A stretch of 64,000 nt of DNA from Deltaproteobacteria bacterium (GCA_021780495.1 JAJXYO010000026.1:62001-126000), one strand, 5' to 3'. Positions 1 through 64,000 are shown, counted from the first letter of the stretch. The notes: generated by a model from the sequence alone, not told the origin. Program-made: numbers and translations.

Positions 1-177
1 CCGCAACTTGGCAGCTACACCAGGCGTGTGATTGTCGATTCCGGTCTCAGCTATCTTCTGGCCAGGCAATTGAGCCTCTCGCTCAACTATATCTACGTTG
101 ACTATTACTCGCCGGAAATCGTGACGGACAACCGGCATATCAACCGCGCCATTATTGTAATAAGCAAAACATTCTGA
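1..177 (+). CDS. C-terminal fragment of an outer-membrane beta-barrel protein (XrtA-locus type)
   Basis: The first 58 codons are open to a TGA at 175-177; the start lies outside the window. The residues alternate polar and hydrophobic side chains (for example LSLSLNYIYVDYY) and the last residue is Phe, the usual ending of an outer-membrane barrel strand. The next gene, 10 bases on, is an exosortase-associated polysaccharide deacetylase, and XrtA exopolysaccharide loci commonly carry a barrel protein nearby. The barrel reading is inferred from strand pattern and context; the exact family cannot be settled from 58 residues. Confidence 0.55.
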   Translation, partial: PQLGSYTRRVIVDSGLSYLLARQLSLSLNYIYVDYYSPEIVTDNRHINRAIIVISKTF

Positions 178-187
178 GGGGTATCGC

Positions 188-1111
188 ATGCTAAATGCTC
201 TGACCATAGATGTGGAGGATTATTTCCAGGTGACCGCATTCGAGCGGCAGATCAAACCTCATGAGTGGGACACGTTTCCGCTTCGGGTTGAAGGCAACAC
301 CCTGCGGATCCTGGATATGCTTGATGAGTTCTCTGTCCGCGCAACGTTCTTCATCCTGGGGTGGGTTGCCGAGCGGCTGCCCGCCCTGGTGCGGGAAATT
401 CAGCGTCGAGGGCATGAAATCGCCTGCCACGGATACGGGCATCAGCTTATATACCGCCTTTCGCCGCAAGCGTTCAGGGATGACGTCTCCAAAGCAAAAT
501 CCATTCTTGAAGATATCAGCGGCGAACCGGTTTACGGGTACCGGGCGCCCAGCTATTCCATTACGGCAAAGTCGCTCTGGGCACTCGATGTTCTTGTCGA
601 AGAGGGTTTTACCTACGATTCAAGCATTTTTCCCATTACCCACGATATCTATGGCATCGCGGGCGGGAAACGCTTTCCACACGATGTATTGACGCATGCC
701 GGCACGATCCGGGAATTCCCGATATCAACCTTCGCCGTCAAGGCCGGAGGCTGGAAGACCAATGTGCCGATAGCCGGTGGCGGCTATTTGCGGCTGTTTC
801 CCGTCTCTCTGGTAACAAAGGCCATTCAGACGATCAATAGCGGGGAGCAGCAGCCGGCAATCGTCTACTTTCACCCGTGGGAGATCGACCCGCAGCAGCC
901 GCGGATCAGGACCGGGATTAAATCGCGTTTCAGACATTACCTGAATCTGGGGCGGATGGAGTCGAAAATACGCTATCTGCTGAAAAGGTTGAGTTTTTCA
1001 ACCGCACAAGAGTGTCTGGATGCCAAAACCCCATCCTGTTTGTCATATAAACGGGTGTCGCCAGCCAGAAGCGCTGATCTGTTGCATACTATGCATAAAC
1101 GAGGTGCCTGA
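188..1111 (+). CDS. Polysaccharide deacetylase, XrtA/exosortase-associated type
   Basis: A 307-residue NodB-fold deacetylase that would remove N-acetyl groups from an amino-sugar polysaccharide. Visible motifs are LTIDVEDYF near the N-terminus (metal-binding Asp pair), GHEIACHGYGH around residue 77 (the His pair), YRAPSYSIT around 118 (Arg motif) and FHPWEID around 230. The early TIDVEDYFQV start and the C-terminal extension after the His-Pro-Trp motif are typical of the exosortase-locus subgroup. There is no signal peptide, as in that subgroup. A GAGGGG stretch 8 to 13 bases before ATG 188 is a fair ribosome site. It follows the barrel gene by 10 bases and is followed within 1 base by the ABC permease gene, so these are probably cotranscribed. 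Confidence 0.88.
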   Translation: MLNALTIDVEDYFQVTAFERQIKPHEWDTFPLRVEGNTLRILDMLDEFSVRATFFILGWVAERLPALVREIQRRGHEIACHGYGHQLIYRLSPQAFRDDVSKAKSILEDISGEPVYGYRAPSYSITAKSLWALDVLVEEGFTYDSSIFPITHDIYGIAGGKRFPHDVLTHAGTIREFPISTFAVKAGGWKTNVPIAGGGYLRLFPVSLVTKAIQTINSGEQQPAIVYFHPWEIDPQQPRIRTGIKSRFRHYLNLGRMESKIRYLLKRLSFSTAQECLDAKTPSCLSYKRVSPARSADLLHTMHKRGA

Positions 1112-1112
1112 T

Positions 1113-1961
1113 ATGGAGTTAACAGCAGGAGTCACACCTGGCAGGCCTTCCGTTGTGATTGTTCCCTATAAAGGTCTATTCCAGCTGGACCTTCCCGATA
1201 TCTGGCGATATCGGGAGCTGCTCTACTTCCTGGTCTGGAAGGATATCCTGATTCGTTACAAGCAGACGGTGATCGGGATGAGCTGGGCAATTTTGCAACC
1301 ATTGATCACGATGGTCATATTTACGGTTATTTTTGGAACACTGGTACATGTGCCATCGGATGGGACGCCATACCCCATATTTGCCTTTGCTGCTTTGCTG
1401 CCGTGGAACTTCTTTTCGCAAGCGCTCAGCCGAAGTGGCGCGAGCCTGGTAGGAAACACCAACCTCATTACAAAAGTCTATTTTCCCCGTTTGCTGATCC
1501 CGCTCTCTTCAACTATTTCGCCGGTGGTTGACCTGTTTTTTTCGTTCCTGATCCTGCTGGTGCTGATGCCCATGTATGGAATCGCGCCCACTTGGGGCCT
1601 GCTGCTGCTCCCGCTATTCGTGATGCTTACCCTCGCGACCGCCTTGGCGGTGGGACTGTGGCTGACGACGTTGAATGTGAAGTACCGGGATGTCGGCTAT
1701 GTGATCCCGTTTTTGATTCAAATATGGATGTATGCCTCTCCGGTTGTCTATCCCTTGAGTATGGTTCCGGCAAAATGGCGCCTGCTCTATAGTTTGAATC
1801 CGATGGTCGGGATAATCGAGGGCTTCAGGTGGGCAATCATTGGCAGCGGCCGGCCTGACGTTCTGTCAATCGTAATCAGCTCGCTCGTGGTTGTGGTGTT
1901 GATGGCAGGCGGGCTTATATATTTCAAGAACATGGAACAGACCTTTGCCGACATCATCTGA
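1113..1961 (+). CDS. wzm: ABC-2 polysaccharide export permease (Wzm-like)
   Basis: A 282-residue integral membrane protein of the ABC-2 family. The N-terminal cytoplasmic segment (DIWRYRELLYFLVWKD, then RYKQTVIGMSWAILQP) is characteristic of O-antigen/teichoic-type exporters, followed by about six hydrophobic spans. With the ATPase encoded next it would move an undecaprenol-linked polysaccharide across the inner membrane. The open frame extends back to 1020, but that overlaps the deacetylase; ATG 1113 sits 1 base after its stop with GAGGTG at 1101-1106, so I place the start there. Roughly 90 bases separate it from the ATPase gene. Confidence 0.92.
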   Translation: MELTAGVTPGRPSVVIVPYKGLFQLDLPDIWRYRELLYFLVWKDILIRYKQTVIGMSWAILQPLITMVIFTVIFGTLVHVPSDGTPYPIFAFAALLPWNFFSQALSRSGASLVGNTNLITKVYFPRLLIPLSSTISPVVDLFFSFLILLVLMPMYGIAPTWGLLLLPLFVMLTLATALAVGLWLTTLNVKYRDVGYVIPFLIQIWMYASPVVYPLSMVPAKWRLLYSLNPMVGIIEGFRWAIIGSGRPDVLSIVISSLVVVVLMAGGLIYFKNMEQTFADII

Positions 1962-2048
1962 ACTGAGAGTAACTAAGGGCTTGACCGTTGCCCTACGATC
2001 GCAAGCATAGCGCCGTCCGGATATGCTGACTGGTGCGAGGTGGAAAAG

Positions 2049-3302
2049 ATGAGTGCTCAATCGATTGTCGTAGAAAATCTATCCAAGCAATACCATGTCA
2101 ACAGGTCCCAGACCCGTCACGATACCATTCGAGATCAGTTTATGGACAGTCTCACCTCACTCTTCAGCCGCAATCGGCGTTCTCATCAACATACGAAAAC
2201 AACATCGTTCTGGGCGCTTGATGACATCTCTCTGGAGATCGAGCAGGGGCAGATTGTCGGCATCATCGGCCATAACGGCGCCGGGAAAAGTACCTTGCTT
2301 AAAATACTCTCCCGTATAACCACGCCGACGTTGGGACGGGCTGAAATATTCGGCCGAGTCGGTTCTCTGCTGGAGGTAGGCACCGGCTTTCACCCGGAAT
2401 TGACCGGAAGGGAGAATATCTTCCTCAACGGCGCCATCATCGGGATGACGCGGGAGGAGATAAACCGCCAATTTGACGCGATTGTCGATTTTGCCGAGAT
2501 CGAAGAATTCATCGATATGCCGGTCAAGCGTTATTCCAGTGGTATGTACGTGCGTCTGGCCTTTGCCGTCTCGGCACATCTGAAACCCGATATTCTCATG
2601 ATTGACGAGGTGCTCTCCGTCGGCGATCTGCAATTTCAGCGAAAATGCATGGCGTATACCGAAGAGTTGCGGAAGAGCAATTCAACCATCCTGTTTGTTT
2701 CACATAACATGTTTGCCGTTAAGTCGATGTGTAACCGGGTCATCTTTTTATCAGAAGGCAGGGTCTGTTTTGATGGTGCCCCTGCGGAGGCTATCAAGCT
2801 GTATGAAGGCGAAAACAAGACCAGTGCCTTGCCATGGGCTCAAAATGAAATCGGCGCCGACCCGTCTCAATGGGACATCCATGTAGACGAGCTGGAGACC
2901 TTCGATGAGCAGGGGGTGCCACTCAGTCTGTTTAATTACGGGGAGAGGATGAGGGTGCGTCTCAAGTTCAACGTTCGGCGGACAGTCATGCATCCCAATT
3001 TCCTGATTTCGTTCATCCGTTCCGATGAGGTCGCATGTTGTAATTACAATACGGAAATGGACGGCTTCTCCGTTCCCGTGCTGGAAACCGACGGCACGAT
3101 CGAGCTGCTGACACCGCCACTCAATCTGGTTTCGGAGTCGTATAAAATTTGCGTACTCGTCAGGGATGCAAAATTTGAACGTCTCTACTGTGCCCAGGTA
3201 GGAAAATCGTTTCATGTCCGCCACGACGTTCTGAATACCCATTTCGGAGTATTTCATGAACAGGGAGAGTGGTCCATAGATACGGGAGGTGCATTGTCAT
3301 GA
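2049..3302 (+). CDS. wzt: ABC polysaccharide exporter ATPase with C-terminal substrate-binding domain (Wzt-like)
   Basis: A 417-residue ATPase. Walker A is GHNGAGKST near residue 74, the signature is YSSGMYVRL near 160, and Walker B is ILMIDEVLSVGD near 182. Residues about 270-415 form a beta-rich extension like the Wzt C-terminal domain, which in ABC-dependent O-antigen export recognises the terminally modified chain; this implies a capped polysaccharide. ATG 2049 is chosen over the in-frame GTG 2040 because GAGG at 2037-2040 is well placed for it. The last bases overlap the next gene (ATGA), so translation is probably coupled. Confidence 0.92.
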   Translation: MSAQSIVVENLSKQYHVNRSQTRHDTIRDQFMDSLTSLFSRNRRSHQHTKTTSFWALDDISLEIEQGQIVGIIGHNGAGKSTLLKILSRITTPTLGRAEIFGRVGSLLEVGTGFHPELTGRENIFLNGAIIGMTREEINRQFDAIVDFAEIEEFIDMPVKRYSSGMYVRLAFAVSAHLKPDILMIDEVLSVGDLQFQRKCMAYTEELRKSNSTILFVSHNMFAVKSMCNRVIFLSEGRVCFDGAPAEAIKLYEGENKTSALPWAQNEIGADPSQWDIHVDELETFDEQGVPLSLFNYGERMRVRLKFNVRRTVMHPNFLISFIRSDEVACCNYNTEMDGFSVPVLETDGTIELLTPPLNLVSESYKICVLVRDAKFERLYCAQVGKSFHVRHDVLNTHFGVFHEQGEWSIDTGGALS

Positions 3303-4303
3303 TCAATATCGCTGTTGCCGGTTACGGTTATTGGGGTCCGAATCTTGTCCGCAACATCCAGGATTCGAAGGATGCCTGCGTGGTCTCCTGTTGCGATGCC
3401 AGTGAGGAACGTCTTGCCCAGGTCAAGGCCAAATACCCCGCCATTGAGACGACGACCGACTACGATGACCTGCTGAACGATCCGGCAGTGGATGCCATCG
3501 CCATATCAACGCCGGTAGCCACCCATTACGACTTTGCCCGCAAGGCCATGGAGCATGGCAAGCACGTGCTGCTGGAGAAACCGGCCACGACCTCGGTGGC
3601 GGAGTCGGAAAAACTCGTGGAGCTGGCGGAAAAGCACAAACTGACGTTTATGGTCGATCATACCTTCATCTATACCGGAGCGGTGCGCAAGATGAAGGAG
3701 ATTGTCGAGCAGGGCGGGTTGGGCGAACTCTACTACTTCGATTCGGTACGCATCAACCTCGGTCTGTTTCAGCGTGACGTCAACGTGCTGTGGGATCTGG
3801 CGCCCCATGACATTGCCATCATGGAACACCTGGTAAAGGAGCGCCCTTCCAGCGTGTGCGCCAACGGCGCCTGCCATGTCGGCAACGGCTTTGAAAACGT
3901 GGCCTATCTGACGGTGTACTTCCCCAGCGGATTGATCGCCCACTTCCACAACAACTGGCTTTCACCGGTCAAGGTGCGCACCATGCTGGTGGGGGGCAGT
4001 AAGAAGACCATTCATTATGACGACATGGAGGTCAGCGAAAAGATCAAGGTCTACGACCGGGGCGTGGATATTACGACACCCGAAGGGGCCCACGAAGTCC
4101 GCGTTTCCTATCGCATGGGGGATATGTGGGCGCCACGGCTGGATCAGACCGAGGCCTTAAGCCGTATGATTGCCGAATTTACAGGTTGTGTGCAAACGGG
4201 CCGCTGCTCTCTGACCGACGGAGTCAGCGGACTGAATGTCGTCAAGATTCTGGAAGCTTCGGAGATGTCTATCAAACACCGGGGAAAGGAGATCATGCTA
4301 TGA
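3299..4303 (+). CDS. Gfo/Idh/MocA-family sugar dehydrogenase (WbpB/WlbA-like)
   Basis: A 334-residue NAD(P)-dependent oxidoreductase. An N-terminal Rossmann motif ([10 protein letters not shown]) and the family motif LLEKPAT near residue 97 are clear. In diacetamido-uronic-acid pathways this family oxidises the C3 hydroxyl of a UDP-N-acetylhexosaminuronate before transamination and N-acetylation. Here the next gene encodes exactly an acetyltransferase joined to an aminotransferase, which supports that role; the substrate itself is inferred. ATG 3299 overlaps the ATPase stop and has GGGAGGT upstream at 3284-3290; the in-frame start at 3269 lies inside the previous gene. The stop overlaps the next start (ATGA at 4300). 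Confidence 0.88.
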
Positions 4304-5982
4304 GTGACAGCTCCAAGCAGAGCATCAGGAATGTAAAACTGGGTGTGAACACGAGGATGGCGGATTTTGTCAATCTCTACGAATGTGAGGTCGGTGACAA
4401 TTCGAGGATCGGTGCTTTTGTCGAGGTTCAAAAAAATGCCAAAATCGGCAGGAACGTCAAGGTCTCCAGTCACACCTTTATCTGCGAAGGCGTAACCATC
4501 GAGGATGATGTCTTCGTCGGTCACAATGTTTCCTTCATTAATGACAAGTACCCACGTGCGACCTCCAACGGGAGTTTACAGACGGATGCGGATTGGGAAT
4601 GTGTTCCGACACTGGTTAAAAAAGGTGCTTCCATCGGCACGAGTTCGACGATTCTGTGTGGCGTGACAATCGGCGAACGGGCCATTGTCGGCGCCGGCAG
4701 TGTCGTTACGAGGGATGTGCCGGCACATGCCGTTGTGGCCGGGATCCCGGCCCGCTTCATACGGAATGTCGAACATGAAGCCGTAGCCAGGGACGAAGGG
4801 CCAAAGCCGGTTCCCTTTCTGGACTTGAAGGCCCAGTACCGGTCGATAAAGCCGGAGATACTGCCGGCTGTCCACAAGGTCCTGGAAGGTTGTTCGTTTG
4901 TCCTGGGGGAAGAGGTTTCATCCTTCGAGCGGGAGTTTGCCGTCTATCAGCAGGCCGGTTTCGGGATTGCCGTCAATACCGGCACCAGTGCGCTTCACCT
5001 GGCGTTGCTTTCAGCCGGCATCGGAGCGGGAGACGAAGTCATTACGGTGCCGTTTACCTTTGTCGCTACGGTTGCCGCGATCATCTATACCGGCGCAAAA
5101 CCGGTCTTCGTGGATATCGATCCGGTATCCTTGACGATGGACGTCAACGCCATCGAAGAGGCCATCACACCCAGGACCAGGGCCATTATCCCCGTTCACC
5201 TGTATGGCCAGGCGGCCGACATGGACCCCATTATGGAGATAGCCAGACGCCGCGGCCTCGTCGTGATCGAGGATGCCTGCCAGGCGCACGGCGCCGAATA
5301 CAAGGGCCGGCGGGTCGGGGGTATTGGTGATCTGGGCTGCTTCAGTTTCTATCCCGGCAAAAACCTGGGAGCGTACGGCGAGGGCGGCATCGTGCTAACG
5401 AACGACCAGAAGTATGACCATGCCGTTCGCATCCTGCGGGATTGGGGTGCCGAGAGCAAGTATTGCCATGTCCTGAAGGGCTACAACTACCGGATGGATG
5501 GCTTGCAGGGAGCCATTCTGCGAGTCAAGTTGCGGCACCTGGAGGCGTGGACCGAAGCCCGCCGCAGTCATGCCCTGCGCTACAATGAGCTCCTGGCGGA
5601 ATCCGGCATCACATTACCCTGCGAAAAGCCCTCCAACCGCCACGTGTACCATATTTACGCCATTCGCGTGCCGCAGCGGGAAGCATTTCAGAAGGCGTTA
5701 ACGACGCTCGGGGTCAGTACCGGGATTCATTATCCGATTCCGGTGCATCTCCAGCCGGCATACGCCGATCTCGGCTACAGCCCTGGGGATTTCCCCCATG
5801 CCGAAGCGGCTGCCAACGAAGTGCTCTCGCTACCCATGTTTGCAGAGTTGAGCGATGAACAGCAGGATACCGTGTGTCAAGCAGTCTATGAGGTGGCCAC
5901 GAGCCTGGAGCTGTCGTCTAACCTGTCGTTCGTTCTTGAGGAGGATCTGCGCCTGACGGTTGATCTGGAGGGGGGCATGTGA
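4300..5982 (+). CDS. Fused hexapeptide N-acetyltransferase and PLP aminotransferase (WbpD-WbpE-like)
   Basis: One 560-residue frame carries two enzymes. Residues about 1-160 are a left-handed beta-helix acetyltransferase with repeating hexapeptides (for example [15 protein letters not shown]) and the ending [11 protein letters not shown]. Residues about 168-535 are a DegT/DnrJ/EryC1/StrS aminotransferase beginning PFLDLKAQY, with K354 in [14 protein letters not shown] as the PLP lysine and EDACQAHGA upstream of it. In UDP-diacetamido-uronate synthesis these steps are consecutive but usually on separate proteins, so the fusion would couple amination and acetylation. About 25 extra residues follow the aminotransferase. 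The start at 4300 is coupled to the dehydrogenase stop. No stop or frame change is visible at the junction. Confidence 0.88.
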
Positions 5983-5992
5983 TCGGGCTGCC

Positions 5993-6023
5993 GGCCTCCG
6001 AGGCATTCAAAACCGCGGAGGCC
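5993..6023 (+). other. 8-bp inverted repeat between genes
   Basis: GGCCTCCG at 5993-6000 pairs perfectly with CGGAGGCC at 6016-6023 around a 15-base loop. No T run follows, so it is not a convincing intrinsic terminator. It lies 10 bases after the fusion gene and 60 bases before the epimerase gene, where it could stabilise or attenuate the message. Confidence 0.4.
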
Positions 6024-6083
6024 GAGGTATAAAATAAGTATCCTCTTGATTTTAGATGCGAATACGTTTGCGAGGAGAGCCTT

Positions 6084-7130
6084 ATGAAGATACACGGGAA
6101 CAAATTCCTGATCACCGGTGGTGCCGGCCTGATGGGCTCTCACATAACCGACAGGTTGTTAGCCGGGGGCGCCGCCAGGATCATCCTGCTGGATAATTTT
6201 GTGCGCGGCAGCATGCACAACATCGATACACAGCTGGAAGACCCGCGGGTCGAACTGGTCAGGGGCGATATTCGCAACCTGGGACTGCTGAAGGAACTGG
6301 CCAGCGGCATGAACGGAATCTTCCACATGGCGGCCATCAGGATCACGGCCTGTGCCTGTGATCCCCGCGAGGCCATGGAGGTCATGCTGATGGGAACGCA
6401 TAACGTGCTTCAGGCTGCGGTCGAGCAGCAGGTCGGCAGGTTGTTGTATGCCTCCTCGGCGTCGATCTACGGCCTGGCCGATACGTTCCCCACCCGCGAG
6501 ACACATCACCCCTACAATAACCGCACCTATTACGGCGCTGCCAAGATAGCGGGGGAGGGGATGCTGCGCTCATTCGCAGAGATGTATGGCCTGCCGTATA
6601 TCGCCCTGCGCTATTTCAATGTGTATGGGCCCCGGATGGACATCGACGGCAAGTACACGGAGGTCCTGGTGCGCTGGCTTGACCGGATCGAGGCCGGACA
6701 GGCTCCCGTGATCTTTGGCGACGGCTCCCAGACCATGGATATGATCAACATCGATGATGTCACGGATGCCAATATCCTGGCCATGGAATCCGATGTTTGC
6801 GACGAAGTATGCAATGTGGCCAGCGGCACCGAGACCAGTCTGTTGGGGCTGCTCCAGACGCTGCTCAGGGTCACGGCGTCGAACCTGGAACCGGAGTTTA
6901 TGCCGGAGCGTACGGTCAACCCGGTCCCGCGCCGGCTGGCAGATACCCGCAAGGCCACCGATCTGTTGGGCTTCAAGGCCAAGGTCAATGTTGAAGACGG
7001 ATTGCGCCGTCTGATCGCCTGGCGCAAACAGGTGCTTGAGCGCGGCACGACAACGGAAGCAGTGCCGTTGGAGCAGGTCGCCCGGCACGATCCGGCAGTA
7101 ACACTCGGTGCATCCAACCTGTCACCATAA
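6084..7130 (+). CDS. NAD-dependent nucleotide-sugar epimerase/dehydratase
   Basis: A 348-residue extended short-chain dehydrogenase. The Gly-rich NAD motif TGGAGLMGSH lies at residues 12-21 and the catalytic YYGAAK (Tyr-x3-Lys) near residue 152, with RYFNVYGPRM after it, as in UDP-glucose 4-epimerase relatives. It would epimerise or dehydrate a sugar nucleotide in the cytoplasm for the surface polysaccharide. GAGGAGAG about 10 bases before ATG 6084 is a good ribosome site. The next gene follows by 22 bases. Exact substrate is not readable from the motifs. Confidence 0.88.
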   Translation: MKIHGNKFLITGGAGLMGSHITDRLLAGGAARIILLDNFVRGSMHNIDTQLEDPRVELVRGDIRNLGLLKELASGMNGIFHMAAIRITACACDPREAMEVMLMGTHNVLQAAVEQQVGRLLYASSASIYGLADTFPTRETHHPYNNRTYYGAAKIAGEGMLRSFAEMYGLPYIALRYFNVYGPRMDIDGKYTEVLVRWLDRIEAGQAPVIFGDGSQTMDMINIDDVTDANILAMESDVCDEVCNVASGTETSLLGLLQTLLRVTASNLEPEFMPERTVNPVPRRLADTRKATDLLGFKAKVNVEDGLRRLIAWRKQVLERGTTTEAVPLEQVARHDPAVTLGASNLSP

Positions 7131-7152
7131 CTGTCAGCGGGGTAACCACGCC

Positions 7153-8406
7153 ATGATCCCAATAGCCAAGCCATGTATCGGAACCGAGGAAAGCACCGCC
7201 GCCATGCACGTAATCTCTTCGGGCTGGCTGACGCAAGGACCGAAGGTCCGGCAGTTTGAAGAAGACTTTGCCGCCTATGTCGGGTCACCATACGCCTGTG
7301 CGGTTTCCAGCTGCACGACCGCCCTGCACCTGGCCCTGCTGGCGGTTGGGGTGCGGCCGGGCGATGTGGTGATCACCGTGAGCCACTCTTTCATCGCCAC
7401 GGCCAATGCCATTCGCTACTGCACAGCCGAACCGGTTTTCATCGATATCGATCCCCGGACCTTCAACATGTCGAGCGAGCATCTCAAAAAGTGCCTGTAT
7501 GGCGCCTGCGAAAAACGGGACGGCCAGCTGTATTACCGGGATATTGCCACGCTTGCCGTCGGCGAATCACCCCTGCGTCATTACCGGGATGCCGCTACCC
7601 GCACGCTGCAACGTTCAATCGGGCGCGTTGCTGCAATCGTACCGGTCCATCAGATGGGGATGCCCTGCGACATGAATGCCATTCTGACGATTGCCGGTGA
7701 TTTAAACATACCGGTGGTAGAAGATGCGGCCTGTGCTGTCGGGAGTGAAATCCGGGGCGCGGACGGCTGGCAGAAAATCGGCAGACCCCATGGTGACATC
7801 GCCTGCTTCTCGTTTCATCCGCGCAAGATCGTCGCTACCGGTGACGGTGGCATGATCACGACCGGCAATCCCGAGTATGACAGCCGTTTTCGCCTGCTCC
7901 GGCAACACGGCATGTCGATCCCTGACACGGTCAGACACAGCGCCGATACGGTGATGTTTGAAGATTATGTGGTCACGGGCTTTAATTACCGGATGACCGA
8001 TATTCAAGCGGCCATCGGCATTGAACAACTGAAGAAATTACCCGCATTCCTGCAGGAACGCAGGGGCATTGCCGCGCGTTATCAGGAACAGCTGAAAGAG
8101 CTGGACTGGCTTGAGCTGCCCCAGGATCCCGCATATTGCAAAACGAACTGGCAGAGCTATCCGGTCAACGTGCGCGCCGGCTCAGGTGTGCTGAGGGATG
8201 AGCTGATGCAGTATCTGCTGAACAACGGTATCTCGACCCGGCGCGGGATCATGAATGCCCACCAGGAGCCACCCTACCTGTCGCATGCCCAGTTGCAGCA
8301 CTCGGAACACGCCCGGGATTCCGTTATTCTGCTGCCGGTCTTTAACGGCATGGGCGAGCAGGATGTGGATCAGGTTGTGAAAGGAGTGATGAGCTATGTC
8401 CCGTAA
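7153..8406 (+). CDS. DegT/DnrJ/EryC1/StrS-family sugar aminotransferase
   Basis: A 417-residue PLP enzyme that would convert a keto-sugar nucleotide to an amino sugar. It opens with IPIAKPCIGTEE and has the PLP lysine K225 in FHPRKIVATGDGGM, with EDAACAVGS before it. It is longer than usual because of an insert near residues 110-160 (CLYGACEKRDGQLYYRD and following). The frame is open to 7108, inside the preceding gene; ATG 7153 is the first start outside it, though its ribosome site is weak. The stop overlaps the next gene by 11 bases. With that NeuD/PglD-like acetyltransferase it likely makes an N-acetylated amino sugar. Confidence 0.88.
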   Translation: MIPIAKPCIGTEESTAAMHVISSGWLTQGPKVRQFEEDFAAYVGSPYACAVSSCTTALHLALLAVGVRPGDVVITVSHSFIATANAIRYCTAEPVFIDIDPRTFNMSSEHLKKCLYGACEKRDGQLYYRDIATLAVGESPLRHYRDAATRTLQRSIGRVAAIVPVHQMGMPCDMNAILTIAGDLNIPVVEDAACAVGSEIRGADGWQKIGRPHGDIACFSFHPRKIVATGDGGMITTGNPEYDSRFRLLRQHGMSIPDTVRHSADTVMFEDYVVTGFNYRMTDIQAAIGIEQLKKLPAFLQERRGIAARYQEQLKELDWLELPQDPAYCKTNWQSYPVNVRAGSGVLRDELMQYLLNNGISTRRGIMNAHQEPPYLSHAQLQHSEHARDSVILLPVFNGMGEQDVDQVVKGVMSYVP

Positions 8407-9061
8407 GTTGCTGCTGTTTCCGTTCGGTGGTAATGCGCGTGAAGCACTCATGTCGCTGTTTGCGATAAATGCCAAAAACGCCGAATGGGAGATTTTGGGG
8501 TTTATCGACGATGACGCCAGCCGGCATGGTCAGGAGTGCTGCGGCATCAGGGTCTTGGGCGGCCGGAGCGTGTTACGGGATTTCCCGGAGGCAGGCCTGC
8601 TGGCGGTGCCGGGCAGCCCGGCAAACTATCGCAAACGCTCAGCGGTCATTGCCGGTCTGGGTCTGGATGAAGCCCGCTTTGCAACCATCCTGCATCCATC
8701 GGTCGGCCGCTCTTCCGACGCGGCCATTGGATGCAACACCGTCATCATGTCCAATGTGGTCATAAGCTGTGGGGTCTCGATCGGCAACCATTGCGTCATA
8801 TTGCCCAATACGGTTGTTTCCCATGACAGTGTTGTCGGTGACTACTGTTGTATCGGTTCGAATGTTTCCGTTTCCGGGTCGGTTCACATCGGCGCAAATT
8901 GTTACATCGGTTCAGGCGCCAAGATGCGCGAGGATATTTCCATAGGGGCGGGGAGCCTGATAGGGCTTGGTTCAAATGTCTTGTCCGACATTCCGGCCGG
9001 TGTCATTGCGGTGGGAAGCCCCGCAAAGGTTGTCAGGAAACTTGAAATCCGCGATGATTGA
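8396..9061 (+). CDS. NeuD/PglD-like sugar O- or N-acetyltransferase
   Basis: A 221-residue protein. Residues 1-85 resemble the PglD N-terminal domain that binds the sugar nucleotide (LLLFPFGGNAREAL, FIDDD). Residues 90-215 are hexapeptide repeats (IGCNTVIMSNVVISCGVSIG and similar) ending VIAVGSPAKVV, an acetyl-CoA-dependent beta-helix. It overlaps the aminotransferase gene by 11 bases, the arrangement expected if it acetylates that enzyme's amino sugar. It is the last gene before a strong terminator. Confidence 0.86.
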   Translation: MSRKLLLFPFGGNAREALMSLFAINAKNAEWEILGFIDDDASRHGQECCGIRVLGGRSVLRDFPEAGLLAVPGSPANYRKRSAVIAGLGLDEARFATILHPSVGRSSDAAIGCNTVIMSNVVISCGVSIGNHCVILPNTVVSHDSVVGDYCCIGSNVSVSGSVHIGANCYIGSGAKMREDISIGAGSLIGLGSNVLSDIPAGVIAVGSPAKVVRKLEIRDD

Positions 9062-9097
9062 GGCTTGCCAGACAGGTGCTGGCGAGGAAGTATGCCT

Positions 9098-9140
9098 GCT
9101 CGCGGCCCCCGATGTACGTCAGGGGCCGCGAGCATTTTTT
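9098..9140 (+). terminator. Strong intrinsic terminator
   Basis: GCTCGCGGCCCC (9098-9109) pairs perfectly over 12 bp with GGGGCCGCGAGC (9122-9133), followed by ATTTTTT to 9140. It closes the sugar-nucleotide operon. Confidence 0.92.
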
Positions 9141-9417
9141 AGTCCGAAGGATTTTCTGAATGGCTCTGCAAGGTGAAAGTGGCTGTTTGGCCAAAACGCA
9201 ACAACCTGGAAGCCCGGTTTTGGCAACGATCCTTACATGGTATAAAACGGGGAAGGAACCACTTTTCAGGCTTTTTTCCGGTCGTGGTTACAGGGCTGAT
9301 TCTTCTGCTGCTATACCCTGTCGCCAGAACTCCCCGTACTCCATCATGATTCTCGTTACATCATTCATCCGTCCATCGCTCAATTTCCTGTCTTGCGCCC
9401 ATGTTACCTTATATGAC
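9141..9417. other. Intergenic gap, no gene seen
   Basis: The gap lies between the terminator and the 3' end of the ice-binding-like gene, which comes from the other strand. I see no credible coding frame, tRNA or clear hairpin for the minus-strand gene. Confidence 0.5.
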
Positions 9418-10248
9418 TTACGGTACGGTAACCGTAGTGGCATTAAGAACGACAGCTGTCTGAGCCAGCAGCCTGCCGTCGATAGTTGCCTTGTTGCCGA
9501 ATGTGATAGCTGTCTTGCCCAGAATAATTCCCTTGAACTGTGTGCTTGCGCCAATGTTAGTGGCGCCGGAAACCTGCCAGAAGACGTTTTTGGCCAGTGC
9601 GCCACCGCTCAGGATAACATTTTTTGCAGCTGCCATGTCGAGAGTCCCCGCTATCTGAAAGACCCAGACATCAGTTGCTGTGCCGTTTAGCGTAAGATCT
9701 GTTGGTATGGTAACAGCGGTATTCCAGGTATAGACGCCAGGGGTAAGGGTTTGGTCAGTGACAGTACCGCCTCCGAGATTCAGGAAGGGACCAACTCCTG
9801 CCGTCTTTGCAGCTGCGGCAGTATATGCGGTTTCCATGTCGGAGACGGCCGTGGTGAGATCCACTTTGGTAGTCCCGCCCACGTTGTCGGACGCGTATAC
9901 GTTCCCAAGAACGACCTGGGCGGAGGTCGCATATGTATCTGTTGCATCATATGTCTCAGACCAATTGGTTAACCCCACCCTGGCGATTGGACTTACTCCT
10001 ACATTTCCGGTCACTACAGAAGTTGGAACAGTAGAAACGCCCGTTTTTGCCAGAATAGCATAATTGCCTGCTGTACCAAGTGGCACGGCGGCCGCTTCGG
10101 TGCTGACCGATCCCTTCGTTGCTGCGCTTGAACTGGCGGCACTTACCCCTGCGCTTGAGCTTCCGCCTCCATCACTTCCACACCCTGTCAAAGAAACAGC
10201 CAGTAAAAACCCCATCAACCACGTTTTGGTAAGTAATCCTTTTCCCAT
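9418..10248 (-). CDS. Ice-binding-like (DUF3494) lipoprotein
   Basis: A 276-residue secreted lipoprotein. After the signal (WLMGFLLAVSLTGC) the Cys of the lipobox is followed by a Ser/Gly/Ala-rich linker. From about residue 75 the sequence follows the DUF3494 beta-helix pattern: LGTAGNYAILAKTGVSTVP, TDVWVFQIAGTL, FWQVSGATNIGASTQFKGII and GRLLAQTAVVLNATTV. This fold binds ice in some bacteria; in non-polar anaerobes it may instead be an adhesin or matrix protein. ATG at 10248 is preferred over the longer frame because AGGAG sits 6 bases ahead of it. It diverges from the giant-protein operon, and the 521-base gap may hold promoters for both. Confidence 0.85.
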   Translation of the reverse strand: MGKGLLTKTWLMGFLLAVSLTGCGSDGGGSSSAGVSAASSSAATKGSVSTEAAAVPLGTAGNYAILAKTGVSTVPTSVVTGNVGVSPIARVGLTNWSETYDATDTYATSAQVVLGNVYASDNVGGTTKVDLTTAVSDMETAYTAAAAKTAGVGPFLNLGGGTVTDQTLTPGVYTWNTAVTIPTDLTLNGTATDVWVFQIAGTLDMAAAKNVILSGGALAKNVFWQVSGATNIGASTQFKGIILGKTAITFGNKATIDGRLLAQTAVVLNATTVTVP

Positions 10249-10604
10249 GATGTAACTCCTCGTTTTAGTTGCTGCAAACCTGTTGGTCTGTCTCAAAGGG
10301 TGTTACATCTATCGCGCCAAGGAAGGAGAGCGGATCCAATGGACTTAAGGCCCTGATAGTGCAGGTTAAAAATCCAATAAGCTGCCCGGGCAATGGAAAA
10401 ACTGCAGATAACGGCCGTCGCATCTGGTGAAACTGTCAAAAGCTGAGGCAATAGGTTGAGGCCACCATATTGTACTGATAATGATCGCCGCCACATTTTC
10501 AAGTTGCTGGCCAACTTCAGTTGACTAGAGCAACGACGTCACAAGAGGAAGCAACCGACACATTTCACTCCCTCGCTTAACATTACCGTAAATTATTCTT
10601 TGTT

Positions 10605-10627
10605 TATTGTCGGATAACCTGACAATA
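10605..10627. promoter_or_regulatory. Inverted repeat, candidate activator site for a sigma-54 promoter
   Basis: TATTGTC (10605-10611) and GACAATA (10621-10627) are perfect inverted copies separated by 9 bases. The centre is about 97 bases upstream of the predicted sigma-54 start, the normal position for an enhancer-binding protein. The cognate protein is unknown; exosortase loci are known to use a PrsK/PrsR two-component system with sigma-54. Confidence 0.5.
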
Positions 10628-10685
10628 CCGGCCTTGATTTAATGGATTATTGTAGTAAGTACCCGATAAAACAGTCTGTTATGCC

Positions 10686-10702
10686 TTGGCATGTGTGATG
10701 CT
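10686..10702 (+). promoter_or_regulatory. Sigma-54 (-24/-12) promoter
   Basis: TTGGCATG-TGTG-ATGCT fits the consensus TTGGCACG-N4-TTGCT, with GG (10688-10689) and GC (10700-10701) exactly 10 bases apart. A start near 10714 would give a leader of about 56 bases to ATG 10770. Confidence 0.7.
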
Positions 10703-10769
10703 AACATATAGTTGAATATGCCCGCACATTCACGGGAATTGAACTATAGATCAACCGGGAGGCGCTCTT

Positions 10770-13700
10770 ATGTACGGTACTTACGCTAAAGGCTTGCTGG
10801 CCATGTTGACAACTGTATCAGTCCTGCTGGGTCTTTCCTGTGCGGCGCCGTGCGCGGCGTCGGTATTCACGATCTGGCCTGCTTCGTCGGTGCCCGCGGT
10901 GATCGACACCGGGCCGGACAGCGCGGTGGAACTGGGTGTGAAGTTCCGCTCCGATGTCAGCGGCACTGTCACCGGCGTCCGCTTTTACAAGGCCGGCACC
11001 AATACCGGCACCCATACCGGCACCCTGTGGACGAATAGCGGGACGCTCCTGGCAACCGCCACCTTCAGCGGTGAGAGTGCTTCCGGCTGGCAGCAAGTCG
11101 ATTTCCCTGCACCGGTAACCATTGCTGCCAACACGATCTATGTCGTTTCCTACCACACCAACACCGGTCACTACAGCGACAACCTGAGCTACTTTGCGGC
11201 TGCCGGCGTGGACAACCCGCCGTTGCACGCCCTGGCCGACGGGGTGGCGGGCTATAACGGGGTGTTTGTCTACGGCTCCGGCAGCAGCTTCCCCAGTCAA
11301 GGCTGGAAGAGCTCGAACTACTGGGTGGATGTGGTCTTCAGTGCGACGATAGCAGCCGACACAACGCCACCTGTGGTGAGCGACTTTAGCGTGCCGGCTG
11401 TTTCAGCCACCCTGACCGTGCCGATAGTGTCCTTCATCGCAACAGACGACATCGCCGTTAGCGGGTATCTGGTAAACGAATCAGCCACCGCCCCGTTGCC
11501 GTCCGACAGCGGCTGGTCGGCTTCTATTCCCGTTTCCTATACCTGTGGATCGGCAGGGAGCAAGACGCTGTATGCCTGGGCCAGGGATGCGGCCGGGAAT
11601 GTGTCGGCCGGCAAGAGTGCCACGGTTGATGTCTCGTCCAGCTCTGCAGGCCCGGAGCCGGCCGGATGGTATGCGGGTGACATGCATGTGCACAGGAGTT
11701 GCGGAGCTGCTCCGGAGTCGATCGCGTCGGTCTGTCAGAGAATGGCCCCCCAGAGGTTGTCGGTGATCTCGCTTTTGGCGGACATGGGTAATGGCGAGGT
11801 CCAGGACCCGGTGCTGGACCTGCCGCGGGTAAACGGCCTGAACGACCCGGTTTCGACAACCGGCCAGATCGTTCACTGGGATACTGAGTGGCATTGGGAT
11901 GCCATCTATACACAGTACCCACACCAGGCACTTGGCGGACATGTGGTGGCGCTCGGCCTTTCCGAGGCACACCAGATATGGGAAGAGTACACCTATCCGA
12001 TCTTCCAGTGGGCACACAGTCAGAACGGTATCGCCGGGTTTGTGCATATGCAGTACCTGGATGACAACATCCCGCAAACCCTGACCTGCTGCACGCCGAT
12101 AGAATATCCGGTGGAGGTGGCCCTGGGGGCGGCTGACTTTATTGAGGAGGATGTCAACGGCAGCGACAGCGCAATCAATGCCTACTACCGGCTGCTCAAC
12201 AGCGGTTTTCGACCCGGCTTTGCGGCCGGCACCGATTATCCCTGTAACAACGGTACGGAGCTGGGTTCCCTTCTGACCTATGTTCAGGTGGCGGGGGGGG
12301 ACATGACCTACCGCAACTGGATCGAGGGGATTGCCGCGGGTAGAACGGTCGTGTCGCGCAACGGCCATAACGAATTTCTGGATCTGAAGGTGAACACCAG
12401 TGCTGCGCCGGGTGATGAAATCAGGCTTGCCGCGGCCGGCAGCGTGCCGGTAACCATTATCTGGACGGCCAATGTTCCGCTGAGCGGAACCATCGAACTG
12501 GTGCAAAACGGGGTGGTCGTGGCCAGCCGTACGGCCTCGGCCGCAGCCGGGACGCCTGCCGTTCTGAATGCAACGGTGGCGTTTACGCAAAGCGGTTGGC
12601 TGGCTGCACGGAGGATGGATGCCAATGGCCACCAGTCACACACCGGCGCTGTGTTTGTCCTGGTAAATAATGCCCCGATCCGGGTCAGTGTCTCGGATGC
12701 GGAGTTCTATGTGCAATGGATGGATAACCTGCTGACCAAGACCGCTCCGGGCGGGGTCTGGAGTTCGTTCTTCATAAACAGCGGCGATGCGGCCCGGGCA
12801 CGCTACCAGGCCGCCAAGGCCGTTTTCCAGCAGATCGCTCTGGATGCTGCCGCTGCAGTACCGCCCACGCTGACAGGTTATACCCTGTGGCCCGCCACTA
12901 CAGTGCCCGGGCTGGCCGACGCCGGACCTGACAGCGCGGTGGAGCTGGGGCTCCGGTTCCGCGCCGACAGCAACGGCTATGTGAACGGGATCCGTTTCTA
13001 CAAGGCCGTCAGCAACAGCGGAACCCATGTGGGCAACCTGTGGACCGACAGCGGCACACTGCTGGCCACGGCGACCTTCACCAGCGAGAGCGCTTCCGGC
13101 TGGCAGGAGGTGGATTTTGCCACACCGGTGGCCATCACTGCCAACACGGTCTATGTTGTGTCCTACCATACCAATACGGGCCATTACAGTGATGACCTGT
13201 ATTTCTTTCAGGCCAAGGGCGTGGATGCCGCACCGCTGCACGCCCTGCCCAATGACATCTCCGGTTACAACGGTGTCTATGCCTACGGCACCGCCAGCAG
13301 ATTCCCGAATCTGAGCTGGAACAGCTCCAACTACTGGGTAGACGTGGTGTTCAGCCCGTCCGCGACAGCTGACACCACCGCACCGGCTGTTACCGCTTTC
13401 AGCGTGCCGGCCACATCAGCGGCCATGTCCGTGCCGATTACAAGTTTCAGCGCCACGGACAACGTGGCGGTGACCGGCTATCTGGTCAATGAATCTGCCA
13501 CCGCCCCTTCGGCGGGTGCCGCCGGGTGGTCGGCCAGCCCAACAACCTCCTACAGCTTCACCACGACCGGCACAAAGATCCTGTATGCCTGGGCCAAGGA
13601 CGCCGCCGGCAATGTGTCGCCAGGGATCAGCGCCACGGTTTCACTCCCTTCAGACTTCCCGATCCTGCTGGTCTCGTCCGCAGCAAACCCCTTCAGCGGG

Positions 13701-16553
13701 TATTATGCCGAGATCCTCAGGGCCGAAGGATTTAACGCCTTTGCCGAAACGGACATCTCGTTATTGTCGGCTTCGCAGCTGGCAGCCCACGATGTCGTCA
13801 TACTCGGCGGCATTGCGCTGGATTCCCAGCAGGTGGCACTGCTCAGTGACTGGGTCAACGCCGGCGGTAAGCTGATTGCAATGCATCCGGACAAGAAACT
13901 CTCCGGGCTGCTCGGTTTAAGCGACCTGTACTCATCGATTTCGGATGCCTATCTGCTCGTCACGACCAGCTCCGGTCCCGGCGCCGGAATCGTTAACGAG
14001 ACCATTCAGTTTCATGGTCCGGCTGATATCTATGCGCTCAATGGTGCCACGAGCCTGGCGTCGCTCTACTCGGATACTGCCACGAATATCAACCATCCCG
14101 CCGTGTCGCTGAACAGTTTCGGGACGAATGGCGGACAGGCCGCGGCCTTTACCTATGATCTGGCTCGATCCATCGTCTATACCCGTCAGGGTAATCCGTC
14201 CTGGTCGGGGCAGGAGCGTGATGGATATGTGCCGATCCGTTCCGATGACCTGTATTACGGCAATGCACCCTTAGACCCGCACGCAGACTGGATCAATCTG
14301 GACAAGGCGGCCATTCCCCAGGCAGACGAACAGCAGCGTCTGCTGGCTAACCTGATCATCCGCATGAACCAGAACAGGAAACCCTTGCCCCGCTTCTGGT
14401 ACTTGCCGCGCAACCTGCCGGCTGTCATTGTCATGACCGGCGACGACCATGGTTACAACGGAACCGCCGGGCGCTTTGACTCCTATCTGGCCATCAGCCC
14501 TCAGAACTGTTCGGTGGATAACTGGGAATGCATCCGCGGCACTTCGTATCTCTACACCACGACCCCGCTCAGTAATGATCAGGCCCTGGCCTATAGCAAC
14601 AAGGGTTTCGAGGTGGGCATCCATATCAGCACCAACTGTGCCGACTGGACGCCGGCGACGCTGGAATCGTTCTATGCAAGCCAGCTCAGCGCCTGGCGGG
14701 CAAAATACACGAGTCTGCCTGCCCCGACCACGCACAGGACGCACTGTATCGTCTGGAGCGACTATGCCACTCAGCCCCAGGTAGAACTGGCCCACGGGAT
14801 CCGCCTTGATACAAACTATTATTACTATCCAGGGGTCTGGATCGCTGATCGTCCCGGCTTTTTTACCGGTTCCGGCATACCGATGCGCTTTGCCGATTCC
14901 AGTGGCCGGCTGATCGATGTGTATCAGGCCGCTACCCAGATGACGGACGAGTCCGGTCAGACTTTCCCGTATACGGTCGATGCCCTGCTTGATAATGCCA
15001 TTGGGCCGCGAGGATACTATGGGGCCTTTGTCGCAAACATGCACACGGATACCAGCATCTCAAGCGGAAGTGACGCCATTGTGAATTCTGCCCGTGCCCG
15101 GGGTATCCCGGTCATTACGGCCCGCCAGCTTTTGAAATGGCTGGACGGCCGGAATAGCTCAACCTTCGGTTCGCTGGCATGGGACGGTACTACGCTCGGC
15201 TTTACGATGACGGTCGGGCAGGGGGCCAATGGATTGGTGGCCATGGTGCCGGTGGTAGAGGGGCACTTCGTGACGAACGTTACCTGTAACGGCTCCCCGC
15301 AGGCCTTTGATACAGTCAAGATAAAGGGCATCCCGTATGCGCGTTTTACTGCGCTCAACGGCGCTTGCCAGGTTAGCTACGCTTCCGACGTCACGCCGCC
15401 GGAAATCAGCACCGTTGCTCCCCTGCAGGGCGCAACCAACGTCAGTACCCTGCCCCAGATCAGCGCCGTTTTCAATGAACTGCTTGATCCGGGCAGTGTC
15501 ACCAGCGCTACCTTTGAGGTGCGTAACCCGGCCAGCGTCCTCGTGCCGGCAACTGTTGCCTACGACGCGACAGCACAAAAGGCGACGCTCGAACCTGCCG
15601 CTTCGCTGGCCAGTTCTACCAATTATACCGTCACCATCAAGGGGGGTACGAATGGTGTGAAAGATCTGGCCGGTAATCCGCTCGCGAGCGATTTCAGCTG
15701 GACGTTCGGCACCACGGCCACCTCAAATGCGAGCTACTCGATCTGGCCGGCTGCTACGGTACCGCGATTGGTGGATTCAGGTCCGGACAATGCGGTGGAA
15801 CTGGGGATGAAGTTTCGTGCGGATGTCAGCGGCTATGTCACGGGCATCCGTTTCTACAAGGCAAGTACCAATAGCGGTCTCCATGTCGGCAATCTCTGGA
15901 CAGACAACGGTACCCTCCTGGCCACGGCTCCATTTACCGGCGAGAGCGCTTCCGGCTGGCAGCAGGTGCTCTTCCCGGCAGCGGTTCCGATCAGCGCCAA
16001 TACGGATTACGTGGTTTCCTATCATACCAGTGCCGGTCATTACAGTGATGATTATTATTACTTCAATAACAGCGGGGTTGACAGTCCACCGCTGCACGCC
16101 CCGGCCAATGGCGTATCCGGTTACAACGGTGTCTATGCCTACGGCTCTACCAGCCGCTTCCCGAATCTGGGGTGGAACAGTTCCAACTACTGGGTGGATG
16201 TGGTGTTTCGCGCCAGCCCGGCTCCACTGCTGACATCCCTCACGGTGACACCTGCTAACCAGAGGATCGCGATCGGCACCGTTCAACAGTTTACCGCCAC
16301 CGGGATCTACAGCGACGGCAGCACCCAGAACCTGACCAGCCAGGTGACCTGGAATTCCTCTGACACGGGCGTGGCCACGATCACCGGCACAGGCCTGGTG
16401 ACAGCTTCCACGACCGGCGTTGCTGCGGTATCGGCGACCTTGAACGGTATCAGCGGTAGCACCAATCTGACGGTGACGGACCAGATCGGCTTTGTGCCCC
16501 ACGACAGATTCTGTGCCTTTGATACAAGCGTGACAATGGATATTCAGTTGTGA
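10770..16553 (+). CDS. Giant secreted multidomain protein: DUF4082 x3, PHP-like, amidotransferase-like, deacetylase-like
   Basis: A 1927-residue protein with a signal peptide (about 1-29). Order: DUF4082 module 30-192; Ig-like 197-290; PHP/CehA-like metal-hydrolase domain about 300-640 (GDMHVHRSC, H306 and H308); DUF4082 704-864; Ig-like 868-960; amidotransferase/ThuA-like Rossmann domain 962-1200; NodB-like deacetylase domain 1206-1460 (MTGDDHG with D1225/D1226, HRTHCIVW); Ig-like 1541-1650; DUF4082 1655-1817; Big_2-like 1819-1904; short tail. It probably acts on or binds exported polysaccharide outside the cell; the combined activity is inferred. GGGAGG about 8 bases ahead of ATG fits. It leads an operon of three such genes. 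No PEP-CTERM ending is visible. Confidence 0.85.
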   Translation: MYGTYAKGLLAMLTTVSVLLGLSCAAPCAASVFTIWPASSVPAVIDTGPDSAVELGVKFRSDVSGTVTGVRFYKAGTNTGTHTGTLWTNSGTLLATATFSGESASGWQQVDFPAPVTIAANTIYVVSYHTNTGHYSDNLSYFAAAGVDNPPLHALADGVAGYNGVFVYGSGSSFPSQGWKSSNYWVDVVFSATIAADTTPPVVSDFSVPAVSATLTVPIVSFIATDDIAVSGYLVNESATAPLPSDSGWSASIPVSYTCGSAGSKTLYAWARDAAGNVSAGKSATVDVSSSSAGPEPAGWYAGDMHVHRSCGAAPESIASVCQRMAPQRLSVISLLADMGNGEVQDPVLDLPRVNGLNDPVSTTGQIVHWDTEWHWDAIYTQYPHQALGGHVVALGLSEAHQIWEEYTYPIFQWAHSQNGIAGFVHMQYLDDNIPQTLTCCTPIEYPVEVALGAADFIEEDVNGSDSAINAYYRLLNSGFRPGFAAGTDYPCNNGTELGSLLTYVQVAGGDMTYRNWIEGIAAGRTVVSRNGHNEFLDLKVNTSAAPGDEIRLAAAGSVPVTIIWTANVPLSGTIELVQNGVVVASRTASAAAGTPAVLNATVAFTQSGWLAARRMDANGHQSHTGAVFVLVNNAPIRVSVSDAEFYVQWMDNLLTKTAPGGVWSSFFINSGDAARARYQAAKAVFQQIALDAAAAVPPTLTGYTLWPATTVPGLADAGPDSAVELGLRFRADSNGYVNGIRFYKAVSNSGTHVGNLWTDSGTLLATATFTSESASGWQEVDFATPVAITANTVYVVSYHTNTGHYSDDLYFFQAKGVDAAPLHALPNDISGYNGVYAYGTASRFPNLSWNSSNYWVDVVFSPSATADTTAPAVTAFSVPATSAAMSVPITSFSATDNVAVTGYLVNESATAPSAGAAGWSASPTTSYSFTTTGTKILYAWAKDAAGNVSPGISATVSLPSDFPILLVSSAANPFSGYYAEILRAEGFNAFAETDISLLSASQLAAHDVVILGGIALDSQQVALLSDWVNAGGKLIAMHPDKKLSGLLGLSDLYSSISDAYLLVTTSSGPGAGIVNETIQFHGPADIYALNGATSLASLYSDTATNINHPAVSLNSFGTNGGQAAAFTYDLARSIVYTRQGNPSWSGQERDGYVPIRSDDLYYGNAPLDPHADWINLDKAAIPQADEQQRLLANLIIRMNQNRKPLPRFWYLPRNLPAVIVMTGDDHGYNGTAGRFDSYLAISPQNCSVDNWECIRGTSYLYTTTPLSNDQALAYSNKGFEVGIHISTNCADWTPATLESFYASQLSAWRAKYTSLPAPTTHRTHCIVWSDYATQPQVELAHGIRLDTNYYYYPGVWIADRPGFFTGSGIPMRFADSSGRLIDVYQAATQMTDESGQTFPYTVDALLDNAIGPRGYYGAFVANMHTDTSISSGSDAIVNSARARGIPVITARQLLKWLDGRNSSTFGSLAWDGTTLGFTMTVGQGANGLVAMVPVVEGHFVTNVTCNGSPQAFDTVKIKGIPYARFTALNGACQVSYASDVTPPEISTVAPLQGATNVSTLPQISAVFNELLDPGSVTSATFEVRNPASVLVPATVAYDATAQKATLEPAASLASSTNYTVTIKGGTNGVKDLAGNPLASDFSWTFGTTATSNASYSIWPAATVPRLVDSGPDNAVELGMKFRADVSGYVTGIRFYKASTNSGLHVGNLWTDNGTLLATAPFTGESASGWQQVLFPAAVPISANTDYVVSYHTSAGHYSDDYYYFNNSGVDSPPLHAPANGVSGYNGVYAYGSTSRFPNLGWNSSNYWVDVVFRASPAPLLTSLTVTPANQRIAIGTVQQFTATGIYSDGSTQNLTSQVTWNSSDTGVATITGTGLVTASTTGVAAVSATLNGISGSTNLTVTDQIGFVPHDRFCAFDTSVTMDIQL

Positions 16554-16607
16554 AAGAGGTGTTCGGAATGCCGGATCATATTCGACACGAGCAAGGAGGG
16601 AATACCC

Positions 16608-19600
16608 TTGAGAGCTCATTTCCTGATAACAACGGCATTATTCGTATTGTGGAGCGCAGTTGTAACTCCTCATGAAGCTGTCTGCGCCAGCGTCTGGACA
16701 GGAACTTCGATTCCGGGAATGGTAGATTCAGGTCCTGACAGTGCGGTGGAGCTGGGTCTCAAATTCCGTTCCGATGTCAGTGGCACGGTCACCGGTATCC
16801 GTTTCTACAAGGCCGTCACCAATACCGGAACCCATACCGGCACTCTCTGGAGCAGCAGCGGCACACGTCTGGCCACGGCCACTTTCAGCAATGAAACCGC
16901 CTCGGGGTGGCAGCAGGTGAACTTCGCCACCCCGGTGGTCATCAGCGCCAACACGATCTATGTTGCCTCCTACCATACCAACAGCGGGCATTACAGCGAC
17001 GATCAGAACTTCTTTACAGTCACGGGGGTGGACAACGCGCCGCTGCATGCCCTTGCTGACGGGGTATCGGGCGTCAACGGCGTGTATGTCTACGGCTCCG
17101 GAAACAGCTACCCCAGCCTGGGGTGGCGGAGCTCCAATTACTGGGTGGATGTGGTCTTCAGCGTAACCCCATCGTCCGATACGACCCCTCCGACCGTGAC
17201 CGCCTTTACCGTCCCGGCCGCAGCCTCGACACTCACCGTGGCGATCACGACCCTCACCGCCACGGACGACGTCGGGGTGACCGGCTACCTGGTCACTGAA
17301 TCGGCTGCAACTCCTTCGGCAACGGCCAGCGGATGGGCATCAGCCGTGCCGACCTCCTACACCTTCACCACTACCGGCACAAAGATCCTGTATGCCTGGG
17401 CCAGGGATGCGGCCGGCAATGTGTCGGCCGGCGTGAGCGATTCTGTTGCCATCACACTCAGTACCACCGATCCGATTCTGATCATCTCATCAGCTGCGAA
17501 CCCTTTCAGCAGTTACTATGCCGAGATCCTGCGAACGGAGGGCTTCAATGCATTTGACGTGGGTGATATAGCTTCGTTGTCGTCTGCTCAGCTTGCTGCC
17601 TATGACGTCGTAGTTCTCGGCGAGATGCCGCTGACCACATCCCAAGTCACGACTCTCAGTAACTGGGTCAACGCAGGAGGGCATCTGGTTGCCATGCGCC
17701 CGGACAAGAAACTGGCTCCTCTGCTCGGGTTGAGCGACCTCGGTTCAACAATCTCAAACGCCTATCTTCTCATAAACACGCAATCCGGCCCCGGAGCCGG
17801 TATCGTGGACCAGACGATTCAGTACCATGGTACGGCGGACCTCTACGCTCTTAACGGTGCTGCAATGGTTGCAGCACTCTACTTCACCTCCACGACAGGG
17901 ACCTCAAACCCGGCGGTCACACTGCGAACCGTCGGCACGTCGGGAGGACAGGCGGCCGCGTTTGCCTATGATCTGGCTCGGTCCGTCATCTACACACGGC
18001 AGGGAAATCCCGCCTGGTCGGGGCAGGAAAGAGACGGTCAGGTGCCGATCCGTTCCGATGACCTGTACTACGGCAACGCGAGCTACGACCCCGAGCCTGA
18101 CTGGGTCGATCTGGACAAGGTGGCCATACCTCAGGCCGATGAGCAGCAGCGCCTGCTGGCAAACCTCATCATCCAGATGAATATCGATAAAAAACCGCTG
18201 CCCCGTTTTGGGTACTTTCCCCGGAATCTGCCGGCGGTTGTGGTCATGACCGGTGACGATCATGGCATCGGAGGAACGGCCGGAAGATTTGACGAATACA
18301 GCTCCATGAGCCCTCCAGGCTGTTCCGTTGCGAACTGGGAATGCATCCGGAGCACGTCGTATATTTTTGCAAGCACGCCCCTCAGCAATGCACAGGCTTC
18401 AGCATACAACAACGCCGGTTTTGAGGTGGGACTCCACGTGACAACCGATTGCCTCGACTGGACCCCCGCAACGCTCCGATCATACTATTCGACCCAGCTC
18501 GGTGCATGGAGGCAGAAGTACACCAGCGTGCCCTCGCCGGTGACACATCGGACACATTGCATCGTCTGGAGCGACTACGCGACACAGCCGGCGGTTGAAC
18601 TGACTAACGGTATGCGGCTTGATACGTCCTACTACTACTGGCCGCCGGGCTGGGTTGCAAATGTGCCCGGGCTGTTTACCGGATCCGGAATGCCGATGCG
18701 GTATGCCGACACGAGTGGCACCATGATCGACGTCTATCAGGCTGCTACCCAGATGACCGACGAATCAGGCCAGTCTTACCCGTTCACGATCGATACCCTG
18801 CTCGATAATGCCATCGGGCCTGATGGCTACTACGGGGCCTTTGTGGCCAATATGCATACCGATACTGCTGCTTCGGCAGGCTCAGACGCAATCGTCAACT
18901 CCGCGCAGAGCCGCGGAATCCCGATTGTCTCAGCCCGGCAGATGTTGACCTGGCTGGATGGACGCAATGCGTCGACATTCGGAGCCCTGTCATGGAGCGG
19001 CTCCAACATGACTTTTACAATCACTGCCGGCCAGGGCGCCAATGGCCTGGTAGCCTTGCTCCCTTTGGCAAGCAACCAATCCGTGACACGCATCACGAAT
19101 AATGGCAGTTCCATACCGTTCAGCACGGCTGCGATCAAAGGCATCCGCTATGCGCGCTTCGCTGCTGCCACCGGTACCTATCTGGTCGCGTATTCCTCGT
19201 CAAACGATACGACACCGCCGACAGTAACCGCCTTTGCCGTTCCTACGGCCGCCACGACACTGACGGTGCCGATCAGCAGTTTCACGGCCACGGACAACGT
19301 TGCGGTGACCGGCTACCTGGTCAACGAATCAGCCACACCCCCTTCTGTCTCCGCAGCGGGATGGAGTACGACAGCCCCGACCTCTTACCGTTTCGCGACA
19401 GGGGGCAGCAAGACCCTCTACGCCTGGGCAAAGGACGCCAGCGGCAATGTGTCGGCCGGCAGGAGTGGCTCCATTACCATAACCATAAGCGCTCAGGGGC
19501 CATATACGATCTGGCCCGCCACGACCATTCCCGCGGTAGTGGATTCCGGTCCGGACAGTGCGGTGGAACTGGGCGTCAGATTCCGTTCGGATACCAATGG

Positions 19601-19982
19601 TACGGTCACCGGCATCCGATTCTACAAGGCGAGTACCAATACCGGCACCCATTCCGGGAGTCTCTGGTCGAGCAGCGGTACACGTCTGGCAACGGGAACA
19701 TTCGGCAGCGAGACCGCCTCCGGCTGGCAGCAGCTGAACTTCGTCACCCCGGTGACCATCAGCGCCAATACGGTCTATGTGGCCTCCTACCATACCAACC
19801 TAGGACACTACAGTTTCGGCAAGAATTTTTTCGCAGGCACTGGCGTAGATTCTCCGCCGCTGCACGCACTGGCTGATGGGGCGTCCGGGGGCAATGGTGT
19901 TTTCGCCTACGGACCAGGCAGTTTCCCCAACCAGGGCTGGAACAGTTCCAATTACTGGGTGGATGTGGTCTTTCAGCCATGA
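16608..19982 (+). CDS. Secreted DUF4082 protein with amidotransferase-like and deacetylase-like domains
   Basis: A 1124-residue protein starting at TTG 16608, supported by AAGGAGG at 16593-16599 and an immediate signal peptide (FLITTALFVLW to AVCAS). Order: DUF4082 26-186; Ig-like 190-283; ThuA/amidotransferase-like 288-525; NodB-like 530-785 with MTGDDHG (D550/D551), VGLHV and HRTHCIVW; linker 785-864; Ig-like 866-961; DUF4082 965-1124, which forms the C-terminus ([10 protein letters not shown]). It is a close relative of residues 700-1540 of the upstream protein without the PHP-like domain, so one arose by duplication. It lies 54 bases after that gene and 63 before the next, and is presumably cotranscribed. 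Likely extracellular, acting on glycan. Confidence 0.85.
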   Translation: MRAHFLITTALFVLWSAVVTPHEAVCASVWTGTSIPGMVDSGPDSAVELGLKFRSDVSGTVTGIRFYKAVTNTGTHTGTLWSSSGTRLATATFSNETASGWQQVNFATPVVISANTIYVASYHTNSGHYSDDQNFFTVTGVDNAPLHALADGVSGVNGVYVYGSGNSYPSLGWRSSNYWVDVVFSVTPSSDTTPPTVTAFTVPAAASTLTVAITTLTATDDVGVTGYLVTESAATPSATASGWASAVPTSYTFTTTGTKILYAWARDAAGNVSAGVSDSVAITLSTTDPILIISSAANPFSSYYAEILRTEGFNAFDVGDIASLSSAQLAAYDVVVLGEMPLTTSQVTTLSNWVNAGGHLVAMRPDKKLAPLLGLSDLGSTISNAYLLINTQSGPGAGIVDQTIQYHGTADLYALNGAAMVAALYFTSTTGTSNPAVTLRTVGTSGGQAAAFAYDLARSVIYTRQGNPAWSGQERDGQVPIRSDDLYYGNASYDPEPDWVDLDKVAIPQADEQQRLLANLIIQMNIDKKPLPRFGYFPRNLPAVVVMTGDDHGIGGTAGRFDEYSSMSPPGCSVANWECIRSTSYIFASTPLSNAQASAYNNAGFEVGLHVTTDCLDWTPATLRSYYSTQLGAWRQKYTSVPSPVTHRTHCIVWSDYATQPAVELTNGMRLDTSYYYWPPGWVANVPGLFTGSGMPMRYADTSGTMIDVYQAATQMTDESGQSYPFTIDTLLDNAIGPDGYYGAFVANMHTDTAASAGSDAIVNSAQSRGIPIVSARQMLTWLDGRNASTFGALSWSGSNMTFTITAGQGANGLVALLPLASNQSVTRITNNGSSIPFSTAAIKGIRYARFAAATGTYLVAYSSSNDTTPPTVTAFAVPTAATTLTVPISSFTATDNVAVTGYLVNESATPPSVSAAGWSTTAPTSYRFATGGSKTLYAWAKDASGNVSAGRSGSITITISAQGPYTIWPATTIPAVVDSGPDSAVELGVRFRSDTNGTVTGIRFYKASTNTGTHSGSLWSSSGTRLATGTFGSETASGWQQLNFVTPVTISANTVYVASYHTNLGHYSFGKNFFAGTGVDSPPLHALADGASGGNGVFAYGPGSFPNQGWNSSNYWVDVVFQP

Positions 19983-20045
19983 CATCTCCATGGACTGTCA
20001 GGCATTGAAGGCTCAGAGGTGGCTTCGGTCATCTGGAGGTGAAGC

Positions 20046-23000
20046 ATGAGAAGTAACCAGTGGCCAATTTTATGTACAGTTATGGTGATTTTTTTATGCT
20101 TCCAGGTCTTTTCAGCCGGCGCCGCTAATCTTATTATTGACGGCAATCAGAGGTACCAGACGATCGACGGTTTTGGCGTCAATGCCAATTCACTGAGCTG
20201 GAAGAACGGTGAACTGATTCCGGCCCTGGACCTGCTGGCCGACGACATGGGCGTTGCGTTATGGCGAGTAGTGTTCGATATGGAGGATTGGGAAGATCCC
20301 AATGACAACGCAGACCCGAACGAATTCAACTGGGATTTCTACAATGGCGTTTACTCGAATCCGAAATTCCAGAACCTTTGGGGAACAATCGGCTATCTGA
20401 ATCAGAAGGGGGTTACCTCCGGAATCATTCTGAGCTTGATGGGGAGGGCTCCCAATTGGATGGGGGGCGGTAACGGGAGCAGTATCGATCCTGCCAATGA
20501 GGATGAATGGGTGGAAATGGTTGCCTCGCTTTTGTACTACGCCAGGGTTACCATGAAACTGTCATTCACCATGTTTGATCCGTTAAACGAGCCGGACTTG
20601 AACGGATACGAAGGCCCTCAGGTTGACAAATACCAATATGTGCGGCTTCTCGATAAACTGGCGCTAAAATTGGATTCCATAGGGCTGGGCGACATCAAAT
20701 TCGTCGGCCCGAATACTGCAAATGTGGTAAATGGCGTTGATAATTACCTGGCTGAGATGATGAAAGACAGCGTGGTCATGGCCAAGGTGGATCATTTTGG
20801 CTTTCATAATTATGCCGGTACCTCTGACGGCGCTGATCAGGCGATCAAGAACTCTGCCTATCCCGGCAAGAACTTCTACATGACCGAGATAACAACGCCC
20901 GCTGACATTCTTAATGTAATGGATGAAAGCACCGCAGGAATCTGCATATGGGACGCGTATGACAGCGTCTACAATCACGCCGTGTTAATGGGATACGGCT
21001 CCAATCCACCTAATGATGCTGCTAATGGTCCGGCGCCGCTTGCGTATAATGTGTCGTCAAAAACATATTCAACCAGAAAAGAATTCCATCTGTACAAGCA
21101 GTTGTTCAAATTCGTGTTCCCTGGATCGATTCGTATCTCCGCCGCTCCGTCTGGTGGCGACATCGTACTGGCGTTCTATCACCAGCCAAGCGGGCGGGTG
21201 ACCATCGTGGGGCGAAATACAGGTTCAAACCCGGTTACGTATAACGGAACCATGGTAAATCTGCCCGGAATAAGCTCGTTCCAGTATTACCGGACAAGTG
21301 AAACCGACTCATCAATTAATTTTTTAAAAGGTAACGACATTGTCGTCAGCAACGGGGCGTTCACGTTCACAGCATCGTCAAACAGCATGTTTACCCTGAC
21401 CGGACTGGTGAGCGGAACTGATATTACACCTCCAACAATTTCAATCACCGCGCCGGTTAGCGGGGTGACCGTCAGCAACAGCGTTCAATTGATGGCGTTG
21501 GCATCCGATGATGTTGAAGTTACCGGGGTGCGCTTTCTACTGAATGGTACCAATCTGAACGGCGAGATCTTAGCTCCTCCTTACACCATATCCTGGGATA
21601 CGCGTACCGTTGTAAACGGCAGTTACACCTTGTCTGCGGTGGCGAGAGACATAAGCGGCAACACGGGGACATCAGCTCCGATTGTTGTGACCGTAACCAA
21701 TCAGGATACAACATTGCCAACGGTATCAGTGACCAGTCCAATGCAGAATGCGGCGGTAACCGGAACTATTCTGATGTCTGCAACGGCAACCGATACCAAC
21801 GGGATTGCCGGGGTCCAATTCCTGATCGACGGCGCGCAGTCCGGTTCAGAAATTACAGTCGCCCCTTATTCAATGTCCCTGAACTCGCTTGCTTTGAGCG
21901 ATGGCACACACACGGTTGCTGCACGGGCTCGGGATAATTCCGGGAACTTCGCCACAAGTCAGGCGCTTCAGTTCATGGTGCTCAATAATCCGGGGTCTGT
22001 CTTTCCGATATATTTTGTACAGAAGGCAACGAACATATCCTCAAACGCTCAGACCCTCGCCGCAACTCTCCCGGCACCGGCTACCGCCGGTAATCTCATT
22101 GTGGTTTCCGTCTCGGGCTGGCCCAATCTGCCTGCAACGACGCCTGTAACCGACAGCCGGGGGAACTCATACAGCATTGCCGGCGCCGTTCTCGTTACGC
22201 AGGGTGCCTACAGCGCCATCTACTACGCCAGGAACCTGACCGGGGGAACCGATACGGTTACCGTCAATACGGTCAACACCGGTGGACAGATATCAATGGT
22301 AGTGGCCGAATTTTCAGGGGTTGACACAGTCTCACCACTGGACAAAACGGCTGGAACGGTCGGCTCCGGAACCACACCTTCGTCCGGAAATATGACCCCG
22401 AGTATGGCGGGAGAATTGATCATCGGTTCCGGGACCCACAACGGCAACACCATAACAAGCGCCGAGACCGGTTTTTCGATGATCGGTATTCCGACCGAGG
22501 ACTCGAATACGCACCAGCCGCTGGCGATGGAATACCTGGTACTGAACGACACATCCACAACATCGGCACCATTTACACTAGCCGCCGGATATCCGTGGGC
22601 GCAGAACGGGGCGCTATTCAAGCCGGCAGTGCAGCAGGGACCGCCCGAAACACTTTCATCCATCGCGGTGACTCCGGCCAGCCAGACGATCATGACCGGA
22701 GCAACGCAGCAATTCATCGCCACCGGAACCTATTCCGATGGCAGTACGCAGAATATAACCAACGTGGCGACCTGGGCTTCATCGAACGTGACTGTAGCCA
22801 CAATCAACAGCACCGGCCTCGTCACGGCCAGAGGTGCAGGCGGCAGCACCATCTCGGCGACTTCCGGCGAAACCAGCGGCAGCACAAGCCTGACCGTACA
22901 GGCGGCTCCTCTGGCGATCACGACAGCGTCGCTGCCAGGCGGTACCCTGGGTGCCGCATATTCGGCCACGCTGGCGGGCAGTGGCGGAACACCGCCGTAC

Positions 23001-24857
23001 TCCTGGTCACTGGTCAGCGGCTCGCTGCCGAGTGGCCTGACGCTCGACAGCTCGACCGGATTAATCAGCGGAACGCCCACGACGATCGGTACCTCCAGCT
23101 TCACGGTACAGGCAAGTGATGCCGCTACTCCACAGCAGGTCGCCACTAAGGCCTTGATCATTACCGTTGCTGTACAGGCCAGTTTCAGCATATGGCCCTC
23201 GGCTCTTCCTGTAATAGCCGATTCCGGACCGGACAGCGCCGTGGAGTTGGGAGTCAAGTTCCGCTCCGATTCTAACGGATCCGTCACCGGCATCCGTTTC
23301 TACAAGGCGAGCGCCAACAGCGGCACCCACGTCGGCAACCTCTGGTCGGCCAGCGGTACCCGTCTCGCCACGGCCACGTTTGCTGGCGAAAGCGGCTCCG
23401 GGTGGCAGCAGGTCATGTTTGCGACCCCCGTGCCGATAACCGCCAACACGGTCTATGTAGCCTCCTACCACACCAACACCGGCCACTACAGCTGCGACCA
23501 GAATTACTTCAATGGTGAAGGTGCCGACAACCCGCCGCTGCATGCCCTTGCGGCAGGTGTCTCGGGTGTCAACGGCGTGTATGCCTACGGCTCTGCCAGC
23601 AGCTACCCCGGCTTGGGGTGGAATAGTTCCAACTACTGGGTCGATGTGGTTGTCAGCACTGCCGTGGCCCCGCCCGTAACGCTTTCATCCATCGCGGTGA
23701 CTCCGGCCAGCCAGACGATCGTGACCGGAGCAACGCAGCAATTCATCGCCACCGGAACCTATTCCGATGGCAGTACGCAGAATATAACCAACGTGGTGAC
23801 CTGGGCTTCATCGAACGCGAATGTAGCCACAATCAACAGCACCGGCCTCGTCACGGCCAGAGGTGCAGGCGGCAGCACCATCTCGGCGACTTCCGGCGAA
23901 ACCAGCGGCAGCACAAGCCTGACCGTGCAGGCGGCTCCTCTGGCGATCACGACAGCGTCGCTGCCAGGCGGTACGCTGGGTGTCGCATATTCGGCCACGC
24001 TGGCGGGCGGTGGCGGAACACCGCCGTACTCCTGGTCACTGGTCAGCGGCTCGCTGCCGAGTGGCCTGACGCTCGACAGTTCGTCCGGATTAATCAGCGG
24101 AACGCCCGAGACTGGCGGTACCTCCAGCTTCACGGTTCAGGCAAGCGATACCGGCACTCCCCAACAGACCGCCACCAGGGCACTGAATATTGCAATTAAT
24201 ACACAACCAACTCCGTCAGCGCCGATTCTCGATGTAACCGTAACAACAAAACAATCTGCCGGGAGTCGCACGATCAGTTCACCACAATTCAGTACTGCCA
24301 AAACAAACGAATTGCTGGTTGCCTTTATTGCATCGGACGGTCCCGTCACAGGTGCTTCGCAGAGTATAAGTTCTGTTGCCGGAGGTGGGCTGACCTGGAC
24401 AAGGCGTGCCCGAGCCAACGCCCAGGCTGGAACAGCTGAAATCTGGCAGGCTATGGCAACGAATATAGCGAGAAATGTGACTGTTACAGCAACCAGATCG
24501 GCCGGCTCCTATCAGGGGATGATAACGGTGGCCGCCTTTCAGGGTGCCAGTCTGGTTGTGAACGGGACTGCCGCGATTACCAGTGCCGCCAGCGGCGCGC
24601 CATCGGTCTTGCTGACAACAACGAGGGCCAATTCGCTGGTTTGGGCAGTGGGCAATGATTGGGACAATGCCATCACTCGTACGGTCGGTGCTTCTCAGAC
24701 GAAACTGAGCGAATTCCTGGCCCCCGCTGCAGATACGTTCTGGGTGCAGTACCTTACTGCACCGGTTTCCGCAGCTGGTACTACTACGACTATTTCTTGC
24801 ACCGCGCCAACTAACGATCGCTGGAATCTGGCAGCCATCGAAATAGTTCCGCAATGA
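20046..24857 (+). CDS. Secreted GH30-like glycoside hydrolase with Ig and DUF4082 modules
   Basis: A 1603-residue protein with signal peptide (ends near FSAGA). Residues about 28-455 are a clan GH-A, GH30-like catalytic region: [13 protein letters not shown] at the start, E182 in [10 protein letters not shown] as probable acid/base, E281 in FYMTEITTP as probable nucleophile, then a beta side domain. Next: two Ig-like domains (457-650), an unassigned beta-rich region (650-860), Big_2-like (866-950), putative Ig He_PIG-like (955-1045), DUF4082 (1047-1205), then near-copies of the Big_2/He_PIG pair (1212-1385) and a C-terminal region (1389-1603) resembling 650-860. It would hydrolyse a polysaccharide outside the cell, perhaps the one made here. 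GGAGGTG before ATG 20046 is strong. Confidence 0.85.
22652..23124 (+). repeat. Direct repeat, copy 1 (Big_2 + He_PIG module)
   Basis: About 473 bases nearly identical to 23681-24153 at an offset of 1029 bases, inside the GH30-like gene. Only scattered single-base differences are seen, pointing to recent duplication or gene conversion. Confidence 0.85.
23681..24153 (+). repeat. Direct repeat, copy 2 (Big_2 + He_PIG module)
   Basis: Second copy of the 22652-23124 module. The single DUF4082 domain lies between the copies. Confidence 0.85.
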
Positions 24858-24888
24858 TCTTGGTATTGCTGTCGCTGCCGAGCAATCG

Positions 24889-24983
24889 GGCTATTCCATC
24901 TGGCCGGGCAGTGTTGTTCCGGGGGAGTGGCGGACTCCGGTCCGGCCGGCGCAGCCATCTGGGTGCCCGTCCGGAGGGCCTGA
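24889..24983 (+). pseudogene. Frameshifted DUF4082 remnant
   Basis: Just after the GH30-like gene, one frame reads GYSIWPGSVVPG. A different frame, starting at 24927, continues VADSGPAGAAI, then a stop at 24981-24983. Intact modules here begin in the same way (SIWPA[17 protein letters not shown]). This is the first 30 or so residues of a module with a frame change and loss of the rest, so the gene once extended further or a following gene was deleted. Confidence 0.7.
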
Positions 24984-25313
24984 ACCCGCTTCAAACCGGT
25001 CAGCACACGTACACCTGCAAATAATTTAACACACCTTATTTTCAATTACATTGCAACCCGTTACACATTTTGGGGTGTTTTCAGACAGGAATGTCTAACA
25101 CAACCCCCCCAGTGCGCTGTCCATGGTTATGTGAGTTACTGGTTGATATCATTAGGTATTTGTTGCGATGGTCTTGGCATGCAACGTGTAATGAGTAAAG
25201 CCATATACCTTGTATGACGGTGAACGGCTGGATGGTGTCATGCCGCTTGCAGTCGAATAGGCCCACACGTGGCGGTTGTCAGACTACCAGTAGATCGATG
25301 AGGTGATGTTGGT
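24984..25313. other. Intergenic gap with a weak sigma-54-like site
   Basis: No coding frame is supported. TTGGCATG at 25175-25182 resembles a -24 element, but the dinucleotide 10 bases after GG is GT, not GC. AGACA (25083-25087) and TGTCT (25092-25096) form a small inverted repeat about 90 bases upstream. A promoter for the glycosyltransferase gene at 25314 is possible but not proven. Confidence 0.3.
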
Positions 25314-26336
25314 ATGAATAGCGTAGACGTTGTCATTCCTTGTTATAATTATGCCCGTTATCTTCTTCAGTGCACCGCCAGTGTCCTGGAGCAGGAAGGT
25401 GTCGATGTGCGCGTGCTGATTATCGATGACTGCTCGCAGGATGAAACTGAAATGGTTGGCAGACAACTGGCGTCGCACGACCGCCGCGTGGAATTTCGCC
25501 GCCATGCCGGAAATAGGGGACATATTGCAACGTATAACGAGGGCTTGCTGGAGTGGGCTTCGTCAGAATATTCCTTGTTGCTGTCTGCCGACGATGCGCT
25601 TGCTCCGGGAGCCCTGTGCCGGGCTACCAGCGTCATGGAGCGCCATAAAGAGGTCGGGATGACCTATGGCGCGGCCCGGATTATCCTGGGAGACGATACG
25701 TATCCTGTGCCTGCTGATGTGTGCCCTTCGGAATACGCCATCATTTCCGGCTCGGATTTTTTGCGGCATTTCTTCCTGAAAGGGAATTGTGTGCATACGC
25801 CGACTGCTGTTGTCCGCACGGAACTTCAGCAACGTTTGGGTGGCTATCGTGCCGATCTCCCCCATAGCGGCGACATGGAAATGTGGATGCGCTTCGCGGC
25901 TCATGCCTCCGTGGGTGCCCACTGCGCTGTCCAGGGATATTACCGAAAACATGGTGAAAATATGAGCCACCGTTACTTCAGCCAGATTTTGGGCGACCAA
26001 CGGGAGGTTGTCATGGCCTGCGATCAGGTTCTGGAACAGTGGGGTGCGCGGTTTCCTGACGCCGGGTATTGGCGCGAAATGATGTGCCAACGTATAAGTA
26101 AAGAAGCCTGCTGGCTGGCAAGCAAAGCTTTGGATAGTGGCAATACGGAAGGATACGAGATCTGCCTGGGGTTTGCCGAACACGTGTACCCCAAAATCCG
26201 GGATTCATTTATGTGGTGGAAGCTTCGAGCTAAAAGGGCTATCGGGCAAACCCTCTGGAAAAAAATGCTGCCGGCCTGGAAGCGTTTTCGCACCATTCGC
26301 GCCGCTTCTTCCGTGCAGCTGAAACTGAACAGCTGA
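25314..26336 (+). CDS. Family 2 glycosyltransferase
   Basis: A 340-residue GT-A enzyme. It begins VDVVIPCYNYARYL, has LIIDDCSQDET near residue 37 and the metal-binding LSADDA near residue 88, all typical of GT2. No membrane spans are evident, so it should act at the inner face of the cytoplasmic membrane, adding one sugar to a lipid-linked chain. GAGGTGATG ahead of ATG 25314 gives a modest ribosome site. The next GT2 gene follows by 25 bases. Donor and acceptor are not predictable. Confidence 0.87.
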   Translation: MNSVDVVIPCYNYARYLLQCTASVLEQEGVDVRVLIIDDCSQDETEMVGRQLASHDRRVEFRRHAGNRGHIATYNEGLLEWASSEYSLLLSADDALAPGALCRATSVMERHKEVGMTYGAARIILGDDTYPVPADVCPSEYAIISGSDFLRHFFLKGNCVHTPTAVVRTELQQRLGGYRADLPHSGDMEMWMRFAAHASVGAHCAVQGYYRKHGENMSHRYFSQILGDQREVVMACDQVLEQWGARFPDAGYWREMMCQRISKEACWLASKALDSGNTEGYEICLGFAEHVYPKIRDSFMWWKLRAKRAIGQTLWKKMLPAWKRFRTIRAASSVQLKLNS

Positions 26337-26361
26337 GCGGAAAGTAACGAGGTGTAACATA

Positions 26362-27366
26362 ATGCCAAAGGTGAGTGTGATTGTTCCGGCGTTCAATTCA
26401 GCGCGTTATATACAAGACGCCCTTGTGAGCGTGTTGGCACAAGGCTACCAGGATCTCGAGATTATTGTCGTGGATGATGCTTCAACGGATAATACCGCTG
26501 AAGTGGTTACTGGTCTGGATTCACATAAGATCAGCTACACAAGGTTGCCTGAAAATCATGGTGGTCCCTCAACAGCGAGGAACATCGGCATCAAAAATTC
26601 ACGGGGTGACTACATCGTTCTTTTTGATTCGGATGACCTCATGTTGCCGGGCAGAATTGAGTACGCCGTCTCAGCCATGGACGAACATCCAGAGGTGGGA
26701 ATGGTCTGCAGCGATGCCGTGAAATTTGACGCTATCAAGGGCAATTATGCCTACAATCATCTGAATCCCGGGCATTATGGCAGGTTCCGCGCGCTCGAGA
26801 CACGACATGTTGGCAGCAACCTGTCTATCATAGACAAGCAACAGGCTTACTCATGTCTCTTTTATGAAAACTATGTGCAAACGTCCAGCGTAACGATTAG
26901 AAAAAAAGTTTTCGATGATATCGGATATTTTGACGAATCTCTTCCCAATGCCGAAGATTGGGATATGTGGTTCAGAATTTCACACAGCTATGATCTGGGG
27001 TTTATCGATACAGTCTGCATCCGATATCGGGTAAGAGCAGATAGTATAACAACCAGATCTGCCCATACACTTGGCATCAATCAGATCAGAGTGCTGCGAA
27101 ACAGGATTGAATCGCATCCCGAAGATGAGGTATGCCAACAGGCCCACGCCCTTATCGCCGGTATCTACGCCGACATGGGATATTCTTACCGCTGTGAGAA
27201 TCAGATGAAGCTGGCCAGAGAACACTACCTCATGAGTCTGAAGGAAAAATTCAACGGTACCGTGTTGTTACAGGGGCTGATTGCGTTGTTTGATGGTAAT
27301 ACAATACACGCCTTTAAAAATATCGACCTGGTCAGGAAGTTCAAGGCACTGGTCACTTCTCAATGA
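26362..27366 (+). CDS. Family 2 glycosyltransferase
   Basis: A 334-residue GT-A enzyme: VSVIVPAFNSARYIQDAL at the N-terminus, IIVVDDASTDNTAEV near residue 34, and FDSDD near residue 90 as the DXD-type metal site. The C-terminal third is helical and may hold the acceptor site. GAGGTG about 10 bases upstream of ATG 26362 fits. It pairs with the preceding GT2 gene in one operon; after it comes a 250-base gap with a new promoter. Confidence 0.87.
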   Translation: MPKVSVIVPAFNSARYIQDALVSVLAQGYQDLEIIVVDDASTDNTAEVVTGLDSHKISYTRLPENHGGPSTARNIGIKNSRGDYIVLFDSDDLMLPGRIEYAVSAMDEHPEVGMVCSDAVKFDAIKGNYAYNHLNPGHYGRFRALETRHVGSNLSIIDKQQAYSCLFYENYVQTSSVTIRKKVFDDIGYFDESLPNAEDWDMWFRISHSYDLGFIDTVCIRYRVRADSITTRSAHTLGINQIRVLRNRIESHPEDEVCQQAHALIAGIYADMGYSYRCENQMKLAREHYLMSLKEKFNGTVLLQGLIALFDGNTIHAFKNIDLVRKFKALVTSQ

Positions 27367-27546
27367 GTGCGTGCATACTAAATCCCTCCCCGGCTCCAAA
27401 TCTAACACTGTAATCATTCTTTACAATCGCTCCAATCCCGATAAATACAGTTTCCAAGGCGGTACAGGCTGTAAATATAGTTATTCATGCCATGTTCACG
27501 AGTGGTTAGTAATTGTCAACTATACATAATTACTGGCAAATATACG

Positions 27547-27562
27547 TGGCACTGATAATGCT
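27547..27562 (+). promoter_or_regulatory. Sigma-54 (-24/-12) promoter
   Basis: TGGCACT-GATA-ATGCT: GG (27548-27549) and GC (27560-27561) are separated by 10 bases and TGGCAC is a perfect -24 core. A start near 27574 gives a leader of about 46 bases to ATG 27620. The rest of the 27367-27546 gap shows no gene. Confidence 0.68.
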
Positions 27563-27619
27563 CAGCATTACGTTGATGTATCTTACTTGCGATACTACTG
27601 CCTGAGACTGGATTCGACT

Positions 27620-28807
27620 ATGGCACTGCATATCGGAAGAACACTCCCGCCGGCGGCCTCGCCCTTTCGTCTTAAGGATATCCTGTCCGGGGTTGCCGCT
27701 TGTTTTGAAGGGACCGGCATCGTCGGTAGGTTCGAGGACGAACTCAAATCATTTTTTAACGTCCGACACTGTTTTGCCGTTTCTTCGGGTAAGGCGGCCC
27801 TTGTCCTCATCCTTCAGGCCTTGCATGAGATCCACCCGGAGAGAGATGAGGTTCTGATCCCGGCCTATACCTGCTATTCGGTTCCGTCCGCGATAGTAAG
27901 GGCCGGGTTCAAGGTTCGATTATGCGATATGACTCCCGGGACACTCGATTTTGATTTTGACCGCATAGTGAGCGAATTTGAGAATCCCGCTCTGCTGTGT
28001 GTGATCCCAACACATCTGTTCGGTATGCCTTCCGATGTGGAGCGGGTCAAGAGCCTGGTACAAGATCGCGATCTGTACGTGGTTGAAGACGCCGCCCAGG
28101 CCATGGGAGCCGAATGGGACGGCAGGAAGCTGGGCACATTGGGAGATGCGGGCATATTCAGTATGGGCAGAGGCAAGCCATTCTCAATGGTGGAGGGCGG
28201 CATCATTCTGACCGACAATGATATGATCGGGGGAGTACTAGGGAAACGAATGGCCGCAATCAAGGGCTACGGGGGCTTCGACAGTCTGAAACTGATCCTT
28301 ACTGCCGTTGCACTGTCAGTTCTGATCTCCCCACGGATATACTGGCTACCCAAATCACTGCCCTTTTTGAAGCTGGGAGAAACTCATTTCGATCCTGTTT
28401 TTCCCATCAGGAGGTTATCCGCCTTCCAGGCCGGCATGGCGCATGCCTGGAAGACAAAGATCAATAAACTCAAGGCGGCCCGTTCGGCAAATGTCCATAA
28501 AATTACCGGATACGGGCTGCAGGCTCTCGGTCTCGGCAAGGGGGCCATCCCGGATTTGATCCGCTTTCCCGTATTGGTTAAGGATCAGGAGACAAAAAAA
28601 GAGTTGCTCCGCAAAAGCGAGAGGGCCGGGTTGGGGATATCGGACGGTTATCCTGACGCGATCAATGGAATAAATGAAATCCGGCGCCAATTCGACGGGC
28701 GTGTATTCCCGGTGGCACAAGACCTTGCCGAAAGAATGGTTACCCTGCCGGTGCATCCGTACGTGAACGAGAATGATCTGCAAAACATTGCGAAATTATT
28801 CAACTGA
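27620..28807 (+). CDS. DegT/DnrJ/EryC1/StrS-like aminotransferase
   Basis: A 395-residue PLP enzyme. IPAYTCYSVPSAI near residue 80, VVEDAAQAMGAEWDG near 155 and K186 in FSMGRGKPFSMVEGG mark the cofactor site; the sequence around the lysine departs from the usual form (GRGKP instead of PGKN or PRK), and a hydrophobic stretch near 225-240 is unusual. It may aminate a keto-sugar or a related precursor. The frame reaches TTG 27587, but ATG 27620 is preferred because similarity-like sequence starts there; neither has a strong ribosome site. The acyl ligase gene follows by 21 bases. Confidence 0.75.
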   Translation: MALHIGRTLPPAASPFRLKDILSGVAACFEGTGIVGRFEDELKSFFNVRHCFAVSSGKAALVLILQALHEIHPERDEVLIPAYTCYSVPSAIVRAGFKVRLCDMTPGTLDFDFDRIVSEFENPALLCVIPTHLFGMPSDVERVKSLVQDRDLYVVEDAAQAMGAEWDGRKLGTLGDAGIFSMGRGKPFSMVEGGIILTDNDMIGGVLGKRMAAIKGYGGFDSLKLILTAVALSVLISPRIYWLPKSLPFLKLGETHFDPVFPIRRLSAFQAGMAHAWKTKINKLKAARSANVHKITGYGLQALGLGKGAIPDLIRFPVLVKDQETKKELLRKSERAGLGISDGYPDAINGINEIRRQFDGRVFPVAQDLAERMVTLPVHPYVNENDLQNIAKLFN

Positions 28808-28828
28808 CAGATTCAGGAAGGAAGTCTC

Positions 28829-30457
28829 ATGAGCGATGAATATATTGAAAACAATCAGTACAACATCGGTCATATCTGCACGAAGCGGCAATGCGCACTC
28901 GGCCGTGCGGACAAGACCGCCATGCGCTGGATTGACGCCCATGGTGCCCGTGTTGACTACAGCTTCTCCGACCTCGATCGAGAAAGCAACCGCTTCGCCA
29001 ATGTCCTCTCGGACCTCGGCGTGCAGAGCGGCGACATCTTCTTTACCTATTTACCCAAGATGCCGGAGCAATTTTTCGCCTTTCTGGGCGCACTCAAGGT
29101 GCAGGCTATCTGCGGCACCATGTTTTCAAATTTTGGCGAGGATGCCCTGCTGGACAGACTGGGAGATTCAGGTGCCAAAGGTGTCATTACAAAGAAAAGT
29201 TTACTCAGGAAAATCAGCTCAATCCGTTCCCGTCTTCCCGCTCTGAAATTCATCATTGTTGCCGATGGCGACACAGTTGCCTCAGAAGGTGTCCTTGGCC
29301 TGAAAGACCTTATGAATGCGGCTTCTGCGGAGTTTGAAACCCCTCTGACCTCTGCGGAAACCCCGTCGGTCCTGCATTACACTTCCGGTTCTACCGGCAA
29401 GCCCAAAGGGGTCCTGCACCGTCACGGCAGCATCATCAATCAGAACATGACGACGCGTGAAGTGCTCGGACTGACCCTTGACGACGTTTTCTGGTGCACC
29501 GCGGACCAGGGCTGGGTCACAGGCACGTCTTACGGGATTATCGGCCCCTGGAGTCTCGGCGTCACCCAGGTCCATTATGGCGGCGGCTACGACGCCCGGG
29601 AGTGGATGAACCTGCTGGCGCGCGAACGGATTTCAGTCTGGTATTCGGCCCCTACCGCTCTACGGATGTTGATGCGTGAGGATGAGGCGATATTCAGCGA
29701 GGCTGACCTGTCACATCTCAGGCACGTGTTCAGCGTGGGAGAACCTCTTAACCCCGAGGTTATTCATTGGGCACGGCGCCTGCTCAAGCGTGACATCTAC
29801 GACACCTGGTTTCAGACCGAGACCGGTGCAATCATGATCTCCAATCGCCCCGGGCTCGATGTCCGTCCCGGTTCCATGGGTAAGCAGGTTGCCGGAATCG
29901 AACCGGCCATTATTGCCGAATGCGGCGCTCATCTTAGCGACGGTGAGCAGGGCAACCTGTGTCTCAAGTCTGGCTGGCCATCGCTTTTCATCACCTATCT
30001 GAACAATGATGCCGTCTACCGGCAGAAGTTTCAACACGGTTATTACCATACCGGAGATACCGCGCGGCGGGATGCGGACGGTTATTACTGGTTCATGGGA
30101 CGAAGCGATGACGTCATCAATACGGCCGGTCACCTGGTCAGCCCTTTCGAGGTTGAAAGCGCCTTGCTGGAGGTTGAAGAGGTTGCCGAATCCGGCGTGG
30201 TCGGGGTGCCGGATGAATTGCTCTACGAGAAGGTCGTGGCGTTTATCAGCCTGCATGAACGCTACACCCCGAGCAGTGAACTGGAAATTAAGATCCGGCT
30301 GAGAGTTTCCAACAAGGTTTCCACTGTTGCAACGCCGCAGGAGATCATTTTTTGCCCCGTGATTCCCAAGAACAAGAGCGGCAAAATCATGCGACGGGTG
30401 CTCAAGGCCCGTTATATGGGCGAAGACCCGGGCGATACATCTACCATGGAGATATGA
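28829..30457 (+). CDS. AMP-forming acyl-CoA/acyl-ACP ligase (ANL superfamily)
   Basis: A 542-residue adenylating enzyme similar to acetyl-CoA synthetase. Visible motifs are YTSGSTGKPKGV near residue 187 (ATP-binding P-loop), YHTGDTARRDADGYYW near 408, GRSDDVINTAGH near 426 and K in KNKSGKIMRR near 515 (adenylation lysine). It would activate a carboxylic acid and load it on CoA or on the acyl carrier protein encoded 2 bases downstream. Its place between an aminotransferase and glycosyltransferases suggests that the acyl group decorates an amino sugar. AGGAAGG upstream of the ATG is a good ribosome site. Confidence 0.87.
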   Translation: MSDEYIENNQYNIGHICTKRQCALGRADKTAMRWIDAHGARVDYSFSDLDRESNRFANVLSDLGVQSGDIFFTYLPKMPEQFFAFLGALKVQAICGTMFSNFGEDALLDRLGDSGAKGVITKKSLLRKISSIRSRLPALKFIIVADGDTVASEGVLGLKDLMNAASAEFETPLTSAETPSVLHYTSGSTGKPKGVLHRHGSIINQNMTTREVLGLTLDDVFWCTADQGWVTGTSYGIIGPWSLGVTQVHYGGGYDAREWMNLLARERISVWYSAPTALRMLMREDEAIFSEADLSHLRHVFSVGEPLNPEVIHWARRLLKRDIYDTWFQTETGAIMISNRPGLDVRPGSMGKQVAGIEPAIIAECGAHLSDGEQGNLCLKSGWPSLFITYLNNDAVYRQKFQHGYYHTGDTARRDADGYYWFMGRSDDVINTAGHLVSPFEVESALLEVEEVAESGVVGVPDELLYEKVVAFISLHERYTPSSELEIKIRLRVSNKVSTVATPQEIIFCPVIPKNKSGKIMRRVLKARYMGEDPGDTSTMEI

Positions 30458-30458
30458 C

Positions 30459-30695
30459 ATGACTACCAGAGATACGTTGAATGAAATTTTCAGGATGGTA
30501 TTTGATGATGACACCATCCAGATAGAGCCCGGCATGACGGCAAACGACGTAGACGGCTGGGACTCACTCTCCCACATAAACCTGATCACGTCTGTCGAGG
30601 CCGGATTCATGTTCAGGTTTACGCAGAAGGAGTTGATGGCACTTAAAAATGTCGGCGATCTGATGAAAACCATAGACGCCAGGGTTTCGCAGTAA
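30459..30695 (+). CDS. Acyl carrier protein
   Basis: A 78-residue four-helix carrier. S36 in DGWDSLSHINLI is the expected phosphopantetheine site, and the length and acidic composition fit. It starts 2 bases after the ligase stop, so the two are almost certainly translated together. Such a dedicated ACP in a polysaccharide cluster would carry the activated acyl or aminoacyl group to a transferase, for example the GNAT or beta-helix acyltransferases downstream; this last step is inference. Confidence 0.9.
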   Translation: MTTRDTLNEIFRMVFDDDTIQIEPGMTANDVDGWDSLSHINLITSVEAGFMFRFTQKELMALKNVGDLMKTIDARVSQ

Positions 30696-30744
30696 ACAGT
30701 AGCAGATATAGCGGTCATCTTACTGGTCCCGAGGTAATGCAGCG

Positions 30745-31626
30745 ATGGGAACTGATATTCAGGTAAGCGTAGTCATCCCGACATATAACCGGGCAGGCTT
30801 TCTTCGGGAAGCCATAGAAAGCGTGCTTGCGCAAACGTACACGAATTTCGAGATTATTGTTGTAGACGACGGTTCCACGGATGGGACGCAAGAGCTGATG
30901 ACATCATTATATCGTAATGTCAGGTACCTGCGGCAGGAGAACCGCGGTCCCGCTGCAGCGCGCAACAACGGTATCAACAACGCTGCCGGAGAATTCATCG
31001 CTTTTCTGGACTCTGATGATATCTGGTTGCCCGAAATGCTCTCAAAACAGATTGCCAGGCTGAGCCTCAATCCGGCCGCCGGATTGGTGGCAACGGGATA
31101 CGGGCTGTTCGAGACCGGGAGGGTGATGACGGAAATGGTGGTTCTGGATGAAGACGATCTGGCCGATGCCCGCCGCGGAAATCATTATAAAAATTTTTTC
31201 GCGACCTCCAGCCTGATGGTCAGAAAGCTCTGCCTCACGACAGTTGGTTTGCTTAACGAGAACCTGCATTATGCTGAAGATTGGGATCTGTTGATTCGCC
31301 TTATGGAGCGCTACAGCTTTGAATATCTTCCCGAAGTACTGATGCTGTACAGGTCGCATCCGACCAATCTCAGTACAACGTCACTACAAGAAAACATGAA
31401 GCAGTGGCAGAAGGTAATAGATATGCATTCATCAAACGGAAATTATTTCAATGATTCGATTTTGAGGAGAAAACGTCTGAGTTGGCTCTACCTGAATCAG
31501 GCCTGCGCTCAACGAGGCAATGATCCGCACCTTGAAGAAACGTTCATGCTGGAATCGATCCGGGCCTGGCCGCTCTGGTTTCCGGGGAGGTATTCGTTTT
31601 TTCTCAAACGGCTCGGTTGCCGCTAG
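30745..31626 (+). CDS. Family 2 glycosyltransferase
   Basis: A 293-residue GT-A enzyme with VSVVIPTYNRAGFLREAI, IIVVDDGSTDGTQEL near residue 35 and FLDSDD near residue 92. It is shorter than the two GT2 proteins upstream and has no membrane span. GAGGTAATG precedes the start by about 10 bases. It sits between the ACP gene and the ligase/polymerase gene and probably adds a sugar on the cytoplasmic side of the membrane. Confidence 0.87.
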   Translation: MGTDIQVSVVIPTYNRAGFLREAIESVLAQTYTNFEIIVVDDGSTDGTQELMTSLYRNVRYLRQENRGPAAARNNGINNAAGEFIAFLDSDDIWLPEMLSKQIARLSLNPAAGLVATGYGLFETGRVMTEMVVLDEDDLADARRGNHYKNFFATSSLMVRKLCLTTVGLLNENLHYAEDWDLLIRLMERYSFEYLPEVLMLYRSHPTNLSTTSLQENMKQWQKVIDMHSSNGNYFNDSILRRKRLSWLYLNQACAQRGNDPHLEETFMLESIRAWPLWFPGRYSFFLKRLGCR

Positions 31627-31699
31627 GTAGTGTTAATGGATGCTTTTTCCGTGTGCAGTACTATTCTCAGGGCTGGCGGCAAGGACGGAGAGGTCAGAG

Positions 31700-33034
31700 A
31701 TGAATACTATTTCGAAAGCTATTGACAGTAACCGGAGTTCATCGGTTGTTATGACGGTTTTCACGGTATGGTCGTTTATAATGATCTGTCGTCCCCAGGA
31801 TTATCTGACATTTTTGGACGTGGTGAGGCCGGCGCTTCTGCTCGGCCTGGCAGCGGCCATTCTCTGTTTTTTTTCACAGCACAGCGAAAGCAGACCGGTC
31901 ATGGCCGATTCCCAGATGAAGCTCTATGGCTGGCTCGTCGTGGTTATGGTACTCAGCCTCCCTTTTTCCTACTATCAGAGATTGTCGCTGAAAGGGTTGA
32001 TTGGTTACTGCAGCGTGGTCCTGTTCGTTCTCCTCTTTTACCGACTGATGGACAGCGCCGCTAGAATCAGAAGGATTCTCTTGGTCTACTGCATCGGCAT
32101 AGCCGTCTACGGCCTGTCGATCCTTACCCTGGGGACCATACTGGAAGGGAGGATCGCCTTCGGCACCATGTTCGATCCCAATGATATCGCTTTTTACATG
32201 ATCAGCTTCATTACCTTCAATCTGCTATTCATCGGCGGGGATAGCAGCCGGCTTGTGCGATTTATTGCGCTGGCCAGTTTTCTGCTCGGACTGCTGATTA
32301 TAGTTAAAACAGGTTCCCGCGGCGGATTTATAGCGCTTATGGCGGTTTTTGCTTTTTTACTGTTCAGCAGAAACGCGGTCTTCAAAATCTCCGTTATGCA
32401 GAGAGGTGTGCTGGTCTTGCTGGCTATCATCTCATTGCAGTTTGTGGATCTTGATATGGGAAGATTCAGGACGATCCTGGACATCAAGGATGATTACAAC
32501 TCCACCAGTGAAGAAGGGCGATTAGCCATCTGGAAGAGCGGAATACGAATGATGGCGACTCATCCGCTGGCCGGAGTCGGCTTTAATCTGTTTCCGGAAG
32601 GGTTGGGCAGGGAAAAAGAGGCGCGTGGCCTTGATTCTGCCAAGTGGCAGACAGCGCACAATAGTCTGGTGCAGATCGGCGCTGAAACGGGGTTCTTTGG
32701 GTTCATGCTCTTCCTGTTGTTGAGCCTGAACGCCTACCGGATCTTTGCCGGAATCGCCCGCGACGGGGGTGGTGGGGACGATGCGCTTGCCAAGCTCGGG
32801 GTGCTGGCCCAGGCAGGATTTATCGGGCATTTTATCGCGGCCATGTTTCTGAGTCAGGCATATTCAATCTACTGGGCCTTTTACATTGTCCTTTCAGCAA
32901 CCATGAGCCATTTACGTACGGAAGTGCCTGCAGCCGTGGCAGCCGTCACTGCAACAGAAGATTCGTTTGTCCCCTCAGGGATTGCTGGCGGAACCAAGAT
33001 TACCGCGTTTGGACAGCGAGGATGCAATGGTTGA
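31700..33034 (+). CDS. O-antigen ligase/polymerase-like membrane protein
   Basis: A 444-residue protein with about ten hydrophobic spans. The N-terminus (FIMICRPQDYLTFLD) resembles the exosortase-associated O-ligase group, and the large loop EGRLAIWKSGIRMMATHPL...GVG followed by AHNSLVQIGAETGFFG is the Wzy_C/WaaL signature. It would polymerise or ligate lipid-linked glycan at the periplasmic face. ATG 31700 is chosen because GGAGAGG lies at 31687-31693; the open frame back to 31640 lacks a signal. The last 8 bases overlap the next gene. Confidence 0.85.
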   Translation: MNTISKAIDSNRSSSVVMTVFTVWSFIMICRPQDYLTFLDVVRPALLLGLAAAILCFFSQHSESRPVMADSQMKLYGWLVVVMVLSLPFSYYQRLSLKGLIGYCSVVLFVLLFYRLMDSAARIRRILLVYCIGIAVYGLSILTLGTILEGRIAFGTMFDPNDIAFYMISFITFNLLFIGGDSSRLVRFIALASFLLGLLIIVKTGSRGGFIALMAVFAFLLFSRNAVFKISVMQRGVLVLLAIISLQFVDLDMGRFRTILDIKDDYNSTSEEGRLAIWKSGIRMMATHPLAGVGFNLFPEGLGREKEARGLDSAKWQTAHNSLVQIGAETGFFGFMLFLLLSLNAYRIFAGIARDGGGGDDALAKLGVLAQAGFIGHFIAAMFLSQAYSIYWAFYIVLSATMSHLRTEVPAAVAAVTATEDSFVPSGIAGGTKITAFGQRGCNG

Positions 33035-33728
33035 TGCGCTCATACTGAAAATCAGGAGACGGGAGACGCCTTTCTACAGCACCCTGTACGATCTGGCCAA
33101 GCGGGCCAGAAAATTCGAGGTGCCGGTTGTCAGGCCGCTCTATCGTTTACTCGCTTGGGAGCGTTTGCTCCGGCGCGGTCTTTGGAGTTCATGCACACGC
33201 ATACTCTACCATACTCCCATCTTCAAGCTGCGCTGCGCTTCGGCCGGAAGCGGGCTTTACCTGATCGGAGGTATTCCGCTGGTGATGGGACCTTTGCGGC
33301 TGATCCTGGGTGACGATGTATCGATCCATGGTAAAAGTACCTTGATCGGGGCGAAGGTTTTCGATAACCCGACACTGACCGTCGGCAGCAACAGTTGTCT
33401 CGGGTATCAGCTGATTATCGATGTCGGTCGTGATGTCACGATCGGCAAGAATGTCTTTATCGGCGACCGGGTGAGCATTCTCAGCTACGACGGCCATCCC
33501 ACCAAACCGGAAGAAAGGCACCTGCCGGCATCCAGAGCCAGCAGCAAGCCGATTGTCATTGGTGATAATGTCTGGATCAGCGGTAATTGCGTGATTCTGA
33601 AAGGGGTGACCATCGGTGAAAATTCGGTGATTGCAAACGGCAGCGTGGTAAGTGCCAAGGTCCCGCCAAATTCACTGGCCTTTGGCAATCCAGCCCGTTG
33701 TTTTCCGCTCGGATCGATGGGGACATGA
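33027..33728 (+). CDS. Hexapeptide-repeat acyltransferase
   Basis: A 233-residue protein. From about residue 90 it has beta-helix turns (LILGDDVSIHG, VTIGKNVFIGDRVSI) and the terminal part VWISGNCVILKGVTIGENSV with NSLAFGNPARCF, as in maltose/galactoside acetyltransferase relatives; the His near residue 155 in SYDGHP is the likely base. Residues 1-85 are basic and helical, unlike short family members, and may contact the membrane. GAGG precedes ATG 33027, which overlaps the previous stop. It probably acetylates a sugar of the polysaccharide. Confidence 0.83.
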   Translation: MVDALILKIRRRETPFYSTLYDLAKRARKFEVPVVRPLYRLLAWERLLRRGLWSSCTRILYHTPIFKLRCASAGSGLYLIGGIPLVMGPLRLILGDDVSIHGKSTLIGAKVFDNPTLTVGSNSCLGYQLIIDVGRDVTIGKNVFIGDRVSILSYDGHPTKPEERHLPASRASSKPIVIGDNVWISGNCVILKGVTIGENSVIANGSVVSAKVPPNSLAFGNPARCFPLGSMGT

Positions 33729-33773
33729 TTTTGTATCCATAATTACCCGTGAGAAGGTGTCTGGAGAGGGGTT

Positions 33774-34379
33774 ATGAAGCTGTCAGGCATATTCCGTCAG
33801 TTGATGTATCTGAAAAACACTGTCCGCTCGGTGTATGGAGCTGGGGCCAAGGCGTGGTTCAGCTTCATATATTACGGGCTGTTCCGGCTGAACCGCTTCC
33901 GGATCCTGAAGGTGAATCTGGAGATGCTGCCTGCAACCCGGCTTGATGTGCCGGGGGTCTCGTTTGTATCACCCGGACTCGATGAACTTGAGAGTTTGAG
34001 AGCCCCCCATCTTCCCAGAGAGTTTTTCTGTGACCGTTTTCATAAGGTGAGTAACTGCTGCATAGCCCGATTGAACGGCGCTCTGGCCTATATCCACTGG
34101 ATATATTTTTGTGGCGATTTCAGCCGGTTTCTCTCGTTCGGGGAGGATTGTGCGGAGATTAATTACGTACTTACCTTGCCGGAATATCGCGGGCATGGCA
34201 TCAGCGCCGCTGCATTCTGCCATTCTCTTCACTCCCTCAGGGATCAGGGGATCAGGAATGTATTCGCCGTTGTGCATGAGGAAAACATCGCTTCGTTGAA
34301 ATCATTTGGCAAAGCCGGTTTTGTGGATGTCGGCAGCACGTTCTCATTCGGATTGTTCAACAGGAAGGTTTCTGTCTGA
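33774..34379 (+). CDS. GNAT-family acyltransferase
   Basis: A 201-residue protein. The C-terminal half shows the GNAT acyl-CoA loop EINYVLTLPEYRGHGISAAA (Arg-Gly-His-Gly in place of the usual R/Q-x-x-G-x-G/A) and the strand VFAVVHEENIASLKSFGKAGF. The N-terminal 50 residues are basic and partly hydrophobic. GGAGAGGGG stands 2 to 10 bases before the start. It lies in the acyl-ligase/ACP operon and is a candidate to move an acyl group onto an amino sugar; the donor is not known. Confidence 0.72.
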   Translation: MKLSGIFRQLMYLKNTVRSVYGAGAKAWFSFIYYGLFRLNRFRILKVNLEMLPATRLDVPGVSFVSPGLDELESLRAPHLPREFFCDRFHKVSNCCIARLNGALAYIHWIYFCGDFSRFLSFGEDCAEINYVLTLPEYRGHGISAAAFCHSLHSLRDQGIRNVFAVVHEENIASLKSFGKAGFVDVGSTFSFGLFNRKVSV

Positions 34380-34400
34380 AGGCTGATAGGCAGGCTGAAT

Positions 34401-35576
34401 ATGGAACTCGCAAAAAAATACAAGATTGCCTATGTCCTGACTCCGGTTACCTTTGGCGGTCTGGAGAAGGTCAGCCTCAATTTTCTGTCACATGTGGACC
34501 GGGAGAAATTTGAAATAGAGCCGATTATGTTTTTGCGACCCTGGGAAGCCGAAAACTTCTTTACGGATGAGATCAGGCGGCTGGATTTCAACTCGTTTTC
34601 CATTCCGGTGTCACATTCCGTGAATGGAGAGTTGTTGAGGGTGCCGCGGTGCCTGTTGCAGCTGAAAAAAATCGTCGGGATGGGACAGTATGATCTGATC
34701 CATACCCACGGGTATCTTGCCGATCTTCTGGGTTTGCCGGCAGCCATGATTTCCGGTGTGCCGCTTCTATCCACCTGTCATGGCTTTATACAGGGCGGGT
34801 GGAAGCTATCGCTCTATAACCAGCTCGATTTGAAGGCGCTTGGTCGTTTTGACCGGGTAATAGCTGTTTCCGACTCGATCAGAAACGACTGGCTGACCAA
34901 GTACGTTCGTCCGGAGAGGATCAAGGTCATAGAAAATTCCACCTCCTGTCCGGAACTACGAGGGAATCCGGGAGATAACCGGTCAACCGTCAGGGAACAC
35001 TATAGAAAGGCGGCTGGAGCTTCCCCGGAAACAATTGTGCTGGGCTTCTCGGGGCGTCTGAGCCGGGAGAAGGGGGTGGCCGATCTGATCATTGCCGTGA
35101 AATTGCTGACCGAATCAGGTGTATCCATACGGTTGCTCGTGCTGGGTGATGGTGCCCGGAGAGCGGAACTGGAAGCGTTGGCCGCAGCAAGCGGGGTGAC
35201 GGATAAGGTGCTTTTTGCCGGTTTTCAGGCGGACATTGGAAACTGGCTGGCTGCCATGGATATTTTCATTCTGCCGTCCCATACCGAAGGCACACCATTG
35301 GCGCTGCTTGAGGCGATGGCTTCGGCCGTACCCTGCATCGCCACGGCTGTTGGCGGGATTCCCGCTGTTATAGATCAGCATGTTGACGGAATTCTCATTG
35401 CACCCGGAAAACCGGATGAGATACGCGACGCGGTGCAGCTATTGGTCTCGGACAGTGTGAAACGCACTGCATTGGCTGAAAAAGGGCGTGCAAAAATCGC
35501 GCGGCAGTACAATGTGCGATCCTGGGCGAGAAGTATTGAACAAGAGTATGTGAGGACGATATGCTTGAATCATTAA
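34401..35576 (+). CDS. Family 4 glycosyltransferase
   Basis: A 391-residue GT-B enzyme. The N-terminal domain starts YVLTPVTFGGLEKVSLN and has DLIHTHGYLADLL near residue 95. The C-terminal domain has GFSGRLSREKGV near 215, and the donor-binding FILPSHTEGTPLALLEAMA near 290. The retaining mechanism is a family property. It overlaps the following acyltransferase gene by 16 bases, so the two are closely coupled. It works in the cytoplasm on the growing lipid-linked chain. Confidence 0.9.
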   Translation: MELAKKYKIAYVLTPVTFGGLEKVSLNFLSHVDREKFEIEPIMFLRPWEAENFFTDEIRRLDFNSFSIPVSHSVNGELLRVPRCLLQLKKIVGMGQYDLIHTHGYLADLLGLPAAMISGVPLLSTCHGFIQGGWKLSLYNQLDLKALGRFDRVIAVSDSIRNDWLTKYVRPERIKVIENSTSCPELRGNPGDNRSTVREHYRKAAGASPETIVLGFSGRLSREKGVADLIIAVKLLTESGVSIRLLVLGDGARRAELEALAAASGVTDKVLFAGFQADIGNWLAAMDIFILPSHTEGTPLALLEAMASAVPCIATAVGGIPAVIDQHVDGILIAPGKPDEIRDAVQLLVSDSVKRTALAEKGRAKIARQYNVRSWARSIEQEYVRTICLNH

Positions 35577-36118
35577 TTGCCTATGTAAGAGGGTACTTGC
35601 TGTATGCCCGTGTGGAGAGTAACGGGCCGATCAAGTCGATCGGCAGGACCATCATTCACAATCCAAGCGGGAAAATACGTATCGGCAAGCGTACCTGCCT
35701 CTGGCCCGAGGTCAAGTTGTCACTCATCGCCTGTTTGAATGCAGACGCGCCATTGCTGCAGATCGGAGAATTCTGCTCGATTGGAGACAGATCCCAGATC
35801 CATTGCGGGAATCAGGTGATTATCGGCAACTATGTGCTGATCTCCTGGGATGTCAACATCATCGAATACGATTACCATGCCCCCGGTGGGGGGCAGCCGG
35901 TGCCGCGGCCGATAATTATCGAGGATGAGGTGTGGATTGGCGCCAGGTGCATCATTTCCAAAGGGGTGACCATCGGCAAGGGCGCAATTATCGGAGCCGG
36001 ATCGGTTGTGGTCAAGGACGTGCCACCCTATACACTGGCTGCCGGCAATCCTGCACGAGCCATCAGACAGGTCCAGTCCTGGAAAGGTAATTCCGATGAA
36101 GCCTTCTGCGCACAGTAA
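35561..36118 (+). CDS. Hexapeptide-repeat acetyltransferase
   Basis: A 185-residue beta-helix enzyme with repeats such as IGEFCSIGDRSQIHCG and VWIGARCIISKGVTIGKGAI, the YDYHAP region around residue 106 supplying the catalytic His, and the usual ending YTLAAGNPARAIR. It is similar in type to colanic-acid acetyltransferases. It overlaps both neighbours (16 bases upstream, 23 downstream), indicating tight translational coupling with the two GT4 genes. Confidence 0.87.
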   Translation: MLESLIAYVRGYLLYARVESNGPIKSIGRTIIHNPSGKIRIGKRTCLWPEVKLSLIACLNADAPLLQIGEFCSIGDRSQIHCGNQVIIGNYVLISWDVNIIEYDYHAPGGGQPVPRPIIIEDEVWIGARCIISKGVTIGKGAIIGAGSVVVKDVPPYTLAAGNPARAIRQVQSWKGNSDEAFCAQ

Positions 36119-37226
36119 GAAGATCAACATAATGCATACGGTTCTCAGTCTTGAAATGGGAGGGCTGGAAAAAATCGTCGCCGACACCGTTTCCGGGCTC
36201 GACAAAGCAAAATACAATGTCGAGGTCTGCTGTTTTGATTCACTCGGACATTTCGCCGCCATCCTGGCCGATCTCGGAATAGTTGTTAATCTTCTCCAGC
36301 GGAATCAGGATCATTATGACTATTTCTTCCCCTGCAGGCTGAAAAAGTTACTTCATGACAAAGAAACCGACATCCTTCATATGCATAGCGGCACGTTTTT
36401 TCTCGGCACCCAGGCTGCCCTTCTGGCCGGCATACCCAGGATGGTGTATACCGATCATGGCCGGCATTTTGTAGAACCCAAAATCCTTCTGGCAATGGAC
36501 AGGTTCTGCGGTTTTTTTGTGAAAAAAATCGTTGCCGTTTCCCATGAGTTGGAAAGATATCTTGCTGATGTTGTCAAGCTTCCGGAAGGGAAGTTGACGA
36601 CAATCATCAATGGGATCAATACCAGGCAGTTCGCGCCTTTGCCAAAATCCACATCCCTGCTGGCTGAGCTGAACATCCCCGCCCGCCACAGAATAATCGG
36701 CACGGTAGGAAGGCTGGTGGAGGTGAAGGATCAGGTCTCCATGATCAGAGCCTTTGCGCAGGCATGTGAAGAACAGGCAGATATAACCCTGTTGTTGATA
36801 GGAGATGGCCCTTTGCTGCCCCTGCTGCAGCAGACTGCTCGCGAGTGTAATGTCGCGGATCGAGCAGTTTTTACCGGCAAGAGAAATGATGTCGCCCCGT
36901 TGATGAATCTCATGGATATCTTCATGCTTACCTCGCTCTCGGAGGGGACTTCTATTTCACTGCTGGAAGCGATGGCTACCGGCGCAGCACCGATTGTCAC
37001 CGATGTGGGTGGCAATCCATCCATTGTTCAGCAGGAGGTCAACGGGATTGTAGTCAAACCCGGGGATATTGCCGCCATGACGGCGGCAATCAACGTTCTG
37101 CTGGGAAACAATACCGTCCGAGACCGCTACAGCAACAACGCGATAGAAACCGTACGATGCAATTACAGTCTGGAAAGCATGATTGGCAAGTATACAGAGG
37201 TATACAACGAACTATACGGGAGTTGA
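36096..37226 (+). CDS. Family 4 glycosyltransferase
   Basis: A 376-residue GT-B enzyme: HTVLSLEMGGLEKIVAD at the start, LHMHSGTFFLGTQAAL near residue 90, GTVGRLVEVKDQ near 200 and FMLTSLSEGTSISLLEAMA near 275 for the sugar nucleotide. ATG 36096 has AAAGG at 36083-36087; the longer frame from 36006 lies fully within the previous gene. It is the last gene of the assembly block before the riboswitch. Confidence 0.9.
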   Translation: MKPSAHSKKINIMHTVLSLEMGGLEKIVADTVSGLDKAKYNVEVCCFDSLGHFAAILADLGIVVNLLQRNQDHYDYFFPCRLKKLLHDKETDILHMHSGTFFLGTQAALLAGIPRMVYTDHGRHFVEPKILLAMDRFCGFFVKKIVAVSHELERYLADVVKLPEGKLTTIINGINTRQFAPLPKSTSLLAELNIPARHRIIGTVGRLVEVKDQVSMIRAFAQACEEQADITLLLIGDGPLLPLLQQTARECNVADRAVFTGKRNDVAPLMNLMDIFMLTSLSEGTSISLLEAMATGAAPIVTDVGGNPSIVQQEVNGIVVKPGDIAAMTAAINVLLGNNTVRDRYSNNAIETVRCNYSLESMIGKYTEVYNELYGS

Positions 37227-37363
37227 TTCCTTGATAATGTTGAGGAAATGCGGAAATATGATCCAACCGGTCATGCTCTTGATAAAAATGCAATGTTTTG
37301 TGACGTGAAGCACATCCCCTGGAATGGTTTTGGAGGATAGTTTATTTACAAATCTGTCAAACA

Positions 37364-37453
37364 TAGGGGAATCGATAATACTAAACCACTTGTGAAAGTG
37401 GGGCGGAAAGCCTACTGGGTCTCACTGAGACAGCCGGGTCGCCGAAATCCTGG
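37364..37453 (+). ncRNA. GEMM-I riboswitch, cGAMP-type (GEMM-Ib)
   Basis: The conserved core is present: TAAACC (37382-37387); P2 stem CCACTT/AAGTGG with GTGA tetraloop; GGGGCGGAAAGCC (37399-37411 or so); P3 GTCTC-act-GAGAC; then AGCCGGG and GCCGAAA. Counting back from AAACC, the base equivalent to Vc2 G20 is A, the change reported for cGAMP-sensing GEMM-Ib RNAs. From memory, the core closely matches Geobacter metallireducens cGAMP switches (ATACTAAACC, GGGGCGGAAAGCC, GAGACAGCCGGG). It precedes a secreted protein gene by about 85 bases. Ligand choice is inferred from the base, not tested. Confidence 0.88.
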
Positions 37454-37480
37454 AAAGGGATAAGGTATCCGGCATTTTTT
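37447..37480 (+). terminator. Riboswitch expression platform, weak terminator
   Basis: GGATA (37458-37462) pairs with TATCC (37466-37470), followed after 4 bases by six T. ATCC (37447-37450), next to the aptamer's closing strand, could pair instead with GGAT and block the terminator. Confidence 0.5.
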
Positions 37481-37537
37481 ATCGGGATCTGTTTTAGCGA
37501 TTTAAACCAGTTCGATCAACGAGCAAAGGAGTAATCT

Positions 37538-39613
37538 ATGAAAAAGGGTATCAACATCATTTGTCTCTCGCTGCTAGTGTTACTATGCAAGGGGCCTGCG
37601 TTTGCCAGTGTTGCCCTGCCGTGGCAAACGACCTACAATTGCGCCGATTGGACTCAAACCGTCAACCCGAGCTCTGACCCTGTATGCGATGGATTAACCC
37701 ATATGCTCGATGTTGGTCCGCCTTCTTTAACCGAGCAAATAACATCAACAGCAAATAATCCGAATGGAGCCGGAGGAAAGGGCCAAAGGCACTGGATGCA
37801 GGGCCAGGGGGGCACGTGTACACAAGTTGATGGCAACTCGGGAGGGACCAGAATCGATTTCAATTCGAGTGTAAATGAAATATGGGTCAGGTTTTATCTC
37901 AAATTTCAACCAGGCTTCACGTGGACTAATTATCAAGGCTATAAGCTGCTCTATTTCAACCACGATGGCTTCTCTAATTTCAACTATTTCCAGATAGGTG
38001 AAAACGGAAGCGACGGAAGCCTGGATTACTATACCCAATTTGGCGATCAGAGCCATTATTCCGCCAGTGTAGGGTATGGAACGTTGTATGGGTCGCCGGC
38101 ATCCGGGGCGTGGCATAGTATCGAAGTCCACATAAAAAGCGAAACTTCATCCGGCGCCAAAGATGGCATTTTGCAGATGTGGGTGGACGGTGTTCTAAAA
38201 GCCAATTTTAACAATGTGAATCACGGCTTTAAATCGAACAATTGGAGCATATCGGGGTTTGTCATAGGTTCTAATATTAAATGTATATCCGGGACAACCC
38301 CCCAGTATTCAGATTATGATGATATCTATGTCACCTCGACACTCCCCGCCAATAAGGATGCAAGCGGCAACAGCATGATCGGGCCGATCGGTTGGAGCGG
38401 CGTCACCGGCGGAACTGCCGACACGACAGCCCCTACGACTCCTGCCAATCTTTCAGCAGCAGTGAGTTCTTCCAGCCAGATTAATCTGTCGTGGAACGCT
38501 TCAACCGATAACGTTGGAGTGACCGGATACAAAATATATCGTGGCGGCATCTATCAGACGACGGTAACCGGCACTACCTATTCGGATACAGGGTTGACGG
38601 CGTCGACCCAATATATCTATGAAGTCTCGGCAATTGACGCCGCAGGTAACGAGTCGGGTAAGTCGTCACCCGCCAGCACAACGACATCAGCTGCCCCCAG
38701 CCCCATCACACTGCCACCGGTCACACCGCCAGCCAGTACCGGTACAGTGCTGTTTTCCGAAAACTTTGAATCCAGCAATTTCGCTGCTAATGGCTGGTAT
38801 GACGTGACTAACTTTGTAAGGAGCAGTTCGGAGTACGAGCAAGGTGCGTATTCAGCACAGTTTCTGTTCAATTCAGGAGCAATAACTCCCACATCGGGCG
38901 GGTCAATCCGGCATCTGTTCACACCGACCGATACGGTATATCTAAGCTACTGGCGGAAGTATGACTCTAACTGGAAGGAACAGCAGGGTAATTTGCACCA
39001 CGAGATATACCTTTTGACCAACAAGGACGGCGCTTATACCAATCTGGCGTTTACCCATTTAACGACCTATTCCGAGACCTGGGGTACGTACAACGCCACA
39101 GCAAACGTCAAGCCTGAATTTTACTTCCAGGATGGCGCAAACATCGACCAGACCAAAATTAACACAGACCTGACGAATGTGACTGAAGCGAGAGGCGCAA
39201 ACGGGTGCAACGGCGTTGTGGAGACAGATCCAACGATTAGCACGACATGCTACAATTCAGGCAGTGGAACGTATTGGAACGGCAAATGGATCAACAACGT
39301 CCCCGCATCAATCCCAATGGGTAAGTGGCACCATGTGGAGATGTATGTGAAGCTGAACTCGGTCACCAACAACAAGGCAAATGCCGATGGCACTGCCATC
39401 ATGTGGGTTGATGGCGTAAAACAAATCGAGAAATACAACCTTTTGTTGAGAACCGCTCAATACCCGGACATGCAGTTCAACCAATTGGTGGTAGGGCCGT
39501 TCATGGCCAATGGTTCGCCACAGACGCAGAGTCTGTACCTGGATAATCTGGAAGTGCGGAATGGAATGCCGCCTACCTTGGCCGCCCCTGCGAATCTAAA
39601 GGCTATTCCATAG
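37538..39613 (+). CDS. Secreted protein: two lectin/lyase-like jelly-roll domains around an Fn3 domain
   Basis: A 691-residue protein with a clear signal peptide (IICLSLLVLLC to AFAS). Residues about 25-270 form a beta-sandwich domain with GAWHSIEVHIKS and DGILQMWVDGVL near 195-220; residues 300-385 are fibronectin type III (PANLSAAVSSSSQINLSWN, then YIYEVSAIDAAGNES). Residues 405-680 are a second sandwich with GKWHHVEMYVKL and TAIMWVDGVKQ. The WHxxE-MWVDG pattern is seen in LamG- and polysaccharide-lyase-like folds, so it probably binds or cleaves a glycan outside the cell. AAAGGAG about 9 bases ahead of the ATG is strong. Expression should follow the cGAMP-type riboswitch. Confidence 0.82.
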   Translation: MKKGINIICLSLLVLLCKGPAFASVALPWQTTYNCADWTQTVNPSSDPVCDGLTHMLDVGPPSLTEQITSTANNPNGAGGKGQRHWMQGQGGTCTQVDGNSGGTRIDFNSSVNEIWVRFYLKFQPGFTWTNYQGYKLLYFNHDGFSNFNYFQIGENGSDGSLDYYTQFGDQSHYSASVGYGTLYGSPASGAWHSIEVHIKSETSSGAKDGILQMWVDGVLKANFNNVNHGFKSNNWSISGFVIGSNIKCISGTTPQYSDYDDIYVTSTLPANKDASGNSMIGPIGWSGVTGGTADTTAPTTPANLSAAVSSSSQINLSWNASTDNVGVTGYKIYRGGIYQTTVTGTTYSDTGLTASTQYIYEVSAIDAAGNESGKSSPASTTTSAAPSPITLPPVTPPASTGTVLFSENFESSNFAANGWYDVTNFVRSSSEYEQGAYSAQFLFNSGAITPTSGGSIRHLFTPTDTVYLSYWRKYDSNWKEQQGNLHHEIYLLTNKDGAYTNLAFTHLTTYSETWGTYNATANVKPEFYFQDGANIDQTKINTDLTNVTEARGANGCNGVVETDPTISTTCYNSGSGTYWNGKWINNVPASIPMGKWHHVEMYVKLNSVTNNKANADGTAIMWVDGVKQIEKYNLLLRTAQYPDMQFNQLVVGPFMANGSPQTQSLYLDNLEVRNGMPPTLAAPANLKAIP

Positions 39614-39670
39614 CTCATACGGTCTATGCCGGGTGCTTCCGGAGATCAGAACAAGAGCCGTACCAAAGTC

Positions 39671-39705
39671 ACAGCCCTCAGTCGATACGATTGAGGGCTG
39701 TTTTT
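39671..39705 (+). terminator. Intrinsic terminator
   Basis: ACAGCCCTCA (39671-39680) pairs over 10 bp with TGAGGGCTGT (39692-39701), and five T follow from 39701. It ends the riboswitch-controlled gene. Confidence 0.9.
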
Positions 39706-39950
39706 GTCTGCTTCGACGAAAGAGGAAGGGCATGGTGTCCGATTGTCAAGGTTAGGAATATAAAGAGCGGCCGCCCTGCTCATAAATTAACCGAGGAGAA
39801 ATAATTAACAGTATTTTCAGTGTGGTTCGATGCAGGCTTTCAGGTCCGCTTCCTGTCTCGGGCACTGTTACGTTAACATCCCGCCAGTAAGGAAATGATG
39901 GCTTGCATTACTAACTAACCGTTATCGCCCGTGTTATTAATTTTAGTTGC

Positions 39951-39966
39951 TGGCACAATTATTGTT
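39951..39966 (+). promoter_or_regulatory. Probable sigma-54 promoter, -12 element degenerate
   Basis: TGGCAC-AATTA-TTGTT: the -24 half is perfect and the -12 half is TTGT rather than TTGC, with the 10-base gap kept. A start would fall near 39978, about 100 bases ahead of the glycosyltransferase gene. The remainder of 39706-39950 shows no gene. Confidence 0.45.
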
Positions 39967-40003
39967 TATGATTTCATACGGCCAGACCCGCCGACAGCGT
40001 GGA

Positions 40004-40054
40004 TTGCTTGCGAGATAAGCCTTGGTTTGGGCACCGAGCTGTATCCGCAAGCAA
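40004..40054 (+). ncRNA. Structured leader of unknown type
   Basis: TTGCTTGCG (40004-40012) pairs perfectly with CGCAAGCAA (40046-40054). Inside it CTTGGT (40021-40026) can pair with ACCGAG (40033-40038), one G-T included. No T run follows and it matches no riboswitch class I know. It lies 24 bases before the glycosyltransferase start, so it could control translation. Confidence 0.4.
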
Positions 40055-40078
40055 ATACTTCGTGATTAAGGTTTATTT

Positions 40079-41041
40079 ATGAAGAACGGTATATGGCTTA
40101 CCTGGGAGAATCAGATCAGAAATAAATCCATGTCCTCCCTGCTGGGAGCCGATTTATACGTTTTTTCGTACGAAGGTAATCGTGTCATACGATATATTTA
40201 TTGCATCATCAAGACAGTCACTATTCTTTGTAAAGCAAAGCCGCGATTTGTATTTGCTCAAAACCCATCGATACTTCTTATCTATTTGTTGATAATATTT
40301 AAAGCATTATCAAGGTACAAAGTCATAAGTGATGCTCATTATGTTGGCATCAAATCATTCAGCGGGAACAAAACATACCAGTTATTATTGGATGTATGCA
40401 ACACTATGGTTGATTTGGTGATAGTTACGAATAGCGAACACCAAAAACATGTTGCAAGTATTGGAGGTAAAGCTGTTGTATGCGAGGATCCTCTTCCTGA
40501 TATCAATAAATACTGCGTCAACGAAATAGATCAAAACAAGTCGGTGTATTATATCTGCTCTTTCGATGTTGATGAGCCTTATAGAATAGCCTTTGATGCC
40601 GCTCGGCTACTCAGTGAAGACAACTATCGATTTTATGTCACGGGTAATTACAAAAGGGCAAGGATAAATCCTGCGGAGTACGATCACATCAAGTTCCTGG
40701 GATATGTACCCACGAGTGAATATTACAATAATCTGTATAGAAGCAGTGTGGTACTTGATCTGACGAACAATGAGAACTGCCTTGTTTGTGGGGCGTATGA
40801 AGCCATGGTGGCTGAAAAACCACTTGTAACCTCCAATACGGCCAGCTTGAAAGGCTTCTTTACAAAAGGAACCGTGTTTACCAACCACAATGCAATAGAT
40901 ATTGCAGAGGCGATAAAGCGTGCGTATCAAAACCGGAATCTTTTAAAGTCGGAGATCAAAGGTTGGAAAGAGGATGTCTACTGCCGGCAAAATGAAAACA
41001 AAGTAACCATACTCAGTGCATTAGGAATATGTGAATCCTGA
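40079..41041 (+). CDS. GT4-like glycosyltransferase, low-GC
   Basis: A 320-residue protein with a GT-B-like layout: an N-terminal domain with AKPRFVFAQNPSILLIYLL near residue 55 and VISDAHYVG near 82, and a C-terminal part with YFYVTGNYKR-like strand, IKFLGYVPTSEYYNNL near 205 and CLVCGAYEAMVAEKPLVTS near 240, the donor-binding region. It is probably a mannosyl/glucosyl-type transferase; donor unknown. Its codons favour A/T far more than those of the neighbours, which suggests a different origin. AAGG ahead of ATG 40079 is a modest ribosome site. The asparagine synthetase gene follows by 34 bases. Confidence 0.75.
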   Translation: MKNGIWLTWENQIRNKSMSSLLGADLYVFSYEGNRVIRYIYCIIKTVTILCKAKPRFVFAQNPSILLIYLLIIFKALSRYKVISDAHYVGIKSFSGNKTYQLLLDVCNTMVDLVIVTNSEHQKHVASIGGKAVVCEDPLPDINKYCVNEIDQNKSVYYICSFDVDEPYRIAFDAARLLSEDNYRFYVTGNYKRARINPAEYDHIKFLGYVPTSEYYNNLYRSSVVLDLTNNENCLVCGAYEAMVAEKPLVTSNTASLKGFFTKGTVFTNHNAIDIAEAIKRAYQNRNLLKSEIKGWKEDVYCRQNENKVTILSALGICES

Positions 41042-41075
41042 TAAATAACTGTTTCAATACGATTTGAGGCACTAC

Positions 41076-42971
41076 ATGTGTGGAATTTACGGAATAGCCG
41101 CCCGGGATGTCGATCGCAATTTCCTTGAAAATGCCACCAATACCCTGGCTCATCGCGGACCCGACGCCGCCGGCTATTACCTGGATGACCATATTGGACT
41201 CGGGCATCGCCGTTTGAGTATTATCGACCTATCGGGCAGTGATCAACCGATCTTCAACGAAGATCGCTCGAAATGCATCGTCTTCAATGGTGAGATATAC
41301 AACTACACCGGTCTGCGTAACCGTCTCCTCGGCCTGGGACACAGCTTTGCCACCAATGGGGATACGGAGACGATTCTGCATGCCTATGAAGAATGGGGCG
41401 AGGCATGCGTCGAGCACCTCAGCGGCATGTTTGCCTTTGCCATCTGGGATTCAACTGAGCGGGTCCTGTTTCTCGCCCGCGACCGTCTCGGGATCAAGCC
41501 TCTCTTTTACGGGTCGTACAAGCATGGTTTCTGCTTTGCGTCGGAAATGAAGGCGATCCTGGCGGATGAACAGTTTCCGCGGGGAATTGATGATGCCGCG
41601 CTCGCCAGTTACTTCATGCTTTCGTACATTCCGGGCGAAGGGACCATTTACCCGAACATTCGCAAGCTTCTCCCGGGGCACACCCTGACCTGGCGCGACA
41701 GCAGCTACAGCACACGGAAGTATTGGGATCTTGACTTTGTCCCGGATCAGGGGAAAAGCGAAGAGTATTTCATCCGGGGGGCAATGGATCTTCTCAGCGA
41801 AGCCGTGGGCAGCCACATGGTGAGTGAGGTGCCGCTGGGTGCATTTCTGAGCGGAGGACTTGATTCGAGTGCGATCGTTGCACTGATGAGCAAAAGCTCC
41901 GAGAACCCGGTTAATACGTTCTGCATGGGCTTTGGCGGTGATGTGGGCGGCTATCTTGACGAGCGGCCATACGCCCGGCAGGTCGCTGAACGGTATGCCA
42001 CGCGCCATCAGGAATACGAGGTGATACCCAGCATCGCAGGACTGGTAGAAACCATTGTCAGGGCTTTCGACGAACCGTGTGCCGATGATTCGGTGATTCC
42101 TTCGTATTTCGTCTGCAAGGTTGCCCGAGAAAACGTGACAGTGGCACTGTCCGGTTTGGGCGGTGACGAAGCCTTCGCCGGATACGAAAGGTATCTCGGT
42201 TTTGCACTGAGCGGCTGGCTTCGGCGGTTCCCGGCCGCGATCCTTACGGGGGTGCTGCAACCTGCGGTTGAAAAACTTCCCGAGAGAAGCGACGGTCACT
42301 ACACGGTTAACCACATGAAGCGCTTTGTACGTTCGGCCGTCTTGCCGCCCGATGAATGTTACCTCGGTTTTCTCCATAAAATGAAACCAAACATCCGCAC
42401 CATTTTTTTTGCCAACCCTGAACACTTCGACCCGTATTACGTATCCTGCCGGGATCTTGTGCTGGGACATTTCAATTCGGGCAGCGTTTCCGGGAACGCC
42501 AATTCTCTCAATCGGGCTCTTTATTGTGATATCAAAACTTACCTGCCGGAGGACATCCTCTGCGTCACCGACCGGATGAGCATGCAACACGGTCTTGAGG
42601 TGCGGGTTCCCTTTCTGGATCACAGATTTCTCGAATTTTGCGCCACCATACCGGCGGAAATGAAGCTTCGATTCATGCAAAAGAAGTATCTGATGAAAAA
42701 AGCCGTTCGCACTCTGCTGCCCAAGGAGGTTATCTCGCATCGCAAACAGGGCTTTGTGGGGCCGATGACCCGCTGGCTGAAGAACGATCTGAAATCGTTT
42801 GTGATTGAGACGTTGTCCGAAGAAAACCTGCGCAAGCACAACCTGTTGAACCGTGGCACGGTCCGGACAATTCTTGAGGAACATTTTTCAGGGCGGGAGA
42901 TTCATGACACGTTGATATGGTCAATGGTCATATTTCAGACCTGGTACAACATCTATCTCGACCGGCGATAG
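41076..42971 (+). CDS. asnB: Asparagine synthetase (glutamine-hydrolysing), exosortase-locus type
   Basis: A 631-residue amidotransferase. Cys2 after the initiator Met (MCGIYGIA) is the glutaminase nucleophile, which fixes the start at ATG 41076, not the in-frame TTG 41064. The N-terminal domain (about 1-210) has RGPDAAGYY and NGEIYNY. The C-terminal synthetase domain has the ATP pyrophosphatase loop SGGLDSSAIVA near 268 and GLGGDEAFAGYERYL near 368. The length and gene context fit the XrtA-associated subgroup, which is thought to amidate uronic-acid or other carboxyl groups of exopolysaccharide rather than make asparagine; that role is inferred. Confidence 0.88.
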   Translation: MCGIYGIAARDVDRNFLENATNTLAHRGPDAAGYYLDDHIGLGHRRLSIIDLSGSDQPIFNEDRSKCIVFNGEIYNYTGLRNRLLGLGHSFATNGDTETILHAYEEWGEACVEHLSGMFAFAIWDSTERVLFLARDRLGIKPLFYGSYKHGFCFASEMKAILADEQFPRGIDDAALASYFMLSYIPGEGTIYPNIRKLLPGHTLTWRDSSYSTRKYWDLDFVPDQGKSEEYFIRGAMDLLSEAVGSHMVSEVPLGAFLSGGLDSSAIVALMSKSSENPVNTFCMGFGGDVGGYLDERPYARQVAERYATRHQEYEVIPSIAGLVETIVRAFDEPCADDSVIPSYFVCKVARENVTVALSGLGGDEAFAGYERYLGFALSGWLRRFPAAILTGVLQPAVEKLPERSDGHYTVNHMKRFVRSAVLPPDECYLGFLHKMKPNIRTIFFANPEHFDPYYVSCRDLVLGHFNSGSVSGNANSLNRALYCDIKTYLPEDILCVTDRMSMQHGLEVRVPFLDHRFLEFCATIPAEMKLRFMQKKYLMKKAVRTLLPKEVISHRKQGFVGPMTRWLKNDLKSFVIETLSEENLRKHNLLNRGTVRTILEEHFSGREIHDTLIWSMVIFQTWYNIYLDRR

Positions 42972-42982
42972 GAGAAACCAGT

Positions 42983-44104
42983 ATGGAATCAGTATATCTG
43001 CTCTTTTTATTCCTGACTCTCTATCCGTATGTTTTCTACCCGCTGCTGGTGGTTGTATGGTCCAAGCGATTGGGTAAAATCTGGAAGCAAGAGCATGTAA
43101 CCCCCCGGGTTTCAATAGTCATATCTGTATTTAACGAAGAGGGGGTGATACGGGAAAAGATCCAGAATGCCCTGTCTCTTGAATACCCCAAAGATTTATT
43201 GGAAATCGTGGTCGTTTCTGACGGCTCCAGCGACCGGACCAATCACATCGTTGCCTCGATAACCGATCCAAGGCTCGTGCTTCGCGCCTATCCGCAAAGA
43301 AACGGCAAGACAGCCTGTCTGAATCGGGTCATTCCTGATGCGAAGGGTGAGATACTGGTATTTACCGATGCCAATTCCATGTTCCCCCGCGACACCATCC
43401 TGAAGCTCGCGAGGAGTTTCTCCGACAGCCGGATCGGCTTGGTAACAGGATGGACAAAGTATCGGAAGGCTGGCGGCGATGAGGACACAACGGGACTGTA
43501 TGCACGTTTGGAAAAGGTTATCAAGTACGGCGAAAGCCTTATTTCTTCATGTGTCGGTGCGGACGGCGCGGTCTTTGCCATGAGGAAGGCCCTGTATCGG
43601 CCGCTGAAGGAGTGCGACATCAACGATTTTGTGATCCCTTTGAACGTTATCGGTCAGGGTAAGAGGGTCGTTCTCGATCCGGAGGTGTACTGCACGGAAA
43701 AACCTTCGGAAGGGGAAGTGAAGGAGTATCGCCGCCAGGTGCGCATAACCAACCGGTCTCTGGGCGCGATCTGGCGAAATAGAGAGTTCTTAAACCCTCT
43801 GCGTTATGGAGTGTTTGCCTTTTTCCTGTTTTCGCACAAGGTTGTGCGGTTCCTGGTTCCATTTTTCTTTGTGTGGCTGTTCTGCGCTGGGTTGATCCTC
43901 TCCAGCGAGTCGGTTGTCTATGCCGGCTTGGTTGTCGCCCAGGCTGTTTTCATCGTGGTAGGGATTTTCGGAATACTTAAGTGTTCCGATGGGCGGGCAG
44001 TACAGTTATGCTCATTTGTCCTCTTGACCATTTACGCCCAATTGATTGGTTGGGTGCGATGGGCCACCGGCAAATCCGATGTGATATGGCAACCGGAACG
44101 CTAA
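42983..44104 (+). CDS. Membrane-bound family 2 glycosyltransferase
   Basis: A 373-residue processive-type GT2. One N-terminal span (SVYLLFLFLTLYPYVFYPL) precedes the catalytic domain with VSIVISVFNEE, VVVSDGSSDRT near 80, FTDANS near 128 as the metal site, and GADGAVFAM near 195; RQVRITNRSLGAIWRN near 255 corresponds to the (Q/R)xxRW acceptor motif. About three spans follow to the end. It probably extends or starts the polysaccharide at the membrane. TAGGAGAAACC ahead of ATG 42983 is a strong site; the longer frame lies inside asnB. Confidence 0.88.
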   Translation: MESVYLLFLFLTLYPYVFYPLLVVVWSKRLGKIWKQEHVTPRVSIVISVFNEEGVIREKIQNALSLEYPKDLLEIVVVSDGSSDRTNHIVASITDPRLVLRAYPQRNGKTACLNRVIPDAKGEILVFTDANSMFPRDTILKLARSFSDSRIGLVTGWTKYRKAGGDEDTTGLYARLEKVIKYGESLISSCVGADGAVFAMRKALYRPLKECDINDFVIPLNVIGQGKRVVLDPEVYCTEKPSEGEVKEYRRQVRITNRSLGAIWRNREFLNPLRYGVFAFFLFSHKVVRFLVPFFFVWLFCAGLILSSESVVYAGLVVAQAVFIVVGIFGILKCSDGRAVQLCSFVLLTIYAQLIGWVRWATGKSDVIWQPER

Positions 44105-44129
44105 CCGGCTCATCACACGGGATGCCTGT

Positions 44130-45146
44130 TCATCGGACGGTTGGTCGCGGCTCCAAGCTTTGTTGGTGTCCCGGAGACCGCCACGACTGAAGGTGCCACA
44201 GCCATCTGCCGACAGCCCGTTCGGCCCTTCTGAGAGCCCAGTGTCTGGAGCCGATATTCTTCTTGAGTTTAATGAAATAGCCGTACGGTTTTCCGTACAG
44301 CTCTACTTCGTTTTCACCGGACCCTTCCTTCTCCATAACTCCCAGGTGTTTCCAGGGCTGCCACTCGCGTGCAAGCTCTTCCAGTTGTTGCTGCGACAAT
44401 TCCTCTTTATGCAATCTGATTCCTTTATTCCGGAGTTTGGGAGAGTCTACTTCTTTCAGGTGCAGATAGTTGCTGACCGAGGCGACATCGCTGTCTGTGA
44501 GTCGCACCGGGAAATAGGGGACACAGGCGCCGCAACGATAACAGTACCGCTCCCTCTGCTCTCTAAAGGCCTCAGGATCCTTGTCCCACCAGCCCCGTTC
44601 CACCGGATGCCCACCCGGCCCCTCAAACAAAACATCCATGGCGGCTGCTATTTCGCAAAAAAAGGCGCCCTTTGGATTGACTGAGGCGGACCATTTCATG
44701 TTGACCCAGCAATTATCCACCAGTTGCCTGACCAGGTTCCGATCTTCAATAATGTCACTGATACTGAGCAACATCGGATGATGTTTCTGGGTTGAATCGT
44801 TATGGTTGTTGAAGTGGATGTTTCCACCGAAGGTTTTTCGGATAACCTGCCGGTAGGTGTCCCAGTTGTATCCGGAGGTCCAGAGATACCTCTTTTCCGG
44901 TGGAAGCATCTGTTTCATCATACGGCAGATTTCCATGAAACCCGGATGCTTCAGCGGCTCCCCACCCATGATTCCGATTACTCCAGGAAAATCGCGCAGT
45001 GAATCTATGGCTTTTTCCACCTGATCCAGATCCATGAAATACGTGTTCCGATAATGTCCTACAAAGCGTGAGCAGTTGGTGCATTCACGCTCGCAAGAAT
45101 TGGTAACCTCTATCTGGATAACACTCTTATCACGTATGGCAAACAT
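44130..45146 (-). CDS. Radical SAM protein of unknown substrate
   Basis: A 338-residue enzyme. IEVTNSCERECTNCSRFVG gives the Cys-x3-Cys-x2-Cys [4Fe-4S] motif at about residues 18-25, and IMGGEPLKHPGF near 58 is the SAM-binding GGEP. Near 200, CYRCGACVPYFP supplies further Cys residues, possibly for an auxiliary cluster or Zn. No RiPP precursor or carrier is seen next to it. It converges on the GT2 gene (26-base gap) and is flanked upstream by a long gap. In polysaccharide loci such proteins may modify a sugar, but the function is not known. GGAGGTCGCC before its ATG is strong. Confidence 0.82.
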   Translation of the reverse strand: MFAIRDKSVIQIEVTNSCERECTNCSRFVGHYRNTYFMDLDQVEKAIDSLRDFPGVIGIMGGEPLKHPGFMEICRMMKQMLPPEKRYLWTSGYNWDTYRQVIRKTFGGNIHFNNHNDSTQKHHPMLLSISDIIEDRNLVRQLVDNCWVNMKWSASVNPKGAFFCEIAAAMDVLFEGPGGHPVERGWWDKDPEAFREQRERYCYRCGACVPYFPVRLTDSDVASVSNYLHLKEVDSPKLRNKGIRLHKEELSQQQLEELAREWQPWKHLGVMEKEGSGENEVELYGKPYGYFIKLKKNIGSRHWALRRAERAVGRWLWHLQSWRSPGHQQSLEPRPTVR

Positions 45147-45543
45147 GGCGACCTCCCTTCAGACGTATTAAACAGAATACTAAACGCATTATATATGCCA
45201 ACGACTATGCCTTAATAATTAGTGTGTTAGAAGCCATTGTTGATTAATGGCAATGTTATATAAAAGTTGGGTTTGCGGGACGAGGTGGAAATAAAGGTAA
45301 AATAATCAGTAAGATAAGAGACGTGTTAAAAAAATTATGTAGTTATGTTTTTTTACGGAATAGTTGAGCCGATCCTTCACACGTCAAGTCGAGCAACTTT
45401 TGCTTCAGCCGAGTACACCAAGTGATATTTTATTTTTATGTGCGCCGGATCACATAATCCGCTGATATTTGCCGAACGTACGTCACTGTAAGTTCATTGT
45501 TAATTCGATTTCACAAAGTTTTAACGAGAATGCTTGCTGTCCG
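45147..45543. other. AT-rich intergenic gap
   Basis: A divergent spacer between the radical SAM gene and the riboswitch gene. It probably carries the radical SAM promoter, but I see no convincing motif and no coding frame. Confidence 0.45.
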
Positions 45544-45557
45544 GTGATGCGCATCAC
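45544..45557. promoter_or_regulatory. CRP/FNR-like palindrome, copy 1
   Basis: GTGATGCGCATCAC is a perfect 14-base palindrome of the GTGA-N6-TCAC form. Its centre is about 43 bases ahead of a start predicted from TAGTTT (45582-45587) as -10, the geometry of class II activation. Confidence 0.5.
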
Positions 45558-45603
45558 ATCAATTAATCTCGTAGTGACCGATAGTTTAAACACAAGAAGC
45601 ACT

Positions 45604-45700
45604 GTTTCCGAAGAGGTAAACCTGGGGTAACCCGGGGGCACAAAGCTACGGGTCCTGAGAAATTTCCGGAAAATCAGGATAGCCGGGTTGGCGAAGGAAC
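45604..45700 (+). ncRNA. GEMM-I riboswitch, c-di-GMP-type, copy 1
   Basis: Core elements: GGTAAACC (45615-45622); P2 CCTGGG/CCCGGG-type stem with GTAA tetraloop; GGGGGCACAAAGC; P3 GGTCCTGA with TCAGGATAGCC; then GGGTTGGCGAAGG. Outer strands GTTTCC (45604-45609) and GGAAC (45696-45700) close P1. The base equivalent to Vc2 G20 is G, which predicts c-di-GMP rather than cGAMP. It lies about 120 bases before the gene start. Confidence 0.9.
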
Positions 45701-45751
45701 AGGTTCCCTGGTAGTTGATTTTGACTACGGCGGACTGAGTTCTTTTTTTTT
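45697..45751 (+). terminator. Riboswitch expression platform with T9 tract, copy 1
   Basis: GAAC (45697-45700) can pair with GTTC (45739-45742) around an inner GTAGT/ACTAC hairpin, directly followed by nine T. GGAA at 45696-45699 belongs to the aptamer's P1 strand, so P1 and this structure exclude each other: ligand binding should favour read-through. Confidence 0.6.
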
Positions 45752-45818
45752 GCTCAAAACGTGTTGAAGAGAGCAATCAAAAAAACAGTTAATCGCCAAC
45801 AAGTAAAGGAGCCCGTTT

Positions 45819-48584
45819 ATGAAATGCCGCATCCTCAGGACACTGATCGTTACGTGTATACTCAGCATGGCACTAGCCACAGTCAGCCAGGCAAGGGACG
45901 TAACCTTGCAGTGGGACCCGGAAACAGACCCGTCTGTCACCGGGTATAAAATCTATTACAATGCCGACTCCGCAGCTCAACCATTCAGCGGGACCGGATC
46001 GCTGCAGGGCGCGTCACCAATCGATGTAAAGACATTGACAAGCTCGGTCGTGAGCGGACTTGATCCCAACCGGTCCTATTATTTCGCCGTTACGGCTTAC
46101 AATAGCTCAGGGGTGGAAAGTTCCTATTCCAACATCGCGAGTGTTGCCGAGGCTGTACCGCCGACCGTAGCGATTACCTCGCCCGCATCAAATGCCACCG
46201 TAAGCGGGCCGGTTTCTGTCAGCGCCAGCGCAACTGATAATGTCGGCGTAACAAAGGTAGAGTTCTATCTGAACGGCATTCTCAAGGCCACGGATACCTC
46301 GACTCCGTACGTGTATGCCTTGAGTACCACTGCGCTTGCTTCCGGGACATACACCCTGATGGCCAAGGCCTATGACGCAGCTGGCAATGTCGGCCAGTCG
46401 AGTGACGTATCTGTTGTGGTTGTCAATGATACCACCGCTCCAACCGTGTCTTTAAGCGCACCTGTCAACAACGCTACCGTAAGCGGGACAACAACCATAT
46501 CAGCCAGCGCCAGTGACAACGTTGGTGTCAGCAAGGTTGAATTCTACAGTAATGGCGCCCTGCTCTACGCAACCAATGTGTCTCCGTTCAGCTACAGCTG
46601 GAATACGACAACAGTCGCTAACGGCAATTACACCCTGATTGCCAAGGCTTATGACAGTACCGGCAATGTGGCCCAGTCTGCAAATGTCCTGGTAACCGTC
46701 AATAATCCGGTGACCGACACGACCGTTCCGGTCGCCTCTGTAACCGCCCCGGCCAATAATGCAACCGTCAGCGGAGCCATCGCCGTTACTGCCGCTGCCT
46801 CGGACAACGTGGGCGTCAGCAAGGTCGAATTCTACGTCAATAGTATTCTTGTCGCCACTGATAGCGCTGCTCCCTACAGCTATAACTGGGATACCGCCTT
46901 GGTGGCAAACGGCAGCAATACCTTGAGAGCCATTGCCTACGATGCGGCCGGCAACATCGGTCAATCAGCAACCGTGACCGTAACGGTGAATAATCCCGTG
47001 CTTCCCGCAAGTCCGGCCAGCTCCATCTGGGCCGCTACGACGGTTCCCTCCGTCGCGGATTCCGGGCCGGACAGCCCGGTGGAGCTCGGCGTAAGATTCC
47101 GCTCCGACAGCGCCGGCTATATCAGCGGCATCCGCTTCTATAAGGCCAGCACAAATACCGGTACCCACGCCGGCAACCTGTGGGACAATACTGGAAAGCT
47201 TCTCGCGACGGCAACATTCACCAATGAGACCGCTTCCGGCTGGCAGCAGGTGAATTTCTCAACGCCGGTGGCAATCGCTGCCAACACGGTCTACGTGGCC
47301 TCCTACCATACCAACTCCGGGCATTATAGTGATACCCAGAACTATTTCTCGGGCACGGGCGTGGACAATCCTCCGCTGCATGCCTTGGCAGACGGGACAT
47401 CGGGTTTCAGCGGCACCTATGCTTACGGTTCCACCAGCAGCTTCCCCAACCAGGGCTGGAACAGCTCCAATTACTGGGTAGATGTGGCGTTCACCGCTGC
47501 CGCACCGGCCGATACTATCGCTCCAACCGTTGTGATCACCTCTCCCGCCGCCAGCGCCACTGTCAGCAGCTCAGTAACAGTCACCGCCACCGCTAGCGAC
47601 AATGTAGGGGTCCGTAAGGTAGAGTTTTATGTCAACGGTGTGCTTCAGGCTACTGATGCTGCTTCCCCGTACACATTTACGTGGAATACAGCCACGCTCG
47701 TAAACGGCTCTTACATCCTTAGCGCAAAGGCTTTTGATGCAGCCGGCAACATGGGGCAATCCGCAGCAATCAGCGTCACAGTCAATAACCCGGTCGTTGA
47801 TATCAGCGTACCGACTGTCTCAGTGACCGCACCGGTTAATGGCGCAACAGTCAGCGGAACCGTTTCCATCACCGCTGCTGCCTCCGACAATGTGGGCATC
47901 AGCAAGGTGGAGTTCTACCTCAATGGTGCTCTTCTGGCTACCGATAACGCTACACCTTATAGCTTTGGCTGGAGTACAACCTCGGTTGTTAATGGGGTCT
48001 ACAGCCTGGTTGTCAAGGCCTATGACGCGGCCGGCAATGTTGGCACAAGCAGCGCCGTTGCACTCACGGTTTCCAACCCTGCGGTGACTCCGGCAACTTC
48101 AGCTACCATCTGGGCTGCTTCAGTTGTCCCATCCGTTGTGGATTCCGGTCCGGATAGCGCCGTGGAGCTGGGGGTTAAAATCAGATCCGATGTGAAGGGG
48201 TATATCACCGGCATTCGCTTCTACAAGGCTTCTACCAATACCGGCTCACACGTTGCCAACCTCTGGAACAGTACCGGAAAGAAACTGGCTACGGCAACCT
48301 TCAACAGCGAAACCACGTCCGGTTGGCAGCAGGTCGATTTTGCAAAACCGGTCGCCATTGCGGCCAATACGGTATATGTCGCTTCTTACCATACCAACGT
48401 AGGTCACTACAGCAGCAGCCTGAATTACTTTGCCACCAGGGGAGTGGATAACGGTCCGCTGCATGCCCTGGCCAACGGAGTGTCCGGGGCTAACTGCGTA
48501 TATGCGTACGGCACATCCAGCTCGTTTCCTACGCAGGGGTATCTGAGCAGCAACTATTGGGTAGATGTAGTTTTTAAACCATGA
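45819..48584 (+). CDS. Secreted Fn3/Ig/DUF4082 repeat protein, longer copy
   Basis: A 921-residue protein with signal peptide (LIVTCILSMALATVSQA). Order: Fn3-like 25-112 (VTLQWDPETDPSVTGYKIYY); three Ig-like repeats 113-393, each with NATVSG and YDAAGNVG/YDSTGNVA; DUF4082 395-560; two more Ig-like repeats 561-755; DUF4082 757-921 as the C-terminus ([12 protein letters not shown]). No catalytic domain is visible, so it is probably a matrix or adhesion protein. AAAGGAG about 8 bases before ATG is strong. Control is through the upstream riboswitch and the CRP-like site. The first 568 codons match the next gene. Confidence 0.85.
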   Translation: MKCRILRTLIVTCILSMALATVSQARDVTLQWDPETDPSVTGYKIYYNADSAAQPFSGTGSLQGASPIDVKTLTSSVVSGLDPNRSYYFAVTAYNSSGVESSYSNIASVAEAVPPTVAITSPASNATVSGPVSVSASATDNVGVTKVEFYLNGILKATDTSTPYVYALSTTALASGTYTLMAKAYDAAGNVGQSSDVSVVVVNDTTAPTVSLSAPVNNATVSGTTTISASASDNVGVSKVEFYSNGALLYATNVSPFSYSWNTTTVANGNYTLIAKAYDSTGNVAQSANVLVTVNNPVTDTTVPVASVTAPANNATVSGAIAVTAAASDNVGVSKVEFYVNSILVATDSAAPYSYNWDTALVANGSNTLRAIAYDAAGNIGQSATVTVTVNNPVLPASPASSIWAATTVPSVADSGPDSPVELGVRFRSDSAGYISGIRFYKASTNTGTHAGNLWDNTGKLLATATFTNETASGWQQVNFSTPVAIAANTVYVASYHTNSGHYSDTQNYFSGTGVDNPPLHALADGTSGFSGTYAYGSTSSFPNQGWNSSNYWVDVAFTAAAPADTIAPTVVITSPAASATVSSSVTVTATASDNVGVRKVEFYVNGVLQATDAASPYTFTWNTATLVNGSYILSAKAFDAAGNMGQSAAISVTVNNPVVDISVPTVSVTAPVNGATVSGTVSITAAASDNVGISKVEFYLNGALLATDNATPYSFGWSTTSVVNGVYSLVVKAYDAAGNVGTSSAVALTVSNPAVTPATSATIWAASVVPSVVDSGPDSAVELGVKIRSDVKGYITGIRFYKASTNTGSHVANLWNSTGKKLATATFNSETTSGWQQVDFAKPVAIAANTVYVASYHTNVGHYSSSLNYFATRGVDNGPLHALANGVSGANCVYAYGTSSSFPTQGYLSSNYWVDVVFKP

Positions 48585-48614
48585 AATACCTATCTATTCT
48601 ATTGTGATTACTTC

Positions 48615-48643
48615 AGCTGCCCTCTGTATTTTAGAGGGCAGCT
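48615..48643 (+). terminator. Hairpin after the longer copy, poor T run
   Basis: AGCTGCCCTCT (48615-48625) pairs perfectly with AGAGGGCAGCT (48633-48643). The bases after it (ATCCGTT) lack a T run, so termination may be weak or Rho-linked. Confidence 0.6.
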
Positions 48644-48763
48644 ATCCGTTATGAGGACCTGATGATTCCCGTGCACGCTCCCTCAGGGTTCTCAGGCTCT
48701 GGAGGAGCGGAAACCCTATCTGGAGCAGCATTAGCAATAAATAATGGAACGGGTTGCGGTTCG

Positions 48764-48777
48764 GTGATGCACATCAC
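48764..48777. promoter_or_regulatory. CRP/FNR-like palindrome, copy 2
   Basis: GTGATGCACATCAC, the second copy of 45544-45557, with one central change; the GTGA and TCAC half sites are intact. Confidence 0.45.
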
Positions 48778-48823
48778 ATTAATTAATGTCGTATTGACCG
48801 ATAGTTTAAACACAAGAAGCACT

Positions 48824-48920
48824 GTTTCCGAAGAGGTAAACCTGGGGTAACCCGGGGGCACAAAGCTACGGGTCCTGAGAAATTTCCGGAAAATCAGGAT
48901 AGCCGGGTTGGCGAAGGAAC
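48824..48920 (+). ncRNA. GEMM-I riboswitch, c-di-GMP-type, copy 2
   Basis: Sequence-identical to the RNA at 45604-45700, including G at the Vc2 G20 position and the GTAA tetraloop. Confidence 0.9.
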
Positions 48921-48971
48921 AGGTTCCCTGGTAGTTGATTTTGACTACGGCGGACTGAGTTCTTTTTTTTT
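48917..48971 (+). terminator. Riboswitch expression platform with T9 tract, copy 2
   Basis: Identical to 45697-45751: GAAC/GTTC outer pairing, GTAGT/ACTAC inner hairpin and nine T at 48963-48971. Confidence 0.6.
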
Positions 48972-49038
48972 GCTCAAAACGTGTTGAAGAGAGCAATCAA
49001 AAAAACAGTTAATCGCCAACAAGTAAAGGAGCCCGTTT

Positions 49039-51018
49039 ATGAAATGCCGCATCCTCAGGACACTGATCGTTACGTGTATACTCAGCATGGCACTAGCCAC
49101 AGTCAGCCAGGCAAGGGACGTAACCTTGCAGTGGGACCCGGAAACAGACCCGTCTGTCACCGGGTATAAAATCTATTACAATGCCGACTCCGCAGCTCAA
49201 CCATTCAGCGGGACCGGATCGCTGCAGGGCGCGTCACCAATCGATGTAAAGACATTGACAAGCTCGGTCGTGAGCGGACTTGATCCCAACCGGTCCTATT
49301 ATTTCGCCGTTACGGCTTACAATAGCTCAGGGGTGGAAAGTTCCTATTCCAACATCGCGAGTGTTGCCGAGGCTGTACCGCCGACCGTAGCGATTACCTC
49401 GCCCGCATCAAATGCCACCGTAAGCGGGCCGGTTTCTGTCAGCGCCAGCGCAACTGATAATGTCGGCGTAACAAAGGTAGAGTTCTATCTGAACGGCATT
49501 CTCAAGGCCACGGATACCTCGACTCCGTACGTGTATGCCTTGAGTACCACTGCGCTTGCTTCCGGGACATACACCCTGATGGCCAAGGCCTATGACGCAG
49601 CTGGCAATGTCGGCCAGTCGAGTGACGTATCTGTTGTGGTTGTCAATGATACCACCGCTCCAACCGTGTCTTTAAGCGCACCTGTCAACAACGCTACCGT
49701 AAGCGGGACAACAACCATATCAGCCAGCGCCAGTGACAACGTTGGTGTCAGCAAGGTTGAATTCTACAGTAATGGCGCCCTGCTCTACGCAACCAATGTG
49801 TCTCCGTTCAGCTACAGCTGGAATACGACAACAGTCGCTAACGGCAATTACACCCTGATTGCCAAGGCTTATGACAGTACCGGCAATGTGGCCCAGTCTG
49901 CAAATGTCCTGGTAACCGTCAATAATCCGGTGACCGACACGACCGTTCCGGTCGCCTCTGTAACCGCCCCGGCCAATAATGCAACCGTCAGCGGAGCCAT
50001 CGCCGTTACTGCCGCTGCCTCGGACAACGTGGGCGTCAGCAAGGTCGAATTCTACGTCAATAGTATTCTTGTCGCCACTGATAGCGCTGCTCCCTACAGC
50101 TATAACTGGGATACCGCCTTGGTGGCAAACGGCAGCAATACCTTGAGAGCCATTGCCTACGATGCGGCCGGCAACATCGGTCAATCAGCAACCGTGACCG
50201 TAACGGTGAATAATCCCGTGCTTCCCGCAAGTCCGGCCAGCTCCATCTGGGCCGCTACGACGGTTCCCTCCGTCGCGGATTCCGGGCCGGACAGCCCGGT
50301 GGAGCTCGGCGTAAGATTCCGCTCCGACAGCGCCGGCTATATCAGCGGCATCCGCTTCTATAAGGCCAGCACAAATACCGGTACCCACGCCGGCAACCTG
50401 TGGGACAATACTGGAAAGCTTCTCGCGACGGCAACATTCACCAATGAGACCGCTTCCGGCTGGCAGCAGGTGAATTTCTCAACGCCGGTGGCAATCGCTG
50501 CCAACACGGTCTACGTGGCCTCCTACCATACCAACTCCGGGCATTATAGTGATACCCAGAACTATTTCTCGGGCACGGGCGTGGACAATCCTCCGCTGCA
50601 TGCCTTGGCAGACGGGACATCGGGTTTCAGCGGCACCTATGCTTACGGTTCCACCAGCAGCTTCCCCAACCAGGGCTGGAACAGCTCCAATTACTGGGTA
50701 GATGTGGCGTTCACCGCTGCCGCACCGGCCGATACTATCGCTCCGTCAGTTCACATTACCTCTCCACTTGCCAATTCAACCATCAAGATCTCGGGAACGG
50801 TATATTTCTCCGTGCTTGCCACTGATAATGTCGCTGTCAGCAAGGTGGAATATTATGTGGACGGCGTATTGAATAATACACTGACCGTGGCGCCGTTCAG
50901 TTACAGCGTTCCTGCAATAATTGTACAAAACGGTACCTACAATAGGGTGTATGCCAAAGCCTACGATGCAGCCGGCAATGTCACCACGTCAGCTACTATC
51001 AGGTTTAAGATCAGATAA
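49039..51018 (+). CDS. Secreted Fn3/Ig/DUF4082 repeat protein, shorter copy
   Basis: A 659-residue protein, the same as the preceding gene through residue 568 (signal peptide, Fn3, three Ig-like repeats, one DUF4082). It then ends with a single diverged Ig-like repeat (VHITSPLANSTIKISGTVY to TIRFKIR). It therefore lacks the C-terminal DUF4082 module. AAAGGAG precedes the ATG. The gene has its own copy of the promoter end, CRP-like site and riboswitch, and a good terminator follows, so it is a separate unit. Likely an extracellular matrix protein. Confidence 0.85.
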   Translation: MKCRILRTLIVTCILSMALATVSQARDVTLQWDPETDPSVTGYKIYYNADSAAQPFSGTGSLQGASPIDVKTLTSSVVSGLDPNRSYYFAVTAYNSSGVESSYSNIASVAEAVPPTVAITSPASNATVSGPVSVSASATDNVGVTKVEFYLNGILKATDTSTPYVYALSTTALASGTYTLMAKAYDAAGNVGQSSDVSVVVVNDTTAPTVSLSAPVNNATVSGTTTISASASDNVGVSKVEFYSNGALLYATNVSPFSYSWNTTTVANGNYTLIAKAYDSTGNVAQSANVLVTVNNPVTDTTVPVASVTAPANNATVSGAIAVTAAASDNVGVSKVEFYVNSILVATDSAAPYSYNWDTALVANGSNTLRAIAYDAAGNIGQSATVTVTVNNPVLPASPASSIWAATTVPSVADSGPDSPVELGVRFRSDSAGYISGIRFYKASTNTGTHAGNLWDNTGKLLATATFTNETASGWQQVNFSTPVAIAANTVYVASYHTNSGHYSDTQNYFSGTGVDNPPLHALADGTSGFSGTYAYGSTSSFPNQGWNSSNYWVDVAFTAAAPADTIAPSVHITSPLANSTIKISGTVYFSVLATDNVAVSKVEYYVDGVLNNTLTVAPFSYSVPAIIVQNGTYNRVYAKAYDAAGNVTTSATIRFKIR

Positions 51019-51042
51019 ATTTATTGGCAATCGATGTCATTG

Positions 51043-51084
51043 ATAAAGGCTGCCCTTTTACATAAGAGGGCAGCCTTTATTTTA
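51043..51084 (+). terminator. Intrinsic terminator
   Basis: AAAGGCTGCCCTTTT (51045-51059) pairs with AAGAGGGCAGCCTTT (51064-51078), one wobble, then ATTTTA. Confidence 0.88.
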
Positions 51085-51432
51085 GGCTGTGTCCGCGAAA
51101 CCTCTCTGCTTGAATATTAACAAGGTATATTTTTGTTCCAATGCGCGCAGTTCCCCGCCAGCATGGCTTTTAAACCCCCCGCTTGCTTCTGCTGAGTCAA
51201 AATGCAACACGGCATTGACCGTAGTGGTTTATGCAACAATCTGAAAAAACGGCACAAACCGTTTGGCGCAAAAGATGAAGTACGTATTGTTGGATGATGT
51301 CTTTTCTCCGGTTACTATCGGTATGCGTGCATTGGTTGATGTAAGGTAGGACGAGTTAAGCCATCCATCAGGGTTTTCGTCTTTGGTGGCCTGTCAGCTA
51401 TAGATGGAAGGGCGTTGAAAAGGAGCTTCTCT
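51085..51432. other. Intergenic gap, weak sigma-54-like site at its end
   Basis: No coding frame is supported. At 51384-51399, TGG and GC have the sigma-54 spacing (GG 51385-51386, GC 51397-51398), but the rest of the consensus is poor. AGGAG at 51421-51425 serves the next gene. Confidence 0.3.
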
Positions 51433-52431
51433 ATGAAAATCATGCTTCCCGCCGCAGGTAAAGGAACCCGGTTACGTCCGCAAACCCAGACGAAAGCAAA
51501 GTCACTTGTTCATGTTGCCGGAAAAACCGTGCTTGAGCACATCATCGGTCGTCTCAATCAGCTGCCGGCGAGCGAATACATTTTTATCATTGATGAAAAT
51601 GGCCACCAGATAAGTGAGTTTATGGAAAGCAGGTTTCCCTCCCTTTCCTGTCGCTATGTCGTCCAGATGGAGCAAAAAGGTCCTGCCCATGCCATATCCC
51701 TGGCTACGTCTTTCGTAGAACAAGGCGAAGATCTGCTGATTGTCTTTAACGACACCATATTTGATACCGATCTCAGTCTGATTGATGACCATTGTGCCGG
51801 ATGTGATGGTCTGATCTATTCCAAGGAGGTTGAGGATTATCAGCGTTTCGGCGTTAATGTCGTCAGGGACGGGGTAATAATAGAGATGGTGGAGAAACCG
51901 GATACGCCCGTCTCAAAGTTGGCCCAGGTTGGACTGTATTACCTGAGAGATGGCGCCGATTTCATGCGGTATCTGAATCAGACCATTCTTGACGAGGATA
52001 TGGTCAAGGGCGAGTATTACCTGCCTGCTGTTTTTATGCGTATGATCCGGGATGGCAGGAAGTTCAAAGCGCCTGAAATAGATGCCTGGCTCGATTGCGG
52101 CAAACCTGAAACATTGCTTGAAACCAATAGCTACCTGCTCATTGGCCGTCATCATATCCACGGGGTGGCCATAGATTCGGTGCTGATTGAGCCCGTTCAC
52201 ATTGAACAAGGGGCCGTTGTGCGGGGATGCATCCTCGGTCCGAATGTATCCGTTGCCGCCGGAAGCATCGTCGAGACCAGTATTATCAAAAACTCGATCA
52301 TAAATGGTAAATCGCACGTAAGAAATATGATCCTGCAAAACTCGATTCTTGGAGACGCGGTACATCTTATCAGTTCGGCCCGTCGTATGAACATCGGTGA
52401 TCACTCTTCGATCGAATTGCAGTCAGGATAG
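51433..52431 (+). CDS. Sugar-1-phosphate nucleotidyltransferase
   Basis: A 332-residue GT-A-fold enzyme. MLPAAGKGTRLRPQTQTKAKSL is the NTP-binding start (GxGTRLxPxTxxxxK), with VEKPDTP near 155. The last 90 residues are beta-helix-like turns (IEPVHIEQGAVVRGCILGP), a left-handed helix tail as in RmlA-long or GlmU-type relatives. It would make a dTDP-, UDP- or similar sugar nucleotide in the cytoplasm for the nearby polysaccharide genes. ATG 51433 is chosen for AGGAG 8 bases upstream; the TTG at 51415 is less likely. Confidence 0.88.
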   Translation: MKIMLPAAGKGTRLRPQTQTKAKSLVHVAGKTVLEHIIGRLNQLPASEYIFIIDENGHQISEFMESRFPSLSCRYVVQMEQKGPAHAISLATSFVEQGEDLLIVFNDTIFDTDLSLIDDHCAGCDGLIYSKEVEDYQRFGVNVVRDGVIIEMVEKPDTPVSKLAQVGLYYLRDGADFMRYLNQTILDEDMVKGEYYLPAVFMRMIRDGRKFKAPEIDAWLDCGKPETLLETNSYLLIGRHHIHGVAIDSVLIEPVHIEQGAVVRGCILGPNVSVAAGSIVETSIIKNSIINGKSHVRNMILQNSILGDAVHLISSARRMNIGDHSSIELQSG

Positions 52432-52635
52432 TAACCGGGGATCTTTGCCACGATATGCACTGGAAAAATTTCCGGAGCGGTTGTCGATACAGCTTACAAT
52501 TTTGACGTATGAGAATGCGCATTAGAATCTAATTGCAGTAACTACAGATGGTTATGGAATGGCATGCTTGATGCTTTTAACGTTGATATATCTACCCGTT
52601 ATCAGGACATAAATTCAACTTGAAAGGAGATTGTC

Positions 52636-52851
52636 ATGCTCATCAGGGTTAAATATGTAGATAACCGATTTGATATGGTCCGCCCAGAAATTCTGGATCA
52701 TCTTCTTGAAACGGGCAAGGTGCGGGAATTTCAACGTCAAGACGGTTGGGTCATGCCTGACATCGGCAATCTGCGGCGCAATAACCGGAATGTCTATGCC
52801 GGCTCCGAACGGCGAACGGCGAGGACAGCCGAGCCGAGTGTTCAGAGTTGA
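52636..52851 (+). CDS. Small conserved hypothetical protein (Geobacter-type)
   Basis: A 71-residue protein: IRVKYVDNRFDMVRPEILDHLL, then GWVMPDIGN and VYAGSERR near the end. The form K-Y-x-x-N-x-x-D-M-V with a late Y-x-G-x-E-R-R is one I recall from short Geobacter proteins, though no function is attached. AAAGGAG 8 bases before the ATG supports real translation. It stands alone between the nucleotidyltransferase and a kinase; the flanking gaps of about 200 bases show nothing else. Confidence 0.62.
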   Translation: MLIRVKYVDNRFDMVRPEILDHLLETGKVREFQRQDGWVMPDIGNLRRNNRNVYAGSERRTARTAEPSVQS

Positions 52852-53061
52852 GTCCTCAATTGGTAATGGTTCGGAAAGCCACGCATACAGGCTGGCCCGC
52901 GCCGGGAGTGACGACGGCATGAGGCTGAATCCGGGGTGTTGCAGCGGTAACGTTAAATATTTTTTAAAAAAAACTGGATAATTGAATTTTGCGTGGTAAA
53001 ATCGTGGCAGATACCCGGTGATTAACTGATCCATCTGTTTGGTGGATACGAGGACCTTGCC

Positions 53062-54609
53062 ATGCAGATAGAAACGCTCGCCGTTCCTCAGGAGGGACAA
53101 GCCAATTTTACGCGCGAGAATCAGGAATGGGAGCAGACCTTTGATGCTGTTTCCGATCTTGTATATATTGTTGACCGGGATCACACCATAATTCGCGCCA
53201 ACCGTGCCATGACAGATCGTTGTGGTGAGCTGGCGGGGCGTAAATGTTTTGAAGTGATTCACAATCTGTCGCTCTGTCCTGCTAACTGTCCCCATGCCAG
53301 GTTGCTGGAAACGCAAAAACCACAACGAGTAGAATTTGAAATAAAAAACCCCCACGAAATCTTTGAAGTGTCCATCTCCCCGGTGTTGAATGCCGAAGGT
53401 CAGGTTACGGCCTGTGTCCATGTTGCCCGTGATGTTACCGAAAAACACAAGATTGAGCAGGCCTTGCAGGAGAGTGAACAACGTTTTGCCGTATTCATGG
53501 AACACCTCCCGCTGGCGGTAACCATTAAGGACAGCAGTGGAACCTGCCTGTTCGCCAATGAATATCTGAAAGACCTGTTTCATGCCGAGAATATGATCGG
53601 CCTGAGCGCAGGAGATTTGCTGTCGCCAGATGTAGCACTGAAGATGGCACAAGATGACCAGGAGGCTCTCACCCAGGGTTTGGGGTTGTATAAGGATATT
53701 ATCAGCGAAAAAGATGGAAACGAACTGGTCTTTGACACCTATAAGTTTCCGATACCGCTTGCGAACGGCACTACCCTGCTGGGATCGATTTCCGTTGATG
53801 TTACCGAGAAAAAGCGCCATGAAAAATTGCTGGCGGCCCAACAACGACAGCTCGAAGAAATGAACAGATCGTTAGAGTCCCGCATTGAAGCAGCGGTTGC
53901 CGAACTACGTAAAAAGGATGATATCCTTATACAGCAAAGCCGTTTGAATGCCATGGGCGAAATGATCAGCAATATCGCGCACCAGTGGCGCCAGCCGCTT
54001 AACAATATAGGGCTGATTGTGCAGGGTCTGCAACTTGCCTATAAGGCGCATGATCTTACCATAGAGGAGCTGGATGAGGATGTTGCCGATACCATGAAGG
54101 TGCTTCAACAGATTTCGGAGACCATTGACGATTTTCGAAATTTCTTTAGTTATGAAGGTGAGGCAAACACCTTTCTGGTTAACGACCTGGTCGCGCGCGC
54201 GCTTTCACTCGTAGAGCCGTCCTTGAAAAGTAAAGGAATCGGGATAGAGCTCGATGAAACGGCCGAGGTTTCCGCTGAGGGCTACCCGAATGAGTACGTC
54301 CAGGCATTTCTCAATATCATGCTGAATGCCAGGGATGCGCTGGTGGAACACCAGCCGGCCCAGTCGCTTATCACCATCCGTATCTTTGAAGAAAATGGGC
54401 GTTCAATAGTAACCGTTCGCGATAACGGAGGTGGCATCCGGGAAGACGTCCTGCCAAAAATATTCGACCCATATTTTTCCACAAAACAACAGGGTAAGGG
54501 AACCGGCATCGGCCTGTACATGGCCAAGATGATTATCGAGAAAAAAATGCATGGCCTGCTTTCTGCCCGCAACGTGGAGGGTGGGGCCGAATTTAGAATA
54601 GAGGTATAG
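53062..54609 (+). CDS. PAS-domain sensor histidine kinase
   Basis: A 515-residue kinase without membrane spans, thus cytoplasmic. Two PAS domains (about 22-130 and 140-255; the first contains CPANCPHARLLE, a Cys-rich patch that could bind a metal or cluster), a coiled-coil of about 30 residues, then the H-box NIAHQWRQPLNNI with H307, N-box NIMLNARDAL near 418, and G-boxes DNGGGI and GKGTGIGLYMAK. No receiver or response-regulator gene is adjacent, so the partner is elsewhere. The start has no strong ribosome site (GAGGACCTTGCC). The adjoining gaps hold no gene. Confidence 0.88.
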   Translation: MQIETLAVPQEGQANFTRENQEWEQTFDAVSDLVYIVDRDHTIIRANRAMTDRCGELAGRKCFEVIHNLSLCPANCPHARLLETQKPQRVEFEIKNPHEIFEVSISPVLNAEGQVTACVHVARDVTEKHKIEQALQESEQRFAVFMEHLPLAVTIKDSSGTCLFANEYLKDLFHAENMIGLSAGDLLSPDVALKMAQDDQEALTQGLGLYKDIISEKDGNELVFDTYKFPIPLANGTTLLGSISVDVTEKKRHEKLLAAQQRQLEEMNRSLESRIEAAVAELRKKDDILIQQSRLNAMGEMISNIAHQWRQPLNNIGLIVQGLQLAYKAHDLTIEELDEDVADTMKVLQQISETIDDFRNFFSYEGEANTFLVNDLVARALSLVEPSLKSKGIGIELDETAEVSAEGYPNEYVQAFLNIMLNARDALVEHQPAQSLITIRIFEENGRSIVTVRDNGGGIREDVLPKIFDPYFSTKQQGKGTGIGLYMAKMIIEKKMHGLLSARNVEGGAEFRIEV

Positions 54610-54704
54610 CGTTACTGCAAATTCACGGATGAGCGCCGCTGATTCAAGTGCGCCAGGCGAGGGCTCTGTGTTCACGATTTGAATGTTATATATTGAGCTG
54701 CCTG

Positions 54705-54801
54705 TAAAAAACCTAACGTTCCGTAACATGCCGCTATCTGGCACATATCCCCCCGCAGCCGTACCGTAATGTCCCCCCGCCTAAAAAACCTAACGTGCCG
54801 T
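54705..54801. repeat. Pair of 20-bp direct repeats
   Basis: TAAAAAACCTAACGTTCCGT at 54705-54724 recurs with one change (G for T) at 54782-54801. They lie in the 445-base gap after the kinase gene; no protein-binding role is known. No other gene is seen in 54610-55054. Confidence 0.5.
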
Positions 54802-55054
54802 CGATTGCCTCGTTACGTGCAACTACTCAATACAAAGAACAAATTTAGATAATTCTTTTGGCATATCTCATGAAATAACCTGGTCTGATGACGTATCTCC
54901 ACGCTGTGTCAGCTGTTATGGCCGAGGTTGAACAATTTTGGATCATGTCCGCGAACTGGCGAATTATGTCTAATGCCGAGCCGATCCGTGTCGATGCGCA
55001 GTCATGGTGGAGTGAGAATTGCCATGAGGAGTATGAATGAATTTGGAGGCATAA

Positions 55055-55348
55055 ATGACAGTGCGCATAGACAGTACAGCAGGTCATGAGGAAGACGTCT
55101 GGACCATTTCCGGTTTGGAAGAGAATATTGACTCATTGTTGCTCTCACTGAAGCAGATTGAAAACCGCGGGACACGGGTTGTTACTATTGACTGCGGACA
55201 AATAGATGATGGCGACACAAGCAGATTGCAGCTTCTCAATGTCTGGATGCTGTGTGCCAGACTCAGGGGGTTCGAACCGAAACTAGTGAATCTGAGTGAC
55301 AGCTTGAAACAGACAATCCAAAATCTGGAGCTGAAGCACTGTGTTTAA
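55055..55348 (+). CDS. STAS-domain protein
   Basis: A 97-residue single-domain protein resembling anti-sigma antagonists or MlaB-like STAS: strand VWTISGL, helix NIDSLLLSLKQI, strand RVVTIDCGQI, then DDGDTSRLQLLNVWML, where Asp-Thr-Ser is the usual place of the phosphorylated Ser/Thr, and a last helix LSDSLKQTIQNL. It would act as a switch protein in a partner-binding role. GGAGG 9 bases ahead of the ATG is strong. No kinase or phosphatase partner is adjacent. Confidence 0.68.
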   Translation: MTVRIDSTAGHEEDVWTISGLEENIDSLLLSLKQIENRGTRVVTIDCGQIDDGDTSRLQLLNVWMLCARLRGFEPKLVNLSDSLKQTIQNLELKHCV

Positions 55349-55513
55349 CCAAGGCGGACTTGAACGATTTCAGGTCACGCGATAGAGGTCGGTCAGACTC
55401 GAATAATGACCGGTCGATGGGACCGGTGTTGCAGGGATAAAGAATAGCCGGGCAACAGTCCCGGAACAGTCAGGACAATACAACGGAAACCGTCCGTTTG
55501 GAGCGATGTCATC

Positions 55514-56524
55514 ATGAAACGCACTACATCTGGAGACAGTGACCACAATCAGCTGCGCTTGCGCCTGGAGTCTGAAAAGGCATCAGCACTTTTTTTGGGG
55601 CTGCCCACTTCAACGTATCAGGGAGGCATGCGAGCAATCGGTGTCGTCATCGAAAGTCTGCTGAAATGCAGCGGGTTCCATGATAGAGGCCGCAGCAATT
55701 GCAGCGATTACCGGTTGGAACAGAACGATGTCTATCTGCCGGATCTGCCTCGCGGCTTCGATGGGTATACCATCCTGCACCTGTCGGACTTGCACGCTGA
55801 TGGTCTTGTTGATGGAGGTGAAGGCATCATACGCATTGTAGAGGCTACGCCTTGTGATCTCGCGGTATTGACCGGCGACTTCAGTTACAAGGAAGCGGAT
55901 GTTTATTATGAACCCTGCCTTGAGTCGCTGGCGCCGATCATCCGCACAATTTCGGCTCGGGATGGAATCTTCGGTGTTCTTGGAAATCACGATCTTCTGG
56001 AGATGGTGCCGGCATTGGAGCGGATGGGGGTGCAGATGTTGCTGAATGATGCGGCCCAGCTGCAGCGTGGCACCTCTGAAATCATGTTAGCCGGAGTTGA
56101 CGACCCACATTCCTATGAATGCCATGACCTGCGGAAAGCACTTTCTGCGGTAGGCCCCGATCAGTTCGCAATCCTGCTGTCTCATTCGCCGGAGATTGCA
56201 GCGGAAGCTTCCCGTTGCGGAGTTGATTTTTACCTGTGTGGGCACACGCATGGTGGCCAGGTTTGTCTGCCGGGAGGAATAGCGCTGTTTGCCAATGCTT
56301 CCTGTAACCGTCAATTTGTGTCCGGAAGATGGAGGTGTGGCGACATGCAGGGGTACACCAGCAGGGGGACCGGGTTTTCGTGCGCAGCCGCCCGATTTTT
56401 CTGTCCGCCGGAGATTACGCTGCATACGCTCCACTCCGGAAGCTTACCGGCCGAATTATGCAAAATTGCGGACGAACACGGTGACCGCTGGCGCAACATT
56501 GCCGGGCATGCTGTCTTTGCGTAA
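55514..56524 (+). CDS. Calcineurin-like metallophosphoesterase (YkuE-like)
   Basis: A 336-residue enzyme. The five metal motifs appear in order: HLSDLHAD near 88, LTGDFSY near 120, GNHDLLE near 155, LLSHSPE near 222 and CGHTHGGQ near 242. This is the layout of YkuE/LpxH-type phosphoesterases. The first 70 residues are poorly conserved-looking and lack an obvious membrane span, unlike many relatives. The ribosome site is weak (GGAGCG). Substrate unknown. It stands between the STAS gene and a terminator-like hairpin. Confidence 0.88.
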   Translation: MKRTTSGDSDHNQLRLRLESEKASALFLGLPTSTYQGGMRAIGVVIESLLKCSGFHDRGRSNCSDYRLEQNDVYLPDLPRGFDGYTILHLSDLHADGLVDGGEGIIRIVEATPCDLAVLTGDFSYKEADVYYEPCLESLAPIIRTISARDGIFGVLGNHDLLEMVPALERMGVQMLLNDAAQLQRGTSEIMLAGVDDPHSYECHDLRKALSAVGPDQFAILLSHSPEIAAEASRCGVDFYLCGHTHGGQVCLPGGIALFANASCNRQFVSGRWRCGDMQGYTSRGTGFSCAAARFFCPPEITLHTLHSGSLPAELCKIADEHGDRWRNIAGHAVFA

Positions 56525-56551
56525 TGGGCGCAACCCGCTAAATTTTACGCC

Positions 56552-56596
56552 AGGCGGAGCAGTATATCTGTGTATGGCAGTGCCATCCGCCTTTAT
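56552..56596 (+). terminator. Terminator-like hairpin
   Basis: AGGCGGA (56552-56558) pairs with TCCGCCT (56586-56592), followed by TTATT. The 27-base loop contains a second short pairing (TGG/CCA). Confidence 0.55.
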
Positions 56597-56612
56597 TGTA
56601 TGTTCCACCCGG

Positions 56613-56640
56613 TTGATTTACAGCGAAACCCTGCTATGCT
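56613..56640 (+). promoter_or_regulatory. Sigma-70 promoter of the cold-shock gene
   Basis: TTGATT (56613-56618) and TATGCT (56635-56640) are 16 bases apart. A start near 56647 gives a leader of about 42 bases. Confidence 0.55.
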
Positions 56641-56688
56641 TTGTTAAGCCAAACATCTGGCCGAGTCCACAATCTAAGGAGAATAACA

Positions 56689-56892
56689 ATGGCAACAGGA
56701 ACGGTGAAGTGGTTCAACGACAGCAAAGGATTCGGATTTATTGAACAAGATGACGGCAGTGGAGACGTGTTTGTCCACTTTTCTGCAATTGCCGGTGACG
56801 GATTCAAATCACTCGTTGAGGGTGACAAGGTAACGTTCAATGTTGTCAAAGGCCCGAAAGGCCTTCAGGCGGAAAATGTCCAGAAAGCATAA
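56689..56892 (+). CDS. Cold-shock domain protein
   Basis: A 67-residue nucleic-acid-binding protein with both RNP motifs: KGFGFIEQ at residues 13-20 and VFVHFSAI at 27-34. It starts TGTVKWFND, the classic beginning. It would act as an RNA chaperone. AAGGAG about 8 bases ahead of ATG 56689 is strong, and a separate promoter precedes it. The frame open to 56641 is not part of it. Confidence 0.95.
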
Positions 56893-56977
56893 GTATATTC
56901 CGGACTGCGAGATTCCAATCGCCCCGAACAGTGGCTCGAACATGGGGTGATTGGGTCTTCGCAACAGGGCTCATACT

Positions 56978-58255
56978 ATGAATAACCAAGGATCAAGCAC
57001 GTGCGCCTGGCCGCATCCTGGCAGGAACGGTAACGCACACAGTAGCGACAGGGTCTATGCTGTTGATAGATGGCTGGTACATATGTTTCTGCATGCCCTC
57101 GGTGATCCGGCCTTGCAGGTGTGTTTGTGGGATGGGAAGGAAATCCCGCTGGCCGGATCCCGTCCCGGACTCGGCATGGTGATTCATGACCGGGCTGCTC
57201 TCTGGCGCCTTCTGACCAATCCGCTTCTCCATTTCGGTGACGATTACAGCGCCGGACGGATTGAGATTGAAGGGGAGTTGGTCTCGTTCTTAGAAACCGT
57301 CTACCGGGCAATGGCTGGATCACCAAAGTTTCGACGAGTTTCCGATCCATCCGCCTATCGGCGTAATCAGCCACATCTTAACTCTATCGCCGGATCGCGA
57401 CAGAACATCCATCATCACTACGATATCGGCAACGATTTTTACCAGTTGTGGCTTGACGCGAACATGCAGTATACCTGCGCCTATTTTCCAGATCCTGCGG
57501 CCTCGCTTGAAGAGGCTCAAGTCGCCAAGATGGATCTGGTCTGCCGCAAGCTTCGCCTGCAGCCGGGACAGACGGTGGTTGAGGCCGGCTGCGGTTGGGG
57601 GGCGTTGGCACGTCACATGGCCAAACGCTATGGCGTCACGGTTCGGGCCTACAATATCTCGCACGAGCAGATCGTTCATGCCCGCCAGCGCTCAAAAGCA
57701 GAAGGGCTGGAGGGCCAGGTCGAATATATCGAGGACGATTATCGCACGATCAAAGGATACTACGACGTGTTTGTTTCGGTGGGTATGCTGGAACACGTCG
57801 GGCCCGACCATTATCAGGAGCTGGGCGCGGTGATCGATCGCTGCCTGAAAGAGCAGGGGACCGGCCTGATCCACACGATCGGTCAAAACAGCGCAACACC
57901 CATGAGCCCCTGGTTTCTGCAACGAATTTTCCCCGGCAGCTATCCACCAACCATCAGGGAGATGATGGCGCTTTTCGAACCCAGTGAGTTCACTGTTCTG
58001 GATGTGGAAAACTTGCGACTGCACTATGCCAAAACGTGTGAGCACTGGCTCGAACGCTTTGAGCAGAACTTGAACCGGGTGCGGGAAATGTTCGATGAGC
58101 GCTTTATCCGGGCCTGGCGGTTGTACCTTTCAGGTTGTGTCGCCAATTTCAGTATCGGCAGCCTTCAGCTGTTCCAGGTCGTCTTCTCTCGCTCCACCAA
58201 CAATCAGGTGCCCTGGACCCGGGACCACCTGATGGTCTCCACCGGTAAGTCCTGA
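56978..58255 (+). CDS. cfa: Cyclopropane-fatty-acyl-phospholipid synthase family
   Basis: A 425-residue SAM-dependent enzyme. The N-terminal 130 residues are the lipid-binding part; SAM binding is at VVEAGCGWGALARHMAKRYG near 200, preceded by HYDIGNDFYQLWLD and MQYTCAYF, and followed by SVGMLEHVG near 272, all typical of Cfa. It methylenates double bonds of membrane lipids. ATG 56978 is taken; TTG 56951 is also open, and neither has a strong ribosome site. The stop overlaps the next start (TGATG), so the flavoprotein is coupled, suggesting a joint lipid-modification step. Confidence 0.9.
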   Translation: MNNQGSSTCAWPHPGRNGNAHSSDRVYAVDRWLVHMFLHALGDPALQVCLWDGKEIPLAGSRPGLGMVIHDRAALWRLLTNPLLHFGDDYSAGRIEIEGELVSFLETVYRAMAGSPKFRRVSDPSAYRRNQPHLNSIAGSRQNIHHHYDIGNDFYQLWLDANMQYTCAYFPDPAASLEEAQVAKMDLVCRKLRLQPGQTVVEAGCGWGALARHMAKRYGVTVRAYNISHEQIVHARQRSKAEGLEGQVEYIEDDYRTIKGYYDVFVSVGMLEHVGPDHYQELGAVIDRCLKEQGTGLIHTIGQNSATPMSPWFLQRIFPGSYPPTIREMMALFEPSEFTVLDVENLRLHYAKTCEHWLERFEQNLNRVREMFDERFIRAWRLYLSGCVANFSIGSLQLFQVVFSRSTNNQVPWTRDHLMVSTGKS

Positions 58256-59382
58256 TGGAAAGCTGTGATGTTCTCGTTGCCGGAGGCGGCCCGGCAGGTT
58301 CAACCTGCGCCGGACGCTTGCAGCAGGCGGGGCTTGATGTGCTGCTGCTGGACTCGCAGATCTTCCCGCGGCAGAAACCGTGTGCCGGCTGGATAACGCC
58401 GCCGGTGTTTGATGCGTTGGCACTGGATGCCGATACCTACCGCCAGGGCAGGGTGCTCCAGGATATCGAGAATTTTCGAACCGGCATCATTGGCGGGGCT
58501 CCGGTCGTAACCCGCTATGGTACTACGGTCAGCTACGGCATCCGGCGCTGCGAGTTTGATCATTACCTGTTGCAGCGCTGTTGCGTGCGCCGGTCGCTGG
58601 GAGAACCGGTGACGACGATGGTGCGCCATGATAGCGGCTGGATCGTGAATGGGCGCATCAGGACCCGGCTTCTGGTCGGGGCGGGAGGACACTTTTGCCC
58701 GGTGGCGCGACTGTTGGGGGCACGGATCGGCAGAGAGGCGGCTGTTGCCGCTCAGGTAGCCGAGTTTGCCCTGAGTCCGGCAGAGGAGAACATGAGTAGT
58801 GTCCCGGCGGATACGCCGGCATTGTTTTTCTGCCGGGATATGAAGGGCTACGGATGGCTGTTCCGGAAAGGGAACTATATCAATGTCGGCCTGGGACGTA
58901 TGGACACGACACATCTTGTTCAGCATACCCGTGAATTTTGCACATTTCTGCAGCACCATGGGTACCTGTCAGCCGATCTCGACGGCCGCTTCCAGGGGCA
59001 TGCCTATCGTGTATATCAAGGGCAGGGCGGGCGAAACTGTATCGGGGATGGTGCGCTGCTGATCGGTGATGCCGCCGGAGTCGCCCATTCACACAGCGGT
59101 GAAGGGATCCTGCCCGCCATTGAGTCGGCCATGATGGCTGCAGATACCATCGTGTCAGCCAAGGGCGATTACCGGCGGGAAAAGCTGAAACCATATGCGG
59201 ACAGCCTGACCGGCCGCTATGGTGCCGGAAGCGAAAAGGTCACACCATTACACGTCCCCTCGCTGTTTTTGAGAATGCTCGGTGCCAGGCTGCTCTCCAG
59301 CAAGGGTTTTACCCGCCATATCGTGTTGAACCGCTGGTTTCTGCACGCCAATCAGAACATGCTGAATTCGAAACAACACTAA
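58255..59382 (+). CDS. FAD-dependent oxidoreductase, geranylgeranyl-reductase-like
   Basis: A 375-residue flavoprotein. The dinucleotide fold is VLVAGGGPAGSTCAGRL at residues 5-21, and the second FAD motif is LIGDAAGVAHSHSGEGILPA near 275, as in geranylgeranyl reductase and related FAD reductases. The Cys in KPCAGW near 43 is also usual. Its start overlaps the cyclopropane synthase stop by one base. It may saturate or otherwise change a lipid chain; this is inferred from context. Confidence 0.85.
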   Translation: MESCDVLVAGGGPAGSTCAGRLQQAGLDVLLLDSQIFPRQKPCAGWITPPVFDALALDADTYRQGRVLQDIENFRTGIIGGAPVVTRYGTTVSYGIRRCEFDHYLLQRCCVRRSLGEPVTTMVRHDSGWIVNGRIRTRLLVGAGGHFCPVARLLGARIGREAAVAAQVAEFALSPAEENMSSVPADTPALFFCRDMKGYGWLFRKGNYINVGLGRMDTTHLVQHTREFCTFLQHHGYLSADLDGRFQGHAYRVYQGQGGRNCIGDGALLIGDAAGVAHSHSGEGILPAIESAMMAADTIVSAKGDYRREKLKPYADSLTGRYGAGSEKVTPLHVPSLFLRMLGARLLSSKGFTRHIVLNRWFLHANQNMLNSKQH

Positions 59383-59512
59383 AACCCGCGTAAGGAATGT
59401 CAGGCCGGTAACAGATAGAGCGCACTCCAGGACTGATAAAAGACCCCCGTTTTCAGCCGCAATTCCGGCAATCACGCCATGAAGCGCCTCGCCGCCCGGC
59501 TGGGACGGCTTG

Positions 59513-60172
59513 TTACCATCCCGCTGACCCGATCAGGGGCACAAAGCGGACACCGCAGAGTTGTTTGCTGCGATAGTCGCGCTCGGACACCCGGCGAACC
59601 AGGGCCAGCAGCTGTTCATCGGCGGATTGGCCGACAGGGATGACCAGGCGCCCTCCAATCGCGAGCTGTTCAAGCAGGGGCTGCGGCACGTTTGGAGCCC
59701 CGGCGGTGACAACGATGGCATCGTAGGGCGCATGCTCAGGCCAGCCGAGGGTGCCGTCACCTTCATGAACAACAACATTCGTGTAGCCGAGCAGTTCCAG
59801 GCGCTTCCTGGCGCTATGCGCCAATCCGCTCAACCGCTCAACCGAGTAGACATTTGTTACTATCCTGCTCAGCACGGCAGCGGCGTAACCGGATCCGGTG
59901 CCGATCTCCAGTACCTGATCCGCTGCATCCAATTCCAGCGCTTCGATCATGTATGCCACAATATAGGGCTGTGAGATGGTTTGCCGCTCGTCAATGGGAA
60001 GCGGGTGGTCACCGTAGGCATCTTCCCGGAACCGCTCGTCGATAAACTCCTCGCGCGGTACCTCACGCATGGCGTTCAGGACCGCTTGATCCCGGATGCC
60101 TCGACCCAGCAGATGCTCCCGGATCATGACGTCGCGCTGGCGATCGAGTGCCTTCATAGCGGCCGGCTTCAC
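59513..60172 (-). CDS. pcm: Protein-L-isoaspartate O-methyltransferase
   Basis: A 219-residue SAM methyltransferase that repairs isoaspartyl residues in damaged proteins. VLEIGTGSGYAAAVL near 85 is the SAM motif, preceded by PREEFIDE and ERQTISQPYIVA, all hallmarks of Pcm. The start is GTG 60172, which overlaps the stop of the radical SAM gene (GTGA) and has GGAG 7 bases ahead; ATG 60157 is an alternative. The flanking 59383-59512 shows no clear terminator. Confidence 0.93.
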   Translation of the reverse strand: MKPAAMKALDRQRDVMIREHLLGRGIRDQAVLNAMREVPREEFIDERFREDAYGDHPLPIDERQTISQPYIVAYMIEALELDAADQVLEIGTGSGYAAAVLSRIVTNVYSVERLSGLAHSARKRLELLGYTNVVVHEGDGTLGWPEHAPYDAIVVTAGAPNVPQPLLEQLAIGGRLVIPVGQSADEQLLALVRRVSERDYRSKQLCGVRFVPLIGSAGW

Positions 60173-61179
60173 AACCCGACTCCGGCTATGGCGGCACCGC
60201 AGTCGGGGCAGGCGCCGTTGCGAAGCCTGTCAGACTCAATGAGGTAACCATAACGTTTGATCAGCACGTTCGAGCAGGATGGGCAGCAGGTGTTCTCGCC
60301 ACCTTCGCCGGGCACGTTGCCCTCATAGACGTAGCGAAGTCCGGCGGCGAGACCGATCTCGCGGGCCCTGCGCAGGGTGGCTAGCGGTGTCCGGGGGCGG
60401 TCGGTCAATTTGAAGGTAGGATAGAATTGGCTCACGTGCCAGGGGGTATCGAGTCCCAGGTTGGTGGCTATGAACTCGGCTATGCCGCGCAGCTCGGTCT
60501 CCGAGTCGTTGAGTCCGGGGATGATCAGGGTGGTAAGTTCGAGCCAGATCCCCTGCCTGTGATATTCGACAATCGAATCGAGCACCTCGGAAAGCCGGGC
60601 GTGCACCACATCACGATAGAAATCCTCGGAAAAACCTTTCAGGTCGATATTGGCAGCATCCAGAAAAGGGGCGATGCTTGCCAGGGCCTCCTTGCTGATG
60701 TAGCCGTTGGTGACAAAAATGTTCTTCAACCCCGCATTCCGGGCCAGTCGGGCGGTGTCGTAGGCAAACTCGTAGAAGATCGTCGGTTCGGTGTAGGTAT
60801 AGGAGATAGAGTGGCAGTCGTTGTCCAGGGCCCGTTGCACAACCTCCTGTGGCGTCTGCTCGTTGCCCGGGATGGGGGCATTGCGATCCACCTGGGAGAT
60901 GCTGTAGTTCTGACAGTGGCTGCAGCGGAAATTGCATCCGACCGTGGCGATGGAATATGACCTGCTGCCCGGCATGACATGGAAGAGTGGTTTCTTTTCG
61001 ATGGGATCGACATGCTCGGCGCAGAGTTTACCGTAAACCAGGCTGTAAAGGGTGCCGCCACGATTTTCGCGGACCGCACAGATGCCGCGCTCACCTTCGC
61101 CGATCAGGCAGCGGAAACGACAGAGGCCGCACCGCACGCGTCTGTCGCTTTCCCGTTCGTAAAACAGGGCTTCTTTCAT
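60169..61179 (-). CDS. amrS: Radical SAM enzyme of the AmmeMemoRadiSam system
   Basis: A 336-residue enzyme. CGLCRFRCLIGEGERGICAVRENR at the N-terminus, VGCNFRCSHCQNYSIS near 87 with Cys-x3-Cys-x2-Cys, TYTEPTIF near 130 and FVTNGY near 158 are family marks. Two CxxC pairs at the C-terminus (CCPSC, CPDC) suggest a Zn site. The companion Memo and AMMECR1 domains are not in this window. ATG 61179 has AGGAG 7 bases ahead and is preferred to the longer frame. It is coupled to pcm by the overlapping stop. Its substrate is not known here. Confidence 0.9.
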   Translation of the reverse strand: MKEALFYERESDRRVRCGLCRFRCLIGEGERGICAVRENRGGTLYSLVYGKLCAEHVDPIEKKPLFHVMPGSRSYSIATVGCNFRCSHCQNYSISQVDRNAPIPGNEQTPQEVVQRALDNDCHSISYTYTEPTIFYEFAYDTARLARNAGLKNIFVTNGYISKEALASIAPFLDAANIDLKGFSEDFYRDVVHARLSEVLDSIVEYHRQGIWLELTTLIIPGLNDSETELRGIAEFIATNLGLDTPWHVSQFYPTFKLTDRPRTPLATLRRAREIGLAAGLRYVYEGNVPGEGGENTCCPSCSNVLIKRYGYLIESDRLRNGACPDCGAAIAGVGL

Positions 61180-61421
61180 GGTGTTCTCCTGCTGCTGGTG
61201 TGTAATCATCCATAGATGCCCTACACCGGAGTGACAGAGAATTTCAGCGGGTTACTGCAGGATGTCAATGGTTCATATGTGCCCTGCCAGGCATCTCTCC
61301 GGTTAATTTATTTGTAATGGAGTTCATCAGATTAGTCCATGCGAATTGTGCTGCAGGCAGATGGTCTGGTCATGCGCACTTTGATTGCTCCCAGCAAAAT
61401 TTGTTTTCGATCAGCGGCCGC

Positions 61422-62456
61422 TTACGGAATACAACGCACGATATGTGGCCCCAGAAAATTCGTTACCATCAATGGCAGGCGCTGCCAGGCCTGAATTGCA
61501 AAGCGGTACTTGGGATTTTTGGTATTAACCTCAGGCAGGCCACCGCCCTCGCGCAGCAGGTACTGCCAATAGAGCGGCACCGACCTCACCCCCCACTGCT
61601 TCTTGAAATTGTATGTCCCTTCACCCGGTGTGGAGCGGCCAAAGTCAAATGTACGGAACCCGCCATCGATAGCGAAGCGGATGGCTTCCCAATACAGCAG
61701 GTTGTTGGGGCACAGCAGCCGGAAATTCCTGAGGGAGGAAGCCCAGGGGACTTCGAGTGCATCCTTGTACCAGGTCAAAAGAGCCGAAGCAATGGTTCTG
61801 CCATCATGCGTTACCGAGATGATTCGAGTTGTCTCGGGGAATTCTTCCAGAACATTGCGGAAAAAATTTCTGCCGTACACCGGTGTCCCAAGATCGTGCA
61901 TGTTCTGACAAAAGACCTCGTAAAACCCATCCAGCAACTCCAACCGGCCGGTGACCGTCTCCAGACCGTTTTTAACCGCCTTGCGAACCTGGTTGCGAAC
62001 CTTGGTGTCAAGGCTGCTCCACTGCCCTTCCTCAGTCGGCTTCAGATCCAGGATCATGGTGACCTTGTGCTGCTTTGTCTCGACAACCTCTTGGCACATC
62101 CTGAGGTGACGGAATTCAATATGATCCACACCTGTGCCCGAGAGCATTTTTCTTGATGCACTCAATAACATGACAGCGGCTGAATCTTCCGTTGTCAACA
62201 AGCCGCCGTAGTTGAAAAACGGGAGCGAGACCAGGAAGCTGCCGAACAACCAGCTTTTCATCTGCACAAAGGGCAGGATGCCGCAAATTTCATTGTGGCG
62301 GTTGGTGGCAGCCAGATACATGGTTCTGTGACCAAAGCTTTTTTCTACGACTTTACGCCAGCCATACTGATGATAGTTTGTGCTGTCCTTATGGGATGTC
62401 ACAAATGCATCCCAGGCGTTGCCGTTCTCGTTATATAGATGCGTCGTAATCTCCAT
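61422..62456 (-). CDS. FemAB-like protein, XrtA/PEP-CTERM-associated
   Basis: A 344-residue protein with two GNAT-like halves. Features include NYHQYGWRKVVEKSFGH near 27, LPFFNYGGLL near 80, LDTKVRNQVRKAVKNGL near 150, FDFGRSTPGEGTYNFKKQWG near 290. FemAB proteins move aminoacyl groups in peptidoglycan synthesis; this subgroup occurs with exosortase systems, so it may aminoacylate or otherwise modify a surface glycan. It lies over 9 kb from the last polysaccharide gene (51433) and reads the other way. AGAGAGG ahead of ATG 62456 supports the start. Confidence 0.86.
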   Translation of the reverse strand: MEITTHLYNENGNAWDAFVTSHKDSTNYHQYGWRKVVEKSFGHRTMYLAATNRHNEICGILPFVQMKSWLFGSFLVSLPFFNYGGLLTTEDSAAVMLLSASRKMLSGTGVDHIEFRHLRMCQEVVETKQHKVTMILDLKPTEEGQWSSLDTKVRNQVRKAVKNGLETVTGRLELLDGFYEVFCQNMHDLGTPVYGRNFFRNVLEEFPETTRIISVTHDGRTIASALLTWYKDALEVPWASSLRNFRLLCPNNLLYWEAIRFAIDGGFRTFDFGRSTPGEGTYNFKKQWGVRSVPLYWQYLLREGGGLPEVNTKNPKYRFAIQAWQRLPLMVTNFLGPHIVRCIP

Positions 62457-62848
62457 GAGGTTCGACCTCTCTCGACTGCGGAATCGGACGTCTGAAATCA
62501 GTTTGCAGCTACGTAGTGCAAATCAGGATGTGTGCCATAATAAATATATAGCGGTAACAATATGTTATGAAAAAACGCTTGAAAGCACTATGTTAAGACT
62601 CAACCTGCCGGGAGGCGTTAGAACGGGTTAAATACTATGACAGCACATGTAATTGAGCATTGTTAAAATAATTAACCCTGTTACAAGTTATCGTGCCCGG
62701 GTTAGCGTATCAATATGAAGGTGTGGTGCTTGACTACCGAAGAAAGCGTGGTAAGAAGAGCCTGGACGTGTATCGTCCGGGCCGGGCGCTGTCATGTTCG
62801 CTGTGGATAAGACCGTAGCTGCCGGATTGATTTCAAAGGAGAGTCGTT
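62457..62848. other. Intergenic gap with small hairpins
   Basis: Divergent spacer with no coding frame. CCTGGACG (62761-62768) pairs with CGTCCGGG (62774-62781), including one wobble, before the small HTH gene. No -10/-35 pair stands out. Confidence 0.4.
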
Positions 62849-63031
62849 ATGACATTGGGCATTACATGGTGCGGAATAGAAGAGGCTGCTGCAAAATACA
62901 GTCTGGACGTGTCGTTGATCCTGAAATGGGTCGAGGAAGGTGTGGTCCGGGCCGAGCAGGTTGGTAAGCGGGTAGTGCGGGTACATGTCGATGATCTTGA
63001 ACTCAAGATGCAGGAGAGGTCAGGGTTCTGA
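62849..63031 (+). CDS. Small helix-turn-helix protein
   Basis: A 60-residue protein: ITWCGIEEAAAKYSLDVSLIL then EGVVRAEQVGKRVVRVHVDDL. The spacing is that of a MerR/excisionase-type winged helix (helix, turn, helix and a beta wing). AAAGGAG 8 bases before the ATG strongly supports it, although it is too short for most gene finders. Conserved small proteins of this type occur in Geobacter, but its target is unknown. It stands alone, about 180 bases before the DUF302 gene. Confidence 0.7.
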   Translation: MTLGITWCGIEEAAAKYSLDVSLILKWVEEGVVRAEQVGKRVVRVHVDDLELKMQERSGF

Positions 63032-63211
63032 ACTCGTACGCATTCCGAGCCGCTGAAGCCGGGCCCGGGAGCGGGCTCGTTCTCAGCCGGTCTCTCTGCC
63101 CCGGCACGTTTGGTTTCGTCGATACGACGATGCCGTCCATCGGAAACGAAGGGGAACGTGAAACCGATCACCTTCAACCCATTGAGATAAAATGTAGAAA
63201 GGAGATGGACC

Positions 63212-63598
63212 ATGTCATACTACTTCAGCAAAAAGCTGCAGGTGACCTTCGCTAAAGCCGTATCGAGAGTAATCGAAGAATTGAGACTGGAAGGGTTTGG
63301 GATTCTCACCGAAATCGATGTTACGGAAACATTGAAAAGGAAATTGAATGTGGATTTCCCGAATTACACCATCCTTGGGGCCTGCAACCCGCCCTTTGCC
63401 TACAAGGCATTACAGGCAGAACCCAACATAGGCCTGATGCTGCCCTGCAATGTCATTGTCCGGGAATTGGAAGAGGGCGTAATCGAGGTTGCTGCCGTGG
63501 ACCCGCTGGCTTCCATGCAGGCGATTCACAACAACGAGCTGCAGGGTATCGCCGAAGAAATACAGTTAAAACTCAAGAACGTGATTGAACGCTTGTAA
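63212..63598 (+). CDS. DUF302 family protein
   Basis: A 128-residue protein with the DUF302 pattern: FAKAVSRVIEELRLEGFGILTEIDV, then YTILGACNPPFAYKAL and GLMLPCNVIVRELEEGVIEVAAVDP. The C in GACNP and LPCN are common in the family. Function is unknown, although some members are linked to stress or metals. AAAGGAG is about 7 bases before the ATG. It is followed by the palindromic repeat at 63636. Confidence 0.87.
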   Translation: MSYYFSKKLQVTFAKAVSRVIEELRLEGFGILTEIDVTETLKRKLNVDFPNYTILGACNPPFAYKALQAEPNIGLMLPCNVIVRELEEGVIEVAAVDPLASMQAIHNNELQGIAEEIQLKLKNVIERL

Positions 63599-63635
63599 TT
63601 CACTTTTGCAATCAGGATGGCATTTATTCCAGGAG

Positions 63636-63668
63636 AAACCTCCGAGGTTTCAAAAACCTCGGAGGTTT
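63636..63668. repeat. REP-like palindromic repeat
   Basis: AAACCTCCGAGGTTT (63636-63650) is perfectly inverted as AAACCTCGGAGGTTT (63654-63668), with a 3-base loop. No T run follows. Similar AACCTCCGAGGTTT palindromes are found dispersed in many genomes; here only one is seen. Confidence 0.65.
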
Positions 63669-63816
63669 GAAACGGTCAACTTGCAAGCAACTTGGAATAA
63701 GGTGTGCAACATGCACGGGATGCGGGCATATGAGCTCATCTGAGGCCGATGGGATTATGAACCGTATTGCACTCGTCTGGTATCTACAGTAATGCGATTT
63801 TCCCGAGAGGAACTAC

Positions 63817-64000
63817 ATGAACTACAGCGACAGGTTCTGTGTAAAGCCGGGGAGCACGGTCAAGCTGGACAAGATCGACGCCGGATTCAGGGACAGACAT
63901 GAAGACCAGGCATCAGCACTGCTTGAGATCGAGACGTACACGCAGCGGCTTCGCGAACAGCAGTATCGCTTGTACGCAGAAAACAAGCGTTCGCTGCTGA
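63817..64000 (+). CDS. ppk2: Polyphosphate kinase 2 family, N-terminal part
   Basis: The first 61 codons run off the end of the window. RFCVKPGSTVKLDKIDAGF followed by RLREQQYRLYAENKRSLL is the usual start of PPK2-type nucleotide:polyphosphate phosphotransferases; the Walker motif would come next and is not seen. GAGAGG 8 bases ahead of ATG 63817 supports the start. Confidence 0.8.
   Translation, partial: MNYSDRFCVKPGSTVKLDKIDAGFRDRHEDQASALLEIETYTQRLREQQYRLYAENKRSLL

Follow-up and report, generated by a model that had tools for sequence, protein, structure and literature searches.

Three GEMM-I riboswitches of two kinds, each leading a gene for a putatively secreted protein, lie behind one predicted CRP-type promoter module in the stretch of DNA analyzed here (the window; 64,000 nucleotides, C5:62001-126000 of the 3.68 Mb draft genome, in 68 contigs, of a Geobacter-like bacterium). 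One is a predicted cGAMP-type switch, and the two others represent a GEMM-I variant that is conserved and in which one ligand contact has been replaced. This combination is the main interest of the locus, and the occurrence of one promoter module in front of three genes with different switch kinds is what is new here. We consider it probable, from the sequences analyzed, that the genes form one XrtA/PEP-CTERM exopolysaccharide regulon with two control layers, a CRP-type activator and then GEMM-I ON switches. The finding itself is real, and its ligand reading is half secure.

Three switches and their genes

RNAs were classed by their core bases and not by Rfam family label. Vc2 G20, A47 and C92 correspond to A14, A41 and C75 of the pilM cGAMP switch and to positions 11, 38 and 83 of the RF01051 model. 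The genome has 14 GEMM-I RNAs: seven combine A20 with the C-U/G-G base of P2 that is typical of cGAMP switches in Geobacter, one has A20 inside a c-di-GMP-like scaffold and six have G20. The three RNAs of this study, which like their terminators, genes and promoter elements are on the + strand, had been placed at 37364, 45604 and 48824 in a preliminary description; cmscan against RF01051 (gathering score 35 bits) shows that they are real, although these starts were off by 6 nt for the first and 1 nt for the others. The bases it had reported at the G20 position (model position 11) were confirmed, with A at 37380 and G at 45615 and 48835. A search for an additional GEMM RNA near 45605 (E<=5) found none. 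The window also contains, at positions 188-1108, a match to TIGR03006 that is part of the XrtA/PEP-CTERM exopolysaccharide locus.

The first aptamer (37370..37446, 44.3 bits) has the core A20(37380)/A47/C92(37442). The ligand contacts listed for PDB 4YAZ are G8, A11, A12, U13, A14, C15, A41, A42, G74, C75 and C76 (PMC7288161), and the retention of all 11 supports the assignment of this RNA, proposed earlier, to the cGAMP-type (GEMM-Ib) aptamers. It is followed by a predicted terminator stem (37433..37473), which absorbs the aptamer 3' strand including the C92 equivalent and ends in AUUUUUU, and by a gene (37538..39613) for a 691-aa, presumably secreted protein with Polysacc_lyase (PF14099) and fn3 domains, the PDB relatives of which are limited to the fn3 domain.

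The genome also encodes a GacA-type cyclase (REC and GGDEF domains, Ser at the S348 position, GGDEY motif), consistent with a cGAMP switch. Its best PDB match is 6d9m, by sequence and name the GGDEF domain of a G. metallireducens-type GacA, at 238 bits against 152 for the next. One other GGDEF protein has Thr at the S348 position, and the remaining intact GGDEF domains have the canonical Asp of canonical diguanylate cyclases. The presence of both synthase kinds was counted in favor of a reading of the locus in terms of cGAMP and c-di-GMP.

The two other aptamers (45605..45695 and 48825..48915, 60.0 bits each) are identical and have the core G20/A47/G92, with G20 at 45615 and G92 at 45691 in the first and G20 at 48835 in the second. 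They are carried by a recent tandem duplication (45534..47524 and 48754-50744) of 1,991 nt with 99.7% identity, in which all six mismatches fall within the first 41 nt, upstream of the RNA, so that the two RNAs, and the two ORFs over their first 1.7 kb, do not differ. The G RNAs thus represent one switch that was copied and not, as they had been counted, two independent cases. The first copy precedes a gene (45819..48584) for a 921-aa, presumably secreted protein with fn3, five Big_7 and two DUF4082 domains, and the second a gene (49039..51018) for a 659-aa copy with a different C-terminus. These two proteins are 100% identical over their first ~560 aa and then diverge, so that their description as related secreted proteins holds; it does not extend to the protein encoded at 37538, which has only a generic fn3/Ig domain in common with them.

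Folding places the terminator of the first copy at 45693..45746, with a 5' arm GAAGGAAC that overlaps the 3' strand of P1 (GGAACAG, 45696-45702) and is followed by a U-run. Because the terminators at both 37370 and 45605 overlap, and would compete with, the 3' strands of their aptamers, these RNAs are predicted to be ON switches, and ON polarity is predicted for all switches. In G. sulfurreducens, gacA deletion lowers the expression of all GEMM-Ib genes (PMC6456294), which is the same ON direction.

The ligand core of the duplicated switches

The RNAs at 45605 and 48825 agree with canonical c-di-GMP-I aptamers in fold score, G20 and A47, but have G at model position 83, the equivalent of Vc2 C92. 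At this position, C75 of pilM is a Watson-Crick partner of the ligand, and G20 has been described, in substance, as a selectivity factor and not a hard filter (PMC9262584). The G20A/C92U form of Vc2 has a c-di-GMP affinity of 4,900 nM, against 0.011 nM for the wild type (PMC9049102). Since the window RNAs lack C92 and G20 is not a hard filter, a c-di-GMP assignment does not follow from G20, the single base on which they had been called c-di-GMP switches, and judging by their core the rule that G20 means c-di-GMP is unsafe for them.

When 84,980 species genomes were scanned with a pattern for the variant type with G at position 92, 14 stretches were returned, from Geobacter sp. OR-1, Pelotalea chapellei, members of the Geobacteraceae, Desulfuromonadaceae and 'Deltaproteobacteria', one 'Proteobacteria' MAG and two Nitrospirae MAGs; 12 of the 14 are located directly 5' of an fn3/Big_7-like ORF. 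An alignment of 23 leaders of the type showed no variation at G20 and A47, while position 92 held G in 17 leaders, A in two, U in two and C in two. By these alignments, the G20/A47/G92 core is conserved in Geobacterales, nearly always before one family of fn3/Ig-repeat proteins. P1, P2 and P3 are intact in the 23 leaders (96.7% of cells paired vs 94.2% in shuffles), with compensatory changes in P2 and P3 and five pairs changed on both sides, against 1.0 in shuffles. No description of a G/A/G core was found in the literature searched.

The base at this position is also related to the length of J1/2. Among the G20 RNAs of the order, those with a J1/2 of usual length have C (24) or U (4) at position 83, whereas those with a J1/2 one nucleotide shorter have C (25), U (15), G (7) or A (2). 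The enrichment of non-C bases in the short-J1/2 RNAs (24/49 vs 4/28, p=0.003) suggests that a short J1/2 accompanies a relaxed or changed position 92, and purines are found there only in the fn3/Big_7-associated type. A register shift, by which C84 and not position 83 would face the ligand in short-J1/2 RNAs, was rejected as a default reading, since both G6-C84 and C5-G85 pair in 23/23 leaders; G6-C84 also pairs in 49/49 short-J1/2 RNAs, one of them as G-U. An origin of G92 in the expression platform was likewise rejected, as the terminator arm begins 3' of this base. The Rfam labels GGC and UAU were rejected as class markers, given that Geobacter RNAs with A47 score as GGC.

A common predicted promoter module and the exchange of switches among relatives

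All three genes have in common the module GTGA-N6-[T/G]CAC, 22 nt and GATAGT, the last a -10-like element that matches at 6/6 positions in each. Motif scanning located the operator GTGACGTGAAGCAC (37300..37313, 7/8 match) with GATAGT at 37336..37341, GTGATGCGCATCAC (45544..45557, 8/8) with GATAGT at 45580..45585, and GTGATGCACATCAC (48764..48777, 8/8) with GATAGT at 48800..48805. The GTGA-N6-TCAC palindrome is positioned 47 nt before both G aptamers, and its 7/8 version 56 nt before the A20 aptamer. Class II CRP activation has this geometry, with 22 nt between operator and -10 element, and the three predicted sites have the sequence features of such a promoter.

Within 102 kb (C5:44,000-146,000), the full module occurs in exactly three places, each directly before one of the three switches, and a looser pattern applied to the whole genome returned the two perfect modules and a few chance-like matches. 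The operator was absent from other leaders of the same genome. Among relatives, 33 of the 51 leaders from the two gene families have it at a distance of 40-60 nt on the 5' side of the aptamer, irrespective of the aptamer type, compared with 8/95 leaders of other genes (Fisher p=1e-12), and its distance to GATAGT is the same 22 nt.

Five CRP-type HTH loci are present in the genome. One of them (C5:52111-52803), 9-10 kb upstream of the window, encodes a cNMP-binding and HTH_Crp protein with the recognition helix TRETVSR. E. coli CRP reads GTGA through Arg/Glu/Arg of its recognition helix, residues that this helix keeps. The gene adjoins a REC-PAS-GGDEF gene, and an XrtA/PEP-CTERM exopolysaccharide operon (TIGR03013, 03027, 03007, 03018, 03015) runs divergently from it. 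The CRP-family gene is tens of kb from the switch genes in this genome, and in 17 relatives its orthologues are located <=6 kb from fn3/Big_7 genes or their leaders (coordinates compared by hand). Linkage and helix residues point to this protein as the likely activator, which would bind the predicted operators. With a promoter of this kind, transcription of all three genes would probably be initiated under a single activator, with the riboswitches gating read-through, which weakens the earlier proposal that the cell changes its surface coat purely by which dinucleotide is present.

Mixed pairs, for which a search in relatives had been suggested, do recur: a polysaccharide-lyase-like gene with an A20 switch neighbors an fn3/Big_7 gene with the G20 variant in P. 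chapellei (G010) and in genomes G017 and G053. Orthologous fn3/Big_7 genes have A20 switches behind the same operator in five other genomes (G007, G008, G009, G015, G020), so that function may not depend critically on the ligand assignment. In the gene tree, several inner forks of which are weak, the G-type group of the window is nested among A20 genes, and the three switch classes require six changes (least possible two; shuffled mean 11.9). At the level of sequence, switch modules have thus been exchanged between orthologues.

Some relatives have tandem leaders with the A20 switch first. Each switch has its own terminator in G053 (twice), OR-1 and G048; in G004 the A20 switch is followed by a clear terminator and the second switch by a terminator-like stem. 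The operator precedes both switches in G004 and G048, which predicts a serial AND gate there, but lies between them in G053 and OR-1, where an operator-linked promoter would therefore read only the G-type switch.

Competing explanations and known systems

According to the two-layer explanation, a CRP-family activator would bind GTGA-N6-TCAC at a class II position and start transcription of the three secreted-protein genes, after which ligand binding to the GEMM-I aptamer would hold P1 and P3 together and prevent the terminator. The 37370 switch would answer to cGAMP. Those at 45605 and 48825 would represent a conserved GEMM-I variant (G20, A47, purine at C92) for which c-di-GMP most likely remains the signal, sensed by way of G20, A47 and the intact scaffold and with an altered contact at position 92. 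This explanation has to accommodate the fact that C92->G removes the Watson-Crick partner of the second base of the ligand, and that the operator of 37370 matches at 7/8 and not 8/8 positions.

A simpler model, in which 37370 senses cGAMP, 45605 and 48825 are ordinary c-di-GMP switches and surface proteins are swapped by dinucleotide, is possible, if on the doubtful side. G20 and A47 are present, P1, P2, P3, the GNRA-type loop and the terminator are intact, both synthase kinds are encoded, and the existence of close variant relatives with C92 (L107, L149) suggests that the ancestral core was probably canonical. However, the place of C92 is taken by G, which 17/23 relatives have conserved, and the shared promoter speaks no less for co-expression than for alternation. 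The frequency of non-C bases in short-J1/2 RNAs would also fit a position 92 that has become unimportant in these RNAs, or a duplicated switch in decay, a reading that we find rather unlikely: the predominance of G is non-random, while J1/2 columns 16-17 vary, and decay is at odds with the intact P1 and the terminators that have been kept.

Another ligand for the G20/A47/purine-92 RNAs, either a different cyclic dinucleotide or cGAMP in a flipped orientation, is suggested by the replacement of a residue that contacts the ligand directly (C75 of pilM, PMC9262584) and by its conservation together with one gene family. The genes of the two A92 RNAs form a 98%-supported pair, and Rfam already separates the core-nucleotide variants GGC and UAU. 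Still, this is unlikely, as position 92 takes each of the four bases within the leaders of a single gene family, a pattern that relaxation explains more readily, and no known synthase or ligand suggests itself. We hold it to be quite unlikely that these RNAs are a distinct variant specific for neither c-di-GMP nor cGAMP, which shares one CRP-family-controlled promoter with cGAMP switches (and in relatives forms tandems with such a switch) so that two nucleotide signals are combined on proteins associated with the exopolysaccharide. That the duplicated pair is an artefact in the assembly of a single locus, as a perfectly identical run of 1,950 nt in a draft of 68 contigs could suggest, is very improbable, since the six mismatches fall in the operator region and both the upstream flanks and the protein C-termini differ.

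Altogether, these observations indicate that the ligand class of GEMM-I RNAs can be misread from G20 alone, as the second contact base is often not C in Geobacterales and is a purine in one conserved subgroup. Orthologous genes with the same predicted promoter and cGAMP-type, variant or tandem switches form a natural series, in which the change or combination of cyclic-dinucleotide inputs on one gene is directly testable. The balance of cGAMP and c-di-GMP controls extracellular electron transfer in Geobacter, and a CRP-family regulator with a GGDEF neighbor and mixed GEMM RNAs would tie exopolysaccharide-associated proteins to the same balance.

The RNAs at 45605 and 48825 share with c-di-GMP-I (RF01051, Vc2) the fold, G20 and A47 as well as the tetraloop and the long-range C35-G82 pair; they differ from it by C92->G and a J1/2 one nucleotide shorter. 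RF03167 (c-di-GMP-I-GGC) and RF03168 (c-di-GMP-I-UAU) likewise have an altered 20/47/92 core, which is G-A-G in the window; against RF03168 the window RNAs score 61.3, below the cut-off of 65.9, and their core is without U20 and U92, which places them outside the UAU family, while two G027 relatives score 66.7. With the GEMM-Ib switches of Geobacter (pilM, pgcA), 37370 has in common A20, the C-U/G-G base of P2, A47, C92, all 11 contacts and an ON-type terminator that absorbs the C92 equivalent, but its gene encodes a polysaccharide-lyase-like, presumably secreted protein behind a predicted CRP-type promoter and is not a cytochrome or pilus gene. A published survey counts tandem c-di-GMP-I doublets, and its logic-gate table is without a c-AMP-GMP/c-di-GMP pair. 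The mixed-ligand arrangement, thought in the preliminary description to be undescribed, has a published precedent in the seven-riboswitch region of Desulfobacca acetoxidans, where c-di-GMP-type and c-AMP-GMP-type GEMM RNAs occur within 7 kb and their preference was established by in-line probing (PMC9481103). The window resembles that region in its mixture of the two types, as predicted here from sequence; in Desulfobacca acetoxidans they are combined with AdoCbl riboswitches, whereas the window, at an exopolysaccharide locus, combines them with a shared predicted CRP-type promoter and includes a C92 variant.

Tandem and neighbouring GEMM-I switches

Tandem leaders, in which A20 (cGAMP-type) aptamers come first and are followed by a G20-type aptamer ahead of a single gene, were found in DNA stretches L097 (6986+7195 and 10662+10866), L178 (1731/1594/1397), L108 (644+833), L107 (5268+5067) and L036 (228+486), as well as in L037, L038 and L039. 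In most of these leaders, a terminator lies behind each aptamer.

The source genome, G000, also contains a second mixed A20/G20 neighbour pair at C39:88500-93908 (L051), where the A20 switch precedes the gene of a 307-aa probable lipoprotein and the G20 switch, 1.5 kb further on, precedes that of a 771-aa secreted protein. At C40:3244-3520 (L007/L008), two A20 switches stand in tandem, spaced by 200 nt, upstream of a secreted lipoprotein-like gene.

Core variants and secreted proteins

The G20/A47/U92 core is frequent in Geobacterales GEMM-I RNAs (19 of the 77 with a clear J1/2 class), with examples in L044 (722), L040 (9322 and 486), L045 (10373), L124, L130, L132, L144, L164, L169, L171 and others. 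Because a U at position 92 might form either a wobble pair with G or a pair with A, the ligand of these RNAs is likewise unsure.

The two copies of the duplication in the window differ at six positions, every one of them within the operator/promoter region (45538-45574 versus 48758-48794), and the 1,950 nt downstream are identical, a pattern suggestive of gene conversion or of a recent duplication. Window 10770-24857 encodes three secreted proteins of very large size (1927, 1124 and 1603 aa) that contain DUF4082 and Ig-like repeats; none of their genes has a GEMM leader.

Cyclase and regulator genes

At C11:3484-3954 of G000 (L030) lies the gene of a second GGDEF protein, whose Hypr position is occupied by Thr (GHFAGT...GGDEF); it is a candidate for a further cyclase able to make cGAMP. 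On the minus strand of L200, a CRP-family regulator gene adjoins a REC-PAS-GGDEF gene (8112-8804 and 8831-10330; C5:52111-54314), with an XrtA exopolysaccharide operon running divergently from the pair. Linkage of this regulator to operator-bearing fn3/Big_7 genes was seen order-wide.
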